From: Polytrichum commune
Lineage: Eukaryota; Streptophyta; Polytrichopsida; Polytrichales; Polytrichaceae
Direction of reading: 5' to 3'
DNA length: 64,000 nucleotides
NCBI GenBank assembly: GCA_950295325.1
Contig: OX485803.1
Span: forward strand, 21,886,001 to 21,950,000
Shown here one piece after another: positions 1 to 64,000 of this stretch. The notes below the pieces were generated by a model. The model saw nothing but the letters and a program-made list of their open reading frames with translations, had not been told where the DNA came from and searched no databases. Within the stretch, counting starts at the first letter, position 1; every line of letters starts with the position of its first letter. The translations under genes were made by a program, and so were the position numbers.

Positions 1-735
1 GCCGTCTTTATCCTGATGAACTTGAATTTTACTGTATTTTTTTGTGTAATTACATTACCCCAATCAGGACACGTAGGATTTACGATGTCCACATATGGTG
101 CCATGTCAGCAAAGTAGAGGTAAAGTGGGAAAAAAATTACTAGCGCCCGTTCCCCCCCCCCCCCCCCCCGTTCCCCCCGCTCCCTACGTTCCCCTCCCCC
201 ATCCGGCCTCCATCCGGCCTCCCCCCCCTATCCGACCCGGCCCCCCCTAATCCGAACCCCCTCCCCCCCATCCGAACCCGGTCCCCCCTAATCCGAACCC
301 CCACCCCCCCCAATCCGAACCCCAATCCGGCCCCCATCCGTACCCCATCCGGCCTCCATCCAGTACCCCATCCGGCCCTCCATCTGGCGTTCCCCCCGTC
401 CGCATCCGTTCCCGCCCCCGTTCCCGTCCCCGTCCGCTCCGTTCCCTTCCCCCCCCACACCCTCATTTGTCATATTTTACTACTTTGATTTTAACAGAAT
501 GATAAACACAAAGGCAAAATGATTTACTTGGCAAAGGAAATATGCACATCCACGTTGGATTTTTCTGCCACATTGGATGCCACCTTGGCAAGAAGGTAAG
601 TATTTTACCCACCCTACTAGCTTCCCCCTAGTATGACCCTACGTGGACCCTATTATGTCGTGACGGAGGGGTCCGCCCCGACACGACACGTCATGACGTC
701 ATGACGGTGGCAGGACGTCGCGATAGACAACCCTG
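1..735 (-). mobile_element. Non-autonomous hAT element (giant-hAT family), left end cut by window
   Basis: The right terminus ATAGACAACCCTG ends at 735 and is followed by cttcagga, the 8-bp target duplication seen on both sides of the full copy at 51537-52361. By comparison with that copy about 89 bp are missing at the left. Both end regions are close relatives of the ends of the 15.8-kb element at 33342-49158, and the centre is a C-rich tract (about 140-470) with no gene. It is therefore an internally deleted, non-coding derivative. Long Pro/Arg/Gly-rich reading frames across the C-rich tract are compositional artefacts. Confidence 0.9.
498..595 (+). other. Splice-bounded cassette in hAT subterminal region
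   Basis: A 98-nt segment is preceded by a pyrimidine-rich acceptor ending in TTTTAACAG and followed by the near-ideal donor AAG|GTAAGTATTTT. The same arrangement recurs at 29629-29725 and 52124-52221 (+) and at 33482-33579 (-, in the giant element). In the copy at 20198-20974 the donor is kept but the acceptor CAG has become CAT. The cassette reads outward through the element end. Use as an exon is inference. Confidence 0.45.
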
Positions 736-1141
736 CTTCAGGATGCACACACGATGGGGGCTAAGTCCTATGCAACACATCAATTGAACTATTTCAAGCA
801 TGTCAACATGCAAGAGGCATGTTGCAATGATTACTAAGCAAATAAAGTTTTGTACATCTCCAGGCCCTTAGAGGTCCTTACAGTCATCCATGACAAAATG
901 AACCATGCCAGAACAACCCCACCATGTTTTGCAAATCAAATAAAAGCCATGGATGGATTTTTTAGCTACTTGTAGCGGTTACATGTGAATTTGGAAACAA
1001 TTTCATTGCAGTACCTAAATGCAAGTTTGTGTTTGTAGGGTTGTACTTGGAGACATAGATGTACACAATATAGATTATTTATAGATGAATATTAATCCCC
1101 TAGGTTGGCATTGTACAAATAATTGCACATGGACATGGTGA
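736..1141. other. No recognisable gene
   Basis: Follows the hAT element. It may be decayed upstream coding sequence of the DUF7869-like pseudogene, since the element inserted just upstream of it, but no convincing frame is seen. Confidence 0.4.
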
Positions 1142-2450
1142 TGTCAAGTTTGTTCATTTTGCTCTTGATTTGTACCCGGGGGATTCAAACCACACGATAG
1201 GATCATTTGTAAGGCTTTTACGTGATTTGGAGAAACCGCCGTCTTATTTTTCAAGATTATTATTTGAAAATACAAAGTCAACAATTCTATATGAAACGGT
1301 GTTGGATGGAAAAGATGTATGCATGCATTCGTTGCCAAAGCCATTTAGTGAACCTGTGATTGCCATGAAATTGCTCCCCACTATGTGTGTCCAATTGGAC
1401 AATTGTGTGAAGGACAATACAAGTAGATATTTTTTCTCATATTGGTCGTTGTTGGTTGCAAAAGGCATCTTCGAGGTATTTGTTTCCCTTCTTTTGGTAG
1501 GTCACAAGCACAATGATATTGATGCATCTCTTGGATGGTGGAGCAGAAGAGGATTTTCCAACAATCCCACTTTTGATGAAGTCGTACATGAATTTGAAAA
1601 ATATTTCCATCATGTCCCGTATGATCGAGGAGGTGCCCGACTTCAAGGCATTTATAGAACCGTATATTCAAAGAAGAGCTGACCAATTGATCGCGCATAC
1701 GAAGGCACAACAATGCAGGTTCTACATACGTGACGATGGTGTCCCCGCAATCCAATACAAGTTGTTGTGCACGATACAAGACTCGAGCACGCCGAAGGGT
1801 TTTTTTGTATGGCACGCTGATGCAAATGGAAAGATGATGTTACCGGACGGTGAGCCTAAGCCTTGCAAGTCAATATCCATGAAGAATTTAGAGGATATTG
1901 TGAAAGGCATATTAGGCTTCATACAGTATTGGGAGAGTTTGAGGGTAGCGGATGTTGGTGGATTATGTTGGCATCGTTACAGGAGTGAAATATAGTATTG
2001 GATACGTGTTTGTGCCGCCTTGGCATACCTTCACCAAGATAGCCCCCTTACTTTGAGGCACAAATTTTGGCCACAAATTCATATCGATGTGCAAGCTTTG
2101 GAGGCTAGCCTTTTGGGAAATGAAAAGGTTCGTGGGAAGTTTGATGTGGACGACCATTACGTTGGGCGTACTAATGATTGTCCCCCACCATCTTTCTTTA
2201 TTGCAGTTGATTGTCATGAAGGTTATATGCTTATTTTGCATCTTAGAGATGATATACATGCAAAGCCAGTGTGGGTAGCAAAAGCTTTGTCCAACCAAAA
2301 TTTGCAACTTCTAGCCCTCATTTTCGACATATTCAGGTGGAGTATTACCGATTGACGACACGGAATGAAGATGTGATTTGGCATTATACATGCTAAGATA
2401 CAAACCATAACTTTTGGTCGAAGGTGGATTCTAAGCACAGTCTATGTTGG
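1142..2450 (+). pseudogene. DUF7869-like transposon-associated protein, frameshifted pseudogene
   Basis: Three reading-frame pieces join into one protein that I recognise as a DUF7869 relative, a domain common in repeat-associated proteins of seed-free plants. The first (frame of 1170-1682) carries the block QLDNCVKDNTSRYFFSYWS followed by VGHKHNDIDAS. A frameshift near 1545 moves to the second, with EEDFPTIPLLMKSYMN, EEVPDFKAFIEPY and RFYIRDDGVPAIQYKLL. An in-frame TAG at 1993-1995 (one step from CAG) interrupts it before AALAYLHQDSPLTLR. A second frameshift near 2310 leads to a tail resembling HIQVEYYRLTTRNEDVIWHY. With two frameshifts and one stop it is dead. The acidic and histidine residues of the GHKHNDID block resemble a DDE/RNase-H-like core, but that is inference. 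An identical copy lies at 52768-54076. Confidence 0.75.
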
Positions 2451-3420
2451 ATAGATACAAATTCCATATTCATAGTATGATAACCATTGAAAAATCATAG
2501 TGCATCAATGTCCATCCTTCAAAAGTACATAACTTTTGCAAAAGATAACCTTGCTCAGATTGCACAAGAAGCAAGCCATCATTGAATAAGAAGTTGGTAG
2601 AATTGTATTACCACGATTATAGTTTCAAATGTTAATGTTGTTGACACATATTAGTCATATATGTGCTCCTTAAAATAAGGATAGAGTTTGGGTTGAACTT
2701 AAGAATGCTATATAGTTTGGGGTTGGATGAATATCCATGTAAAATATTTCACAACAAATATGAACTTTATTTTGTTATTATGTTTGGGACTAAATTGCGA
2801 GGTTCAATAATTATGCATATATTACACGATGCTTTGTAGGTCGTAGTGTCTATATTTTATTGAACATGCTAATATTAGCCCACATTATATATGATTTTTT
2901 TGGTGAAGTTGGTTTCAAGTGCTCTACCCAATGTGCTTATGTTGGCCAACCATTGATTTTGGGATACTAAGAGTAATAATATATTTGAGATTCTTGACAA
3001 TTTGGTTTCGGGCGAGTTCATGTTGTTGTGGTTCATACATTAATTTGAGACAAGAAAAAGTTTCAAATTAACGAATATAGTGTTTTATCCTTATTTAATT
3101 CCCATCCTGCTATAAACCCTTATCCATGCTTATTGATTTCTCCTTTCTTACTTGATTCCAAAAGAGTAACTTTTATCAACCATTAACAACATTCAAGACT
3201 AAATTCAACAACAAAAGATAGTGGGCAAAAAGACCTCTTAGAACAAACCAAGGAAGTGTTGGGCAAATAGATGAGGCCAATTTTCAATTTTACCTGGATG
3301 TGGATAAAGTCTAAATAAAAGAGGCTTGTACAAGTGATAAAAGGCATGCCGAGTTCCAACATGATTCAAATCGAACTTGAGAAATATGATATCAAAAATG
3401 AAGATATATGGCTTAAAATC
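2451..3420. other. AT-rich stretch without recognisable gene
   Basis: No coding frame, RNA gene or repeat structure recognised. The part from about 2850 is shared with block B (from about 19720), where a hAT element is inserted. Here 3338-3345 (taaaaggc) preserves the empty site of that insertion. Confidence 0.5.
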
Positions 3421-3429
3421 TCACGATTT

Positions 3430-3700
3430 TCACAATCTCATCCAATTCGTATTGTCTGGGGCGGTGTGAGGTGCGTTAACTAGAGAAATATAATTGTGGA
3501 TTTATCATCTAGAGAGTTTCCTAAGATGGGCGTGTGGGAAGTCCTTCGAGGTCGACGAAATACCACGAATGCAAGTTGAGGTAGTTGAGTTATTGTGTAA
3601 CCTAGAAATGTGCATGCCTCCAATGTTCTTCGACATTGTGGTCTGTGCCGTCATCCACACCACCGCCATGCTCACACATGCATTGGGGTGATTAGACGTC
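3430..3700 (+). pseudogene. DUF4218-like (CACTA-associated) coding remnant, block A
   Basis: The frame 3494-3691 reads ...FEVDEIPRMQVEVVELLCNLEMCMPPMFFDIV, matching the conserved core of DUF4218 (family pattern: LLC-LEM-x-PP-x-FFD-[IV]), a domain found next to CACTA/En-Spm transposases. Upstream a weaker match continues out of frame or through stops. Downstream the expected His-Leu-rich block is lost, so only about 60 residues survive. Related copies are at 21070-21335, 55056-55326 and, better preserved but split, 9055-11061. Confidence 0.65.
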
Positions 3701-5514
3701 ACATGAAATCCAAACCAATAAGCATCAAATACAAGGATGTCACCGTCAATTTGCTAGGTCCATTTCTTTGCGTCACTATAACACAAAGTTTGTACTAGCA
3801 GATACATACAAGTTTCATGAGATTCCGAATGTCACCAAGATGTCATATAATATAGAAATTTAGTGCCGGCAAAATTATCAATTATGCCAAACAAGTTTGC
3901 CATTGCAAAAAATCACGGTCGTGTTGGATACACATTTTGGAATGACGTAGACAACTCTAAACGGAAAATTATGAGGAACCGAGTGGAATATCATTTGAAC
4001 ATTATGAAAGAGCTTCATTGAATGGGGGTGTATCTGTCATACAAGTGTTTATAAAACACACAAACACATTTAGCGTCGGAGTGGGCCACTTACGGCATTG
4101 ATAACTACCATGCAAATGTTTCGGCCATTTCATTTTTCAAGAACTTAAAACGCCCAGCAAGTAACAATATGTTTCTACGACTATAATAAAGTTTAACGTC
4201 GATTATATCTGCATTAGCGGTTGCTTAAGCCATAAGTACTGCTGGTTATGAATACTGAGCGAACCAATGCTCGGTAAGAGAAGGTTTTCGGTTCTCATCC
4301 CTTCTCAAACCAACTCAAGAGAGTCCTTCGTCCTCTCACAGGAAAAGAGGAATCTTTCCGTTGCCCGAGACATAAACCAATCTCACCTTATAAAAGAATG
4401 ACAGGGGCGGCCATACAAGGGAAGAGAGCCCTCTAGCGTCAATTGATATGCAATATGATTTGCTCATGGGGCTGTAGGATGAGACATATGGTACACTCAA
4501 TATGCACGTAAGAACACCTCCTACACAATATAACAATAGATTAGGGTGGAAGTAATTCAAACCCCTGGTTCTATTGCCATCGTGATTCATTGGGAATAAG
4601 AAACGATTTTGCCCTTCACCCGAAGCTGGAGCTTCTTAGGGTGAAGTAGCCCACATTCAAACACGTGGAGGGATTTAAATCAGTAGAGATTTAACTGGGG
4701 ATGTGGTTAACTAACACTAGTAGATGAAGAACTATACATGTGTTCAATATGTTTATCTTCTATCGAATCTTTAAGATGCAATCTTGTGTTTTACACGTTC
4801 CCATGGGAGACCCGTTTTTTGTACATATTTCATTTCCCTGTCGACTGCGATCCTATACGTTCTACAGTGATTGGCAAGTTAAACCCCTTGAGTTATCAAC
4901 CATAATTTGCCACAAAAATGAATCTGGAGAGCATCGATGCTGCTCTTCTATGACTACAACATCTTTATTTGTTCTCTCGAGTAAACGGCGACCAAACTCG
5001 TCGACCGCAGAGAGTTGAGACATACAATACTTACGTGACAAAGACGTGGACGAGTTTGATATGTATATATATATATGTATATTTCCATATATAAAGGATC
5101 ACAATTTATGAAGAACACAACGAACAGTTCCTAAGCCAATTCTTCTAGCCCTCATCTACTGGCTCCCATTGATGTACATCATTGCTCCTCATTGCAGCTT
5201 GCTCTCAATGATTTTTATTTATAGCCAAGCTAAGCAAGTCTGGACGAAGCTCCACTTGATCTTTATTGCCTTTCGCACTGGAAGGCTTTTCGTCAATTGA
5301 TAGTCAAACTGCCGATTATTAGGCCACCGTCCATAACCAACTGGTCAGTGTGTGTCCCCATTCAAGAGACTCGGGCTTGAGAGCATCTACGCACAACAAG
5401 TGGATGCAATCTGATGGAAGACCCCCTACAAAGCATCACAAGTAATTTCACCCCCTGTTAGCATGCAATTGAATCAGTCCTCTCATTCTGTTTGTTTCCA
5501 TTCACCGGAAAGAG
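3701..5514. other. No recognisable gene; short AT microsatellite
   Basis: No gene recognised. Short frames here (for example 4336-4590 and 4740-5018) carry no known motif and have no sign of selection. A TA/TG-rich microsatellite lies near 5059-5097. The segment is conserved in blocks B and C, except that block B has an extra 159 bp at the point equivalent to about 4094. Confidence 0.5.
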
Positions 5515-5867
5515 TCAATTATGCCCTGCACCCTTCGAAGCTTCTTAGGGTGAACCACACATTCAAACACATCTATCTCAATACTCAGAAAATGCCATGT
5601 TGGACGCAGTCATACGATCCAACAGATGGTTCACCAAGTCCTTATAAAATGATATACGAAGTGGTTCTCATGAGGCCGTATGATGTAAAGCATGATAGAA
5701 CTCAACAACGTGATCATGGCACATCCTAACCAAAGCGAAAGAGTCGACTCGATCATGCCCTTTACCCGAAGTGCCTTAGGTTGAAGTACCACTTGACATT
5801 CAAACACATCCAGTTCACCACTTACAAAATGCCATTGGTGGATGTCGTATGATCCAACATATGGGTT
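5515..5867. repeat. Two diverged direct repeats downstream of the secreted-protein gene
   Basis: About 120 bp beginning near 5515 recurs near 5745, a period of about 230 bp. Both units share a ccc-t-cgaag core, ttcaaacacatc, aaaatgcca and tcatacgatccaaca or its close variant. A third, partial relative lies near 4600-4660. The repeats lie 3' of the minus-strand gene at 5912-6388. No function is visible. Copies: 23312-23664 and 57141-57493. Confidence 0.6.
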
Positions 5868-5911
5868 ATGACCGAGTTACACTTAATTAGAGCATACCTG
5901 ACAAAAATTAA

Positions 5912-6388
5912 TCAACTGATGGGACTTGTGCAGATGAAACTTTTGCAGCTGGGATCCGTGGGCGCAGCACACCCAAAATTCTCGATCACGTCACCCTGAA
6001 TGGAAGTCAGGAACTGCAAGCCGGCCATCCCAGTTCCGCAGTGGCCAGTGAGATAGATCTTCACGGTACCCGTGTTGGCCGTTACTCTCCCCTGTAAGCT
6101 GCCCGCAGTGGCGTAGACACACTTGCCAACCTGAAAGGTGAAGGTCGATGCCAACAGCGTGCTTGAAGCACTTATTTGCAGGGTCTCGTCGCTCCTGGCT
6201 GCAATGGTCGTGTTCTCGGACACCGTCATTGGTTCGTCCAGTTCGTTCACGAACGTGATATTCATATTGACAAGTTGCGCTGAAGTTTCAGCCGCCATGA
6301 CAGCCACCAGCACCACTACTAGAGCCACCAAAACTGATCCACGGGTGGATTTGAAGCTGCCGGTCGCCATATTCATCGTCATCTGCAT
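5912..6388 (-). CDS. Small secreted Cys-containing protein, copy 1
   Basis: This is an intact 158-residue protein. Residues 1-37 form a signal peptide: a basic stretch, the hydrophobic core VLVALVVVLVAVMAA and a plausible cleavage after ETSA. The mature part of about 120 residues opens with QLVNMNITFVNELDEP, is rich in Ser/Thr/Ala, and has five cysteines (GKCVY, GHCGTG, NFGCAAP, DPSCKSF, FICTS). The expected location is the apoplast or cell wall. I do not recognise the family. The alternating hydrophobic pattern suggests a beta-rich fold, which is inference. Local GC is higher than in the flanks, and the frame is free of stops in all three identical copies, which argues for a real gene. No intron is needed inside the ORF, although a possible acceptor (ttcattgcag) lies about 45 bp upstream of the ATG. 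The upstream DNA diverges from the other two copies at 6527, about 140 bp before the start codon. Confidence 0.75.
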   Translation of the reverse strand: MQMTMNMATGSFKSTRGSVLVALVVVLVAVMAAETSAQLVNMNITFVNELDEPMTVSENTTIAARSDETLQISASSTLLASTFTFQVGKCVYATAGSLQGRVTANTGTVKIYLTGHCGTGMAGLQFLTSIQGDVIENFGCAAPTDPSCKSFICTSPIS

Positions 6389-6527
6389 GTGGTAGCCAGC
6401 TAGATAACTCGCTCTAAATTGCTACGACCCTGCAATGAAACTGTTCAGGAGGCTCTGATCCAGTGTTTGAGGAGTGGTGATCAAGTAGACTTAGAGAACC
6501 TGGGTCTGGTCATGCTTCTATATGTAG

Positions 6528-7640
6528 GTCAAGCTTGTCACTCAATTTGGAGCAAGACCGCAGCGGCCTTGAGAATCGCGTGGCTTTGTACAGCAGGGGG
6601 CACGTCAGCCGTGTGAATCACATTTGACACTTGTGCTGTTGATTGCCTGTCGTGCCTGTTTTGGAAGGGAATGTTGAGGGAGGACTGCTTCAATGGTGAA
6701 GATGACTGCTTAGATCATGTCAATCACACGTTGTCCGCCAAACGCCAAACGAACAAAGAGGGCTGCTCAATCGGGTAATATTTTTCTAGAGGGGAGTGCT
6801 CAGTCATTATATGTCCCACACACGTTCACTCTATGTCAGTTCCAAGAAATGAACTGAAATAAAGTAGAACTGATTTTAAAGTCTGGGAAGTTGCAAAAGG
6901 CTAATGGGATTGAAAGTACAAAAGCAAGATGACATGATAATTCCAAACCAACTAATTCTCTAGATTGGTGAAGGGCGGTAGCCTCTGTGAGATAGAGGCT
7001 ACTGTCAACTTGATGGTCTACTTGAAAGAAAGATTGATTCAAAAAATGTGGGTCCCATGAACAAAGCTAATATCTGGCAATACACAAGACTGTAACTAGA
7101 AATAGTTGAAGCTAAGATGCTATTTGGTCAAAGATTGTGAGGTATTTGAGTTATTTGTGAAGTAAAAGGAGATGAAACCATGGGTTTAGTCCCGAACCTT
7201 GAGTTTATGAGAATTAACACAAAGCCACATAAGTTTTCTTAATGCTTAAATTACCGTACTCAACGAGTGGTGTTGGGCTATTGAAAACTGGCCTTCTACT
7301 TTGTCCTACTATGATGGGTGGGCCAAACTAACCTTGCATAAGTCAATCCGGGATTTAGGATGGGGGTCCCATGCAAAAACCCTATTTTAGTGCCTAAAAT
7401 TCTTTCAAAGTTTGAGAGGTGGGAGGAGGAGGTCCCAAAATTTGCACCCAACTTTCAAAAGAAGCTCCAATGTACGACGAGCTAAGGAGCTCTTAATAGA
7501 AAATTTTCTCAAAGAAGTATCAAACCCACTGTTTGATCTCACTTTGAGGGACTTTACATATAACTCTATTGCTAGTTGATTCTCTTATAAAGAAGTTGAA
7601 AGTCGGGCCTCAGTATACCCAAAGCTCTTCCGGTTGGAGA
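6528..7640. repeat. Diverged paralogue of block-B right half, without the CACTA insertion
   Basis: From 6528 the sequence aligns imperfectly to 24480-25149 and then to 28697-29060. About 155 bp present in B at 24327-24480 is absent here. At 7201-7215 the sequence gagtttatgagaatt is the empty site of the CACTA element inserted in B at 25150-28693. No intact gene is seen. Similarity to 19380-19560 is also visible around the phrase gacctctgtgagatag. Confidence 0.7.
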
Positions 7641-9054
7641 GGGCTTTCTAAGCCCCGCCAAAAATACAATATTAGTTAGCCTTACACGTGGGTCTAGCTC
7701 GTAGGGTAACTCAACCGGGCAGTCTCCTGTTGCGCGGGCATGTATGATAACAAGTGATCATTGTCTCAAGGTATGTTGGCAGCTGCCCTATATGATAGAG
7801 GGCTACATGTTGAGCAATTTTATCATTTACAATATTACACTCCTTTTTGTAAGGATTTTTAGTGATTGCGAATAAATAAATAAAACTATCTTGGCATTTA
7901 GGTTTTTTTGTCATTATTTGTGGACATGATGTGAATTACTTATGAGTTTTCAAAGATTTGCTAAAGTGTTGGATGATAAACTTAGTGGAGTTGCATGTGG
8001 ATTATTGTTATTCCTATTCATGTCGATAATTACGTTAACCCTAAAGTCATAAAAAGTGGGGAACAAAACCCAATGTTGAAGGAATCTTCCATACTAATTG
8101 CCACTTCCAACACTTCAAGTAGCGGTGACCTAAAATAAAATAAAGGAGTGAAGTTCAAGTTATTTCTTTGGCTTCTATTCCAAGGCTTAAGAAACTTCGA
8201 GAGAATTAAGAGTTTCTTCTTGACTTTGATTCTACTTTGCAGGTACAAAGTGGTGAGACTTGAGGAGAGAAACAAGGGGTGCTTAATCGTGTGCATATAA
8301 GTGACAAAGAAAATGAATTGAAGTTTCTTTAGTCATGCACTCCTTTGGTACGATGACTATACAAAATGACAAACTCAATTTCATGAAGGTTACAAGCTAG
8401 TTGATGAACCTTCCAACCAATGTTATTAGAGTGTTCCACCAATTTATGAACCTTCTAAATTAGTTCATGATTCTTCTACATCAACTTGACATGTGGCACA
8501 TTTCATATTCATGACAGTGGGGTTTTGCCTCTAGCAACTTCAGGATTCATCCAAATCAATTTCATAAGTCTTTTCGCATTCTCTGGTTTTCGTGTTCTCA
8601 ACTTTTGGACTTCTCGCCTTCTCGTTTCATATTCTATGCTTTTTTTGTCGTTCATTGGTTCCTCTTTGTTATGTGTTTACATGGAAGCCTATAGCTTTGA
8701 CGTCAATTTTTCTTTGGTTTTTCATTATAATATCTCAAAGCCAGAAGCAAGTAGTGCCAATTTTTCTATGGTCTTTGATTACTACACTTCGAAGCAAGCA
8801 ACACAAACATTAACCCCTTAACTTCCCACGTTGAATTTCCTCCAAATTTTCCTAGAATATTTGGCCTCAATTTCAGCAACCGTAATTGAAGATCTAAAGT
8901 TTTCTTGACAAATCCAACCATGATATAGATGTTTGCCTGCTAGAGATGACTACTCAAAGTCTAAATTGTAAGAATTGAATGTTTATTATGTAGGAGATCA
9001 TAATAGGAATGTTAATACTGGTCTTGAGGGGTAGCAATGTACAAATTAAATTGA
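7641..9054. other. No recognisable gene
   Basis: AT-rich sequence. The frame 8486-8821 (111 residues, hydrophobic) contains a roughly 64-bp imperfect tandem duplication and matches nothing I know. No RNA gene or mobile-element boundary is recognised. Confidence 0.45.
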
Positions 9055-11061
9055 GGTAGTCCTTCGAGTGTGGGAACCCCTTCAAGGTGGACGAAAGACC
9101 ACTACTGCAAGTTGAGATAGCTAAGTTATTGTGTAACCTAGACATGTGCATGCCTCCAATGTTCTTCGACATTATGGTACATTGTCAGCCTCAAACCCCC
9201 ACCCTTAAGCGTCCTAGTCCGGGTGGAAGCCTAAGACTTCACATATACTTGATTGACCTCGCTTAGCCTCATGACTTAAACCCCAATGCTCGGATAATGT
9301 GAATATCAAGGCACACTACTTCATTCAAATTCCACAGGCCACAAGCATTAAGAAATACTCTTCCCCCTTGCAGTATAATAACCGCTCAAGCAATTGTCAA
9401 TCTCCACGCTACCTTCTATCCCTTTAAACCCCTTAGTGAGACCTACCTTCGGTTGGGGTTAGCTAAGCCAAGTTAACATTCGGCTTGCAATATCTCTTTC
9501 CCCCTTCAGCTGATTGCTAAATCCCTACTGGTTAACTTAACTTATCTCATCCCCCTAACCCTGCCTAGCTGTAACTATAATTAATGGCCGCCCTGTAACT
9601 TTCCTCTGTTCTAGTCGGCTGGTCCTTGCCTCCGGCTCCCGAGTGCCCTGGTCCTTGTAGTTTCCAACAGAGGTGCCTAGTCAATGGCTGTGTGATCTGG
9701 GCAGCCGAAGGTCCTCCTTCCTAGCCTTCGCTCCCTTAGTTGAACATGAGCACAACAATTGCTTCCTCGCAGACCAACGCAACTGCGAAATTGCTGTTGT
9801 CAATGGCATTGCCCATCCAGAATTACATTCGTCCCTCCCGAGATTTCAAGGAGGCGAATGCTGGACATTCTGCCCTCAGACCCACAGCCGAAGGCTGCTG
9901 GTTCCCGAATCCTCACTCTTCACCTGACATCCAAATCACAATTCGTCCAGCCAGCCTCCGAAGTAGTGCAATTGCTACCGCCTGAGAGCTTGATTGAATT
10001 GTCGCCCAAATTTCTGCCAGTGACCTTCGAAATATCCGACCTTCCCTTGTCCTCGATCAACCAGGATCCTTAGGCTCAGTCCTTTGAGAGCAACCAGCTC
10101 CTCCGAATCTAGCTAAAACCCCTCCCTCTTGTGCTTCTTCAGTGATCCCAGCTTCCTCGGGTTCTGGGCTGAGGAAGATCCAGCATTCTGCCGTGCTGCC
10201 TATCAATGTGCCACTGGAGAGAGGGTTGAACCTCCTCCCGTCCGCATTCTTCCCTTACCATTCTCGCCCCTTCGGCTCGCTCCCCTGGGAGCTCCTTTTT
10301 GGTTGAAGCGGCATTCACCGAATTTGAAAATCTCCGACCTCAGGTCGAGCTGCCTCCCTGGTGCCCTTCACCATGCAATCCTCACTGAACCTCAAACCCC
10401 AAGGGAATTCCGCAGGGTTTCTTCCCCTCGCTGCACACACACTGCTTACTGCCACCCCCTCACACACGAGAACAGAGAGCCTTCCCGCACCGAACAGGGG
10501 CCTTCACAGATCCGGGAATCCAGCACTCCCTCATCCGTTGTAACAACCCTGCCTCCTAAATAAACCCACTCACAGCCTAAAATGAACACCCCCCTTGCCT
10601 AAGCAAGTCAATAACATTTCAGCACTCAAGGCCTAAGGTCCTTAAGCTTTTAATCGTCCCTCTAATTACTCACACACCTCTACTCTATCCTACTTAAATA
10701 AGTTCCTCATCACTCTTCAACTCTCACACCATAGCTTACAGTTAAGCTTAATCCCAATCAAAACTAGAACTTACACTCTTTTTATGTTTTTGTTAAATCA
10801 ACTAAAATTCAAGTCCTAAGTCTTAATGACTTCTAATCCTAACACACATGTGGGCACACCAATTTGGGCTCACATACACACTATGGCCCATTGCCAAAAG
10901 AGATTGGATGGTGTGGTCTCATTCATTATAGGTGGTTGTACTTCCAAGAGAGGTTCTTGAAGGAACTAAAGAATAACGTACAACAAAATGCACATCCAAA
11001 GGGTAGCATGTCTAAAGGGTACTTGGCAAAGGAGGGATTTTTTTTTGCAAGGAGAAAATAA
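9055..11061 (+). pseudogene. DUF4218-like pseudogene split by a 1.7-kb insertion
   Basis: The 5' piece (9055-9182) encodes a decayed LLCNLDMCMPPMFFDIMV, the DUF4218 core. The next part of the same domain reappears at about 10885-11061: LPKEIGWCGLIHYRWLYF, then FLKELKNNVQQNAHPKG and GYLAKEG. In the family this continues as HYRWMYPFER...K..V.N.A.PEGS..EGY. The two halves are separated by 9183-10874, which looks like a solo LTR. Joined, the halves would cover most of the domain, so the gene was disrupted after it was already decaying. Coding traces may continue to about 11700 (for example 11370-11552), but I cannot assign them. Confidence 0.7.
9183..10874. mobile_element. Putative solo LTR inside the DUF4218 pseudogene
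   Basis: The insert begins TGTCAGCC and ends GGCTCACA, short inverted termini of the TG...CA type. It is flanked by tacat on the left and tacac on the right, an imperfect 5-bp target duplication. The 1692-bp interior is C-rich and has no long gene (the frames at 9673-10563 are compositional). It interrupts one protein domain cleanly, which supports an insertion. No matching second LTR is in the window, so the LTR assignment is tentative. Confidence 0.5.
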
Positions 11062-11823
11062 TGAACATGAAAAGGGAGGATTGAGCAACTAGTATGTAAC
11101 ACACAAAGGTAAAAAAATCATGTGGGTTACATTTGCCTTCTACTTTCAAATTGAAGAAATTGGATGTCGTGTTGTATAGCCAGGTAGAGTGGTTACTTCA
11201 AAGTGCAAAGTTTCGCATCCCCTAGGTGTGAACTTGTTTTTGTTGGTATATATGTTTGCAATAAGCATTGATTGAGATTTGTTTGTATTTCCAGGTACAC
11301 TAGTATGTCATTTAAGACATGCTTATAATGTCATAGTGAGAGCTTAGTTACGAAGCCTTTGTATCTAACTTGAAGACGTCGCAAGGCAGGGAGGGGGGGG
11401 CACCACAATACAAAGATTGGCTACAAGATGTTGTGGACACATCTGTGACCAGGAGTGACGATGTCCCACATGAGGCCATTGAATATGCAAGGGGTCCCAA
11501 CCAATGGGAATTTTTCATGAATGTTGTTGGCATAAAGGGTCTCAAATATTAGACGTTGAAATCCGATGGGTCTTACAAAGTGACGTCAAATAGTGGCATA
11601 ATGGGGAAATTTTGGGTGGATTACCCAGCGAGTGCAAGTGATAGGACTTGCATTAATTACCGGAAAGGAAGCCTTGTTGTGGAAAAATGGTCGATATTTT
11701 TTGCAAGCAACTCGATAGCTCAGTGATCAGTGGAAATTAGTGGGATTGGTGAGGACCTCCCTTTACAGAATTGGATTGGTGATGTGTGTTGCCTTTTCAT
11801 TTGATCTAGTACTTCTGAGTGCA
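11062..11823. other. Decayed sequence, no assignable gene
   Basis: Continues downstream of the DUF4218 pseudogene. Short frames, such as 11370-11552 with WLQDVVDTSVTRSDDVPH, may be residual transposon coding sequence, but no family can be named. Confidence 0.35.
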
Positions 11824-12361
11824 GGAATGCTATCTTGTGAGCGGTGAGCGGTGAGCAGTGAGCCGTGAGCAGAAAATTTGAATTTTTATTCTTCAAATTT
11901 TTCAATGAAATTTATGATATAGACCCTATGACCGTGGAGAATTTATGGTTTCATTCTATAAAACCTACATATTATTTAACAAAAATTAATCAAGGTCCTA
12001 TTTCCTTTTTTTGAGTTTTCGTGGATAAATACTTAAAATTTTAATTTACATTCTTATCCCTTATTTTATGTTCCCTATTATTTTGGAATTTTTTTTTCTA
12101 AACTTTTTTTTTCGTTTTCTTCCGTTTCTTTTTATGGATGGTTTTTTCAAAAGTTTATAATTTCTTCCACTCCACGGTTATAGGCACCATCCACAGTTAA
12201 ACGTACCATCTACTTTTAGTCATATTTGTAAAGAAACTATACGAAGAGTCCTACTCGGTGTAAGATTAAGTCAAATATTCTGATTTTTTTTTTCAAAAAT
12301 TTCAAATTTTCTGCTCACCGCTCGCCGCTCGTTGCTCACCGCTCACAAGATAGCGTCGCTG
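11824..12361. mobile_element. Mutator-like MITE with long terminal inverted repeats
   Basis: Inverted repeats of about 58 bp lie at 11829-11886 and 12297-12354. Each begins GCTATCTTGTGAGCGG inward and contains several copies of a 7-bp unit like GAGCGGT, then AGAAAATTTGAA. The direct repeat cttctgagtgca flanks the element (11812-11823 and 12362-12373), consistent with a Mutator-type duplication of 9-12 bp. The interior is AT-rich and non-coding. The superfamily assignment rests on TIR length and duplication size only. Confidence 0.7.
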
Positions 12362-12373
12362 CTTCTGAGTGCA

Positions 12374-13052
12374 CTCAATTCACTAGCTCTCAATTCACTC
12401 TTTACCGGTCAAATGCAAAACATATGATTGAGAATCTTAGGACTAATTTTGCAAGAAAATCATAACTCTAGAATTTCTGATAAACTAAACATAATACTAT
12501 AATGTAAAGCAAATATAGCACTACAATACCTAAACTAGCCTACCTAGCTCAACCACCTTTAGCATTTTCATATTCAGCCTAGCCATGGTATGGTGAGCAT
12601 CAGTGCATGTCCCATCATGCCTTAGTAACAACACCTCCCTAGCCCTTAGGTCACATAAGATCGTTGAGGCCCTTAGATGGGCCTTGATGGATCAACGGTC
12701 CAAATGCACCATGCCTATGACCACACAAGGCCCATTTATAGCACCTCAGTATTGCGGAAAACCTTCATTTCATATTCCAAATCTCAAAAGTGGCATCTTT
12801 GAAATGACCATTATTTCATATTCAAAGTCAATCAAACTCACCAAAAGTAGTTCAATCAACCTCCCATGAACCTATCTGCACTCACAACCTTGATTCAAAC
12901 CTATTCCCTTACAGATGCTCGAATAACCAACGTGTTAGCCAAACTTGCTCCAAAATCCGCCAACCCTTCAAGCAAATTAGAATTCACCAAGATCCACAAG
13001 AGTAAATGAAGGGAATATCAAGAAGGACATCAAAAGAAAGAGGTATTTGGTA
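12374..13052. other. No recognisable gene
   Basis: AT-rich sequence. The frame at 12603-12869 has no recognisable motif. Confidence 0.45.
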
Positions 13053-14270
13053 TTGAAGCACAATAGAATTAGAAATCATAATCCCAACACAAGCAAATAT
13101 ACATACAAAGGCATATGAACAATGTTTGGAGCGAGATGGTCTTCTCCACTCCTTGTCTTGACCTTTATTGCATTTATCCTCCTTGGTTCATACCAGTGTT
13201 GAACGGGTATGTTGTAAAGTGCATACAGGGGAGGCCTGGTTTTTGAAAATTTCTTGGAAATGTAGAACATCGAGGTATTGATATTACAAAGGTTTTGTAT
13301 TTTCAAGGTAGGGTATGTGTATGTGGTCTTGTAAAATTTCTTGAATTTTAGGGTACGTGTTATGGTGTGAATTTTTTTCATATACCAGGGTGCCCAGTGC
13401 AAGGGTATGGTATGTCATTTTAAGGTTTTTAAGAGATAATTTAATTAATTAATAATTTAATAAAAAATAAAATAAAATAAAAAATAAAAAATCCAAAACA
13501 TATGAAGCATGAACTTGAGCAAACTGATCAAATTGAATCATGATTTGAATTTATCAAATTGTCATGCTTGACTAAGTATTGAATCGGATCAACATGGACT
13601 ACTTCGACCAACATCAGTTTAATCAAACAAAGTTGAATTGATAAAAAACAATCAAACAATGCCCTCAAGCTAAATCTCACTCTAGCTCACCCGCTGCAAT
13701 CAACTCCTCTTCACTAAACTTGTTTAGCAAACACAAACCCTAGTTGTTATATGAAGTTGGTGCTTCAAGCAAAGACAAAACGGAATTACCTCTTCTTGAA
13801 GGTGCAACACCCTCTCTCCCACATTAATCAACGTTGCTAGCTTAACCCCAACAACAAAGCTTCACTACTTGTAGTACGTTGTGCACACAACAAACCCGTA
13901 CATCGCCGGAAGCAGGCATAATGAACAAAGACGTGCATGTTTAAGGGTTTCCAAGCTCATCGTTGAGCAAGGTACGGGTTAGTGACCAGGTTTAGGGTTG
14001 GCAGTGAGTCCAGGGCCCGGGTATGAACCTGGTATTTGCGCACTGCTTGGTAGTTCAAGCTGGTATCACAAACCAGTGTACATACCCTTTTACAGACCCG
14101 TGTGCGGGACAGATACCCGTTCAACACTGGTTCATACAGTGCATATGGAATATCTCAACTCCCACTTCTCACTAACCATATGGAATTATGTAAATTTTAT
14201 TCATCCTTGAATCTTTAACAAACACCATTCTATGAATACGAACAATCTTATGCTCCAACTTCAATACTCT
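13053..14270 (-). mobile_element. LTR-like repeat (3' side of copia remnant), with hAT MITE inside
   Basis: Excluding the MITE at 13194-14129, this resembles 18113-18385. Both start near tgaagcac, share a cacaagcaaata region and gatggtcttctcc, and end with ctcaactcccacttc and aacaaacaccat. The pair brackets the copia coding remnant and is therefore read as its two LTRs. Divergence is high, so the exact ends are uncertain. Confidence 0.45.
13194..14129. mobile_element. 936-bp hAT-type MITE
   Basis: The termini CAGTGTTGAACGGGTAT and ATACCCGTTCAACACTG are perfect 17-bp inverted repeats. The 8-bp sequence gttcatac is directly repeated at 13186-13193 and 14130-14137. Both are diagnostic of hAT elements. 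There is no transposase frame. The related LTR copy at 18113-18385 lacks this insertion and serves as the empty site. Confidence 0.9.
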
Positions 14271-14539
14271 CACTTTGCAAATATTCAAAGGATTGCAATT
14301 TCATTGCCCTTGATAGTGATTGTTGCCTATCATTCCCAAATACTATCTTTTTTTAATATCATAATTTCATAAACTTCAAATAATCATCAAAATATGCCCC
14401 ATCTTCCATTTCTACATCATGTTGGGGCAATATGTGGTTCTTCTATCCTTTTCTAAGCGGCCATTGCTCCCTTGAAGGGTATCTTCTCTCCTCTAAAGGC
14501 TACCCCTCCCCATCATCACCAAAACTTGGTCGCATTTCC

Positions 14540-16660
14540 TCATAATAATTTCTTTGGAGCGGAGGTGTTGAAGAACATTTTTTGTTTGTTGGTCCTTCTC
14601 TTGGTTTTTGAATTACCGCTAGTTATCTCCCACTTGCTCTTTAGGCTTCTCAATATCTTGACCAAGACCACACAATAGAAATTTGGAAGATTTGTCCACC
14701 CCAACCACCATGGGATCCTTATTTCTTCCATTTAAAAACATTTCCAAATCACGCCAACTACTCGTACCATTATCTATGAACATAACATCTCTCATGGGGC
14801 CAAATACGTCCGAATGTGCTATCTCCAAAGGTTTTAATTGCTCGCCTTCCCCCATCGTTGGGAAAAATTACCCTAATTTGTTGTCTTTCAATACATGCTT
14901 CACAAATCGACGAAAAGTTTGGGACAATGAATTTTACCGAGGTTCATGCAATTACCCACGTGTTGAAATGCATGAACACCCTTCACATTCAAATGGCCAA
15001 GCTGATGATTCCAAAGTTCAAATCTACCATCTTTCTTCAATGATTGTGCCAAATGGCTCCATGCATCTTTGTGAAAATCATTTCGTGAAAAATTGTCTTT
15101 ATGTAGTTCCCGTACAATCACCTCTTTATCCAGATCGCCTACAATACATTCGTTTAGGTTAATTTACATTTTCACATGTTCGATAATAACTTGCGCACTG
15201 AAAGTAAATTTGCTTGCAACTTGGCAACATAGAAGGCATCCTTGATACAAACTCTTTTGGTTTTGCCTATCACTAGTGCTTCAACAACAATGGAACCCAT
15301 TTGGGTGTAAGTTCAATATAGTGGACAACTCCTGATCCTTGCCTAGTGTTAAGTGAAAGTGATTCAATTTTATGTATTTCTTTGAATTTTGTGAAGAAAA
15401 CAATCATAGACATTCAAAAAACATTTTGATCTACAAAGCCAAGCAATTTATGATGACCAAAAAATTCCAAGAAAAATGTATATATTTTAGCACACGCTGC
15501 AAGTGGTGTGCAAGTAGGTGATATTGAGCAAGTGACTATCTAGAATTTGTTTTAAATATGATAAAATTATATAAAATTAATTTTCTTTTACAAATTATTG
15601 TGATGATGCCCTCAAGTAAATATTGAATTCAAGGAATATTAAATTTTTATTATAAAGAAAATCCAACTTCAAAATAGTTAAGGTCATGAACTCTACATCC
15701 AAAACCAGACTCAACCATTTGTTTTTTAGCATCACTTTTGATGCTAAGTAATGAAGATCTCAACTTAATATTCTATATTTGAGCATTTAACACAACAATA
15801 AAGGTCATCATTAAAAAAATCCAATTTAAACACTGTTTTGCTACTACTTTTAGGCCTTTGACCAAAACAAATTATGGTTTTAGTATACCAAAGCACTTTT
15901 TGGTCCACTTAACCATGCTTGCACCCATTTCAATCATTTTTACTACATTATGATTGACCAAATAGGCATTGCATAGGGCAATTCCATTATATGTGTCCAA
16001 TGTCAACTTATGGGAAGTCATGTATTTTGTTGCTCCCGAATCCATGATCCACTTACATGAATGTGCTGCATTTTTTTGGTATTGTTAGTATTCTCTTTAT
16101 CATTATTCTTTGTTTTGTAATAAAAATGCGCAATGTAATTCGATTTGTCACAGTAGTAGCATGATTTGACATCTTCATACCAAGAGAGTTGCCATTTTTG
16201 CCTTAATGCAACACCATTGTGGCATCATCACCTTGGAGTTCCTTCTCCTTCCTCTTTGACATCTTGTGCATCAAATCTACTGTCACATATTCTATAGTTA
16301 GTTTTTTCATCGGTATCATTTCCAAGACAATGATGAAGTGTGCGTACAAAGGTAGCAAAGTCATAACAACATCTTTGTTTTGTATAGAGATCTCCAATTA
16401 AATAAGTTGATTTGCAAATGCTTTGATCTTGTTGATGTGGTCTAACAAATTATCATCTTCTTACATCTTACATGTAAACAATTTGCGGCGAACAAAGAGA
16501 ATGTTCGATAAATTCCATGTCTTCTAGATGTTGCAAAGGGTATGCCATGCATGCGCTGGACTTCGCAACTTTTGATATGCGCAAGTTAATTGTCCGCCAA
16601 ATTGAGCATAATGATGAACATTGTCTTTTTGACAAACCTTTGATATACTTTCTTTACTTT
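14540..16660 (-). pseudogene. Ty1/copia gag-pol remnant (gag, protease, integrase start)
   Basis: Read on the minus strand, a decayed gag appears first (near 16200-16400). A broken zinc knuckle follows near 16130-16175 (CYYCDKSNYIAHF, last ligand lost), then a protease active-site region near 16025-16050 resembling DSGATKYMTSHKL. After that comes the pre-integrase block LWNHQLGHLNVKGVHAF (about 14960-15010), and then LEIAHSDVFGPM, the start of integrase, near 14820. Stops and frameshifts interrupt all parts. Reverse transcriptase and RNase H are not recognisable, so the 3' half of pol has been deleted. Only ordinary retrotransposon motifs are seen, and there is no envelope-like gene. Confidence 0.8.
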
Positions 16661-16929
16661 GGGATCAACGTTGGAAGGTGAAGCTACCTCAAAGTCATCC
16701 ACAATGCTCCAAAAGTTCACAAAAACCAACCTCATATATATCTAATTTTAATTTTAATAATTTAAAGTTCTTTCCATTGAACTTGTCAATGGCTCTAGCA
16801 CCCTCACCCTCAAGCAATGTCATGTTATGCTCAAAGATTGGAAATATATTCTCTAATCACTCAATTTAACGTGTCTTAGCAATTACATGTTCTCAACGAC
16901 TTGATAAACCTTAATAAATCTTTATTAAT

Positions 16930-17830
16930 TTAAATGAACCCCTCTTAGATTCAAATGTGTCCTTGTATCTCAATCCATTTAAATCAAGCCATTTTGCTTT
17001 CAAATGTGTCTTTCAACCTTAATGTTACTCAAATCATGCCCTTTTGCTTTCAAATGTGCCCTTGCATACTCAATCCACTTAAGTCGGATGTTTTTTTAAC
17101 TATAAAGAGTCTTCAAGCTCTCAAAAATGCCTTTGTACCCTGAATCCACTCAAATAAGCCATTTTAATTTCAAAGGCATTTTTGCACCCTCGATCCACTC
17201 AAGTCAGATCCTTTTGAACTCAAATGAGCCCTCTTACTCTTAAATTTGCCCTTGTACCTTAAATCCATTCAAACAAGCTCTCTTGGTCTCAAATGTGTCT
17301 TTGCACCCTCAAACCACTCAAAAAAGACCCTCTACAAATGTAATTTGTATTTCACCCTCCAAACAACTAAAAACAAGCCCTCTTCACTCCAAATGTGCCT
17401 TTGCCCCCTCGAAACAACTCAAATGCGCCTTTATGGTCCAAATACACTTAAATCAAGCCTTCTTCAATTCAAATGTGCCTTTGCATCCTTAATATACTTA
17501 AAATGATCTTAAATACCCTCAAATGTGTATAGTTGCATTCAACAACTTCAAATCAGGTCCTCATCAACTCAAGTGATTTTAATACCCTCAAATGTGAACA
17601 ATTCCATTCAACCAACTCAAATCATGTTCTTTTCAATTCAAATGACCTTCAATACCTTTATATAGATATGATTGCACTCAACCAACTCAAATCATATTTT
17701 CTTCAACTTAAATGACCTTCAATACCCTCAAATGTGCACAATTGCACTCAACAACCTCAAAGCAAGTCATCTTCAACTCAAATGACCTTCAATACATCCA
17801 AATATGCACAAATGCTTCCAACCAACTTAG
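16930..17830. repeat. Degenerate tandem repeats in copia leader region
   Basis: From about 16950 to 17520 a roughly 50-bp unit recurs around tcaaatgtg-c-ttg-a-cctcaatccactcaaat. From about 17521 to 17830 a longer unit of about 70 bp follows, around accttcaataccctcaaatg and ttgcactcaaccaactcaaatca. It lies between the gag remnant and the upstream LTR-like repeat. Reading frames across it are repetitive artefacts. Confidence 0.7.
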
Positions 17831-18112
17831 ACCACCATCCGATTGTATCAAATATGTATACAAACATTACAAACACTCAAATCAACACTTACAACTTTCA
17901 AATGTGCACTTATACACACCTACAATATTCTCATCTCCAAATCTCCAAGTCTCCAAAAAGCAACCGATGTCCCAAACATGCACCAATGCATCTCCAATAC
18001 GAAGCTCCCCAAAAGCTCATTCGAGCACTAAAACCTCTCAAGATCCACTCCTTAACCAACTAGCAATCAAATCTCTAACTCTAGTATTTGTGTGAGTAAG
18101 CTCATAATCTAA

Positions 18113-18385
18113 TGAAGCACGATAGAACTAAAGCCTAGATTGCACAAGCAAATACACATATGCAAAGGCATTTGAAAAGTATTTGGAGTAACATGGTCTT
18201 CTCCCTTCCTTGCCTTGCACTTTATTGCATTTTTTTCTCTTTGGTTCATCTTTGCACAATGCATATGAGATATCTCAACTCCCACTTCCCACTACGATAT
18301 GGGGTAATTCAAACTTTATTCACTTTTAAACCTTTAACAAACACCATCCTATGACTACGAGCAACCTAATGCTCTACCTTCAACA
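18113..18385 (-). mobile_element. LTR-like repeat (5' side of copia remnant)
   Basis: Begins TGAAGCAC and ends near TTCAACA. It is partner to the repeat at 13053-14270, minus the MITE. Its position 5' of gag on the minus strand fits a 5' LTR of about 270 bp. No convincing 5-bp duplication was found outside the pair. Confidence 0.45.
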
Positions 18386-19719
18386 TTCGGCATACCTGAT
18401 TGAAGATAACTCGTGAAAAACGGCCAGGCCTTTGGGGCAATGTGTGAATGATCGAAGACATGCCCAAAAAATTGCCAACCTTTCGAGGCAGTGTGTGAAT
18501 GATTGGAGATGTGGGATCGTAGATCGGATCGGATCAGATCTTCCCAACTCCAAACAAATCAGGTCAACTCATCAACTCCTTGAGACGTTCCTTCAGTTCG
18601 CTCAGAACTCCACACAAACGGTCATCGACTCAACAACTCGCAACCACACATCCACGTAGCTCACTCACAACTCCATGCACACACTCGGATCAACTTAAGC
18701 AACTAGCTTGTGATTATTCAGACACTCAGAACTCTGAACTCCACAGCTCCATGGTCGGTAGCTCTTAGTTGGGTGGCCGGAAATGAGGATCCGAGACCAG
18801 GGGTAGGTGCCAATCAAAAGGGAGGACTTAGTGGCTAGAGCTACCATAACCCGTTAACCACCCTCCAGCTGTGCACTAGACCACCGTCACAATGGTGAAG
18901 TGCCATTTCTAAAACTGATCATGGCTCGGTGGCAACTTCAATGCATGTACACTTAGTGTAGCCAATGGGAGTCAAGTGTTAATGTACTCATGAGGTAACC
19001 GAATTAGGCGATGTTCTGTATGGAATCGTAGATTACCGTGTTCGGTGTAGGGAGAATCTAATGAACGAGTAGGGGTTTGGACAACTTTCCACTTTGAAAA
19101 ATTGGAGCATTTTTTGTATAGGGCACAAAAATATGAAACAATTTGCATTCTTCATGAATCCTTCTCGTCTATCTTGGAAAATTATCTCATGATTGTCAGA
19201 CCAGATCTTCAATGCGAATCACCTTAATGTGAATCACCTTATTTTCACGGGTTATGGTATTTCCACCTTAGTGGCTAGAGCTCCCAAGGGTTTCCGGAGT
19301 TTGACCCGGCATTATTTTTTAAGCCTCTGACATGTGAGTGTCAGGTCAGGAAAAATAATGTAGAGGCCTCAACTCAAGCTTGCACCCTGGCTTTGACCAG
19401 GCATCCGGTTAGTTTAAGAACCAATTCAATGACCTCTGTGAGATAGCGGATAACATCAACTTGAATGTCCAATTTGAAGAATGATTTGACATTGTCTAGT
19501 ACTACATGAGAAAGAAACCTATCTCTAATTAAGTTGTAAAGGAGACATTCTAATGCAACATGTGTCTCATTTCCAACTGCATTGCATAACATTATTTAGA
19601 TTCATAACGTTGTTATGTGGGACTGACAATATTCCACAATTTATTCCCCACATTCAAATTGAATAATGGAAAAGTAGTCTAGCTTCTTTATTTTAGTTAT
19701 TTTATATTTTACTGGACCT
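18386..19719. other. No recognisable gene
   Basis: The 16-nt direct repeat cttagtggctagagct occurs near 18828 and 19269. The part 19380-19560 resembles 6950-7040 and 24890-24980, so it is another old paralogous fragment. No intact gene is visible. Confidence 0.45.
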
Positions 19720-20197
19720 GCTAATAATAGCCAACATTCTATTTGATTTTTTGGTGAAGTTGGTTTCAAGTGCTCTACCCAATGTGCTTATGTTGGCCAA
19801 CCATTGATTTTGGGATACTAAGAGTAATAGTATATTTGAGATTCTTGACAATGTGGTTTCGGACGACTTCATGTTGTTGTGGTTCAACCATTAATTTGAG
19901 ACAAGAATAAGTTTCAAATTAACGAATATAGTGTTTTATCCTTATTTAATCCCCTTTATGGTATAAACCCTTATCCATGCTTATTGATTTCTCCTTTCTT
20001 ACTTGATTCCAAAAGAGTAACTTTTATCAACCATTAACAACATTCAAGACTAAATTCAACAACAAAATATAGTGGGCAGAAAGACCTCTTAGAACAAACC
20101 AAGGAAGTGTTGGGCAAATAGATGAGGCCAATTTTCAATTTTACCTTGGATGTGTATAAAGTTTGAACAAAAGAGACTTGTGGAAGTGATAAAAGGC

Positions 20198-20974
20198 CAG
20201 GGTTGTCTATCGCGACGTCCTGCCACCGTCATGACGTCATGACGTGTCGTGTCGGGGCGGACCCCTCCGTCACGACATAATAGGGTCCACGTAGGGTCAT
20301 ACTAGGGGGAAGCTAGTAGGGTGGGTAAAATACTTACCTTCTTGCCAAGGTGGCATCCAATGTAGCAGAAAAATCCGACGTGGATGTGCATATTTCCCTT
20401 GCTAGGTAAATCATTTTGCCTTTGTGTTTATCATTATGTTAAAATCAAAGTAGTAAAATATGACAAATGAGGGTGTGGGGGGGAGGGGGACGGAGCGGAC
20501 GGGGACGGGAACGGGGGCGGGAACGGATGCGGACGGGGGGAACGCCGGATGGGGTCGGATGGGGGCCGGGTTCGGATTAGGGGGGGCCGGGTTCGGATGG
20601 GTGGGGGGGGGGGGTTTGGATTGGGGGGGGGGGGGCGAATGGAGGCCGGATGGGGGGCCGGATGAGGGCCGGATGGGGTGCCGGATGGGGGAGGGGAACG
20701 TAGGGAGCGGGGGGAACGGGGGGGGGGGGGGGGGGGACGGGCGCTAGTAATTTTTTTCCCACTTTACCTCTACTTTGCTGACATGGCACCATACGTGGAC
20801 ATCGTAAATCCTACGTGTCCTGATTGGGATAATGTAATTACACAAAAAAATACGGTAAAATTCAAGTTCGTCAGGATAAAGACGGCATCCGGCATAATGT
20901 CATGATAGATACGTGTCGTGACGACACGACATTATGTCAGGATTAGCCTCCGTCACGACACAATAGACAACCCT
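20198..20974 (+). mobile_element. Non-autonomous hAT element, giant-hAT family, block B
   Basis: Starts CAGGGTTGTCTATCGCGACG, ends ATAGACAACCCT, and has the same orientation as the giant element. It is flanked by taaaaggc on the left and taaaaaggc on the right. Blocks A and C carry one uninterrupted taaaaggc at the same place (3338-3345 in A), which is a clean empty site. The G-rich core (20470-20745) is non-coding. The subterminal splice acceptor present in the other copies is mutated here. Confidence 0.92.
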
Positions 20975-21069
20975 TAAAAAGGCATGCCGAGTTCCAACAT
21001 GATTCGGATCGAACTTGAGCATTATCATATCGAGAATGAAGATATATGGCTTAAAATCTCACGATTTTC

Positions 21070-21335
21070 ACAATCTCATCCAATTTGTATTGTCTGGGGC
21101 GGTGTGAGGTGCGTTAACTAGAGAAATATAATTGTGCATTTATCATCTAGAGAGTTTTCTAAGATGGACGTGTGGGAAGTCCTTCGAGGTGGATGTAATA
21201 CCACGAATGCAAGTTGAGGTAGTTGAGTTATTGTGTAACCTAGAAATGTGCACGCCTCCAATGTTCTTCGACATTATGGTTTGTGCTGTCATCCACACCA
21301 CCGCCATGCTCACACATGCATTGGGGTGATTGGAC
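21070..21335 (+). pseudogene. DUF4218-like remnant, block B
   Basis: Paralogue of 3430-3700 with several substitutions (for example VDVIPRM for VDEIPRM and CTPPMFFDIM). The core VELLCNLEM...PPMFFDI is intact and the flanks are lost. Confidence 0.65.
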
Positions 21336-21732
21336 GTCACATGAAATCCAAACCAATAAGCATCGGATACAAGGATGTCACCGTGAGTTTGCTAGGTCCA
21401 TTTCGTTGCGTCACTATAACACGAAGTTTGTACTAGCGGATACATACAAGTTTCATGAGATTCGGAATGTCACCAAGATGTCATACAATATAGAAATTTA
21501 GTGCCGGCAAAATGATCAATAATGACAAGCAAGTTTGCCATTGCAAAAATTCATGGTCCTGTTGGATACACATTTTTGAATGACATAGACAACTCTAAAC
21601 GGAAATTTATGAGGAACCGAGTGGAATATCATTTGAACATTATCAAATAGGTTCATTGAATGGAGGTGTATCTGTCATACAAGTGTTTATAAAACACACA
21701 AACACATTTAGCGTCGGAGTGGGCCACTTACG

Positions 21733-21891
21733 GTAATATACGCTGGGTACATGAGCATGCGGAAATCATTTCTATTGCAGCTATATCCATAGGGTTTGGT
21801 GGGTCTTCCTTTACTTTCACCTTTGCCTTCCTTTTCCCTCCTATCCTTCCTCTTGGGTTCACAACCTTGCTTTTTGTTGCTAGGTAATTAA
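21733..21891. other. 159-bp segment present only in block B
   Basis: Between cacttacg and gcattgataac, block B has 159 bp that A and C lack. It begins gtaatatacg and ends aggtaattaa. No inverted termini are evident. It is either an insertion in B or a deletion shared by A and C. Confidence 0.7.
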
Positions 21892-23311
21892 GCATTGATA
21901 ACTACCATGCAAATGTTTCGGCCATTTCATTTTTCAAGAACTTAAAACGCCCAGCAAGTAACAATATATTTCTACGACTATAATAAAGTTTAACGTCGAT
22001 TATATCTGCATTAGCGGTTGCTTAAGCCATAAGTACTGCTGGTTATGAATACTGAGCGAACCAATGCTCGGTAAGAGAAGGTTTTCGGTTCTCATCCCTT
22101 CTCAAACCAACTCAAGAGAGTTATTCGTCCTCTCACAGGAAAAGAAGAATCTTTCCATTGCCCGAGAGATAAACCAATGTCACCTTATATAAGAATGACA
22201 GGGGCGGCCATACAAGGGAAGAGAGCCCTCTAGCGTCAATTGATATGCAATATGATTTGCTCATGGGGTTGTAGGATGAGACATATGGTACACTCAATAT
22301 GCACGTAAGAACACCTCCTACACAATATAACAATAGATCAGGGTGGAAGTAATTCAAACCCCTGGTTCTATTGCCATCGTGATTCATTGGGAATAAGAAA
22401 CGATTTTGCCCTTCACCCGAAGCTGGAGCTTCTTAGGGTGAAGTAGCCCACATTCAAACACGTGGAGGGATTTAAATCAGTAGAGATTTAACCGGGGATG
22501 TGGTTAACTAACACTAGTAGATGAAGAACTATACATGTGTTCAATATGTTTATCTTCTATCGAATCTTTAAGATGCAATCTTGTGTTTTACACGTTCCCA
22601 TGGGAGACCCGTTTTTTGTACATATTTCATTGCCCTGTCGACTGCGATCCTATACGTTCTACAGTGACTGGCAAGTTAAACCCCTTGAGTTATCAACCAT
22701 AATTTGCCACAAAAATGAATCTGGAGAGCATCGATGCTGCTCTTCTATGACTACAACATCTTTATTTGTTCTCTCGAGTAAACGGCGACCAAACTCGTCG
22801 ACCGCAGAGAGTTGAGACATACAATACTTACGTGACAAAGACGTGGACGAGTTTGATATGTATATATATATATGTATATTTCCATATATAAAGGATCACA
22901 ATTTATGAAGAACACAGCGAACAGTTCCTAAGCCAATTCTTCTAGCCCTCATCTACTGGCTCCCATTGATGTACATCATTGCTCCTCATTGCAGCTTGCT
23001 CTCAATGATTTTTATTTATAGCCAAGCTAAGCAAGTCTGGACGAAGCTCCACTTGATCTTTATTGCCTTTCGCACTGGAAGGCTTTTCGTCAATTGATAG
23101 TCAAACTGCCGATTATTAGGCCACCGTCCATAACCAACTGGTCAGTGTGTGTCCCCATTCAAGAGACTCGGGCTTGAGAGCATCTACGCACAACAAGTGG
23201 ATGCAATCTGATGGAAGACCCCCTACAAAGCATCACAAGTAATTTCACCCCCTGTTAGCATGCAATTGAATCAGTCCTCTCATTCTGTTTGTTTCCATTC
23301 ACCGGAAAGAG

Positions 23312-23664
23312 TCAATTATGCCCTGCACCCTTCGAAGCTTCTTAGGGTGAACCACACATTCAAACACATCTATCTCAATACTCAGAAAATGCCATGTTGG
23401 ACGCAGTCATACGATCCAACAGATGGTTCACCAAGTCCTTATAAAATGATATACGAAGTGGTTCTCATGAGGCCGTATGATGTAAAGCATGATAGAACTC
23501 AACAACGTGATCATGGCACATCCTAACCAAAGCGAAAGAGTCGACTCGATCATGCCCTTTACCCGAAGTGCCTTAGGTTGAAGTACCACTTGACATTCAA
23601 ACACATCCAGTTCACCACTTACAAAATGCCATTGGTGGATGTCGTATGATCCAACATATGGGTT
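23312..23664. repeat. Two diverged direct repeats, block B
   Basis: Same pair as at 5515-5867, identical in sequence as far as I can see, lying 3' of the secreted-protein gene. Confidence 0.6.
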
Positions 23665-23708
23665 ATGACCGAGTTACACTTAATTAGAGCATACCTGACA
23701 AAAATTAA

Positions 23709-24185
23709 TCAACTGATGGGACTTGTGCAGATGAAACTTTTGCAGCTGGGATCCGTGGGCGCAGCACACCCAAAATTCTCGATCACGTCACCCTGAATGG
23801 AAGTCAGGAACTGCAAGCCGGCCATCCCAGTTCCGCAGTGGCCAGTGAGATAGATCTTCACGGTACCCGTGTTGGCCGTTACTCTCCCCTGTAAGCTGCC
23901 CGCAGTGGCGTAGACACACTTGCCAACCTGAAAGGTGAAGGTCGATGCCAACAGCGTGCTTGAAGCACTTATTTGCAGGGTCTCGTCGCTCCTGGCTGCA
24001 ATGGTCGTGTTCTCGGACACCGTCATTGGTTCGTCCAGTTCGTTCACGAACGTGATATTCATATTGACAAGTTGCGCTGAAGTTTCAGCCGCCATGACAG
24101 CCACCAGCACCACTACTAGAGCCACCAAAACTGATCCACGGGTGGATTTGAAGCTGCCGGTCGCCATATTCATCGTCATCTGCAT
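23709..24185 (-). CDS. Small secreted Cys-containing protein, copy 2
   Basis: The protein is identical to that of the gene at 5912-6388: signal peptide 1-37, mature part of about 120 residues with five cysteines, family not recognised. It lies within the 22919-24324 tract, which is identical across all three blocks. Upstream sequence is shared with copy 3 but differs from copy 1 beyond 24324, about 140 bp before the ATG, so copy 2 keeps the upstream region typical of B and C. The gap to the nearest element, the CACTA insertion, is about 1 kb. Sequence gives no evidence for which copy is expressed. Confidence 0.75.
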   Translation of the reverse strand: MQMTMNMATGSFKSTRGSVLVALVVVLVAVMAAETSAQLVNMNITFVNELDEPMTVSENTTIAARSDETLQISASSTLLASTFTFQVGKCVYATAGSLQGRVTANTGTVKIYLTGHCGTGMAGLQFLTSIQGDVIENFGCAAPTDPSCKSFICTSPIS

Positions 24186-25416
24186 GTGGTAGCCAGCTAG
24201 ATAACTCGCTCTAAATTGCTACGACCCTGCAATGAAACTGTTCAGGAGGCTCTGATCCAGTGTTTGAGGAGTGGTGATCAAGTAGACTTAGAGAACCTGG
24301 GTCTGGTCATGCTTCTATATGTAGGTTTTCAGAAGAGCGGCCAGAACTCAGTGTGTGTGATCGCCCATTGATTGCTACTGTCCCAGTGCTCCTGACTGAT
24401 AGGTGCGCATCTAGTACCCTGGCACAGCTGCACGTCGACCCAATATTAGAATATTAGCTTCAACTATTCTGAATCTGTATAAGAAAGCCTGTCACTCAAT
24501 TTGGTGCAAGGCTGCACCATCCTTCACAATCTCGTGGCTTTGTGCAGCAGGGGGGCACGTCAGCCGTGTGAATCGCATTTGGCACACTTCTGGTGCGGCC
24601 TGTCGTGCCCGATCTGGAAGAGGATGTCGATGGAGGACTGCTTGAATGGTTAAGTAGTCTGCTTAAACAATGTCAATGGCACGTTGTACACCAAACGCAG
24701 AAGGATCAGGGTTGCTCAATCGGGTAACGTTATTCTAGAGAGGAGTATTCAATCATTATATGTCCCACACACGTTCTCTCTATGTCAGCTCCAGGAAATG
24801 AAATGAAATACAACTGATTCTAAAGTCCGGGAAGTCGAAAGGGCTCATGGGACTGAAAATTACAGAAGCATATGACAGGATGCTTTCAAACCAGCTAATC
24901 CTTGAGAGTGGCAGAGGGCTGTAGCCTCCGTGAGATAGAGGCTCCTGTCAACTTGATGGTCTAGTTGAATGAAAGACTAATTCAAAAAATGTGTGTCTCA
25001 TGATCAAAACTAATATCTTGCAATACACAAGGCTTTACATAAAAATAGTTGAAGCTAAGATGTTATTGGTCAAAGATTATGAGGTACTACAGTTATTTGT
25101 GAAGTAAAAGGAGATAAAACCATGGGTTGAGTCCCAAACCTTGAGTTTACGCTAGAAGAAGACCTGTCCAAATCAACCTTGCTAGGGTTGCAGGAATCTC
25201 AGTGGAATCGGTCACCGGTATCCGGTGGTAGCAATCAGTTGGTGCAGTCTTGATGGCCTAGTCAAAAGCCAGTTGGTGTTCCCAATATCGTTGTTTCAGA
25301 CCCAATGGGTATTATATGGGTTACAATCAAATTTGTTAGGGTGAGGCATACCCTTCGCCCATTTTACCAAGTGGGTGGCATGGGTTGGGTTGTTCGGTTG
25401 GTATGGAGTGCCCTCT

Positions 25417-25650
25417 GGTTTGTGTTGGGTACCCTTTGGTTTGCTCGGGTTGTAGTCGGTACAACAACGGTTAGTATGGGGTGTCGTTGGGTTTGAATGG
25501 GTTGCCATTCTGGTTGTATGGGGTGTGCACTGGTTTGTGTTGGGTACCCTCCAGTTTGCTCGGGTTGTAGTCCGCTTTGCATGGGGTGCAACAACAGTTA
25601 GTATATATGGGGTGTCGTTGGGTTTTAATGGGTTGCCATTCTGGTTGTAT
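25417..25650. repeat. 115-bp tandem duplication in CACTA subterminal region
   Basis: Two imperfect units start at 25417 and 25532 with ggtttgtgttgggtaccct and continue through tttgctcgggttgtagtc, ggggtgtcgttgggtt and gggttgccattctggttgta. The second unit carries a small insertion. Confidence 0.75.
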
Positions 25651-26785
25651 TGGATGTCCTTTGATTTGTATTGGATGCCTTGGGGTTGCTATTGGGTGAC
25701 GTTCGCTTCATGTTTGGGTATGGGAATGATGCACTTTGCAGTGTATTGCCTATTGGGTGCATTTTGGTGTTTATTGGGTGAAGTTTTATGTGCCACAACT
25801 GGTCTTGACCAAATAACCGGAATAACCTAGGGAGGATAATATTAATGGGGCAGTCATGAACTCCTGGGATATTTGAGTCCAACATTTCAGGTATTTCCTC
25901 ATATACCTGCAATTCAAAACCTCAAATATCAACAACATTGAGCTCTCAAAACTCCCAATTCACATGAACAACCACAGCTCATATGTGAGGTACAAAAAAA
26001 ATACTTCTCTGCGCTCTTACCTTCTCTGAATAAATTGTCAAATCAAAGACTTTAATCTTCTATCACAGACAAAGTTAGATTTGTAGTAGAGCAATAAGAC
26101 ACTAAACTACGTTCACAATGATTGAAGGGTTGAAAATCACTATCATACATGCCTCATCAGTTCAATTTTGGATAGCAGCACCACTAAAACTATGCTAAGT
26201 ACTATTTTTTAGCAGAAACTTGCTAGAAACGAGAAAGACCTGTTTCAAAGAAAAGTAATTGAAATACAGTTGACAAGATATCAAAATCCATAAGTTTAAT
26301 ATTCCAAATCATGTATATGAATCAGTGAGGATTTGATAAGGATTACATGACCTATGGGGGAATATGAAAAGAAAAGAAAATTCCTAAACAGAACGATGAC
26401 TAGATATGAATCAAATTTGATTTTGAGAGAATTATGAATGCACATGCCAGTATCAAACCTTGAAAAGAGCGCCGAGGACACCCTCCATATGGTTGTATTC
26501 ATTGCTATCTAGGCACTGGACTAGTGCATGGAGGATTCCTGACCAAGCCTGAAAACCACCTTGTTGCACCACCACACTCACTATTGTACCAACAGTTGTT
26601 CGCATGCCATGATTTGAGGCCCCAAGACATGGCAAGACTTATGCCTCAATGTACTGTAGATGAGAAGGTTGAATTAAGTGATAATTGCTCTTCACATTAT
26701 TCTTTAACAACAATCATGTTGCTTGTTGAATGTTAACAACATCACCATGTAATGGACAAGACAATGCCAGACTCTCTTGCACGAA

Positions 26786-27283
26786 CCTGTAATGACTCTG
26801 TAAGCTAAACAACTTGTTAAACACACTCCTCAAAATCTCACCTTTGTGGTGGAGAAAGATTCAAAATTTTAGAATATGAAAACCTTACGATGTCCAATGG
26901 CCAAGATTCCCCAAAATGAAAATTCCTTAAGTCAGCACCATCGACATGCATAGGAAGGTCCTGGAGATTCTAACTGACTCTCACCATGATTCCTAAATCT
27001 GAGCATCTAGAATGATTTCTCACTGATAATCATCAACAGTCAAATACATCAAGCATGTCAGTCCAGCTATGAAGTCAACCTATACAATAGATTTCGACCT
27101 GAGGGTTTATGAGCAGCACATGACAATTCAAAATCACAATAAAGCCCTCACTGCAAACAAGTCCTGGGCCACTGGACATCATAAGGTTTTCATATTCTAA
27201 AATTTTGATTCTTTCTCCACCACAAAGGTGAGATTTTGAGGAGTAGATTTAACAAGTTGTTTAGCTTACAGAGTCATTACAGG
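26786..27283. repeat. Inverted repeat with ~118-bp arms inside the CACTA element
   Basis: The arm 26786-26903 (cctgtaatgactctgtaagc...) is the near-perfect reverse complement of 27166-27283 (...gcttacagagtcattacagg), with a spacer of about 262 bp. A transcript would fold into a long hairpin. The termini lack an obvious target duplication. It may be a nested foldback element. Confidence 0.8.
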
Positions 27284-29186
27284 TGGAATAGAAGTGGAAT
27301 GTGTTCACACGATGTCATATGAGCTCCACAAACACTAGCATGCTCTTGGCAAGAAATTAGGGTTTCAACCATGCCAACATGTATCCAATAGATTATTCAA
27401 GCAGTGCATTGCTTTCAGATTGATGACAAAGAGTTGTGAACACAGTTGAACACTGGGTAGATGCAATTGAGGACCTGTCAAAACTCCACATAAACATGAT
27501 GGAAACTTGGCTGAAATCATCATGTATGTTGCACTGTTTTCAACTAACCCAAACCTAAAGTGGCCATTGATTTTTTTTGTTTTTTTTTTTGTTTTCCTAT
27601 TGGCTTCAAGGGAAGATTTATGTGAGGTAAACGAGTAGAACCTCAGCGTGACACAAAATGAAGGCCATGTAATTGTTGAAATCCGGCAGTTGGTTGTACC
27701 ATTGGTGCTCTTGCTAGATGCGAGATTGATCCACAATAGGTAACCGATATTGCTCTAGCAAGTTGCAATTATTCTTTCAACCCTTCTTGTTGCGGCTGCC
27801 ACACGGCCGTCGCCATGCCACCGCCTCATAATCCACCTTTCGCAAAGAACAACAAACCCTAAAACACCATGTGACCACTATCATCAATATCAATACCCCA
27901 ACCAGCCTCTAAAATCCTATCACCAACACCAACAACTTGAACTCTACAATCACCCTCAGCTATTACACCAACCAAAAACTTTGATGATTCTCCAACCGTA
28001 GTGGCAGAACTCCAATGGCAAACTCCAATGGCCTCTGGATATTGGAATTGATCTCATTGATTACGTAACCTCGTGACCTCGTTCAAAATCTGCTCGGTTG
28101 GCCTCATCAAGGTCAAGCGACTTGTTGTTCGACCGGCGGACTAGTAATCCGTCGGCATTCACAAGAGTATGTTCTCAAAAGTTGGACCAGGGGAGGAGGA
28201 TGCGATGGCGGTAGTAGCTAGGGCTTGGGAGATGACCACACAAGGAAGGGACACGTGTGCAGGTTCCTCTCTCCTTCCTCTTCCACCCTTTGCCACTTTG
28301 AGGAGAGATGACATCCACCGAAGGAAAGGTCAACATAATCCTGAATAACATACATGTTGAGGGTGACAACCATATCTTCATACGGTGGACGTCAACCCAC
28401 ATAGGGAAACCACCAAGACCGGTACAACATGCAACCATGAAAATGCAACCAATAGGTCACCCTCCACCCAATAAGTGCACCGAACAACCAAAACGGCAAT
28501 CGAAGTGCAACTGAAATGGTGGTGTCTAGCCGGAACGGGTGACTTTGCAACCGAATCAACCAAAATCCAAGTCCCACCCGAAATAGGTTTCAATCACAAT
28601 CATTCCAACATAAAAGGCAGTCAAAACGGCAGTGGACATGGCTACTACCAGCACCGTGGCACAAGGTTGACATGGACAAGTTTTCTTCTAGTGTTAACTA
28701 TGAGAATTAACACAAAGCCACCCAAGTTTTCTTAATGCTTAAGAAACCGTACTCAAAGAGTGGTGTTGGACTATTGAAAACCAACCTTTTAGCTTGTCCT
28801 ACTATGATGGGTGGGCCAATCTATCCTTGCATAGGTCAATTTGGGATTTAGGATGGGGGTCCCATGCGAAAACCCTATTTAAGATCCTACAATTCTCTCA
28901 AAGTTTGAGAGGTGGGAAGAGGAGGTCCCAAAATTTTGCACCCAACTTTCAAAATAAGCTCCAATGTACGATGAGCTAAGGAGCTCTTAATAGAAACTTT
29001 TCTCAAAGAAAGATCAAACCCACGGTTTGATCTCTCTTTGAGGAACTTTACATGTATGGGTCCATTCACGATTGGGGTACCAAGAAGGAATCTCTAATGG
29101 ATAAAGGTTTAAACAAATAACTTTACATAATTGGTGTGCTTAGATTTGTAGTGTGGAGCATATTTTGGATCATACCTACATTTAAT

Positions 29187-29846
29187 CAGGGTTGTCTATT
29201 GTGTCGTGACGGAGGCTAATCTCGGCATAATGTCGTGCCGTCACAACACGTATCCGTCACGATATTATGCCAGATGCTGTCTTTATCTTGATGGACTTGA
29301 ATTTTACCGAATTCTGTGTGTAATTACATTACCCCATTTCGGACACGTAGGATGTAAGATGTCCACGTGTGATGACATGTCAGCAAAGTAGAGGTAAAGT
29401 GGGGAAAAAATTACTAGCCCCCGTCCGCCCCCCCCCCGTCCGCACCCCCCGTCCGCACCCCCTTCCTCCCCGTCCGCCTTTCTTCTTCTTTATTTTATTT
29501 ATTTTATTTTTTTAACTTACTTACCCGCCGCCCCCCCCCCCCCCCCCCCCCCCCCCGGTCCGCCCCCGCTCCCTCCCCGTCCGCCCCACACACTCCTTAG
29601 TCATATTTTACTACTTTGATTTTAACAGAATGATAATTGAATGGCAAAATGGTTTACCTGGCGCTAGGCATATCCACGTCCACGTCGGCCTTTTCTGCCA
29701 CATAGGACGCCACCTTGGCAAGAAGGTAAGTATTTTACCCACCCTACTAGCTTCCCCCTAGGTTGACCCTACGTGGACCCTATTGTGTCGTGACGGAGGG
29801 GTCCGTCACGACACGACACGTCATGACGTCGGGATAGACAACCCTG
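29187..29846 (-). mobile_element. Non-autonomous hAT element, giant-hAT family
   Basis: Starts CAGGGTTGTCTATTGTGTCG and ends ATAGACAACCCTG. The 8-bp duplication catttaat flanks both ends. It is 660 bp with a C-rich centre containing long C runs. The end regions match the giant element, reversed. The splice-bounded cassette is at 29629-29725. Duplicated with block C at 63016-63672. Confidence 0.95.
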
Positions 29847-32591
29847 CATTTAATATTCCATAATCATTAGAGGGACAAAGTTAATTAACAAGGATTAGGG
29901 TTATTAAAGATATCATTTTAAATCTTGTAGTGTTATCTATGGTTGATGTCATAACTGTTGACATTAGAATTAAGGAATGAAAATGACAAAAAAAATAATT
30001 GAAATGATCCCAATTTTTTTCCTGACACTTAATATCATTTAATTCTGTATCAATTATATTATTATTCAATTGTATAGCTTTACGTATGATACCAAACATA
30101 GTGCAACATTACACAATGACATGGCGCATAATTTGTAGATTATAAGATAGGTATAATGGAAACCAAAGTATGGACAAGGGAGCTTGTCCAACAGAAAGTC
30201 CACATTAATTTCAAATTATTAATGTGTAAAAATAGATAGACATGCTCAAATCAAAACATTAGTACGTATTATGGAAGGTCTCAATGTGCACTACATCACT
30301 CCGCTCTAAATTTTGCAAGATTGTTCATTGATAACAATGTACAAGGATAATACAACTGAATTTTTTGTTTCAAATTATTTTACAATTGTTGGCTCCCAAG
30401 AAACATATTCATGCCAAGATTTAAGTAAGTGCACTGGAACGCATGGTGTTATGAGATAACACTAATAATGAACTTGTTGATCATTAGTACAATGTAGCAT
30501 ACGCCTCAAAATAAGGTAAGTGACACTTTTATGCACGTGACACTACATACAATAAATGGTTTAGTACAGTTCGTTATTCTCAAGAAAGAAAATGATTGTC
30601 TATTCTTGGTGAATACCCCTTAGAGCTTATTATGAGCTGAAGAGGATGTAACATCCAAAAATGGCCAACCCTCTAATGTCATGATGTACACCTAGTTTCT
30701 CTAACTTGTGTTGCATCGTGAATGAAATTCTGGTGACTGCCTTGAAGTTTTTTAACAAACATCAGAGCAATATAACTCTATTAGCACTGAGGTTCTTGAC
30801 GAAGTAGAAACACTTCGAGTTTGAAAGTTTAAAAGTGTACTGAGGTTCTCGACAAAGTAGAAACACTTGGAGTTCTTGCAGTTCCAACATTTTGAAAAAC
30901 TGAAGTAAAATTTGAAAGTTAAGGTAGATGGGTTATAAGTGGTTCGTTTTCTTAATCGGACCCCTATACCTTATTGGTATTGGGTTTGGTTCAGAAGATC
31001 AAAAAGCAAACATCATAATGATAAGTGTTTAAAAGTGACTGAACTACGTTTTCAAATTATAATAATTATTGTACACTCAATAGTGAACACAATTGGGAGG
31101 ACCTACTTCATGTATCCAGTTAAGAAGTCAACAAACATGCACTTCCGATATCCATAACTAAATCGAGGGAGGTCCAGTTTAAGATGCAGTTTTTGCATAT
31201 GCTTTATCATAGATTTGCTAATGCAGTACGAGTTTTGTTTTAGAGTTCTAATCAGGAGGACCTGGGATACATGAAGACCACCAAATAACACTCACATACC
31301 TTAAGTAAACTTGAAGTCACAACCAACCAAAAGGTTGGCTATTTATGGCCCACTCCTTGTCTAGCATCTATGCTCACAAAGAGGAATGACTAGCTGCAGG
31401 GTTTTGGAGATTTTTGAGCTCAACCAGCTAAAATCCGCCCCTTCACAACTTCTACAGGTTTCTTCAGGATTTGACCGGTTGCAAACAGGATTTGACTTGT
31501 TGCCATTAATTTGGACCGGCCAATATCCTTTTTCTTTTTCTTTTTCAAGTGCTAGCTAATTTCCTCTTCATTGTAATGACAACCGGCCAAAAACTTGGGC
31601 ATTCATAAGTAAGCTGGTTTTCCAATGTAGCAAAATTATATACAAACAACATACACCATTCAACAACAACGTCCAAAGAACATATCAACATACAACAATA
31701 ACATGTAATGATATCAACATCCAACAATGATGATCAACAATTCATTACATACAAGAAACAACAACAATGTTCAACAATTTATTCATAGCTGGAGTTGAAC
31801 CTAAAATAACCCATCAACCGGTTGATGGCTATGGATTTACTCTTCTATCATACCTAGGTCTTAAAACCTCATATTAGATTTGAGGCCACAACATGATAAA
31901 AGAGTAACCCAACATACCATACTATATACAAAAATGAAAGTCATCAACTATTGGAGTGAAAATCAACAGTATCGTCTTCACCTTCAAGAGGAAAACGCCC
32001 TGAAAGGTATCTCTGTGGATGTGAAAACAACCCATCTAAACTTTGTAGAGTTCCTCCATAAAGCTATGGCTTTCATTAGTACGTTATCAAGATCACCACG
32101 AAGATCTTCCATAGACACACTCATAATACATTCTAAACACTAGCCGTCAACAATGAAATGCAATAATGAGGCAAAAGCTTTGTGTGTCCGCCATTCACCA
32201 AATTGCTACAAGCCTATAACGAACACATAACCTAAACCCTAGAACTAGGTGATATCCGGCCCTAGATGAATCAAACTGGATGAAATTTGCCTATTTCATA
32301 ATTCATCTGGGTAAAAATCCTCCTCCTCAAAATGGTTGCCGGTTGAAATCTGTTTTTTTATTTTAAAAAACACCGGTTTCACATCCTCCACTTTCCCAAT
32401 ACAACCGGATTTTTCACAAAACCAACTAGCCACCATTACACTTAGTCCATTGACCAACTGAAAGACCTGGTTGTAAATAAAATTTGGCTTCCTTGGATTC
32501 CTCTTCCTCGTGCCACTACATTCATGCCCCTGACATCGCCCTAAATTAAGGCCATGTACACTTTGACACAAGCTCGCAAGAGGTTGCGGTC
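29847..32591. other. No recognisable gene (2.7 kb)
   Basis: AT-rich sequence. The first 328 bp are shared with block C. Short frames such as 31880-32143 and 32296-32571 carry no known motif. Confidence 0.45.
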
Positions 32592-32615
32592 CAGTGATGG
32601 GGGAGATTTTTGGGC

Positions 32616-33025
32616 CACGGGTAGATCACTCCATTGTCAAGTTGAATACCACGTGCGACCAAAAAAAATCTTCTTTTGGTAAGTTGCACCACCAAAATGG
32701 GTCAAAATTTTATCAAATTTTTTTCATGAGTAGATATACACAGTACCTATGACATAGTCAAAAGTGGTAACTAAATTTGATGATTTGTTTTTTTCATAAA
32801 ACATACCATTTCTAACTAGAATGACACAGAATTGAACTAAAACAATTACTAAAAAAAACAAAGATGACTAAAAATTTCAAAAAAGTATACAAAAGATACT
32901 ATCAATGGTTATGTATATGTAGAAAAAATATCATAAATTTTAAAATTATATATGGCATGTAATATAGGGGTAGCAAACTTTGTCCGCACGTGGTGTCAAC
33001 TTGACAATGAAGTGACCTCCCCGTG
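32616..33025. mobile_element. 410-bp hAT-type MITE
   Basis: Termini of about 44 bp are inverted: the left starts CACGGGTAGATCACTCCATT and the right complement starts CACGGGGAGGTCACTTCATT, both continuing through GTCAAGTTGA and CCACGTGCG. The 8-bp ttttgggc is duplicated (32608-32615 and 33026-33033). The right foldback arm has a single copy at the equivalent site. No coding capacity. Confidence 0.9.
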
Positions 33026-33354
33026 TTTTGGGCACAATTGGTTGAGATCCTAGTGTTTGCAAGTCCAACCGGTTAGATGTTCACATCCTCCGGTTTTTCC
33101 TTTATTATGTTGGGGTATATTCTACACATTCCTCTAAGGGGCGGTTTATACTATGGACCATGAAGTCGTCCCACGTAAGAGGCCTATTTTGCGTGGGACG
33201 ACTTCCATGGTCCGAGTTACTAAAATATTAGTTTTCATGGTTCATGGGCCCTTCACTAGGTGTCAACCGAATGTGGACCATGAAGAATGACCATGAACCA
33301 AAAAGTGGAGATGATGATTTTTTTAATACATGCCCAAAAAGCAGGGTTGTCTAT

Positions 33355-33440
33355 CGCGACGTCATGACGGTGTCGTGCCGTCATGTCGTGTCGTGTCGTG
33401 ACGGACCCCTCCGTCACGACACAATAGGGTCCACGTGGGG
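33355..33440. promoter_or_regulatory. Subterminal GTCGTGACGG / CCGTCACGAC motifs, candidate transposase-binding sites
   Basis: Several direct and inverted copies of TGTCGTGACGG-like motifs lie within about 100 bp of the left TIR, and again at 49080-49146 beside the right TIR. They are also in the ends of all short family members (for example 640-720, 20215-20280 and 29790-29830). Clustered subterminal motifs are where hAT transposases commonly bind, but binding here is inference. Confidence 0.5.
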
Positions 33441-33481
33441 TCAACATAGGGTGAATGGACTAGGGTGGGTAAAATACTTAC

Positions 33482-33579
33482 CTTCTTGCCAAGGTGGCGT
33501 CCTATGTGGCAGAAAACGCCGACGTGGATGTGCATATTTCCCTTGCCAAGTAAACCATTTTGCCATTGTGTTTATCATT
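33482..33579 (-). other. Splice-bounded cassette at left end of giant hAT
   Basis: On the minus strand a 98-nt segment lies between an acceptor (GATTTTAACAG) and a donor (AAG|GTAAGTATTTT) that reads toward the left TIR and into flanking DNA. It is the same cassette as at 498-595. Confidence 0.45.
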
Positions 33580-33607
33580 CTGTTAAAATCAAAGTAGAAA
33601 AATATGA

Positions 33608-33705
33608 CTAAGGAGGGTGTGGGGCGGACGGGGGCGGACGGGGGAGGGGGGTTGGGAACGGGGGGGAACGCTGGAGCGGACGGGGGAACGCGGAGGGGAG
33701 CGGGG
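33608..33705. repeat. G-rich minisatellite, left end of giant hAT
   Basis: Imperfect units of GCGGACGGGGG and GGGAACG lie on the plus strand. It is the short counterpart of the three internal arrays. Frames through it are artefacts. Confidence 0.75.
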
Positions 33706-33875
33706 GGGAGGGGAACAACGTGCAATTGCGGCCATATATTTTCTGGCAGTAGAAATAATATTGCATATTCATGTAGAAGACTTCATTACCTATTCATGGA
33801 TACCAAGAACTCATTTTTTCAACTTCATATGAATTTTTGAGAGCCAAAAAACCGAGACTATGTCCAAACTTTCAA
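33706..33875. repeat. Dispersed ~150-bp module, copy 1 of 3
   Basis: Starts with ggggaacaacgtgcaattgcggcc and includes agaaataatattgcatattcatgtag and ggataccaagaactcatttttt, ending near aaaccgagactatgtcc. Related copies at 37104-37275 and 40435-40575 lie next to the other G-rich arrays inside the same transposon, implying internal duplication of an array-plus-module unit. Confidence 0.8.
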
Positions 33876-34611
33876 AAAAAAATGTTTCTGAATTATATAA
33901 ATATAAATATAAGCAATTGTGAAGAGTCCTTGTGAGAGAATACCATTCATAAAATTGCACACCCAATCAAAACTTTATTCAATATCAAGTTTACAAATCA
34001 CGAGTGAATATGAATCAATGTAACTGGATGTGTAGTTTTTATCATCCATATTATGGTTGTATTTCATCCGTTAACGTTTATAGAGTCAGATTTACAAAGA
34101 AGGAAGTATCATTTTGTTAACATTTAACACGTTTAACATTTATAGTGTGCAATATGTGGGGAGTAGAAGAAAGTTAACATTTAGAGATGTTGAGGATCAC
34201 GTGTACAACCGATATAACTATTACAATATTGTGCTCAACTTTAGTTAACTAGATATAACTATAGTTGACTACATTTTGTGGCATACCAAAATTAGAATAA
34301 ATATAGGTAACTGCATTTTGGCAAGACATATCACAAACAACTATAGGTAACTTGAACTTAGCACATGGATGTGATAACAACGATGTGAAAGAACGATGTG
34401 GCCTCACGAGAGGCGAGAACCTTGGTTAGCCTCCCATAGACTTCTTCTCGATTATGGAGCAAAAGCCTCATGGAGTATGAACATTGCACTAAGATCCATA
34501 AACCTCATACAATATACAAGTTTTGTATGAAAAAATGATGGCTTTATTTACATCTCCAACGGTTACAAAATTGGTATGATTCAAAATTGCTGCAAAAAAA
34601 ATAAAAAAAAT
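33876..34611. other. AT-rich, no recognisable gene
   Basis: Lies between the module repeat and the 3' end of the kinase-like gene. No coding frame or RNA gene recognised. Confidence 0.5.
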
Positions 34612-36528
34612 CTATTTTGCAGTGTCACGGAAGCACATTGTCGGGTTAACCATGTTGTATGGAGGGGACTTCAAAATGTTCACTACGTGTGTGATGGTTG
34701 ACCTTTCCGCTGGATTGGTCTTCGTCAATGAATCCAATGCTAACGCAAACCGCATATTCAAGCCATTTGGATCACTGTTTAGCTGAAACAAGGGGGAAAT
34801 CGCATCCCTGGCATAAATCTTCTTTGCCAAAGCACCCACTGAGAAGGACTCCGAGAGAAACGTGTGTCTATGTTTCCGAGCCATCCTCACCGGAGAGGTG
34901 GATGTTCCACGCTGCCCTCGTACATGGAATAATTCTGGACCAGCACAGTTGTATTTTGCTTTGTGCTTGTTCATCTCATCCACTGAATCTCTTCCATAGT
35001 TGGAGGGTGCGTCTTCACCTCCCCAGGATGTCATGCCCCAATCACACACACCAATGTAAACCGTGTTATCACGGTCTTGTGGGAAATGCAGCATGATATT
35101 GTTGGGATTAAGGTCATTGTGCAACACGTCATGCTTGTGCACTACATCCACAATGCACATTAGAGCCCATGCCAAATAAGCTCAATGCCTTCGATATACA
35201 ATCAACCGTTTCCGTACTTCAAAGTCTGCCCCAGGCATTTGAAGGATTGTGCGCTCGTGGGTTTCCGGAACGCTGAAGTCATAGACCCTCATGTTCTTCA
35301 AGGAGCCTCCATTCCACCACATCGAATAGGATTCGTATGTTTTCATATTGAGGTATTGTAGCTTGATTACCCCAGGATGATCTACTGGACACGCCAATGC
35401 TTCAACTGAACGTTCCTTTCGATTCTTCAAACTATTCGTGGCCTTCATGGTCTTCCCAGCCCACTCTATCCAGCTAGGGATGAATGATGCTCCATGAATT
35501 GCGACTCTCCGCACCACTCCGAAGGTCCCTTGGAAGATTTCCTTATCCAAGGCTTTGATCTCCGCATTCCTAGGCAACCATATGACACCCTACCAGCCCT
35601 GAGTGGCAATGTTGTCTGCCATCTGCCTGTCAATAAAAATGGGAAGGTTGCGGGCGGATGTTCCTTTTGCTGCTATTACGCCTCTTTTCCAATTCTCTAG
35701 CTTCATGTACAGCTTGGACTTCCTGCCACTACTATTTCCCTCGCCAGGATGCAGAGCATCATATGCCATTGTTGGATTGTAGATTGCTTCCCTGGCTTGT
35801 TGTTCAATCCAGGTGTCCCAATCGTTCATGCCCCTAGCTTCTTCAAACTCCGGTCCAGCCGTGGCTTCCGTGAGAATAAGCATCAATTCGTTCCTCACCA
35901 ACTCTAAACCCTTTGTACCATCATTGAGGTATTTTTTTTCCAAATAAACCATGCTGTTATTTCTAAACCACTCCAACAGCACGACCCTACAATGGTTTCG
36001 AGCCTCATCGATCCGCGGGTCGCGTTTGCCTCTATTTTTCATTTTCCTCAATTGCGAACCTGATACCGCGGACCCCTCCTCCGTTCCTTCCGAAACTGCT
36101 GGGCGTTTCTGTCCCCGTCTTTCACCATGCTCCGAACCCTGAGGTACATCACGTGCAGGGCTCTCCGGTCTTGATGTCTGCTGTGTCGGAGATCGTGGTG
36201 GCACGGACTCACCACGAGTGGCTGCATTTATATCTGTGGAACTGCCTGAGCTTGGTCCCCTTCCTGTTCTCCCTCTAAGGCCACTGTTTCCCCGACTCCC
36301 ACGTGTTCCACGGCTTCCACGTGTTTGGTTGCCTCCTGAATGACCAACAACAAAGAACTCTTCGCCAAACCGAAAAGGATCTGGACGTGGGGGACGGGCT
36401 ACAGTACTTCCACTTCCGGCATTGCTTCCCGTACCCTCTCCAGTATACGCAGATGGAGTGCGTTGGAGCCAAGCACGGTGCACCCTCGTATCCTCGTCTT
36501 GGTAAGGAGCAATGTCCTCCCCCTCCAT
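34612..36528 (-). pseudogene. Protein-kinase-like cargo gene with two in-frame stops
   Basis: A single frame of 638 codons runs from ATG 36528 to a stop at 34612. It is broken only by TAG (35590-35592, codon 313) and TGA (35182-35184, codon 449). Residues 1-200 are low complexity (Gly/Ser/Arg/Pro). Residues 200-312 form a charged globular part I do not recognise (RVVLLEWFRNNSMVYLEKK). From about 325 on there is a kinase domain: P-loop GTFGVV (334-339), lysine in AGKTMKA (359), catalytic loop HNDLNPNN (470-477) and DWG (496-498) for DFG. In the HRD motif Arg is replaced by Asn. The catalytic Asp, the loop Asn and the metal-binding Asp are present, so activity is possible if the ORF were intact. 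TTG-initiated extension upstream of 36528 is unlikely. A TATA box lies at 36754-36762. Both stops are one C-to-T change from sense. Confidence 0.8.
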
Positions 36529-36753
36529 CGTGAAAAAAACCGCGTGAATGAGTGAATGTAGAAATGAGTGAGTGAATGTAGAAATCAACAAGTGAATCTG
36601 GAAAAAAAATTGCGAGGGTTCCCCCACAATTTGCCCTGCCCTCCCAAACCCCCTGAGACCCGCGCGGTGCCCCTGTCCTTGGGACGGCAACAAGGTCTCG
36701 GGTCCCTTTGTGGTGGGAGGAGAGGAAAGTGAGGGGAACTAAAGCCCCACGGC

Positions 36754-36762
36754 TTTATATAG
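36754..36762 (-). promoter_or_regulatory. TATA box of kinase-like gene
   Basis: On the minus strand the sequence reads CCTATATAAAG, about 225 bp upstream of the ATG at 36528. A G-rich minisatellite begins about 65 bp further upstream. Confidence 0.6.
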
Positions 36763-36825
36763 GCAAAGCGGTGCACAATCATTATGGGATCCCGGTCGGA
36801 TTTGACATGGGGCACGAAAAGGACG

Positions 36826-37103
36826 TATGGGGAGCGTGGGAACGCGGAGGCGGACGGAGGGAACGAGTGGGCGGACGTAGGGGAACTCGGGCGGACGGGA
36901 GGGAACGAGGGGCGGACGGGAGGGGAACGCGGGGCGGACGGGAGGGGAACGCGGGGCGGACTGGAGGGGAACGTGTGGCGGACGGGAGGGGAACGCGGGG
37001 CGGACTGGAGGGAACGGGAGGGAACGTGAACGCACGGAGGGGAACGTGGAGCGGACGGGTGGGGAACGTGAGGCGGACGGGAGGGAACGGGTTGAAGGGG
37101 GGC
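36826..37103. repeat. G-rich minisatellite upstream of kinase-like gene
   Basis: Imperfect units of roughly 20 bp such as gcggacgggaggggaacgcg. Proline/arginine-rich frames on either strand follow from the repeat and are not genes. Confidence 0.85.
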
Positions 37104-37275
37104 AGGGGAACAACGTGGAATTGCGGCCATGTATTTTTTGGCAATAGAAATATTATTGCATATTCATGTAGAGGACTTCATTACCTATCCATGGATACCA
37201 AGAACTCATTTTTTGGACTTCATATGAATTTTTGAGAGCCAAAAAACGGACACTATGTCTAAACTTTTAAAAAAA
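37104..37275. repeat. Dispersed ~150-bp module, copy 2 of 3
   Basis: Close relative of 33706-33875, starting ggggaacaacgtggaattgc and following the G-rich array directly. Confidence 0.8.
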
Positions 37276-37282
37276 AGTGTAA

Positions 37283-37855
37283 ATGACCGAGTTCACACTA
37301 TGGCCGTCCAAGTCGAGAGGCCGTGCGATTGAGTGGCCCAACTTTGTTGAGAGTCCAAAGAAATGAACTGAAAATAGCCAATAAAATATAGTAAGGATAG
37401 CCTTAGTTGGGCATAGTGTGAAGCCTCCAAAGGCCAAGCGCAAAGTCCAAACCTTTGGCCATGAACTCCCACGGCCTCTCGGCTTGGATGGCCAAAGTGT
37501 GAAGCCTCCAAAGGCCAAGCCCAAAGTCCCTTTATTCCTTGCTCAAAATAACCCCTCCAATCTAACGGCCAAGATCTTGTCAATGATTGATTATTTTAAT
37601 GAAAAAAAAGTTCGGCCTCTCGACGGAAGTTTGGGTTGAGCATTTTGCTATACCCAAACTTTGCTCGAGAGGCCGAACTCTTGGCGCCATAACTTCCTAA
37701 AAGTGTTGCCACCTAGGCTCTTTTGGAGGCGACGTCCTTTGGACTTCGGCCTCTAGTGTGAAGGCCGAGAGGACGGACTTTGGGCATTTCAACATTTTCA
37801 TTGGTCCAAATGTTGAACCTCTCAAAGTTTGGCCATATTGTGAACCGGCCCTTAG
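37283..37855. mobile_element. Harbinger-like MITE inside the giant hAT (tentative)
   Basis: The left end (gaccgagttcacactatggcc) and the right end, read on the other strand (ggccggttcacaatatggcc), are imperfect inverted repeats and resemble the termini of the Harbinger-like element at 33138. The interior repeats aagcctccaaaggccaag at about 37421 and 37501. Exact ends and target duplication are unclear. Confidence 0.5.
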
Positions 37856-38910
37856 ATTTGCAATACATGTCTTATTCTTTTTTTGGCACAAATTGAAAAT
37901 TCAAATTCAAAATATAACCAACCCAGCCGAAACAGCGCAGCCTAAGTGGAAATCTATAAATAATGCTCATTTGAGGCCTATCCTTCCAAGTAGGGACTAA
38001 GTTGCTACGGGTCACAATAAGACCTTTGACCCCCCAAATCAAATCAAATTTGTTAAGAATGTCATGGTAGGCCACGTCCGACCCTTTTTCCAAGTCCCTA
38101 AGCATATGTTTCCATTCAATCCTCCCATAATCTGATTTGTAATACATGTCATAAAAGCTAATGCAATTATTGTTTTGAAGTCTACCATCAAATGATATGT
38201 AAGATCGTATGTTCACATGTGGTTGGTTCTTTTTATGTACCAGTTTAAGCCAATACTAAAATAAAATAAACCTTATTCTATAAAATCTAGTGACACTACC
38301 ATACAAGTTAGTAGAGATGTTGTATATTTTTTTAAATTATTCTATATATTTACATAACTACAACTTATAATTCTGTGAAGAATATGTATACATAATACAA
38401 CAAAGTTCAAATCAATACCTCTTTTGTGCACTCACATATACTCATACGGATTTAGTATAGTGCACCCCCCCAATTGATCACTAATGTGGGCCACATTAAA
38501 TTTAAGCCCACACCAATTCCCTAGTTTAATATCAATGTGGACCAGATTAATTTGCTTTTCTATAATGTTCTAATTTGTGTAAGGTGTTGGTAAGATATCT
38601 TTATGAAGCCTATGGGAACTCGGGGGATGCACTCTACATTATGTTTGAGAATCACGTGCGTTCATGACCCCTTCTAAAAACCCCAATGTATACCATAAGT
38701 TATATGTCTAAGTAGAGATTGTGCCAACTTGAAGTAGTCCTCGCGATTTGCGAACGTTTATCTTTCGCTGTAGGCATCGTAAAAAAAAGCGGGTGGATTC
38801 GTTGGAAAGCTGGGAACCTAAACCCTCAAACCATGTATGGAAACACTTCTACATGAGTGTGAGAACAAAACAATGGCACATATGTGGTAGCAATTTGGAA
38901 TGACGTAGAC
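37856..38910. other. Possible ORF fragment, otherwise nothing recognised
   Basis: A 114-residue minus-strand frame at 37872-38216 (containing YKSDYGRIEWKHMLRDLEKG) has plausible protein composition but no known motif. The rest is AT-rich with no gene. Confidence 0.35.
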
Positions 38911-38911
38911 G

Positions 38912-38947
38912 TAGGGTTTAGGGTTTAGGGGTTTAGGGTTTAGGGTT
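38912..38947 (+). repeat. Interstitial telomere-type repeat (TTTAGGG)
   Basis: About five units of TTTAGGG, one with an extra G, form a short internal array. This is the telomere unit of most land plants. Its position inside a transposon means it is not a chromosome end. Confidence 0.85.
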
Positions 38948-39249
38948 GTGAGACCATATGAACCACAAAGGTTGAAACACAAATATGTACTTTGTTGAAT
39001 TAAAATGACATTCGAATGCGTATGGGTTGTGAAACCATACGAACCACTAAGGTTGAAGCACAAATATGTGATTTGTTGAATGAAAATGACATTCGGATGC
39101 CTGAAATGCGTTGTGAAACCATATGAACCACAAAGGTTGAAACACAAATATGTACTTTGTTGAATTAAAATGACATTCGAATGCGTGTAGGTTGTGAAAC
39201 CATACGAACCACTAAGGTTGAAGCACAAATATGTGATTTGTTGAATGAA
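38944..39249. repeat. Four ~80-bp tandem repeats in alternating A-B-A-B order
   Basis: Each unit runs ggttgtga-accata-gaacca through aaatatgt and ttgttgaat to gacattc. Units 1 and 3 share the variants caaaggttgaaac and gtactttg. Units 2 and 4 share ctaaggttgaagc and gtgatttg. The array therefore arose by duplication of a roughly 160-bp dimer. Low-complexity frames on the minus strand are artefacts. Confidence 0.85.
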
Positions 39250-39517
39250 AGGACAACCCATCAAATATAGAAGCTTCAAAGAGGTATCAAAGCGGTTTCC
39301 AATGCGGGTGTCGGGGGGACTTTTTCAAAAAATACAACTAATTTTTTGACTTCAACAATTTTTTTTTTATTCCTATTGTGTTGTCTTTATCTTACCAACG
39401 AGAATTGGATCCTCTACATCTTGGATTACATCAAATATTGTAAATTTCATAAAGTCCTTTGGGCTCAGTATATAAGTAAAGCATTTAGACTCATACATAT
39501 AACGAGGGTAAAGTATC

Positions 39518-40072
39518 ATGGATAGGATGGGAGAGAAGAGAGACATGTTTGAAGGTCTAGGATGTAATGAGGAGATAGCAAATTTAGGTGAACCCGATAT
39601 TCCATTCAATCCATCACCCGAGCGTGAGAGAGATGAGAGAAGTGCTAGAGATTGATTTCGTGATGACTATGTCATGACCCCCTTCTCACAATTTACACAA
39701 GCATGGAAGTTGAGGGCGGAAGAGGACCAACGACGATATGCGGCGAAATTCGAGATCAATGCAGTGAAGAAGGACCTAACAAAAAGCGTGGGTGGAGATC
39801 CAAATGATGTGTTTGATTTGAGCGTGGATATTTGGATGAAGCCCGGGAATGTGGATGACAATTCAATCGACATTGAAGATGTCAAGGTAGCGGGAGAATC
39901 TTCAAGGACTTTGCCTTTTCGTAAGAAGAGGAGAGGATTATCGCCTCATCGGCTACCATTGAAGGAACGGATGAAAGACCGAACGATTAGCTATGTTGAT
40001 TTACTTCGACCGAATCCTCTCCCAAAAATGGACCCTCGACGGAAGCCACAAGCATCTACGAGGTTGCCATGA
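39518..40072 (+). pseudogene. Small basic cargo ORF with one in-frame stop, unrecognised
   Basis: The frame from ATG 39518 to the stop at 40072 (184 residues) is broken only by TGA at 39653-39655 (codon 46), between SARD and FRDDYVMTPF. The N-terminal part is acidic and charged (EKRDMFEGLGCNEE, PSPERERDERS), the middle has a charged helix-like stretch (LRAEEDQRRYAAKFEIN), and the C-terminal part is basic with FRKKRRGLSPHRLP. A TAA lies just upstream in frame. It may be a terminal exon of a longer gene rather than a whole one. No family is recognised. It lies between the tandem repeats and the third module repeat, on the same strand as the zinc-finger gene. The stop is one C-to-T step from CGA. 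Confidence 0.5.
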
Positions 40073-40434
40073 CGGAAGTCAAGTTGACGGAATGAAGTGG
40101 AATATTAAATCGTGCATGGTTTGTTCATGTATGTGATTTATAAAGGGCATTTGTACCGTCGTCGCAATAATAAAGTTATTACTTGTACAATATGTTGTAC
40201 CACTTCTATGATATATATTTTTTATAAAATTTCAACCAACCGCTTATTATTGCATACTTCTATGGGGTGATAATTTGTTGGTCATCATACTACATTGGTC
40301 ACTTTGTTGCTTGAGGGATCCTTCATTAGTTTTGTGTGAATAAGTACACCGGTTATGATATTTAGTGTCACATATATTATTTGCGAAGGGCCTAAGTTAG
40401 ATGGGGTGCGGATGGGGGGACGCGGGAATGTGCA
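40073..40434. other. 3' flank of small cargo ORF, no gene seen
   Basis: AT-rich sequence. A possible polyadenylation signal (aataaa, near 40168) lies about 95 bp after the stop. Confidence 0.4.
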
Positions 40435-40575
40435 GTAGAAATATTATTGCATATTCATGTAGAGGACTTCATTACCTATCCATGGATACCAAGAACTCAT
40501 TTTTTGGACTTCATATGAATTTTTGAGAGCCAAAAAACCGAGACTATTTCCAAACTTCCAAAAAAAGTTAAAAAG
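40435..40575. repeat. Dispersed ~150-bp module, copy 3 of 3
   Basis: Matches 37130-37275 but lacks the first ~25 bp of the module. It is followed directly by the largest G-rich array. Confidence 0.8.
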
Positions 40576-40589
40576 TGCAGATTCAAGGG

Positions 40590-41524
40590 GAACGCGGGAG
40601 CGGACGGATGGGAACTCTAAAGCGGACGTAGGGGAACATGGAGCGGACTAGAGGGAACGTTGGAGCGGACGTAAGGGAACATAGGGCGGACGGAGGGGAA
40701 CATGGGAGCGTACGGAGGGGAGCGTACGGGGGGAACGCGGGAGCGGACTGAGGGGAACCGACGGAGGGGAACATTGGGCGGACGGAGGGGAACGAGGGGG
40801 CGGACGGAGGGAACGCGGGGCGGACGCAGGGAACGCGGGGCGGACGCAGGGAACGCGGGGCGGACGCAGGGAACGCGGGGCGGACGCAGGGAACGCGGGG
40901 CGGACGCAGGGAACGCGGGGCGGACGGAGGGAACGAGGGGGCGGACGCAGGGAACGCGGGGCGGACGCAGGGAACGCGGGGCGGACGGAGGGAACGCGGG
41001 GCGGACGGAGGGAACGAGGGGGCGGACGCAGGGAACGCGGGGCGGACGCAGGGAACGCGGGGCGGACGCAGGGAACGCGGGGCGGACGGAGGGAACGAGG
41101 GGGCGGACGCAGGGAACGCGGGGCGGACGCAGGGAACGCGGGGCGGACGCAGGGAACGCGGGGCGGACGCAGGGAACGCGGGGCGGACGGAGGGAACGCG
41201 GGGCGGACGGAGGGAACGAGGGGGCGGACGCAGGGAACGCGGGGCGGACGCAGGGAACGCGGGGCGGACGGAGGGAACGAGGGGGCGGACGTAAGGGAAC
41301 GGGTGCGGACGGGGGCGGGAACGGGTGCGGACTGGAAGGGGAACGGGCGCGGACTGGAGGGAAACGGGCGTGGACTGGGAGGGGAACCGGCGCGGACTGG
41401 GAGGGGAACGGGCGCGGACTGGGAGGGGAACGGGTGCGGACGGGGGCGGGAACGGGTGCGGACTGGGAGGGGACTGGGAGGGGAAGGGGTGCGGACTGGG
41501 TGGGGAACGGGGAGCGGATGGAGG
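40590..41524. repeat. Large G-rich minisatellite (20-bp unit)
   Basis: The core unit gcggacgcagggaacgcggg recurs dozens of times from about 40800 to 41290, with variants gcggacggagg and gaacgagggg. A degraded zone continues to 41524. The order of variants suggests higher-order duplication (blocks of three to five units ending in gaacgaggggg). Long Arg/Pro/Gly frames on both strands are products of the repeat. The array ends at the TATA box of the zinc-finger gene. Confidence 0.92.
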
Positions 41525-41526
41525 GG

Positions 41527-41533
41527 TATATAA
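41527..41533 (+). promoter_or_regulatory. TATA box of coiled-coil/zinc-finger gene
   Basis: TATATAA lies immediately after the minisatellite, about 470 bp upstream of the first in-frame ATG at 42000. A probable 3' splice site (aaactacag at about 41955-41963) lies shortly before that ATG, so a 5' UTR intron is likely. A hairpin with an 8-bp stem (aggatccc) lies near 41636-41659. Confidence 0.6.
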
Positions 41534-41999
41534 GTGGAGGGGACCACTTACATACCCCACCCCACTCCTTGTGGGCGCCCGGACGACCCTCCTCTACTAC
41601 AGAGTGCGGGGTAGCGGGGTGCTCGGAGGAGTTTAGGATCCCTTTTTTGGGATCCTTTTATACTCTTTTTACTGACCTGTTTGTGGGTGTGATCCACGTG
41701 GACTCGTTCCCTTGTGACGTGGCATATTGCTTTTTTGGCATATTCATTGTGACGCGCCCAGTCAACTGGCCTCTGCGTGAGCGCTGGTAGCGGGGTGCTC
41801 GAAGGGTGTGCTGAATTTTTGAACTTTAAATTTTAACGATATTTTTGAACTAATTCCATAGCAACACTATTTTGAAGTGTATGCTTGGATGTTTTGTAGC
41901 ACTATTATGAAGTGCAATTAGTAATTTAAAAATTAGAGTTCTAGATTAGAATTAGAAACTACAGTTTGGGTGGATACGGCAAGTGAAGGATTTCCAGAC

Positions 42000-44303
42000 A
42001 TGGCAAGTCGAGGATCTGGAGACATGGCAAGTGCAAGTGGAGGATCTGGGGACATGGCAAGTGGAGGATCAGGTTGTCACAGATCACATGTACGCAAGGC
42101 CGCTGGGTTGGAGTGGGATGTTTATGATGACAACATCCAAAAAACCAGGGCAGGTTGTGAGAATGTACCACAACCGTGGTCAGCGAAGACTGCAATGCAG
42201 TATGTGGGCTTCCCTCACTTTGATCGGTTGTGGCCAAGACCTTGTCACGAACGACATTGCAAGGCCATCAGTGCGAGTTATATGCAGCTTGATGACGTGG
42301 AGGCAAAATGGAGATTCCTAACGATACTTAGAAGTATCTCCAATTTGGATAGATGGCCCAAGAGTGCAATACCAAAGTCGGTGGCGTGTATGATGTATGC
42401 GGAGCACGTGTTGCGAGTTAGGGTGGATTGGTCAAGTTTGGCTACTCTGCATAATCAAAAATTTGGGGGTATTGGAATTACATTCACTAAATGCACAGTT
42501 CCAGATATTCCATACACTCCCGTTCCGGAGTGGTTCAGGAGGAATCCTCGACTAGTGGATGAGCCTGGGGCCCCAATTCCAGAGGGTCGGGAACCAAAAA
42601 AGCCACGTAATCGTAAACGACCACCCAATGACGTGGAGATGGCCATCGAGGAGGCGTTTGAGCATATGGATGAGGGCATGGAGGCAAATGTCGAGGTCAA
42701 CAACCTGATCAACGACGTGGTTAACGAGGTCCTAGACGAGGTAAACCTTGGTGAACTTGGAGCGGACCCGATGGAGAGCAGAATGGAGGATTTGCGTAAG
42801 CAACATGCGTTGGAAATTCGTGAGTATAAAACGATGATTTTCGAGTTGGAAAATCGAGTTGCAACACTTACGATGGGGGAGGCTAGCAGTTCAAGTAGTA
42901 CACCACTTAACCTTCAGTCTTTGGAAGCAGAGAGGGACGCAGCTTTACAGGAGGCCAAGATTGCAAAGTCACAAGCTCTGGAAGTATGTATGAGGAATGA
43001 AGTAATGCAAGGAAAGATAGAGACTTTGCAAAAAAAGGTGGTGGATATCCAACAACAACTTCAAGTGGTCAATGAAGTGGTTGTTGATCACGAAGCCAAG
43101 ATTGGCGGACTGGAGGAGCAGAATGCAAGGTTGAAGAAATTCCTGTTGGATGCGATTGTGGAGCGCAAGAATATGAGGACAAGCACATTGCTTGCTATGG
43201 CCAAGGCTCGTCAATTTGAAGTTGAGTTTGAGAGCATCTAGAAGGAATGGAACCGCAATCAGAGAATGCGGAACATGATGCTCACGTCATGGCCAGAAGA
43301 CGAGCATATGTACCCTAGTAGGTGGGATATAACTAATGAGTGGATATTGCCAAACAGGAGCATCGATTGGCGTCAAGTGACCGACCCAGATCACCATTGG
43401 GATGTGACCCAAGTGCATGAATATCCATTCCGCATGAGGGGTGAGTTGTTATGGCCAAATCCACATACAATGGTCTTCGATGGAACCGCGTGTGCGATTT
43501 GCCAATCTTCATTTGGTCCGGAATGATGCTATCAAGTTGGATCATGTGGGGCCCAATTCCATCCGCAATGTCTAATAGGGAATATGATCAAGAAACGCCA
43601 ATGTCCTCATTGCAGATCACCCTTCCACCCTCGTTTGTACCTCCAATTTGGCCTTTGGGATTACATGCCTAACGACTGGGTATTAAAGCCATGAGATTTT
43701 CCCTTCGATCTTCAAAAGTTTGATGGAGAGAATGTTGAGTGGAGTTGGTTATACAATTGTGCCAAAGTTGAGCTATGGCACGAGAACAGAGATGGCGACT
43801 GGACACGGAATGCACGTCAAATTTTGTATGTTGCAGACGAGTTGTATCCCAACAAGCCCCCCGATCATGGCTTGAAAAGATTTTTGTACCAAACTCTTGA
43901 ATGATATTGGGATTCAACCAGCAGACAATTGAAGAGAGGCATTCATCCTCCTTGGTACAATGCAGCAGGTCTCGAATCAGTATCGGAGCATGATTTGGAA
44001 GAAGATGCAGATGACATGCCTACGGAACGGGATCCGATATATGAATTGCAGTTAGAGGTGGGGTACCACAAGAACAGGCTGCAGTTGGCTGCAATTGATG
44101 CACTCTTGCATAGAGTTGCGGATGATGTGGTATTGAGATGGCTAAATGGTGGGCCTAGACCACGTAATGCTGTTCCATTGTCTCCTGGTAGTCGTCCATA
44201 CCTCACCCGTGGAACAACGCGAAGCATGGAAGCGGGGGAATCATCTCGAGCACGACGAGGATCTACTTCAGCTAGAATAGACCTCGATTCAGATTCGGAT
44301 TAG
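42000..44303 (+). pseudogene. Coiled-coil plus RING/PHD-like zinc-finger cargo gene with four in-frame stops
   Basis: One frame of 767 codons runs from ATG 42000 to TAG 44301-44303. It is interrupted by TAG (43239, codon 414) and TGA (43524, 43692 and 43902; codons 509, 565 and 635), with no frameshift. Residues 1-30 repeat GDMAS/GGSG. Residues 35-190 form an unrecognised globular domain with WDVYDDNIQKTR and PHFDRLWPRPC. A basic patch (KKPRNRKRPP) follows. Residues 255-410 are heptad-like coiled coil (LEAERDAALQEAKIAKSQ). Residues 498-538 give C-x2-C, C-x4-H-x2-C and C-x2-C (CAIC, CGAQFHPQC, CPHC), a RING- or PHD-like finger. In a canonical RING the Ala at 518 would be a ligand. The C-terminal part, about 570-767, is acidic then Ser/Arg-rich. 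A role in ubiquitin transfer or chromatin binding is possible but not shown. Confidence 0.75.
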
Positions 44304-45002
44304 GCATTTTTGTACCATGTTTAGAAAGTTGTATAGGAACGGAGGAAGACTTTGGACACAATGAACATATTTCATGTTCAAAGAATATGTAATATAAAGA
44401 GGATTTACCGACAAGTTGTCATTTCTAAGATCGTGTAAAAGATAGCATATGGATGCCACATGTTTTAATGTTATTCGAAATTTTTAAAAACTTACTTGAA
44501 TATTAGTAATTCATATGATAGTCTAACCAAAAGTACTATTGACTACATAGTCAATATTGAATACCACATAAAGATATAATTATATAAAACGGATAGAAAG
44601 GTCCTCAAAAAGAGGATGTCACCAACAAAGCATGTACAATCGAGCAATAGGAGATTGTATTATTTATAAAAGTATTTTCTTTAAGAAGCTCAATAAATAA
44701 ACATAAAACTCCATTCACAGTAAGAATAATATAAAATAGTAATTAATAAAGGCATAACATGTTGTTGGAAATTAATTGCAATGTTAAGTTGACAACCATA
44801 TTGTATTTTAAAATTTTAAAAAAACATGCAATAAATAATTTTATTACTATAATAAAATGATACAACTTCGAAGATAACGTTCGCTTTGTGGTCTAAATGT
44901 CTTACCGAAGGCCCTAAGGTTGTAACTTGTATCAATTTTAACGTAAGTAATAAATTATGGGAGTACGTGGGAGCACCGAAATACCGCATTTGTGCAAAAC
45001 CA
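44304..45002. other. AT-rich spacer between convergent cargo genes
   Basis: Lies between the ends of the zinc-finger gene (+) and the transposase gene (-), so it holds both 3' flanks. aataaa-type signals occur in both orientations. No gene seen. Confidence 0.5.
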
Positions 45003-48000
45003 TTACGTTCGAATCCGTACTGTGGGATCATTTGCTTCGACACATCTTGGGTCCTCTTCAGACTCGTCTGTGCTGCAATCATCATCCGTTTGGGGAGTCG
45101 CGCTCCGAAGATGCAACTCTCGGTCACGTTGTGAGAAAATTATCTTATTGGTCGGCCGGGAGCCCTCTGCATCCTGTATGCCATTTTCATCTAGATATGG
45201 TCTACCCTCATCTTCATTGTAGTCTTCAGCAGTAAACGGAAGCGATCTTCCCTGATACCTCTTCCTAGTACGTTTGACACCTCTCGTAGTTCTCTGACGC
45301 CCTCCACCCGTACCACAACTTGAGTGCACTTCATCTCTACTTCCATCTATAAAAACATCCCCCGTTGTACTTCCGCCTCCAACTCCAAGGCCACCTGTTC
45401 CATTGGATTGACTATGTGGAAGTGAAACTGATGCGGACGGAATTGCAATTGGTATGTTCTCAACAACATGTCGACGAACAGATTGACGACGTGGCGCCTC
45501 AGTAGTAACATTTCTTGAAACATTGTGTATAGCAACCAAAGTAGCACCCACCGTAGTTGCACGTGAAACACCCAATCTAGAAGTATTGGCAATACTTCGA
45601 GTGAGAGGACGACGTTGACCTTGTGCATGCACTTGCACCGTAGAGGTGGATGCAGTTCTTTGAAGAGCACGGAATCGAGTTGTAGGTATTTCAGGAACAT
45701 TGGGCGTTTGATCTTCTACACGATGATTGGATATGAGGGAGGTGTCTATGGATTCAGAATGTACTCGGGCTGGAAGTGGATCCTGTTGAACGTGCATTGG
45801 CTCATTTGCGGGTAGTACATTGTCACCTTCACCAAAAGAAAGAGAATCGCTCCGAGGTTGCAAGGAATCTACTTCAATTCCTACATTCTCACTTGCCCCC
45901 ATAGCAACATTATGGTCAGGGCGAAACCCTTGTCCAGTGTGGAGAGTTTCAAAAGGCGGTCCTCCAATAGATCCCTCATGATCATCATGCATTCCGTCGT
46001 TATGTTGGGGGACATCCGGTTCATCAAAATCAAACACCCCAAGGTTTCCATCACCACCATTGTCATCCTCATCTTCTGAATCATGATTCTCGGAATCGAG
46101 GTCATCCAAATCAAAGTCGATGTCATCAACATTGTTGTCATCATCATTTCCGGCCCTATCATTTGGATCCACGTCATCTTCGTTATCATCTTCTTCGTCA
46201 AGGTCATCGTCAGAATGGACCTCATTCAATTCGTACCATTGCGCAGGTCTTGGGCCCCTCCGATGTCGAATGAGCCTACTATTGGTATATATGTAGACGA
46301 GGTCCTCAGCACGACTATGCTTCAAGCGATTGCGACTCTTGTTGTGAACATATGAATACATGCTCCAATTGCGTTCACATGCGGATGCGGAACATACTTG
46401 TGCAAGGATACATCTTGCTATTGTTTGAAGGGCTTTAGCTCCACCTCCCATTGCATCCCACCATTCATGGAGAGGTGCGGCATGCACGCTCGGGTCAGTA
46501 GAATCAGCAAAAGGCCCTCGATTTTCAAGGAAATCTTGGTACTGGTGGAGGATTTGGACATAAGTGTCCTCATCTTGAGCAAGCCTACGAAAAACTCAAT
46601 TTAGGATTGTCCTCGAATTCTCATCCTCATGGAGTGGGGCCCAACCACGTAGAAGCGGATTTAACATCGCTCCAGCCCAATGTAGATCATTCAACATCAA
46701 CCTCCATCTATTTTGAAACGTTAGCATAGCATTTGCAGCAAGCTCAGGGCTTAAGCAAAATGGAGGTTTACTGAATCCACGAATATGGGTTTGTAAATCA
46801 TGCATGACCCTCCAAGCCATTCCCATTGCAGGCGCCTTGCCATCAAATACACGAAGAGCTTTAACAACCGGGATCACCATATACAAGAAATTTTCGAACG
46901 TGTTCCAGAATCCATCAGAACGTATAAAGCTTCGCACAGCAGAGCCCTTCATGTAAGAGGTGTCATATCTCCTCCTCATATCACGCATTAGAGTAGGCCA
47001 ATCCTCATCAACCACCATTCTTTCCAAAGCATTGCGTACTTGGAGAAGACGTTCTATCATGATGAAGTTCGTTGCAAAACGGGTCTCTACAGGTAGGCGG
47101 AATGAGAGATTTGGTGACAACCTCCGGAATATAGCTTGAGAAGCATGATGGTTTTTAACAAATACACAAATATGGCGCGCTTTTTTTACCAACTTTTTCA
47201 CCCATTCCTCCTTCCCCCAATCTTCTAAGAGGAGATCTAGGCAATGTGCAGCACATCCTTGAAAATATAGATCGGGATTTGCTCGAATCAAGTCACGAGC
47301 AGCGGAGGCCATAACTGGGGCATTGTCGGTGCAAACTTGGACCACATTATGTCGACCAACCATTTCCACAAATGGTTGAATTTGAGCAGCAACGTAGACA
47401 TGATCCTTGTGATTTCCCGTGGTGTCAATGGTACCCAAGAAAACGTCTCCCTTTGTGCCACATTGAAGAACGTTTAGGAGAGGTCGGTTTTGCACGTTGT
47501 CCCATCCATCGCAACATAGTGTAACGCCATATTTGTCAACGGAATTCCCCAGCTTCTCCTTCACTTGCCTATCTAGGTCAACATTTTTATCAGTTAACAA
47601 CTTCGTACGGATGGCATTGTACGATGGTGGTGTGTAGGCTGGCATTCGATGACGGGCAGTTTCACGCACAGCATTAACAAATGCAGGATGTCTCACAATG
47701 TTGAAAGGAATGTTAGCTTCATAAAAAGCCGTTGCCCATGCTTTATCAAGGAGTTGTTTTGTTGACACATTGAACCCCTCCGTTATGTTGAGTTGACGTA
47801 GTTCACGAGGAGGTGTGCCATATATCACAACATCAGAATGTTGAGTGGATTGGGACATAAGCAAAGGCTCTGTTTCACTAATTACGGAGTCCGCTATAAT
47901 AGGCTCCAGAGGTACAATATCTGGCACCGGAGAGTCCTCATTTACAATGCCTACATGTAAGGGCACAATGCCTCCGCAATGTTCAAACAAGACCCTAATA

Positions 48001-48200
48001 TGCGGGGGAACCATCCTACATGTGGAAACATCACAAGCACCCCCTACAGGAGGTCTATAACCAAGGTGGGCCAACATTCTATTTCCTCGGTAAGATATGA
48101 CGAACGGGCAAAACCTACATTTAACCTGCCTTTGTGATTTACCGGGAACCATCCCCTTATCCTCGTACCAATGATCCCATGCATCATTTCGGCGTGGCAT
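45003..48200 (-). pseudogene. hAT transposase (BED/DUF659/dimerisation) with long acidic tail, one in-frame TGA
   Basis: One frame of 1065 codons runs from ATG 48200 to the stop at 45003. It is broken only by TGA at 46596-46598 (codon 535). An N-terminal BED-like zinc finger has C28-x2-C31, H45 and C56 or C61. A DUF659/RNase-H-fold region follows: LCCDGWDN (first Asp about 231), VCTDNAPVM (second Asp about 292), the insertion-domain motif CAAHCLDLL (C316/H319) and ETRFATNFIMIERLL. The C-terminal dimerisation block SASACERNWSMYSYVHNKSRNRL contains the catalytic Glu (about 609). The three acidic residues are all present. About 420 further residues are acidic then Ser/Arg-rich (DDDLDEEDDNEDD), unusual for the family. 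A splice-acceptor-like TTTGCAG precedes the ATG by about 15 bp, implying a 5' UTR intron. It would recognise and excise the family ends. TTG-initiated extension is not needed. Confidence 0.92.
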
Positions 48201-48430
48201 GACTTCAACAAAACCTGCAAATACAAACAAGTTAGAGCAAGTAACTTTGATCGCATACTAGGTCCTGTTCAAGAGTGCCACAAGGGCAACCCTAATTCAC
48301 AGTCACTAGATTGGACAAAGTATCCTTTGCATTCGGGTCTCACGCATTCAATCCTCACTCCTCAAAGGAGAATCAAAAGACTTGAGACACACTATGTCAG
48401 TGGAGGCAAAAATGGCACCTTGAACCCTCA
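48201..48430 (-). other. Probable 5' UTR and leader intron of transposase
   Basis: Lies between the TATA box at 48431-48437 and the ATG at 48200. An acceptor-like sequence (TGTATTTGCAG on the minus strand) ends near 48215. The donor was not fixed. Confidence 0.45.
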
Positions 48431-48437
48431 ATTTATA
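48431..48437 (-). promoter_or_regulatory. TATA box of transposase gene
   Basis: Minus strand ACTATAAATTGAGG, about 230 bp upstream of the ATG and about 12 bp from the start of a G-rich minisatellite, the same arrangement as at the zinc-finger gene. Confidence 0.6.
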
Positions 48438-48448
48438 GTATTCGAATC

Positions 48449-48925
48449 GGACGGGGGAGCGGACGGGGAGCGGACGGGGGGGCGGACAGGGGAGTGGGGG
48501 GGGAGCGGACGGAGGGGGGGGAGCGGACGGGGGGGTGGACGGGGGAGCGGACGGAGGGGGGGAGCGGATGGGGGGGGGGGGGTGGATGGGGGAGTGGGGG
48601 GGGGAGCGGACGGAGGGGGGGAGCGGACGGGAGAGGGTGGGGAGCGGACGGGGGAGGGTGGGGATCGGATGGGGGGGCGGACAGGGGAGGGTGGGGAGCG
48701 GACGGGGGAGCGGACGGGGGGGCGGACGGGAGAGGGTGGGGAGCGGACGGGGGGGGTGGACGGAGAGGGGGGGGAGCGGACGGGGGGGCGGACGGGGAAG
48801 CGGACGGAGGGGGGGGGGGGGGAGCGGACGGGTTGGGGACGGGGCGGGGAGCGGGAGCGGACGGGGGGGAACGTGGGCGAACGGGGGGTTGGGAACGGGG
48901 GGCGGACGGGGGGGGCGGACGGGGC
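48449..48925. repeat. G-rich minisatellite at right end of giant hAT
   Basis: Imperfect units GGAGCGGACGGGGG with long G runs. All long frames across it are compositional. It resembles the C/G-rich cores of the short family members. Many runs of three or more G give strong G-quadruplex potential on the plus strand. Confidence 0.88.
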
Positions 48926-49158
48926 TTTAGTAAATTTTTCCCCACTTTACCTTTACTTTGCTGACATGTCATCACATGTGGACATTGTAAATCCTACGTG
49001 TCCGAATTGGGTTAATGTAATTACACAAAAAAATCGGTAAAATTCAAGTCCGTCAGGATAAAGACAGCATCCAGCATAATGTCGTGACGGGACACGTGTC
49101 GTGACGGCACGACATTATGCCGGGATTACCCTCCGTCACGACACAATAGACAACCCTG

Positions 49159-50083
49159 CCAAAAAGACAATTTTGAAAAAAAAATTAAGTTTGATCATTC
49201 CTTGTCTTCTCTTGGGCTTCACTTGTCCTTCACTTCTTGTTAAATGTGTCAAAGATGTGGCTTGCAAATCTTCTCACAACAATTTTTTTAAATAAAATAA
49301 AATGAGCAATTTAATTAATACATGCTCAATGTAATTTACATGTGACATGTACCTTGTGTTGCCACTACACTAAATAGGATATTTAGTGTTTGATTATATT
49401 TAATGTTGTTACCACCCTACCTTGCTCAACACTAATTTTCAATTCTTTGATAATTAATGTTAGAAGATTTCCCATTGCACTTTTTTTGACTACCCTGATC
49501 TACAATCACTAAACCACTAAAGATTTTTCTTTTTTGTTTTGCAACTGCATTTTGTAAGAATATTGGGGTGTGTAATATACCGTTGGAAAGGTATTTTCAA
49601 GACCTTTCCAACGGTATATTACAAGCCCCAAAATTCCAAACATTACATTTGGTAGACCAAAAAAACAAATATGCTCTTAAATTCTTGAGTTCTAGATGTC
49701 CTGCGTTGTTTGGTGAAACATGTGTGAGCCGGTTTAAGGGGTAGGGCAAGGTAGTGCTGGTATGTCTCATGGGCTATGGTATAATTAAGGCGCTTAAAAG
49801 GTAGATTCATTAAAAATTTATTGAAATGGTATTTCTCTGACATGGGTCCTTGCTTTTTCCTACCAGACCACCTCTCTTGCCTCTCTCAACGCAAAACCCG
49901 TTGGACCATGTCAGTGCATTTATTAGGCCTTAAAAATTATATTTTGGGGACCTCGACCTCCATGGTCCCTCTGCCATTTTTTCCTTAGTGTAAACCAAAG
50001 TTGTCCCGTGAGAACTTCAACAGCCAATCAGCTGCCTTGCAGAGCCCTGGTCCAACTTCATGGTCCATAGTGTAAACCGCCCC
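49159..50083. other. Right part of the Harbinger-like element, non-coding
   Basis: Contains the hairpin at 49563-49631 and ends with the Harbinger-like TIR. No gene recognised. Confidence 0.55.
49571..49623. repeat. Perfect 22-bp-stem hairpin
   Basis: The arms 49571-49592 and 49602-49623 are exact reverse complements with a 9-nt loop. Weaker pairing (ttgggg with ccccaa) continues outward to 49563 and 49631. There is no poly-T tract to suggest a terminator. Confidence 0.85.
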
Positions 50084-50522
50084 TAAAATGATCGGTAATT
50101 TTCCTACAGTCTTGAACTTCAACCGGTTAACTCTCAAACTCAACCGGTTCATTTGTGACTAACTACCGGTTCTCCCTGATCATTGTTGCGGTCTTGGCAA
50201 AGATCTCAAGATGGCGGATTGCATGGAATTCTGTGCGGGAGCCACCCCAACTAACTTATAAGGCGCGGCAGGCAATGTTGGGAGTCACTTGGAGGCTATG
50301 ATCGGGGAGAACCGGCAGTTAGTTACAAATGAACCGGTTGAGTTTGAGAGTTAACCGGTTGAAGTTCAAGACTGCAGGAAAATTACTGATCATTTTAGAG
50401 GAATGTATAGAATATACCCCAACAGAATAAAGGAAAAACCGGAGGATGTCAACATGTAACTGGTTGGACTTGCCAACACTAGGATCTCAACCGATTGTGC
50501 CCAAAAATCTCCCTCATCACTG

Positions 50523-51228
50523 CTTGGCAGGACTAACACTCCCCTCTACCTTGGAATGCCTTTGGCCTAGTAGGGTACAACGGGCATCCATTTGGGCGCG
50601 CTAGGGGTCCCTTTGCTTGAGTGGAACTGGAACGTTCTGGATGGGCTTGAGTTTCGGAGGCCGGAATGTTTCATCTTAATGCTCCTTTGGTAAGATGAAA
50701 ACTCAATTTCATGATTTTACAAACCAATTTAGCAATAGGTTCTACCAATTTCATTGGAAGTCACTCTATAGACAATCAATTTAACTTGAACTTTCGACCA
50801 CTTCACTACACGTTGTGAAGAATTTCATGATTTAATACTCATATTTACAATTTGTAAAAATCAATTTTGTGAGCTGTATAATTTTATTTCATGAAGAACG
50901 TTACATCATCTATAGGTTCTCCTAATTGTCCCCACCACTAGCTCTACCAAAAATTTGATTGACCAATTTGACCTTTCTTATCCAACCTTGCACTATGCCT
51001 ATAGTGATTGCTTGTACATCATTATTAACCCTTAATGTCCCATGCGACCATAATATGGTCATGAACAGTTCGCTCTGACCCCTTTGACACTGGTTCGGAT
51101 GGTTTTTGGATTGTTTCAACTACTTCTTTTGGTCATGTTCACATATGCCATGTTTTGCAAATGTTATCTCTTCCAAGGAAGGCCGTCCATCCCGTTACCA
51201 TGGGAACGTGGGTTTAAAGAAACCTAGG
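50523..51228. other. No recognisable gene
   Basis: Mixed-composition sequence between the foldback and block C. The minus-strand frame 50922-51119 has no motif. Confidence 0.45.
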
Positions 51229-51493
51229 GAGGCAACAAATTAAGCAACTGCCACTATGGCGACCATCATTGTCCCCCTTGCCGATGCAATGCCGCACAAA
51301 ACACGCATACTCACAACCAGTGAAAAGGTTGTGGAGAAGGTTCTTCCGACATGCAAAAAATGGAAAGACATATTGTTGGATGTAAATGCAGTTGGCGAAA
51401 AGGCCGGTTTGGAGCCAATTTTGATGTCAAAATTGAGTGCAATAAAAAAAACAAACTTTAGTAAATACATTACAAAAAGATGAGGCAACAAAT
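51229..51493 (+). other. Small ORF between 12-bp direct repeats
   Basis: The ORF 51256-51483 (75 residues, lysine-rich, MATIIVPLADAMPHKTRIL...) starts with ATG in fair context (ctATGGCG) and is unrecognised. The 12-mer gaggcaacaaat occurs at 51229-51240 and 51482-51493, flanking it. The repeat could be an insertion footprint or chance. There is no poly-A tail or inverted terminus. Confidence 0.35.
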
Positions 51494-51536
51494 TTGCCCG
51501 GAGTTCCAGATGCGAGAAGTTGAAGTGCCTTCAGGA

Positions 51537-52361
51537 CAGGGTTGTCTATTGTGTCGTGACAGAGGCTAATCCCGACATAATGTCGTGGCGTCACGACGCG
51601 TATCTGTCACGACATTATGCCGGATGCCGTCTTTATCCTGATGAACTTGAATTTTACTGTATTTTTTTGTGTAATTACATTACCCCAATCAGGACACGTA
51701 GGATTTACGATGTCCACATATGGTGCCATGTCAGCAAAGTAGAGGTAAAGTGGGAAAAAAATTACTAGCGCCCGTTCCCCCCCCCCCCCCCCGTTCCCCC
51801 CCGCTCCCTACGTTCCCCTCCCCCATCCGGCCTCCATCCGGCCTCCCCCCCCTATCCGACCCGGCCCCCCCTAATCCGAACCCCCTCCCCCCCATCCGAA
51901 CCCGGTCCCCCCTAATCCGAACCCCCACCCCCCCCCAATCCGAACCCCAATCCGGCCCCCATCCGTACCCCATCCGGCCTCCATCCAGTACCCCATCCGG
52001 CCCTCCATCTGGCGTTCCCCCCGTCCGCATCCGTTCCCGCCCCCGTTCCCGTCCCCGTCCGCTCCGTTCCCTTCCCCCCCCCACACCCTCATTTGTCATA
52101 TTTTACTACTTTGATTTTAACAGAATGATAAACACAAAGGCAAAATGATTTACTTGGCAAAGGAAATATGCACATCCACGTTGGATTTTTCTGCCACATT
52201 GGATGCCACCTTGGCAAGAAGGTAAGTATTTTACCCACCCTACTAGCTTCCCCCTAGTATGACCCTACGTGGACCCTATTATGTCGTGACGGAGGGGTCC
52301 GCCCCGACACGACACGTCATGACGTCATGACGGTGGTAGGACGTCGCGATAGACAACCCTG
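51537..52361 (-). mobile_element. Non-autonomous hAT element, complete copy (giant-hAT family)
   Basis: 825 bp. It starts CAGGGTTGTCTATTGTGTCG and ends GCGATAGACAACCCTG. The 8-bp cttcagga is perfectly duplicated (51529-51536 and 52362-52369). The C-rich core differs from the block-A copy in homopolymer length. The splice-bounded cassette is at 52124-52221. Confidence 0.95.
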
Positions 52362-52767
52362 CTTCAGGATGCACACACGATGGGGGCTAAGTCCTATGCA
52401 ACACATCAATTGAACTATTTCAAGCATGTCAACATGCAAGAGGCATGTTGCAATGATTACTAAGCAAATAAAGTTTTGTACATCTCCAGGCCCTTAGAGG
52501 TCCTTACAGTCATCCATGACAAAATGAACCATGCCAGAACAACCCCACCATGTTTTGCAAATCAAATAAAAGCCATGGATGGATTTTTTAGCTACTTGTA
52601 GCGGTTACATGTGAATTTGGAAACAATTTCATTGCAGTACCTAAATGCAAGTTTGTGTTTGTAGGGTTGTACTTGGAGACATAGATGTACACAATATAGA
52701 TTATTTATAGATGAATATTAATCCCCTAGGTTGGCATTGTACAAATAATTGCACATGGACATGGTGA

Positions 52768-54076
52768 TGTCAAGTTTGTTCATTTTGCTCTTGATTTGTA
52801 CCCGGGGGATTCAAACCACACGATAGGATCATTTGTAAGGCTTTTACGTGATTTGGAGAAACCGCCGTCTTATTTTTCAAGATTATTATTTGAAAATACA
52901 AAGTCAACAATTCTATATGAAACGGTGTTGGATGGAAAAGATGTATGCATGCATTCGTTGCCAAAGCCATTTAGTGAACCTGTGATTGCCATGAAATTGC
53001 TCCCCACTATGTGTGTCCAATTGGACAATTGTGTGAAGGACAATACAAGTAGATATTTTTTCTCATATTGGTCGTTGTTGGTTGCAAAAGGCATCTTCGA
53101 GGTATTTGTTTCCCTTCTTTTGGTAGGTCACAAGCACAATGATATTGATGCATCTCTTGGATGGTGGAGCAGAAGAGGATTTTCCAACAATCCCACTTTT
53201 GATGAAGTCGTACATGAATTTGAAAAATATTTCCATCATGTCCCGTATGATCGAGGAGGTGCCCGACTTCAAGGCATTTATAGAACCGTATATTCAAAGA
53301 AGAGCTGACCAATTGATCGCGCATACGAAGGCACAACAATGCAGGTTCTACATACGTGACGATGGTGTCCCCGCAATCCAATACAAGTTGTTGTGCACGA
53401 TACAAGACTCGAGCACGCCGAAGGGTTTTTTTGTATGGCACGCTGATGCAAATGGAAAGATGATGTTACCGGACGGTGAGCCTAAGCCTTGCAAGTCAAT
53501 ATCCATGAAGAATTTAGAGGATATTGTGAAAGGCATATTAGGCTTCATACAGTATTGGGAGAGTTTGAGGGTAGCGGATGTTGGTGGATTATGTTGGCAT
53601 CGTTACAGGAGTGAAATATAGTATTGGATACGTGTTTGTGCCGCCTTGGCATACCTTCACCAAGATAGCCCCCTTACTTTGAGGCACAAATTTTGGCCAC
53701 AAATTCATATCGATGTGCAAGCTTTGGAGGCTAGCCTTTTGGGAAATGAAAAGGTTCGTGGGAAGTTTGATGTGGACGACCATTACGTTGGGCGTACTAA
53801 TGATTGTCCCCCACCATCTTTCTTTATTGCAGTTGATTGTCATGAAGGTTATATGCTTATTTTGCATCTTAGAGATGATATACATGCAAAGCCAGTGTGG
53901 GTAGCAAAAGCTTTGTCCAACCAAAATTTGCAACTTCTAGCCCTCATTTTCGACATATTCAGGTGGAGTATTACCGATTGACGACACGGAATGAAGATGT
54001 GATTTGGCATTATACATGCTAAGATACAAACCATAACTTTTGGTCGAAGGTGGATTCTAAGCACAGTCTATGTTGG
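52768..54076 (+). pseudogene. DUF7869-like pseudogene, block C
   Basis: Same sequence and same lesions as the pseudogene at 1142-2450: frameshifts near 53171 and 53936 and TAG at 53619-53621. The lesions predate the duplication. Confidence 0.75.
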
Positions 54077-55045
54077 ATAGATACAAATTCCATATTCATA
54101 GTATGATAACCATTGAAAAATCATAGTGCATCAATGTCCATCCTTCAAAAGTACATAACTTTTGCAAAAGATAACCTTGCTCAGATTGCACAAGAAGCAA
54201 GCCATCATTGAATAAGAAGTTGGTAGAATTGTATTACCACGATTATAGTTTCAAATGTTAATGTTGTTGACACATATTAGTCATATATGTGCTCCTTAAA
54301 ATAAGGATAGAGTTTGGGTTGAACTTAAGAATGCTATATAGTTTGGGGTTGGATGAATATCCATGTAAAATATTTCACAACAAATATGAACTTTATTTTG
54401 TTATTATGTTTGGGACTAAATTGCGAGGTTCAATAATTATGCATATATTACACGATGCTTTGTAGGTCGTAGTGTCTATATTTTATTGAACATGCTAATA
54501 TTAGCCCACATTATATATGATTTTTTTGGTGAAGTTGGTTTCAAGTGCTCTACCCAATGTGCTTATGTTGGCCAACCATTGATTTTGGGATACTAAGAGT
54601 AATAATATATTTGAGATTCTTGACAATTTGGTTTCGGGCGAGTTCATGTTGTTGTGGTTCATACATTAATTTGAGACAAGAAAAAGTTTCAAATTAACGA
54701 ATATAGTGTTTTATCCTTATTTAATTCCCATCCTGCTATAAACCCTTATCCATGCTTATTGATTTCTCCTTTCTTACTTGATTCCAAAAGAGTAACTTTT
54801 ATCAACCATTAACAACATTCAAGACTAAATTCAACAACAAAAGATAGTGGGCAAAAAGACCTCTTAGAACAAACCAAGGAAGTGTTGGGCAAATAGATGA
54901 GGCCAATTTTCAATTTTACCTGGATGTGGATAAAGTCTAAATAAAAGAGGCTTGTACAAGTGATAAAAGGCATGCCGAGTTCCAACATGATTCAAATCGA
55001 ACTTGAGAAATATGATATCAAAAATGAAGATATATGGCTTAAAAT
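54077..55045. other. No recognisable gene, block C
   Basis: Equivalent of 2451-3420. It preserves the empty site of the block-B hAT insertion (taaaaggc near 54964). Confidence 0.5.
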
Positions 55046-55055
55046 CTCACGATTT

Positions 55056-55326
55056 TCACAATCTCATCCAATTCGTATTGTCTGGGGCGGTGTGAGGTGC
55101 GTTAACTAGAGAAATATAATTGTGGATTTATCATCTAGAGAGTTTCCTAAGATGGGCGTGTGGGAAGTCCTTCGAGGTCGACGAAATACCACGAATGCAA
55201 GTTGAGGTAGTTGAGTTATTGTGTAACCTAGAAATGTGCATGCCTCCAATGTTCTTCGACATTGTGGTCTGTGCCGTCATCCACACCACCGCCATGCTCA
55301 CACATGCATTGGGGTGATTAGACGTC
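55056..55326 (+). pseudogene. DUF4218-like remnant, block C
   Basis: Identical to the block-A remnant, with the VELLCNLEM...PPMFFDI core. Confidence 0.65.
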
Positions 55327-57140
55327 ACATGAAATCCAAACCAATAAGCATCAAATACAAGGATGTCACCGTCAATTTGCTAGGTCCATTTCTTTGCGTC
55401 ACTATAACACAAAGTTTGTACTAGCAGATACATACAAGTTTCATGAGATTCCGAATGTCACCAAGATGTCATATAATATAGAAATTTAGTGCCGGCAAAA
55501 TTATCAATTATGCCAAACAAGTTTGCCATTGCAAAAAATCACGGTCGTGTTGGATACACATTTTGGAATGACGTAGACAACTCTAAACGGAAAATTATGA
55601 GGAACCGAGTGGAATATCATTTGAACATTATGAAAGAGCTTCATTGAATGGGGGTGTATCTGTCATACAAGTGTTTATAAAACACACAAACACATTTAGC
55701 GTCGGAGTGGGCCACTTACGGCATTGATAACTACCATGCAAATGTTTCGGCCATTTCATTTTTCAAGAACTTAAAACGCCCAGCAAGTAACAATATGTTT
55801 CTACGACTATAATAAAGTTTAACGTCGATTATATCTGCATTAGCGGTTGCTTAAGCCATAAGTACTGCTGGTTATGAATACTGAGCGAACCAATGCTCGG
55901 TAAGAGAAGGTTTTCGGTTCTCATCCCTTCTCAAACCAACTCAAGAGAGTCCTTCGTCCTCTCACAGGAAAAGAGGAATCTTTCCGTTGCCCGAGACATA
56001 AACCAATCTCACCTTATAAAAGAATGACAGGGGCGGCCATACAAGGGAAGAGAGCCCTCTAGCGTCAATTGATATGCAATATGATTTGCTCATGGGGCTG
56101 TAGGATGAGACATATGGTACACTCAATATGCACGTAAGAACACCTCCTACACAATATAACAATAGATTAGGGTGGAAGTAATTCAAACCCCTGGTTCTAT
56201 TGCCATCGTGATTCATTGGGAATAAGAAACGATTTTGCCCTTCACCCGAAGCTGGAGCTTCTTAGGGTGAAGTAGCCCACATTCAAACACGTGGAGGGAT
56301 TTAAATCAGTAGAGATTTAACTGGGGATGTGGTTAACTAACACTAGTAGATGAAGAACTATACATGTGTTCAATATGTTTATCTTCTATCGAATCTTTAA
56401 GATGCAATCTTGTGTTTTACACGTTCCCATGGGAGACCCGTTTTTTGTACATATTTCATTTCCCTGTCGACTGCGATCCTATACGTTCTACAGTGATTGG
56501 CAAGTTAAACCCCTTGAGTTATCAACCATAATTTGCCACAAAAATGAATCTGGAGAGCATCGATGCTGCTCTTCTATGACTACAACATCTTTATTTGTTC
56601 TCTCGAGTAAACGGCGACCAAACTCGTCGACCGCAGAGAGTTGAGACATACAATACTTACGTGACAAAGACGTGGACGAGTTTGATATGTATATATATAT
56701 ATGTATATTTCCATATATAAAGGATCACAATTTATGAAGAACACAACGAACAGTTCCTAAGCCAATTCTTCTAGCCCTCATCTACTGGCTCCCATTGATG
56801 TACATCATTGCTCCTCATTGCAGCTTGCTCTCAATGATTTTTATTTATAGCCAAGCTAAGCAAGTCTGGACGAAGCTCCACTTGATCTTTATTGCCTTTC
56901 GCACTGGAAGGCTTTTCGTCAATTGATAGTCAAACTGCCGATTATTAGGCCACCGTCCATAACCAACTGGTCAGTGTGTGTCCCCATTCAAGAGACTCGG
57001 GCTTGAGAGCATCTACGCACAACAAGTGGATGCAATCTGATGGAAGACCCCCTACAAAGCATCACAAGTAATTTCACCCCCTGTTAGCATGCAATTGAAT
57101 CAGTCCTCTCATTCTGTTTGTTTCCATTCACCGGAAAGAG
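55327..57140. other. No recognisable gene, block C
   Basis: Equivalent of 3701-5514, including the AT microsatellite near 56685-56723. Confidence 0.5.
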
Positions 57141-57493
57141 TCAATTATGCCCTGCACCCTTCGAAGCTTCTTAGGGTGAACCACACATTCAAACACATCT
57201 ATCTCAATACTCAGAAAATGCCATGTTGGACGCAGTCATACGATCCAACAGATGGTTCACCAAGTCCTTATAAAATGATATACGAAGTGGTTCTCATGAG
57301 GCCGTATGATGTAAAGCATGATAGAACTCAACAACGTGATCATGGCACATCCTAACCAAAGCGAAAGAGTCGACTCGATCATGCCCTTTACCCGAAGTGC
57401 CTTAGGTTGAAGTACCACTTGACATTCAAACACATCCAGTTCACCACTTACAAAATGCCATTGGTGGATGTCGTATGATCCAACATATGGGTT
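57141..57493. repeat. Two diverged direct repeats, block C
   Basis: Same pair as at 5515-5867, downstream of the third secreted-protein gene. Confidence 0.6.
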
Positions 57494-57537
57494 ATGACCG
57501 AGTTACACTTAATTAGAGCATACCTGACAAAAATTAA

Positions 57538-58014
57538 TCAACTGATGGGACTTGTGCAGATGAAACTTTTGCAGCTGGGATCCGTGGGCGCAGCACACCC
57601 AAAATTCTCGATCACGTCACCCTGAATGGAAGTCAGGAACTGCAAGCCGGCCATCCCAGTTCCGCAGTGGCCAGTGAGATAGATCTTCACGGTACCCGTG
57701 TTGGCCGTTACTCTCCCCTGTAAGCTGCCCGCAGTGGCGTAGACACACTTGCCAACCTGAAAGGTGAAGGTCGATGCCAACAGCGTGCTTGAAGCACTTA
57801 TTTGCAGGGTCTCGTCGCTCCTGGCTGCAATGGTCGTGTTCTCGGACACCGTCATTGGTTCGTCCAGTTCGTTCACGAACGTGATATTCATATTGACAAG
57901 TTGCGCTGAAGTTTCAGCCGCCATGACAGCCACCAGCACCACTACTAGAGCCACCAAAACTGATCCACGGGTGGATTTGAAGCTGCCGGTCGCCATATTC
58001 ATCGTCATCTGCAT
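57538..58014 (-). CDS. Small secreted Cys-containing protein, copy 3
   Basis: The 158-residue protein is identical to copies 1 and 2 (signal peptide 1-37, five cysteines in the mature part, family unknown). It sits in the tract where block C changes from A-like to B-like, so its 3' flank follows A and its 5' upstream region follows B. Upstream DNA is identical to that of copy 2 and different from copy 1 beyond 58151. Three intact, identical copies suggest either very recent duplication or continuing gene conversion. Confidence 0.75.
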   Translation of the reverse strand: MQMTMNMATGSFKSTRGSVLVALVVVLVAVMAAETSAQLVNMNITFVNELDEPMTVSENTTIAARSDETLQISASSTLLASTFTFQVGKCVYATAGSLQGRVTANTGTVKIYLTGHCGTGMAGLQFLTSIQGDVIENFGCAAPTDPSCKSFICTSPIS

Positions 58015-58978
58015 GTGGTAGCCAGCTAGATAACTCGCTCTAAATTGCTACGACCCTGCAATGAAACTGTTCAGGAGGCTCTGATCCAGTGTTTGAGGAG
58101 TGGTGATCAAGTAGACTTAGAGAACCTGGGTCTGGTCATGCTTCTATATGTAGGTTTTCAGAAGAGCGGCCAGAACTCAGTGTGTGTGATCGCCCATTGA
58201 TTGCTACTGTCCCAGTGCTCCTGACTGATAGGTGCGCATCTAGTACCCTGGCACAGCTGCACGTCGACCCAATATTAGAATATTAGCTTCAACTATTCTG
58301 AATCTGTATAAGAAAGCCTGTCACTCAATTTGGTGCAAGGCTGCACCATCCTTCACAATCTCGTGGCTTTGTGCAGCAGGGGGGCACGTCAGCCGTGTGA
58401 ATCGCATTTGGCACACTTCTGGTGCGGCCTGTCGTGCCCGATCTGGAAGAGGATGTCGATGGAGGACTGCTTGAATGGTTAAGTAGTCTGCTTAAACAAT
58501 GTCAATGGCACGTTGTACACCAAACGCAGAAGGATCAGGGTTGCTCAATCGGGTAACGTTATTCTAGAGAGGAGTATTCAATCATTATATGTCCCACACA
58601 CGTTCTCTCTATGTCAGCTCCAGGAAATGAAATGAAATACAACTGATTCTAAAGTCCGGGAAGTCGAAAGGGCTCATGGGACTGAAAATTACAGAAGCAT
58701 ATGACAGGATGCTTTCAAACCAGCTAATCCTTGAGAGTGGCAGAGGGCTGTAGCCTCCGTGAGATAGAGGCTCCTGTCAACTTGATGGTCTAGTTGAATG
58801 AAAGACTAATTCAAAAAATGTGTGTCTCATGATCAAAACTAATATCTTGCAATACACAAGGCTTTACATAAAAATAGTTGAAGCTAAGATGTTATTGGTC
58901 AAAGATTATGAGGTACTACAGTTATTTGTGAAGTAAAAGGAGATAAAACCATGGGTTGAGTCCCAAACCTTGAGTTTA

Positions 58979-61900
58979 CGCTAGAAGAAGACCTGTCCAA
59001 ATCAACCTTGCTAGGGTTGCAGGAATCTCAGTGGAATCGGTCACCGGTATCCGGTGGTAGCAATCAGTTGGTGCAGTCTTGATGGCCTAGTCAAAAGCCA
59101 GTTGGTGTTCCCAATATCGTTGTTTCAGACCCAATGGGTATTATATGGGTTACAATCAAATTTGTTAGGGTGAGGCATACCCTTCGCCCATTTTACCAAG
59201 TGGGTGGCATGGGTTGGGTTGTTCGGTTGGTATGGAGTGCCCTCTGGTTTGTGTTGGGTACCCTTTGGTTTGCTCGGGTTGTAGTCGGTGCAACAACGGT
59301 TAGTATGGGGTGTCGTTGGGTTTGAATGGGTTGCCATTCTGGTTGTATGGGGTGTGCACTGGTTTGTGTTGGGTACCCTCCAGTTTGCTCGGGTTGTAGT
59401 CCGCTTTGCATGGGGTGCAACAACAGTTAGTATATATGGGGTGTCGTTGGGTTTTAATGGGTTGCCATTCTGGTTGTATTGGATGTCCTTTGATTTGTAT
59501 TGGATGCCTTGGGGTTGCTATTGGGTGACGTTCGCTTCATGTTTGGGTATGGGAATGATGCACTTTGCAGTGTATTGCCTATTGGGTGCATTTTGGTGTT
59601 TATTGGGTGAAGTTTTATGTGCCACAACTGGTCTTGACCAAATAACCGGAATAACCTAGGGAGGATAATATTAATGGGGCAGTCATGAACTCCTGGGATA
59701 TTTGAGTCCAACATTTCAGGTATTTCCTCATATACCTGCAATTCAAAACCTCAAATATCAACAACATTGAGCTCTCAAAACTCCCAATTCACATGAACAA
59801 CCACAGCTCATATGTGAGGTACAAAAAAAATACTTCTCTGCGCTCTTACCTTCTCTGAATAAATTGTCAAATCAAAGACTTTAATCTTCTATCACAGACA
59901 AAGTTAGATTTGTAGTAGAGCAATAAGACACTAAACTACGTTCACAATGATTGAAGGGTTGAAAATCACTATCATACATGCCTCATCAGTTCAATTTTGG
60001 ATAGCAGCACCACTAAAACTATGCTAAGTACTATTTTTTAGCAGAAACTTGCTAGAAACGAGAAAGACCTGTTTCAAAGAAAAGTAATTGAAATACAGTT
60101 GACAAGATATCAAAATCCATAAGTTTAATATTCCAAATCATGTATATGAATCAGTGAGGATTTGATAAGGATTACATGACCTATGGGGGAATATGAAAAG
60201 AAAAGAAAATTCCTAAACAGAACGATGACTAGATATGAATCAAATTTGATTTTGAGAGAATTATGAATGCACATGCCAGTATCAAACCTTGAAAAGAGCG
60301 CCGAGGACACCCTCCATATGGTTGTATTCATTGCTATCTAGGCACTGGACTAGTGCATGGAGGATTCCTGACCAAGCCTGAAAACCACCTTGTTGCACCA
60401 CCACACTCACTATTGTACCAACAGTTGTTCGCATGCCATGATTTGAGGCCCCAAGACATGGCAAGACTTATGCCTCAATGTACTGTAGATGAGAAGGTTG
60501 AATTAAGTGATAATTGCTCTTCACATTATTCTTTAACAACAATCATGTTGCTTGTTGAATGTTAACAACATCACCATGTAATGGACAAGACAATGCCAGA
60601 CTCTCTTGCACGAACCTGTAATGACTCTGTAAGCTAAACAACTTGTTAAACACACTCCTCAAAATCTCACCTTTGTGGTGGAGAAAGATTCAAAATTTTA
60701 GAATATGAAAACCTTACGATGTCCAATGGCCAAGATTCCCCAAAATGAAAATTCCTTAAGTCAGCACCATCGACATGCATAGGAAGGTCCTGGAGATTCT
60801 AACTGACTCTCACCATGATTCCTAAATCTGAGCATCTAGAATGATTTCTCACTGATAATCATCAACAGTCAAATACATCAAGCATGTCAGTCCAGCTATG
60901 AAGTCAACCTATACAATAGATTTCGACCTGAGGGTTTATGAGCAGCACATGACAATTCAAAATCACAATAAAGCCCTCACTGCAAACAAGTCCTGGGCCA
61001 CTGGACATCATAAGGTTTTCATATTCTAAAATTTTGATTCTTTCTCCACCACAAAGGTGAGATTTTGAGGAGTAGATTTAACAAGTTGTTTAGCTTACAG
61101 AGTCATTACAGGTGGAATAGAAGTGGAATGTGTTCACACGATGTCATATGAGCTCCACAAACACTAGCATGCTCTTGGCAAGAAATTAGGGTTTCAACCA
61201 TGCCAACATGTATCCAATAGATTATTCAAGCAGTGCATTGCTTTCAGATTGATGACAAAGAGTTGTGAACACAGTTGAACACTGGGTAGATGCAATTGAG
61301 GACCTGTCAAAACTCCACATAAACATGATGGAAACTTGGCTGAAATCATCATGTATGTTGCACTGTTTTCAACTAACCCAAACCTAAAGTGGCCATTGAT
61401 TTTTTTTGTTTTTTTTTTTGTTTTCCTATTGGCTTCAAGGGAAGATTTATGTGAGGTAAACGAGTAGAACCTCAGCGTGACACAAAATGAAGGCCATGTA
61501 ATTGTTGAAATCCGGCAGTTGGTTGTACCATTGGTGCTCTTGCTAGATGCGAGATTGATCCACAATAGGTAACCGATATTGCTCTAGCAAGTTGCAATTA
61601 TTCTTTCAACCCTTCTTGTTGCGGCTGCCACACGGCCGTCGCCATGCCACCGCCTCATAATCCACCTTTCGCAAAGAACAACAAACCCTAAAACACCATG
61701 TGACCACTATCATCAATATCAATACCCCAACCAGCCTCTAAAATCCTATCACCAACACCAACAACTTGAACTCTACAATCACCCTCAGCTATTACACCAA
61801 CCAAAAACTTTGATGATTCTCCAACCGTAGTGGCAGAACTCCAATGGCAAACTCCAATGGCCTCTGGATATTGGAATTGATCTCATTGATTACGTAACCT

Positions 61901-62522
61901 CGTGACCTCGTTCAAAATCTGCTCGGTTGGCCTCATCAAGGTCAAGCGACTTGTTGTTCGACCGGCGGACTAGTAATCCGTCGGCATTCACAAGAGTATG
62001 TTCTCAAAAGTTGGACCAGGGGAGGAGGATGCGATGGCGGTAGTAGCTAGGGCTTGGGAGATGACCACACAAGGAAGGGACACGTGTGCAGGTTCCTCTC
62101 TCCTTCCTCTTCCACCCTTTGCCACTTTGAGGAGAGATGACATCCACCGAAGGAAAGGTCAACATAATCCTGAATAACATACATGTTGAGGGTGACAACC
62201 ATATCTTCATACGGTGGACGTCAACCCACATAGGGAAACCACCAAGACCGGTACAACATGCAACCATGAAAATGCAACCAATAGGTCACCCTCCACCCAA
62301 TAAGTGCACCGAACAACCAAAACGGCAATCGAAGTGCAACTGAAATGGTGGTGTCTAGCCGGAACGGGTGACTTTGCAACCGAATCAACCAAAATCCAAG
62401 TCCCACCCGAAATAGGTTTCAATCACAATCATTCCAACATAAAAGGCAGTCAAAACGGCAGTGGACATGGCTACTACCAGCACCGTGGCACAAGGTTGAC
62501 ATGGACAAGTTTTCTTCTAGTG
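58979..62522. mobile_element. Non-autonomous CACTA element, block C copy
   Basis: Duplicate of 25150-28693 with the same tta target duplication. Internal structures are copied too: the tandem duplication at 59246-59479 and the inverted repeat at 60615-61112. I noticed one substitution (A in block B, G here, near 59289). It spread with the block and not by a separate transposition. Confidence 0.88.
60615..61112. repeat. Inverted repeat with ~118-bp arms, block C copy
   Basis: Arms 60615-60732 and 60995-61112, identical to those at 26786-27283. Confidence 0.8.
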
Positions 62523-63015
62523 TTAACTATGAGAATTAACACAAAGCCACCCAAGTTTTCTTAATGCTTAAGAAACCGTACTCAAAGAGTGGTGTTGGAC
62601 TATTGAAAACCAACCTTTTAGCTTGTCCTACTATGATGGGTGGGCCAATCTATCCTTGCATAGGTCAATTTGGGATTTAGGATGGGGGTCCCATGCGAAA
62701 ACCCTATTTAAGATCCTACAATTCTCTCAAAGTTTGAGAGGTGGGAAGAGGAGGTCCCAAAATTTTGCACCCAACTTTCAAAATAAGCTCCAATGTACGA
62801 TGAGCTAAGGAGCTCTTAATAGAAACTTTTCTCAAAGAAAGATCAAACCCACGGTTTGATCTCTCTTTGAGGAACTTTACATGTATGGGTCCATTCACGA
62901 TTGGGGTACCAAGAAGGAATCTCTAATGGATAAAGGTTTAAACAAATAACTTTACATAATTGGTGTGCTTAGATTTGTAGTGTGGAGCATATTTTGGATC
63001 ATACCTACATTTAAT

Positions 63016-63672
63016 CAGGGTTGTCTATTGTGTCGTGACGGAGGCTAATCTCGGCATAATGTCGTGCCGTCACAACACGTATCCGTCACGATATTATGCC
63101 AGATGCTGTCTTTATCTTGATGGACTTGAATTTTACCGAATTCTGTGTGTAATTACATTACCCCATTTCGGACACGTAGGATGTAAGATGTCCACGTGTG
63201 ATGACATGTCAGCAAAGTAGAGGTAAAGTGGGGAAAAAATTACTAGCCCCCGTCCGCCCCCCCCGTCCGCACCCCCCGTCCGCACCCCCTTCCTCCCCGT
63301 CCGCCTTTCTTCTTCTTTATTTTATTTATTTTATTTTTTTAACTTACTTACCCGCCGCCCCCCCCCCCCCCCCCCCCCCCCCGGTCCGCCCCCGCTCCCT
63401 CCCCGTCCGCCCCACACACTCCTTAGTCATATTTTACTACTTTGATTTTAACAGAATGATAATTGAATGGCAAAATGGTTTACCTGGCGCTAGGCATATC
63501 CACGTCCACGTCGGCCTTTTCTGCCACATAGGACGCCACCTTGGCAAGAAGGTAAGTATTTTACCCACCCTACTAGCTTCCCCCTAGGTTGACCCTACGT
63601 GGACCCTATTGTGTCGTGACGGAGGGGTCCGTCACGACACGACACGTCATGACGTCGGGATAGACAACCCTG
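63016..63672 (-). mobile_element. Non-autonomous hAT element, block C copy of 29187-29846
   Basis: Same catttaat target duplication and same ends. It is 3 bp shorter through C-run length differences. Confidence 0.95.
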
Positions 63673-64000
63673 CATTTAATATTCCATAATCATTAGAGGG
63701 ACAAAGTTAATTAACAAGGATTAGGGTTATTAAAGATATCATTTTAAATCTTGTAGTGTTATCTATGGTTGATGTCATAACTGTTGACATTAGAATTAAG
63801 GAATGAAAATGACAAAAAAAATAATTGAAATGATCCCAATTTTTTTCCTGACACTTAATATCATTTAATTGTGTATCAATTATATTATTATTCAATTGTA
63901 TAGCTTTACGTATGATACCAAACATAGTGCAACATTACACAATGACATGGCGCATAATTTGTAGATTATAAGATAGGTATAATGGAAACCAAAGTATGGA
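63673..64000. other. No recognisable gene at window end
   Basis: AT-rich, equivalent to 29847-30174. The duplication continues to the last base. Confidence 0.5.

Follow-up and report, generated by a model that had tools for sequence, protein, structure and literature searches.

A hAT transposon of 15,817 bp, with its transposase gene inside it, occupies positions 33342-49158 of the window, by which we mean the whole 64,000-nucleotide stretch of Polytrichum commune DNA that was analyzed (C1:21886001-21950000). The kinase and zinc-finger genes that it also carries belong to its family, whose relatives were sought across 408 Mb of genome in 64 contigs. We judge it rather probable that the full-length form of this family is a 13- to 17-kb hAT element with a transposase gene, a kinase-like gene, and a coiled-coil/C4HC3 zinc-finger gene. 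The boundaries of the window copy are as follows.

33342..49158, no strand: complete hAT element, bounded by termini and a target duplication, as are seven other copies
33342..33354, + strand: left terminal inverted repeat, CAGGGTTGTCTAT, 13 bp, perfect
49146..49158, - strand: right terminal inverted repeat, reverse complement of the left, perfect
33334..33341, no strand: left copy of the target-site duplication ccaaaaag, perfect 8 bp
49159..49166, no strand: right copy of the target-site duplication ccaaaaag, perfect 8 bp

The first-pass annotation had described 13-bp CAGGG-type termini, an 8-bp ccaaaaag duplication, and an internal hAT transposase, and all three were confirmed at these positions. 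According to a survey of plant hAT elements, the terminal inverted repeats of such elements are no shorter than 8 bp and their target duplications measure 4 to 8 bp (PMC6027215). The terminal repeats found here are perfect over 13 bp, and a perfect 8-bp duplication flanks each of the eight copies for which both flanks were read. The transposase of one of these copies, H, matches both PF05699 (9.4e-11) and PF04937 (3e-35) above cut-off, together with a weak match to Hermes over the same stretch (E 0.51), and the transposase frame of the window copy, read as two halves, matches DUF659 (8.4e-34) and Dimer_Tnp_hAT (1e-9). We conclude that 33342-49158 is real as a single hAT element.

Eleven further loci were read, designated A to K, of which J and K represent an older subfamily; the window copy is designated W. 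Both termini are present in the eight copies read through both flanks (A, C, D, E, F, G, H, and W), with a single mismatch in the left terminus of E, and their 8-bp duplications all differ from one another. Copy B has both termini, its left flank being absent from the sequence read; of the two ends, copy I shows the right one only, and J and K have the left end, their own right end being absent from the stretch read. The nine bounded elements are 13.3 to 17.5 kb long. Within the window copy, the following genes and motifs were located.

34612..36528, - strand: kinase gene, 638 codons, with TAG at 35590-35592 and TGA at 35182-35184 in frame; long open frames in other copies
35035..35529, - strand: kinase motifs GTFGVV, AGKT lysine, HNDL, and CDWG
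42000..44303, + strand: coiled-coil/C4HC3 zinc-finger gene, 767 codons, with stops at 43239, 43524, 43692, and 43902; open in G, H, and I
43491..43622, + strand: zinc finger C-x2-C-x8-C-x5-C-x4-H-x2-C-x10-C-x2-C, with one stop inside, aligned in 12 copies
45003..48200, - strand: hAT transposase gene, 1065 codons, with TGA at 46596-46598
39656..40072, + strand: basic ORF, within a 209-codon frame of copy H, dN/dS of about 1

Both the kinase gene and the coiled-coil/zinc-finger gene lie inside 33342-49158, where they had originally been placed. With two in-frame stops in the kinase gene, four in the zinc-finger gene, and one in the transposase gene, and since other copies of each gene are open, the window copy is a dead, decayed member of the family. 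An alternative genetic code was considered and rejected: the kinase stops vary by copy, with an amino acid at the same place in other copies. Intact copies, which the annotation had proposed to look for, do exist, as all three long frames are open in H and I. Five loci are listed with three long frames, three of them having a stop within the zinc-finger match.

The kinase gene would encode a putative two-part protein-kinase-like protein. Its glycine loop, lysine, HND, NPNN, and DWG motifs are retained in most of 11 copies, the exceptions being one glycine-loop residue in F, a P-to-S change beside the N in C, and a D-to-N change of DWG in E. The Pkinase match in copy H (3.5e-6) scores 27.0 bits, below the Pfam cut-off of 31.7, and a single-sequence fold of the kinase was unusable (pLDDT 33.5).

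In the zinc-finger protein, whose coiled coil was read by eye and not by a coiled-coil program, the C4HC3 ligand set is intact in 10 of 12 copies; B and J have each lost one ligand. This ligand pattern makes the earlier label "RING- or PHD-like" an apt one, the order being presumably that of PHD or RING-CH fingers. Compared with PHD fingers, the order of ligands fits but the spacing is off (5 and 10 residues), and no Pfam PHD match was found at E 1. The zf-RING_2 match in copy H (8.5e-4, 20.0 bits) is below its cut-off of 27.3. A match to RNF38 (5.8e-4) has Ala at the fourth RING-H2 ligand, and the full RING-H2 ligand set is not present. The finger may be compatible with ubiquitin transfer or histone reading.

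We asked how regularly these genes accompany the transposase elsewhere in the genome. All counts are lower bounds, drawn from the best-scoring candidates, which number 40 each for the two ends (of 608 left and 596 right) and, for the genes, 97 of 182 (zinc finger), 150 of 181 (kinase), and 78 of 223 (transposase). Distant relatives among the kinases (24 of 147 rows) were excluded from the linkage counts, and three C1 loci of a segmental duplication enter as three rows. Within 25 kb of the best 78 of 223 transposase loci, a zinc-finger gene was found at 68, a kinase at 68, both at 61, and neither at 3, where chance would supply about one neighbor of each kind; within 16 kb the corresponding counts are 66, 62, 55, and 5. 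Thirty-five of these 78 loci have an open transposase (a frame of at least 1076 aa and no stop in the match), and 32 of them have a zinc-finger gene, 30 a kinase, 27 both, and none neither. Among the best-scored candidates, a kinase lies within 22 kb of 81 of 91 zinc-finger loci (1.1 expected), and a zinc-finger gene lies within 22 kb of 82 of 111 kinase loci; a scored left end is near 6 of the 29 remaining kinase loci.

The first-pass annotation had proposed to test whether the cargo occupies the same relative positions in other copies, and large same-end copies do have it at similar places: the distance from zinc-finger gene to transposase is 4.5 to 5.05 kb at 51 of 71 young transposase loci among the best scored, and a kinase lies within 8 kb of 36 of the best 40 of 608 left ends, 30 of these 40 having a zinc-finger gene within 20 kb. 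The recurrence of the cargo in most large copies suggests that the kinase and zinc-finger genes help the element itself.

Same-end copies without the cargo, named beforehand as the observation that would speak against it, were seen in the window only as short ones, 657 to 825 bp long, with both ends retained and a G-rich stretch in between. Since they are without the transposase as well as the cargo, they are ordinary non-autonomous derivatives. Besides a partial short element with the same ends at the start of the window, they comprise the following.

51537..52361, - strand: 825-bp non-autonomous copy; same ends, duplication cttcagga
29187..29846, - strand: 660-bp non-autonomous copy with the duplication catttaat; its segmental duplicate is 63016-63672
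20198..20975, + strand: 778-bp non-autonomous copy; its right end differs by one base and its duplication is not clean

A further short copy, of 779 bp and with the 8-bp duplication ccggggaa, sits inside the zinc-finger gene of the old copy J. Among the best 40 of 596 right-end candidates, several that are 97 to 98% identical to the right end of the window copy sit at no scored transposase locus. There may therefore be many short derivatives, closely akin to the large family. The region around the element is a segmental duplication, with repeats at 33.8- and 51.6-kb offsets, and since this is so, the identical 300-bp left ends at three C1 loci (21867927, 21919342, and 21953168) are read as one insertion, not three. 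Near-identical direct duplicates were observed in the window at 1-8000, 17700-29900, and 51626-64000, with offsets of 51,626, 33,829, and about 17,800 bases. The flanks of the element also hold inverted repeats of 94% identity (33026-33137 with 50395-50506 and 50080-50183 with 50298-50401), and the hAT seems to sit within an older fold-back-like repeat.

Selection on the genes was estimated as dN/dS by comparing the majority codons of one young group (G, H, and I) with those of another (A to F and W), excluding codons with a stop in either majority, of which the zinc-finger gene has two. Between the groups, the zinc-finger gene gave 0.27 (0.14-0.49) and the transposase 0.28 (0.16-0.51); the kinase stood at 0.48 (0.27-0.91) and the basic ORF at 0.96 (0.50-2.8), with antisense controls at 0.93 to 1.86. 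Against the older copies J and K, they were 0.49 to 0.51 for the zinc-finger gene, 0.43 to 0.53 for the transposase, and 0.75 to 1.04 for the basic ORF; the kinase, compared with J only (412 codons), gave 0.56 to 0.60, the upper bound being 0.87 to 1.09. Ranges were wider for individual pairs of young copies, some reaching 1. The zinc-finger gene is constrained about as strongly as the transposase, and the kinase is probably under purifying selection, less certainly so than the zinc-finger gene. The basic ORF at 39656-40072, which had been listed as an unrecognised ORF, has a dN/dS of about 1, without constraint, and is probably not a gene. The 209-codon frame was likewise rejected as a fourth gene (dN/dS of about 1).

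These values bear on whether the kinase and zinc-finger genes are passengers, captured from the host and copied without use like the gene fragments in maize Ds. The zinc-finger gene is broken in all seven copies read of one structural type, which would suit passengers. However, both genes have long frames and dN/dS values under 1 and are present in two subfamilies, and among the best-scoring candidates of the two genome searches there was no close relative outside the family. Among the best 97 of 182 zinc-finger candidates the list ends at 66% identity, and among the best 150 of 181 kinase candidates identity drops from 77% to 52% and lower, the others lying at 27 to 52%. We regard passenger genes as unlikely.

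The structural types differ in the orientation of the kinase. At 79 young zinc-finger loci (at least 85% identity, among the best scored), the kinase is upstream in the same direction at 49, upstream in the opposite direction at 24, and not found at 6; the window copy is of the opposite, kinase-reversed type. The difference lies in one segment.

33852..37089, no strand: kinase cassette, inverted in the H type of copy (blastn of W versus H, 93.7% over 3.26 kb)

Between W and H, the inversion of this 3.26-kb cassette is clean, with breakpoints at G-rich arrays. At all 7 scored older transposase loci (below 94% identity), the kinase is beyond the transposase at a distance of 2.9 to 8.8 kb, and the zinc-finger gene is in its usual place at 5 of them. 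At 12 older zinc-finger loci among the best scored, the kinase is downstream at 5, upstream at 3, and not found at 4, and copy K has no kinase match within the stretch fetched. A 184-bp direct repeat was observed three times beside the G-rich arrays of the window copy (33702-33885, 37097-37280, and 40388-40571), with one matching place only in copy H; the repeat may be connected with the cassette's inversion.

A composite structure, with the kinase cassette as an independently mobile unit inside the hAT, might be read from its inversion in some copies, from the 184-bp direct repeats that flank it in the window copy, from its place beyond the transposase in 7 of 7 scored older loci, and from the 29 of 111 best-scored kinase loci without a zinc-finger gene nearby. 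However, our general reading of the copies revealed no termini or target duplication belonging to the cassette, its breakpoints fall within the arrays, and the kinase is present at 36 of the best 40 of 608 left ends, so that we consider such nesting decidedly improbable. As to the nested boundaries around the cargo that the first-pass annotation had raised, none were seen, but the cassette does occur in two orientations and mostly elsewhere in the older subfamily.

The kinase-reversed type is also the one in which the zinc-finger gene has decayed. Stops in this gene are absent from G, H, and I and number 3 to 7 in each of A to F and W, and across these seven reversed-type copies the zinc-finger gene has 33 stops, the transposase 10, and the kinase 5, with the zinc-finger gene broken in 7 of 7. 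Among the best 97 of 182 zinc-finger candidates, a frame of at least 768 aa was found at 0 of 24 reversed-type loci versus 11 of 49 loci of the other type, and for 6 of those 11 the match includes a listed stop. Some stops are shared, at position 125 in A, B, C, and D and at 656 in C, D, E, and W, and since some recur in W and the distant J, shared descent is inseparable from repeated C-to-T hits. Stops at 435 and 586 were observed to be common to the reversed type and J, a recurrence that may reflect recurrent C-to-T hits or exchange between subfamilies. The reversed type seems to have lost the zinc-finger gene earlier than the transposase and kinase. Since the gene is broken in its copies, it is not needed in cis in this type, and the protein, if it matters, is supplied to it in trans. 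The original picture of a cargo-carrying hAT thereby stands for the kinase and zinc-finger genes, which the large same-end copies share; it is unsupported for the basic ORF, and the zinc-finger gene is broken in the window copy's own type.

Over a 6.6-kb block spanning the zinc-finger and transposase genes in ten copies, 454 changes were found in one copy alone, and C>T or G>A accounts for 328 of them, at rates of 0.134 in CG, 0.120 in CHG, and 0.102 in CHH contexts, and an excess that is alike in all contexts fits methylated copies. This bears on whether the cargo serves the host, as cargo does in the Starships of fungi. Long frames, constraint, and many copies would all suit such a role, but copies that decay chiefly by C-to-T change, and genes tied to the transposase at 61 of the best 78 of 223 loci, make a benefit to the host very improbable. 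In the window copy, the CpG observed/expected ratio is 0.69 to 0.77 in the genes and 1.36 to 1.52 in the three upstream arrays, a high value that may come from recent amplification of the arrays alone. Four G-rich arrays were located.

33620..33712, + strand: G-rich tandem array at the left end
36835..37117, + strand: G-rich tandem array about 0.3 kb upstream of the kinase ATG
40585..41520, + strand: G-rich tandem array about 0.5 kb upstream of the zinc-finger ATG
48443..48925, + strand: G-rich tandem array about 0.24 kb upstream of the transposase ATG

The word GCGGACG occurs 63 times on the + strand of the window copy and 0 times on the other, 62 of the occurrences falling in four clusters, one at the left end and one ahead of each gene; the rest of the window, 44.5 kb, has it once, counting both strands. 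The kinase array is reversed along with its gene in G, H, and I, and in J and K related words are clustered upstream of the zinc-finger and transposase genes at lower copy number.

On balance, we favor the explanation that the accessory gene set serves the hAT element, partly in trans, and perhaps against host silencing in the manner of VANC. The element would move by cut and paste with its own transposase, and the kinase and zinc-finger proteins would be accessory factors for it, at least the zinc-finger protein acting in trans, as is suggested by one copy type having spread or persisted with that gene broken. These proteins might modify the transposase or host chromatin proteins, through phosphorylation together with ubiquitin transfer or histone reading, and the G-rich arrays could be a shared control or target sequence through which the three genes escape silencing together. 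The anti-silencing role is proposed by analogy with VANC, which is not known to have a kinase or a zinc-finger domain.

Alternatively, both proteins could be part of the transposition machinery and not antagonists of silencing, as are TNPA of Spm and MURB of MuDR. The linkage, a zinc-finger constraint that matches that of the transposase, and motif arrays near both ends and in the short copies are all consistent with such a role. However, one protein is known to suffice for the movement of other hAT elements, and since broken zinc-finger copies are common, a machinery protein would likewise have to act in trans. We consider this alternative unlikely and retain the view of accessory proteins that may counter silencing.

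A second element also carries a related kinase. This is a 10.4-kb dispersed repeat with two copies, L031 (C6:9374800-9384799) and L032 (C4:44111000-44120999), whose aligned pieces are 86 to 97% alike and end at the same places, with no clear termini or target duplication seen. It has further ORFs, including a match to an N6/N4 DNA methylase (1.5e-8, in one copy as scanned) and one that may be ParB-like from a motif, without a Pfam match; no hAT domain was found in the scanned ORFs. Its kinases are about 30% identical in the genome kinase list (best 150 of 181), and a direct comparison with the hAT kinase gave 21% identity over 469 aa (7e-16), covering the N-terminal part and the kinase domain. 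The repeat and the hAT family thus have the same two-part kinase layout, whereas the ends are different and a methylase is present in the repeat. A broader reading, which we offer tentatively as a possibility, is that this hAT lineage evolved its own module for anti-silencing or self-regulation, independently of VANDAL/VANC, in which a kinase and a zinc finger would act partly in trans through G-rich arrays common to three promoters and short derivatives, and that the homologous kinase of the methylase-bearing repeat would mark such kinases as a recurring tool of mobile elements.

Few plant DNA transposons are known to have accessory genes under selection, and a hAT with kinase and zinc-finger cargo was not found in the open-licence literature. 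With its open copies, older subfamily, broken-zinc-finger type, and cargo-free short derivatives, such a family allows direct tests of how a transposon-borne kinase and zinc finger affect movement and silencing, in cis versus in trans. The 2018 plant hAT survey reports none in the moss Physcomitrella (PMC6027215), and the capture of gene fragments by hAT elements is called rare in another account (PMC3260210). The window element resembles maize Ac in its CAGGG-type termini, 8-bp duplication, DUF659 and hAT dimerisation domains, and short same-end derivatives. However, Ac is 4.6 kb long (PMC3260210), and the window element is 3 to 4 times longer, with two more genes and long G-rich arrays upstream of each gene. 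A transposable element with RING-type and protein-turnover domains is described in a review, namely, the giant retroelement Burro of planarians, although Burro is an LTR retrotransposon, unlike the window hAT, and the term "hAT" has 0 occurrences in the review (PMC6431247). The VANDAL elements of Arabidopsis, which are MULEs, offer another likeness: an accessory gene lies next to the transposase, non-coding tandem repeats are present, some of them upstream of the transposase, and the regions targeted by VANC are tandem repeats that diverge fast between subfamilies (PMC5735166, PMC10398659). In the arrays the likeness is one of layout only; the window element is of another superfamily, and its anti-silencing function is putative.
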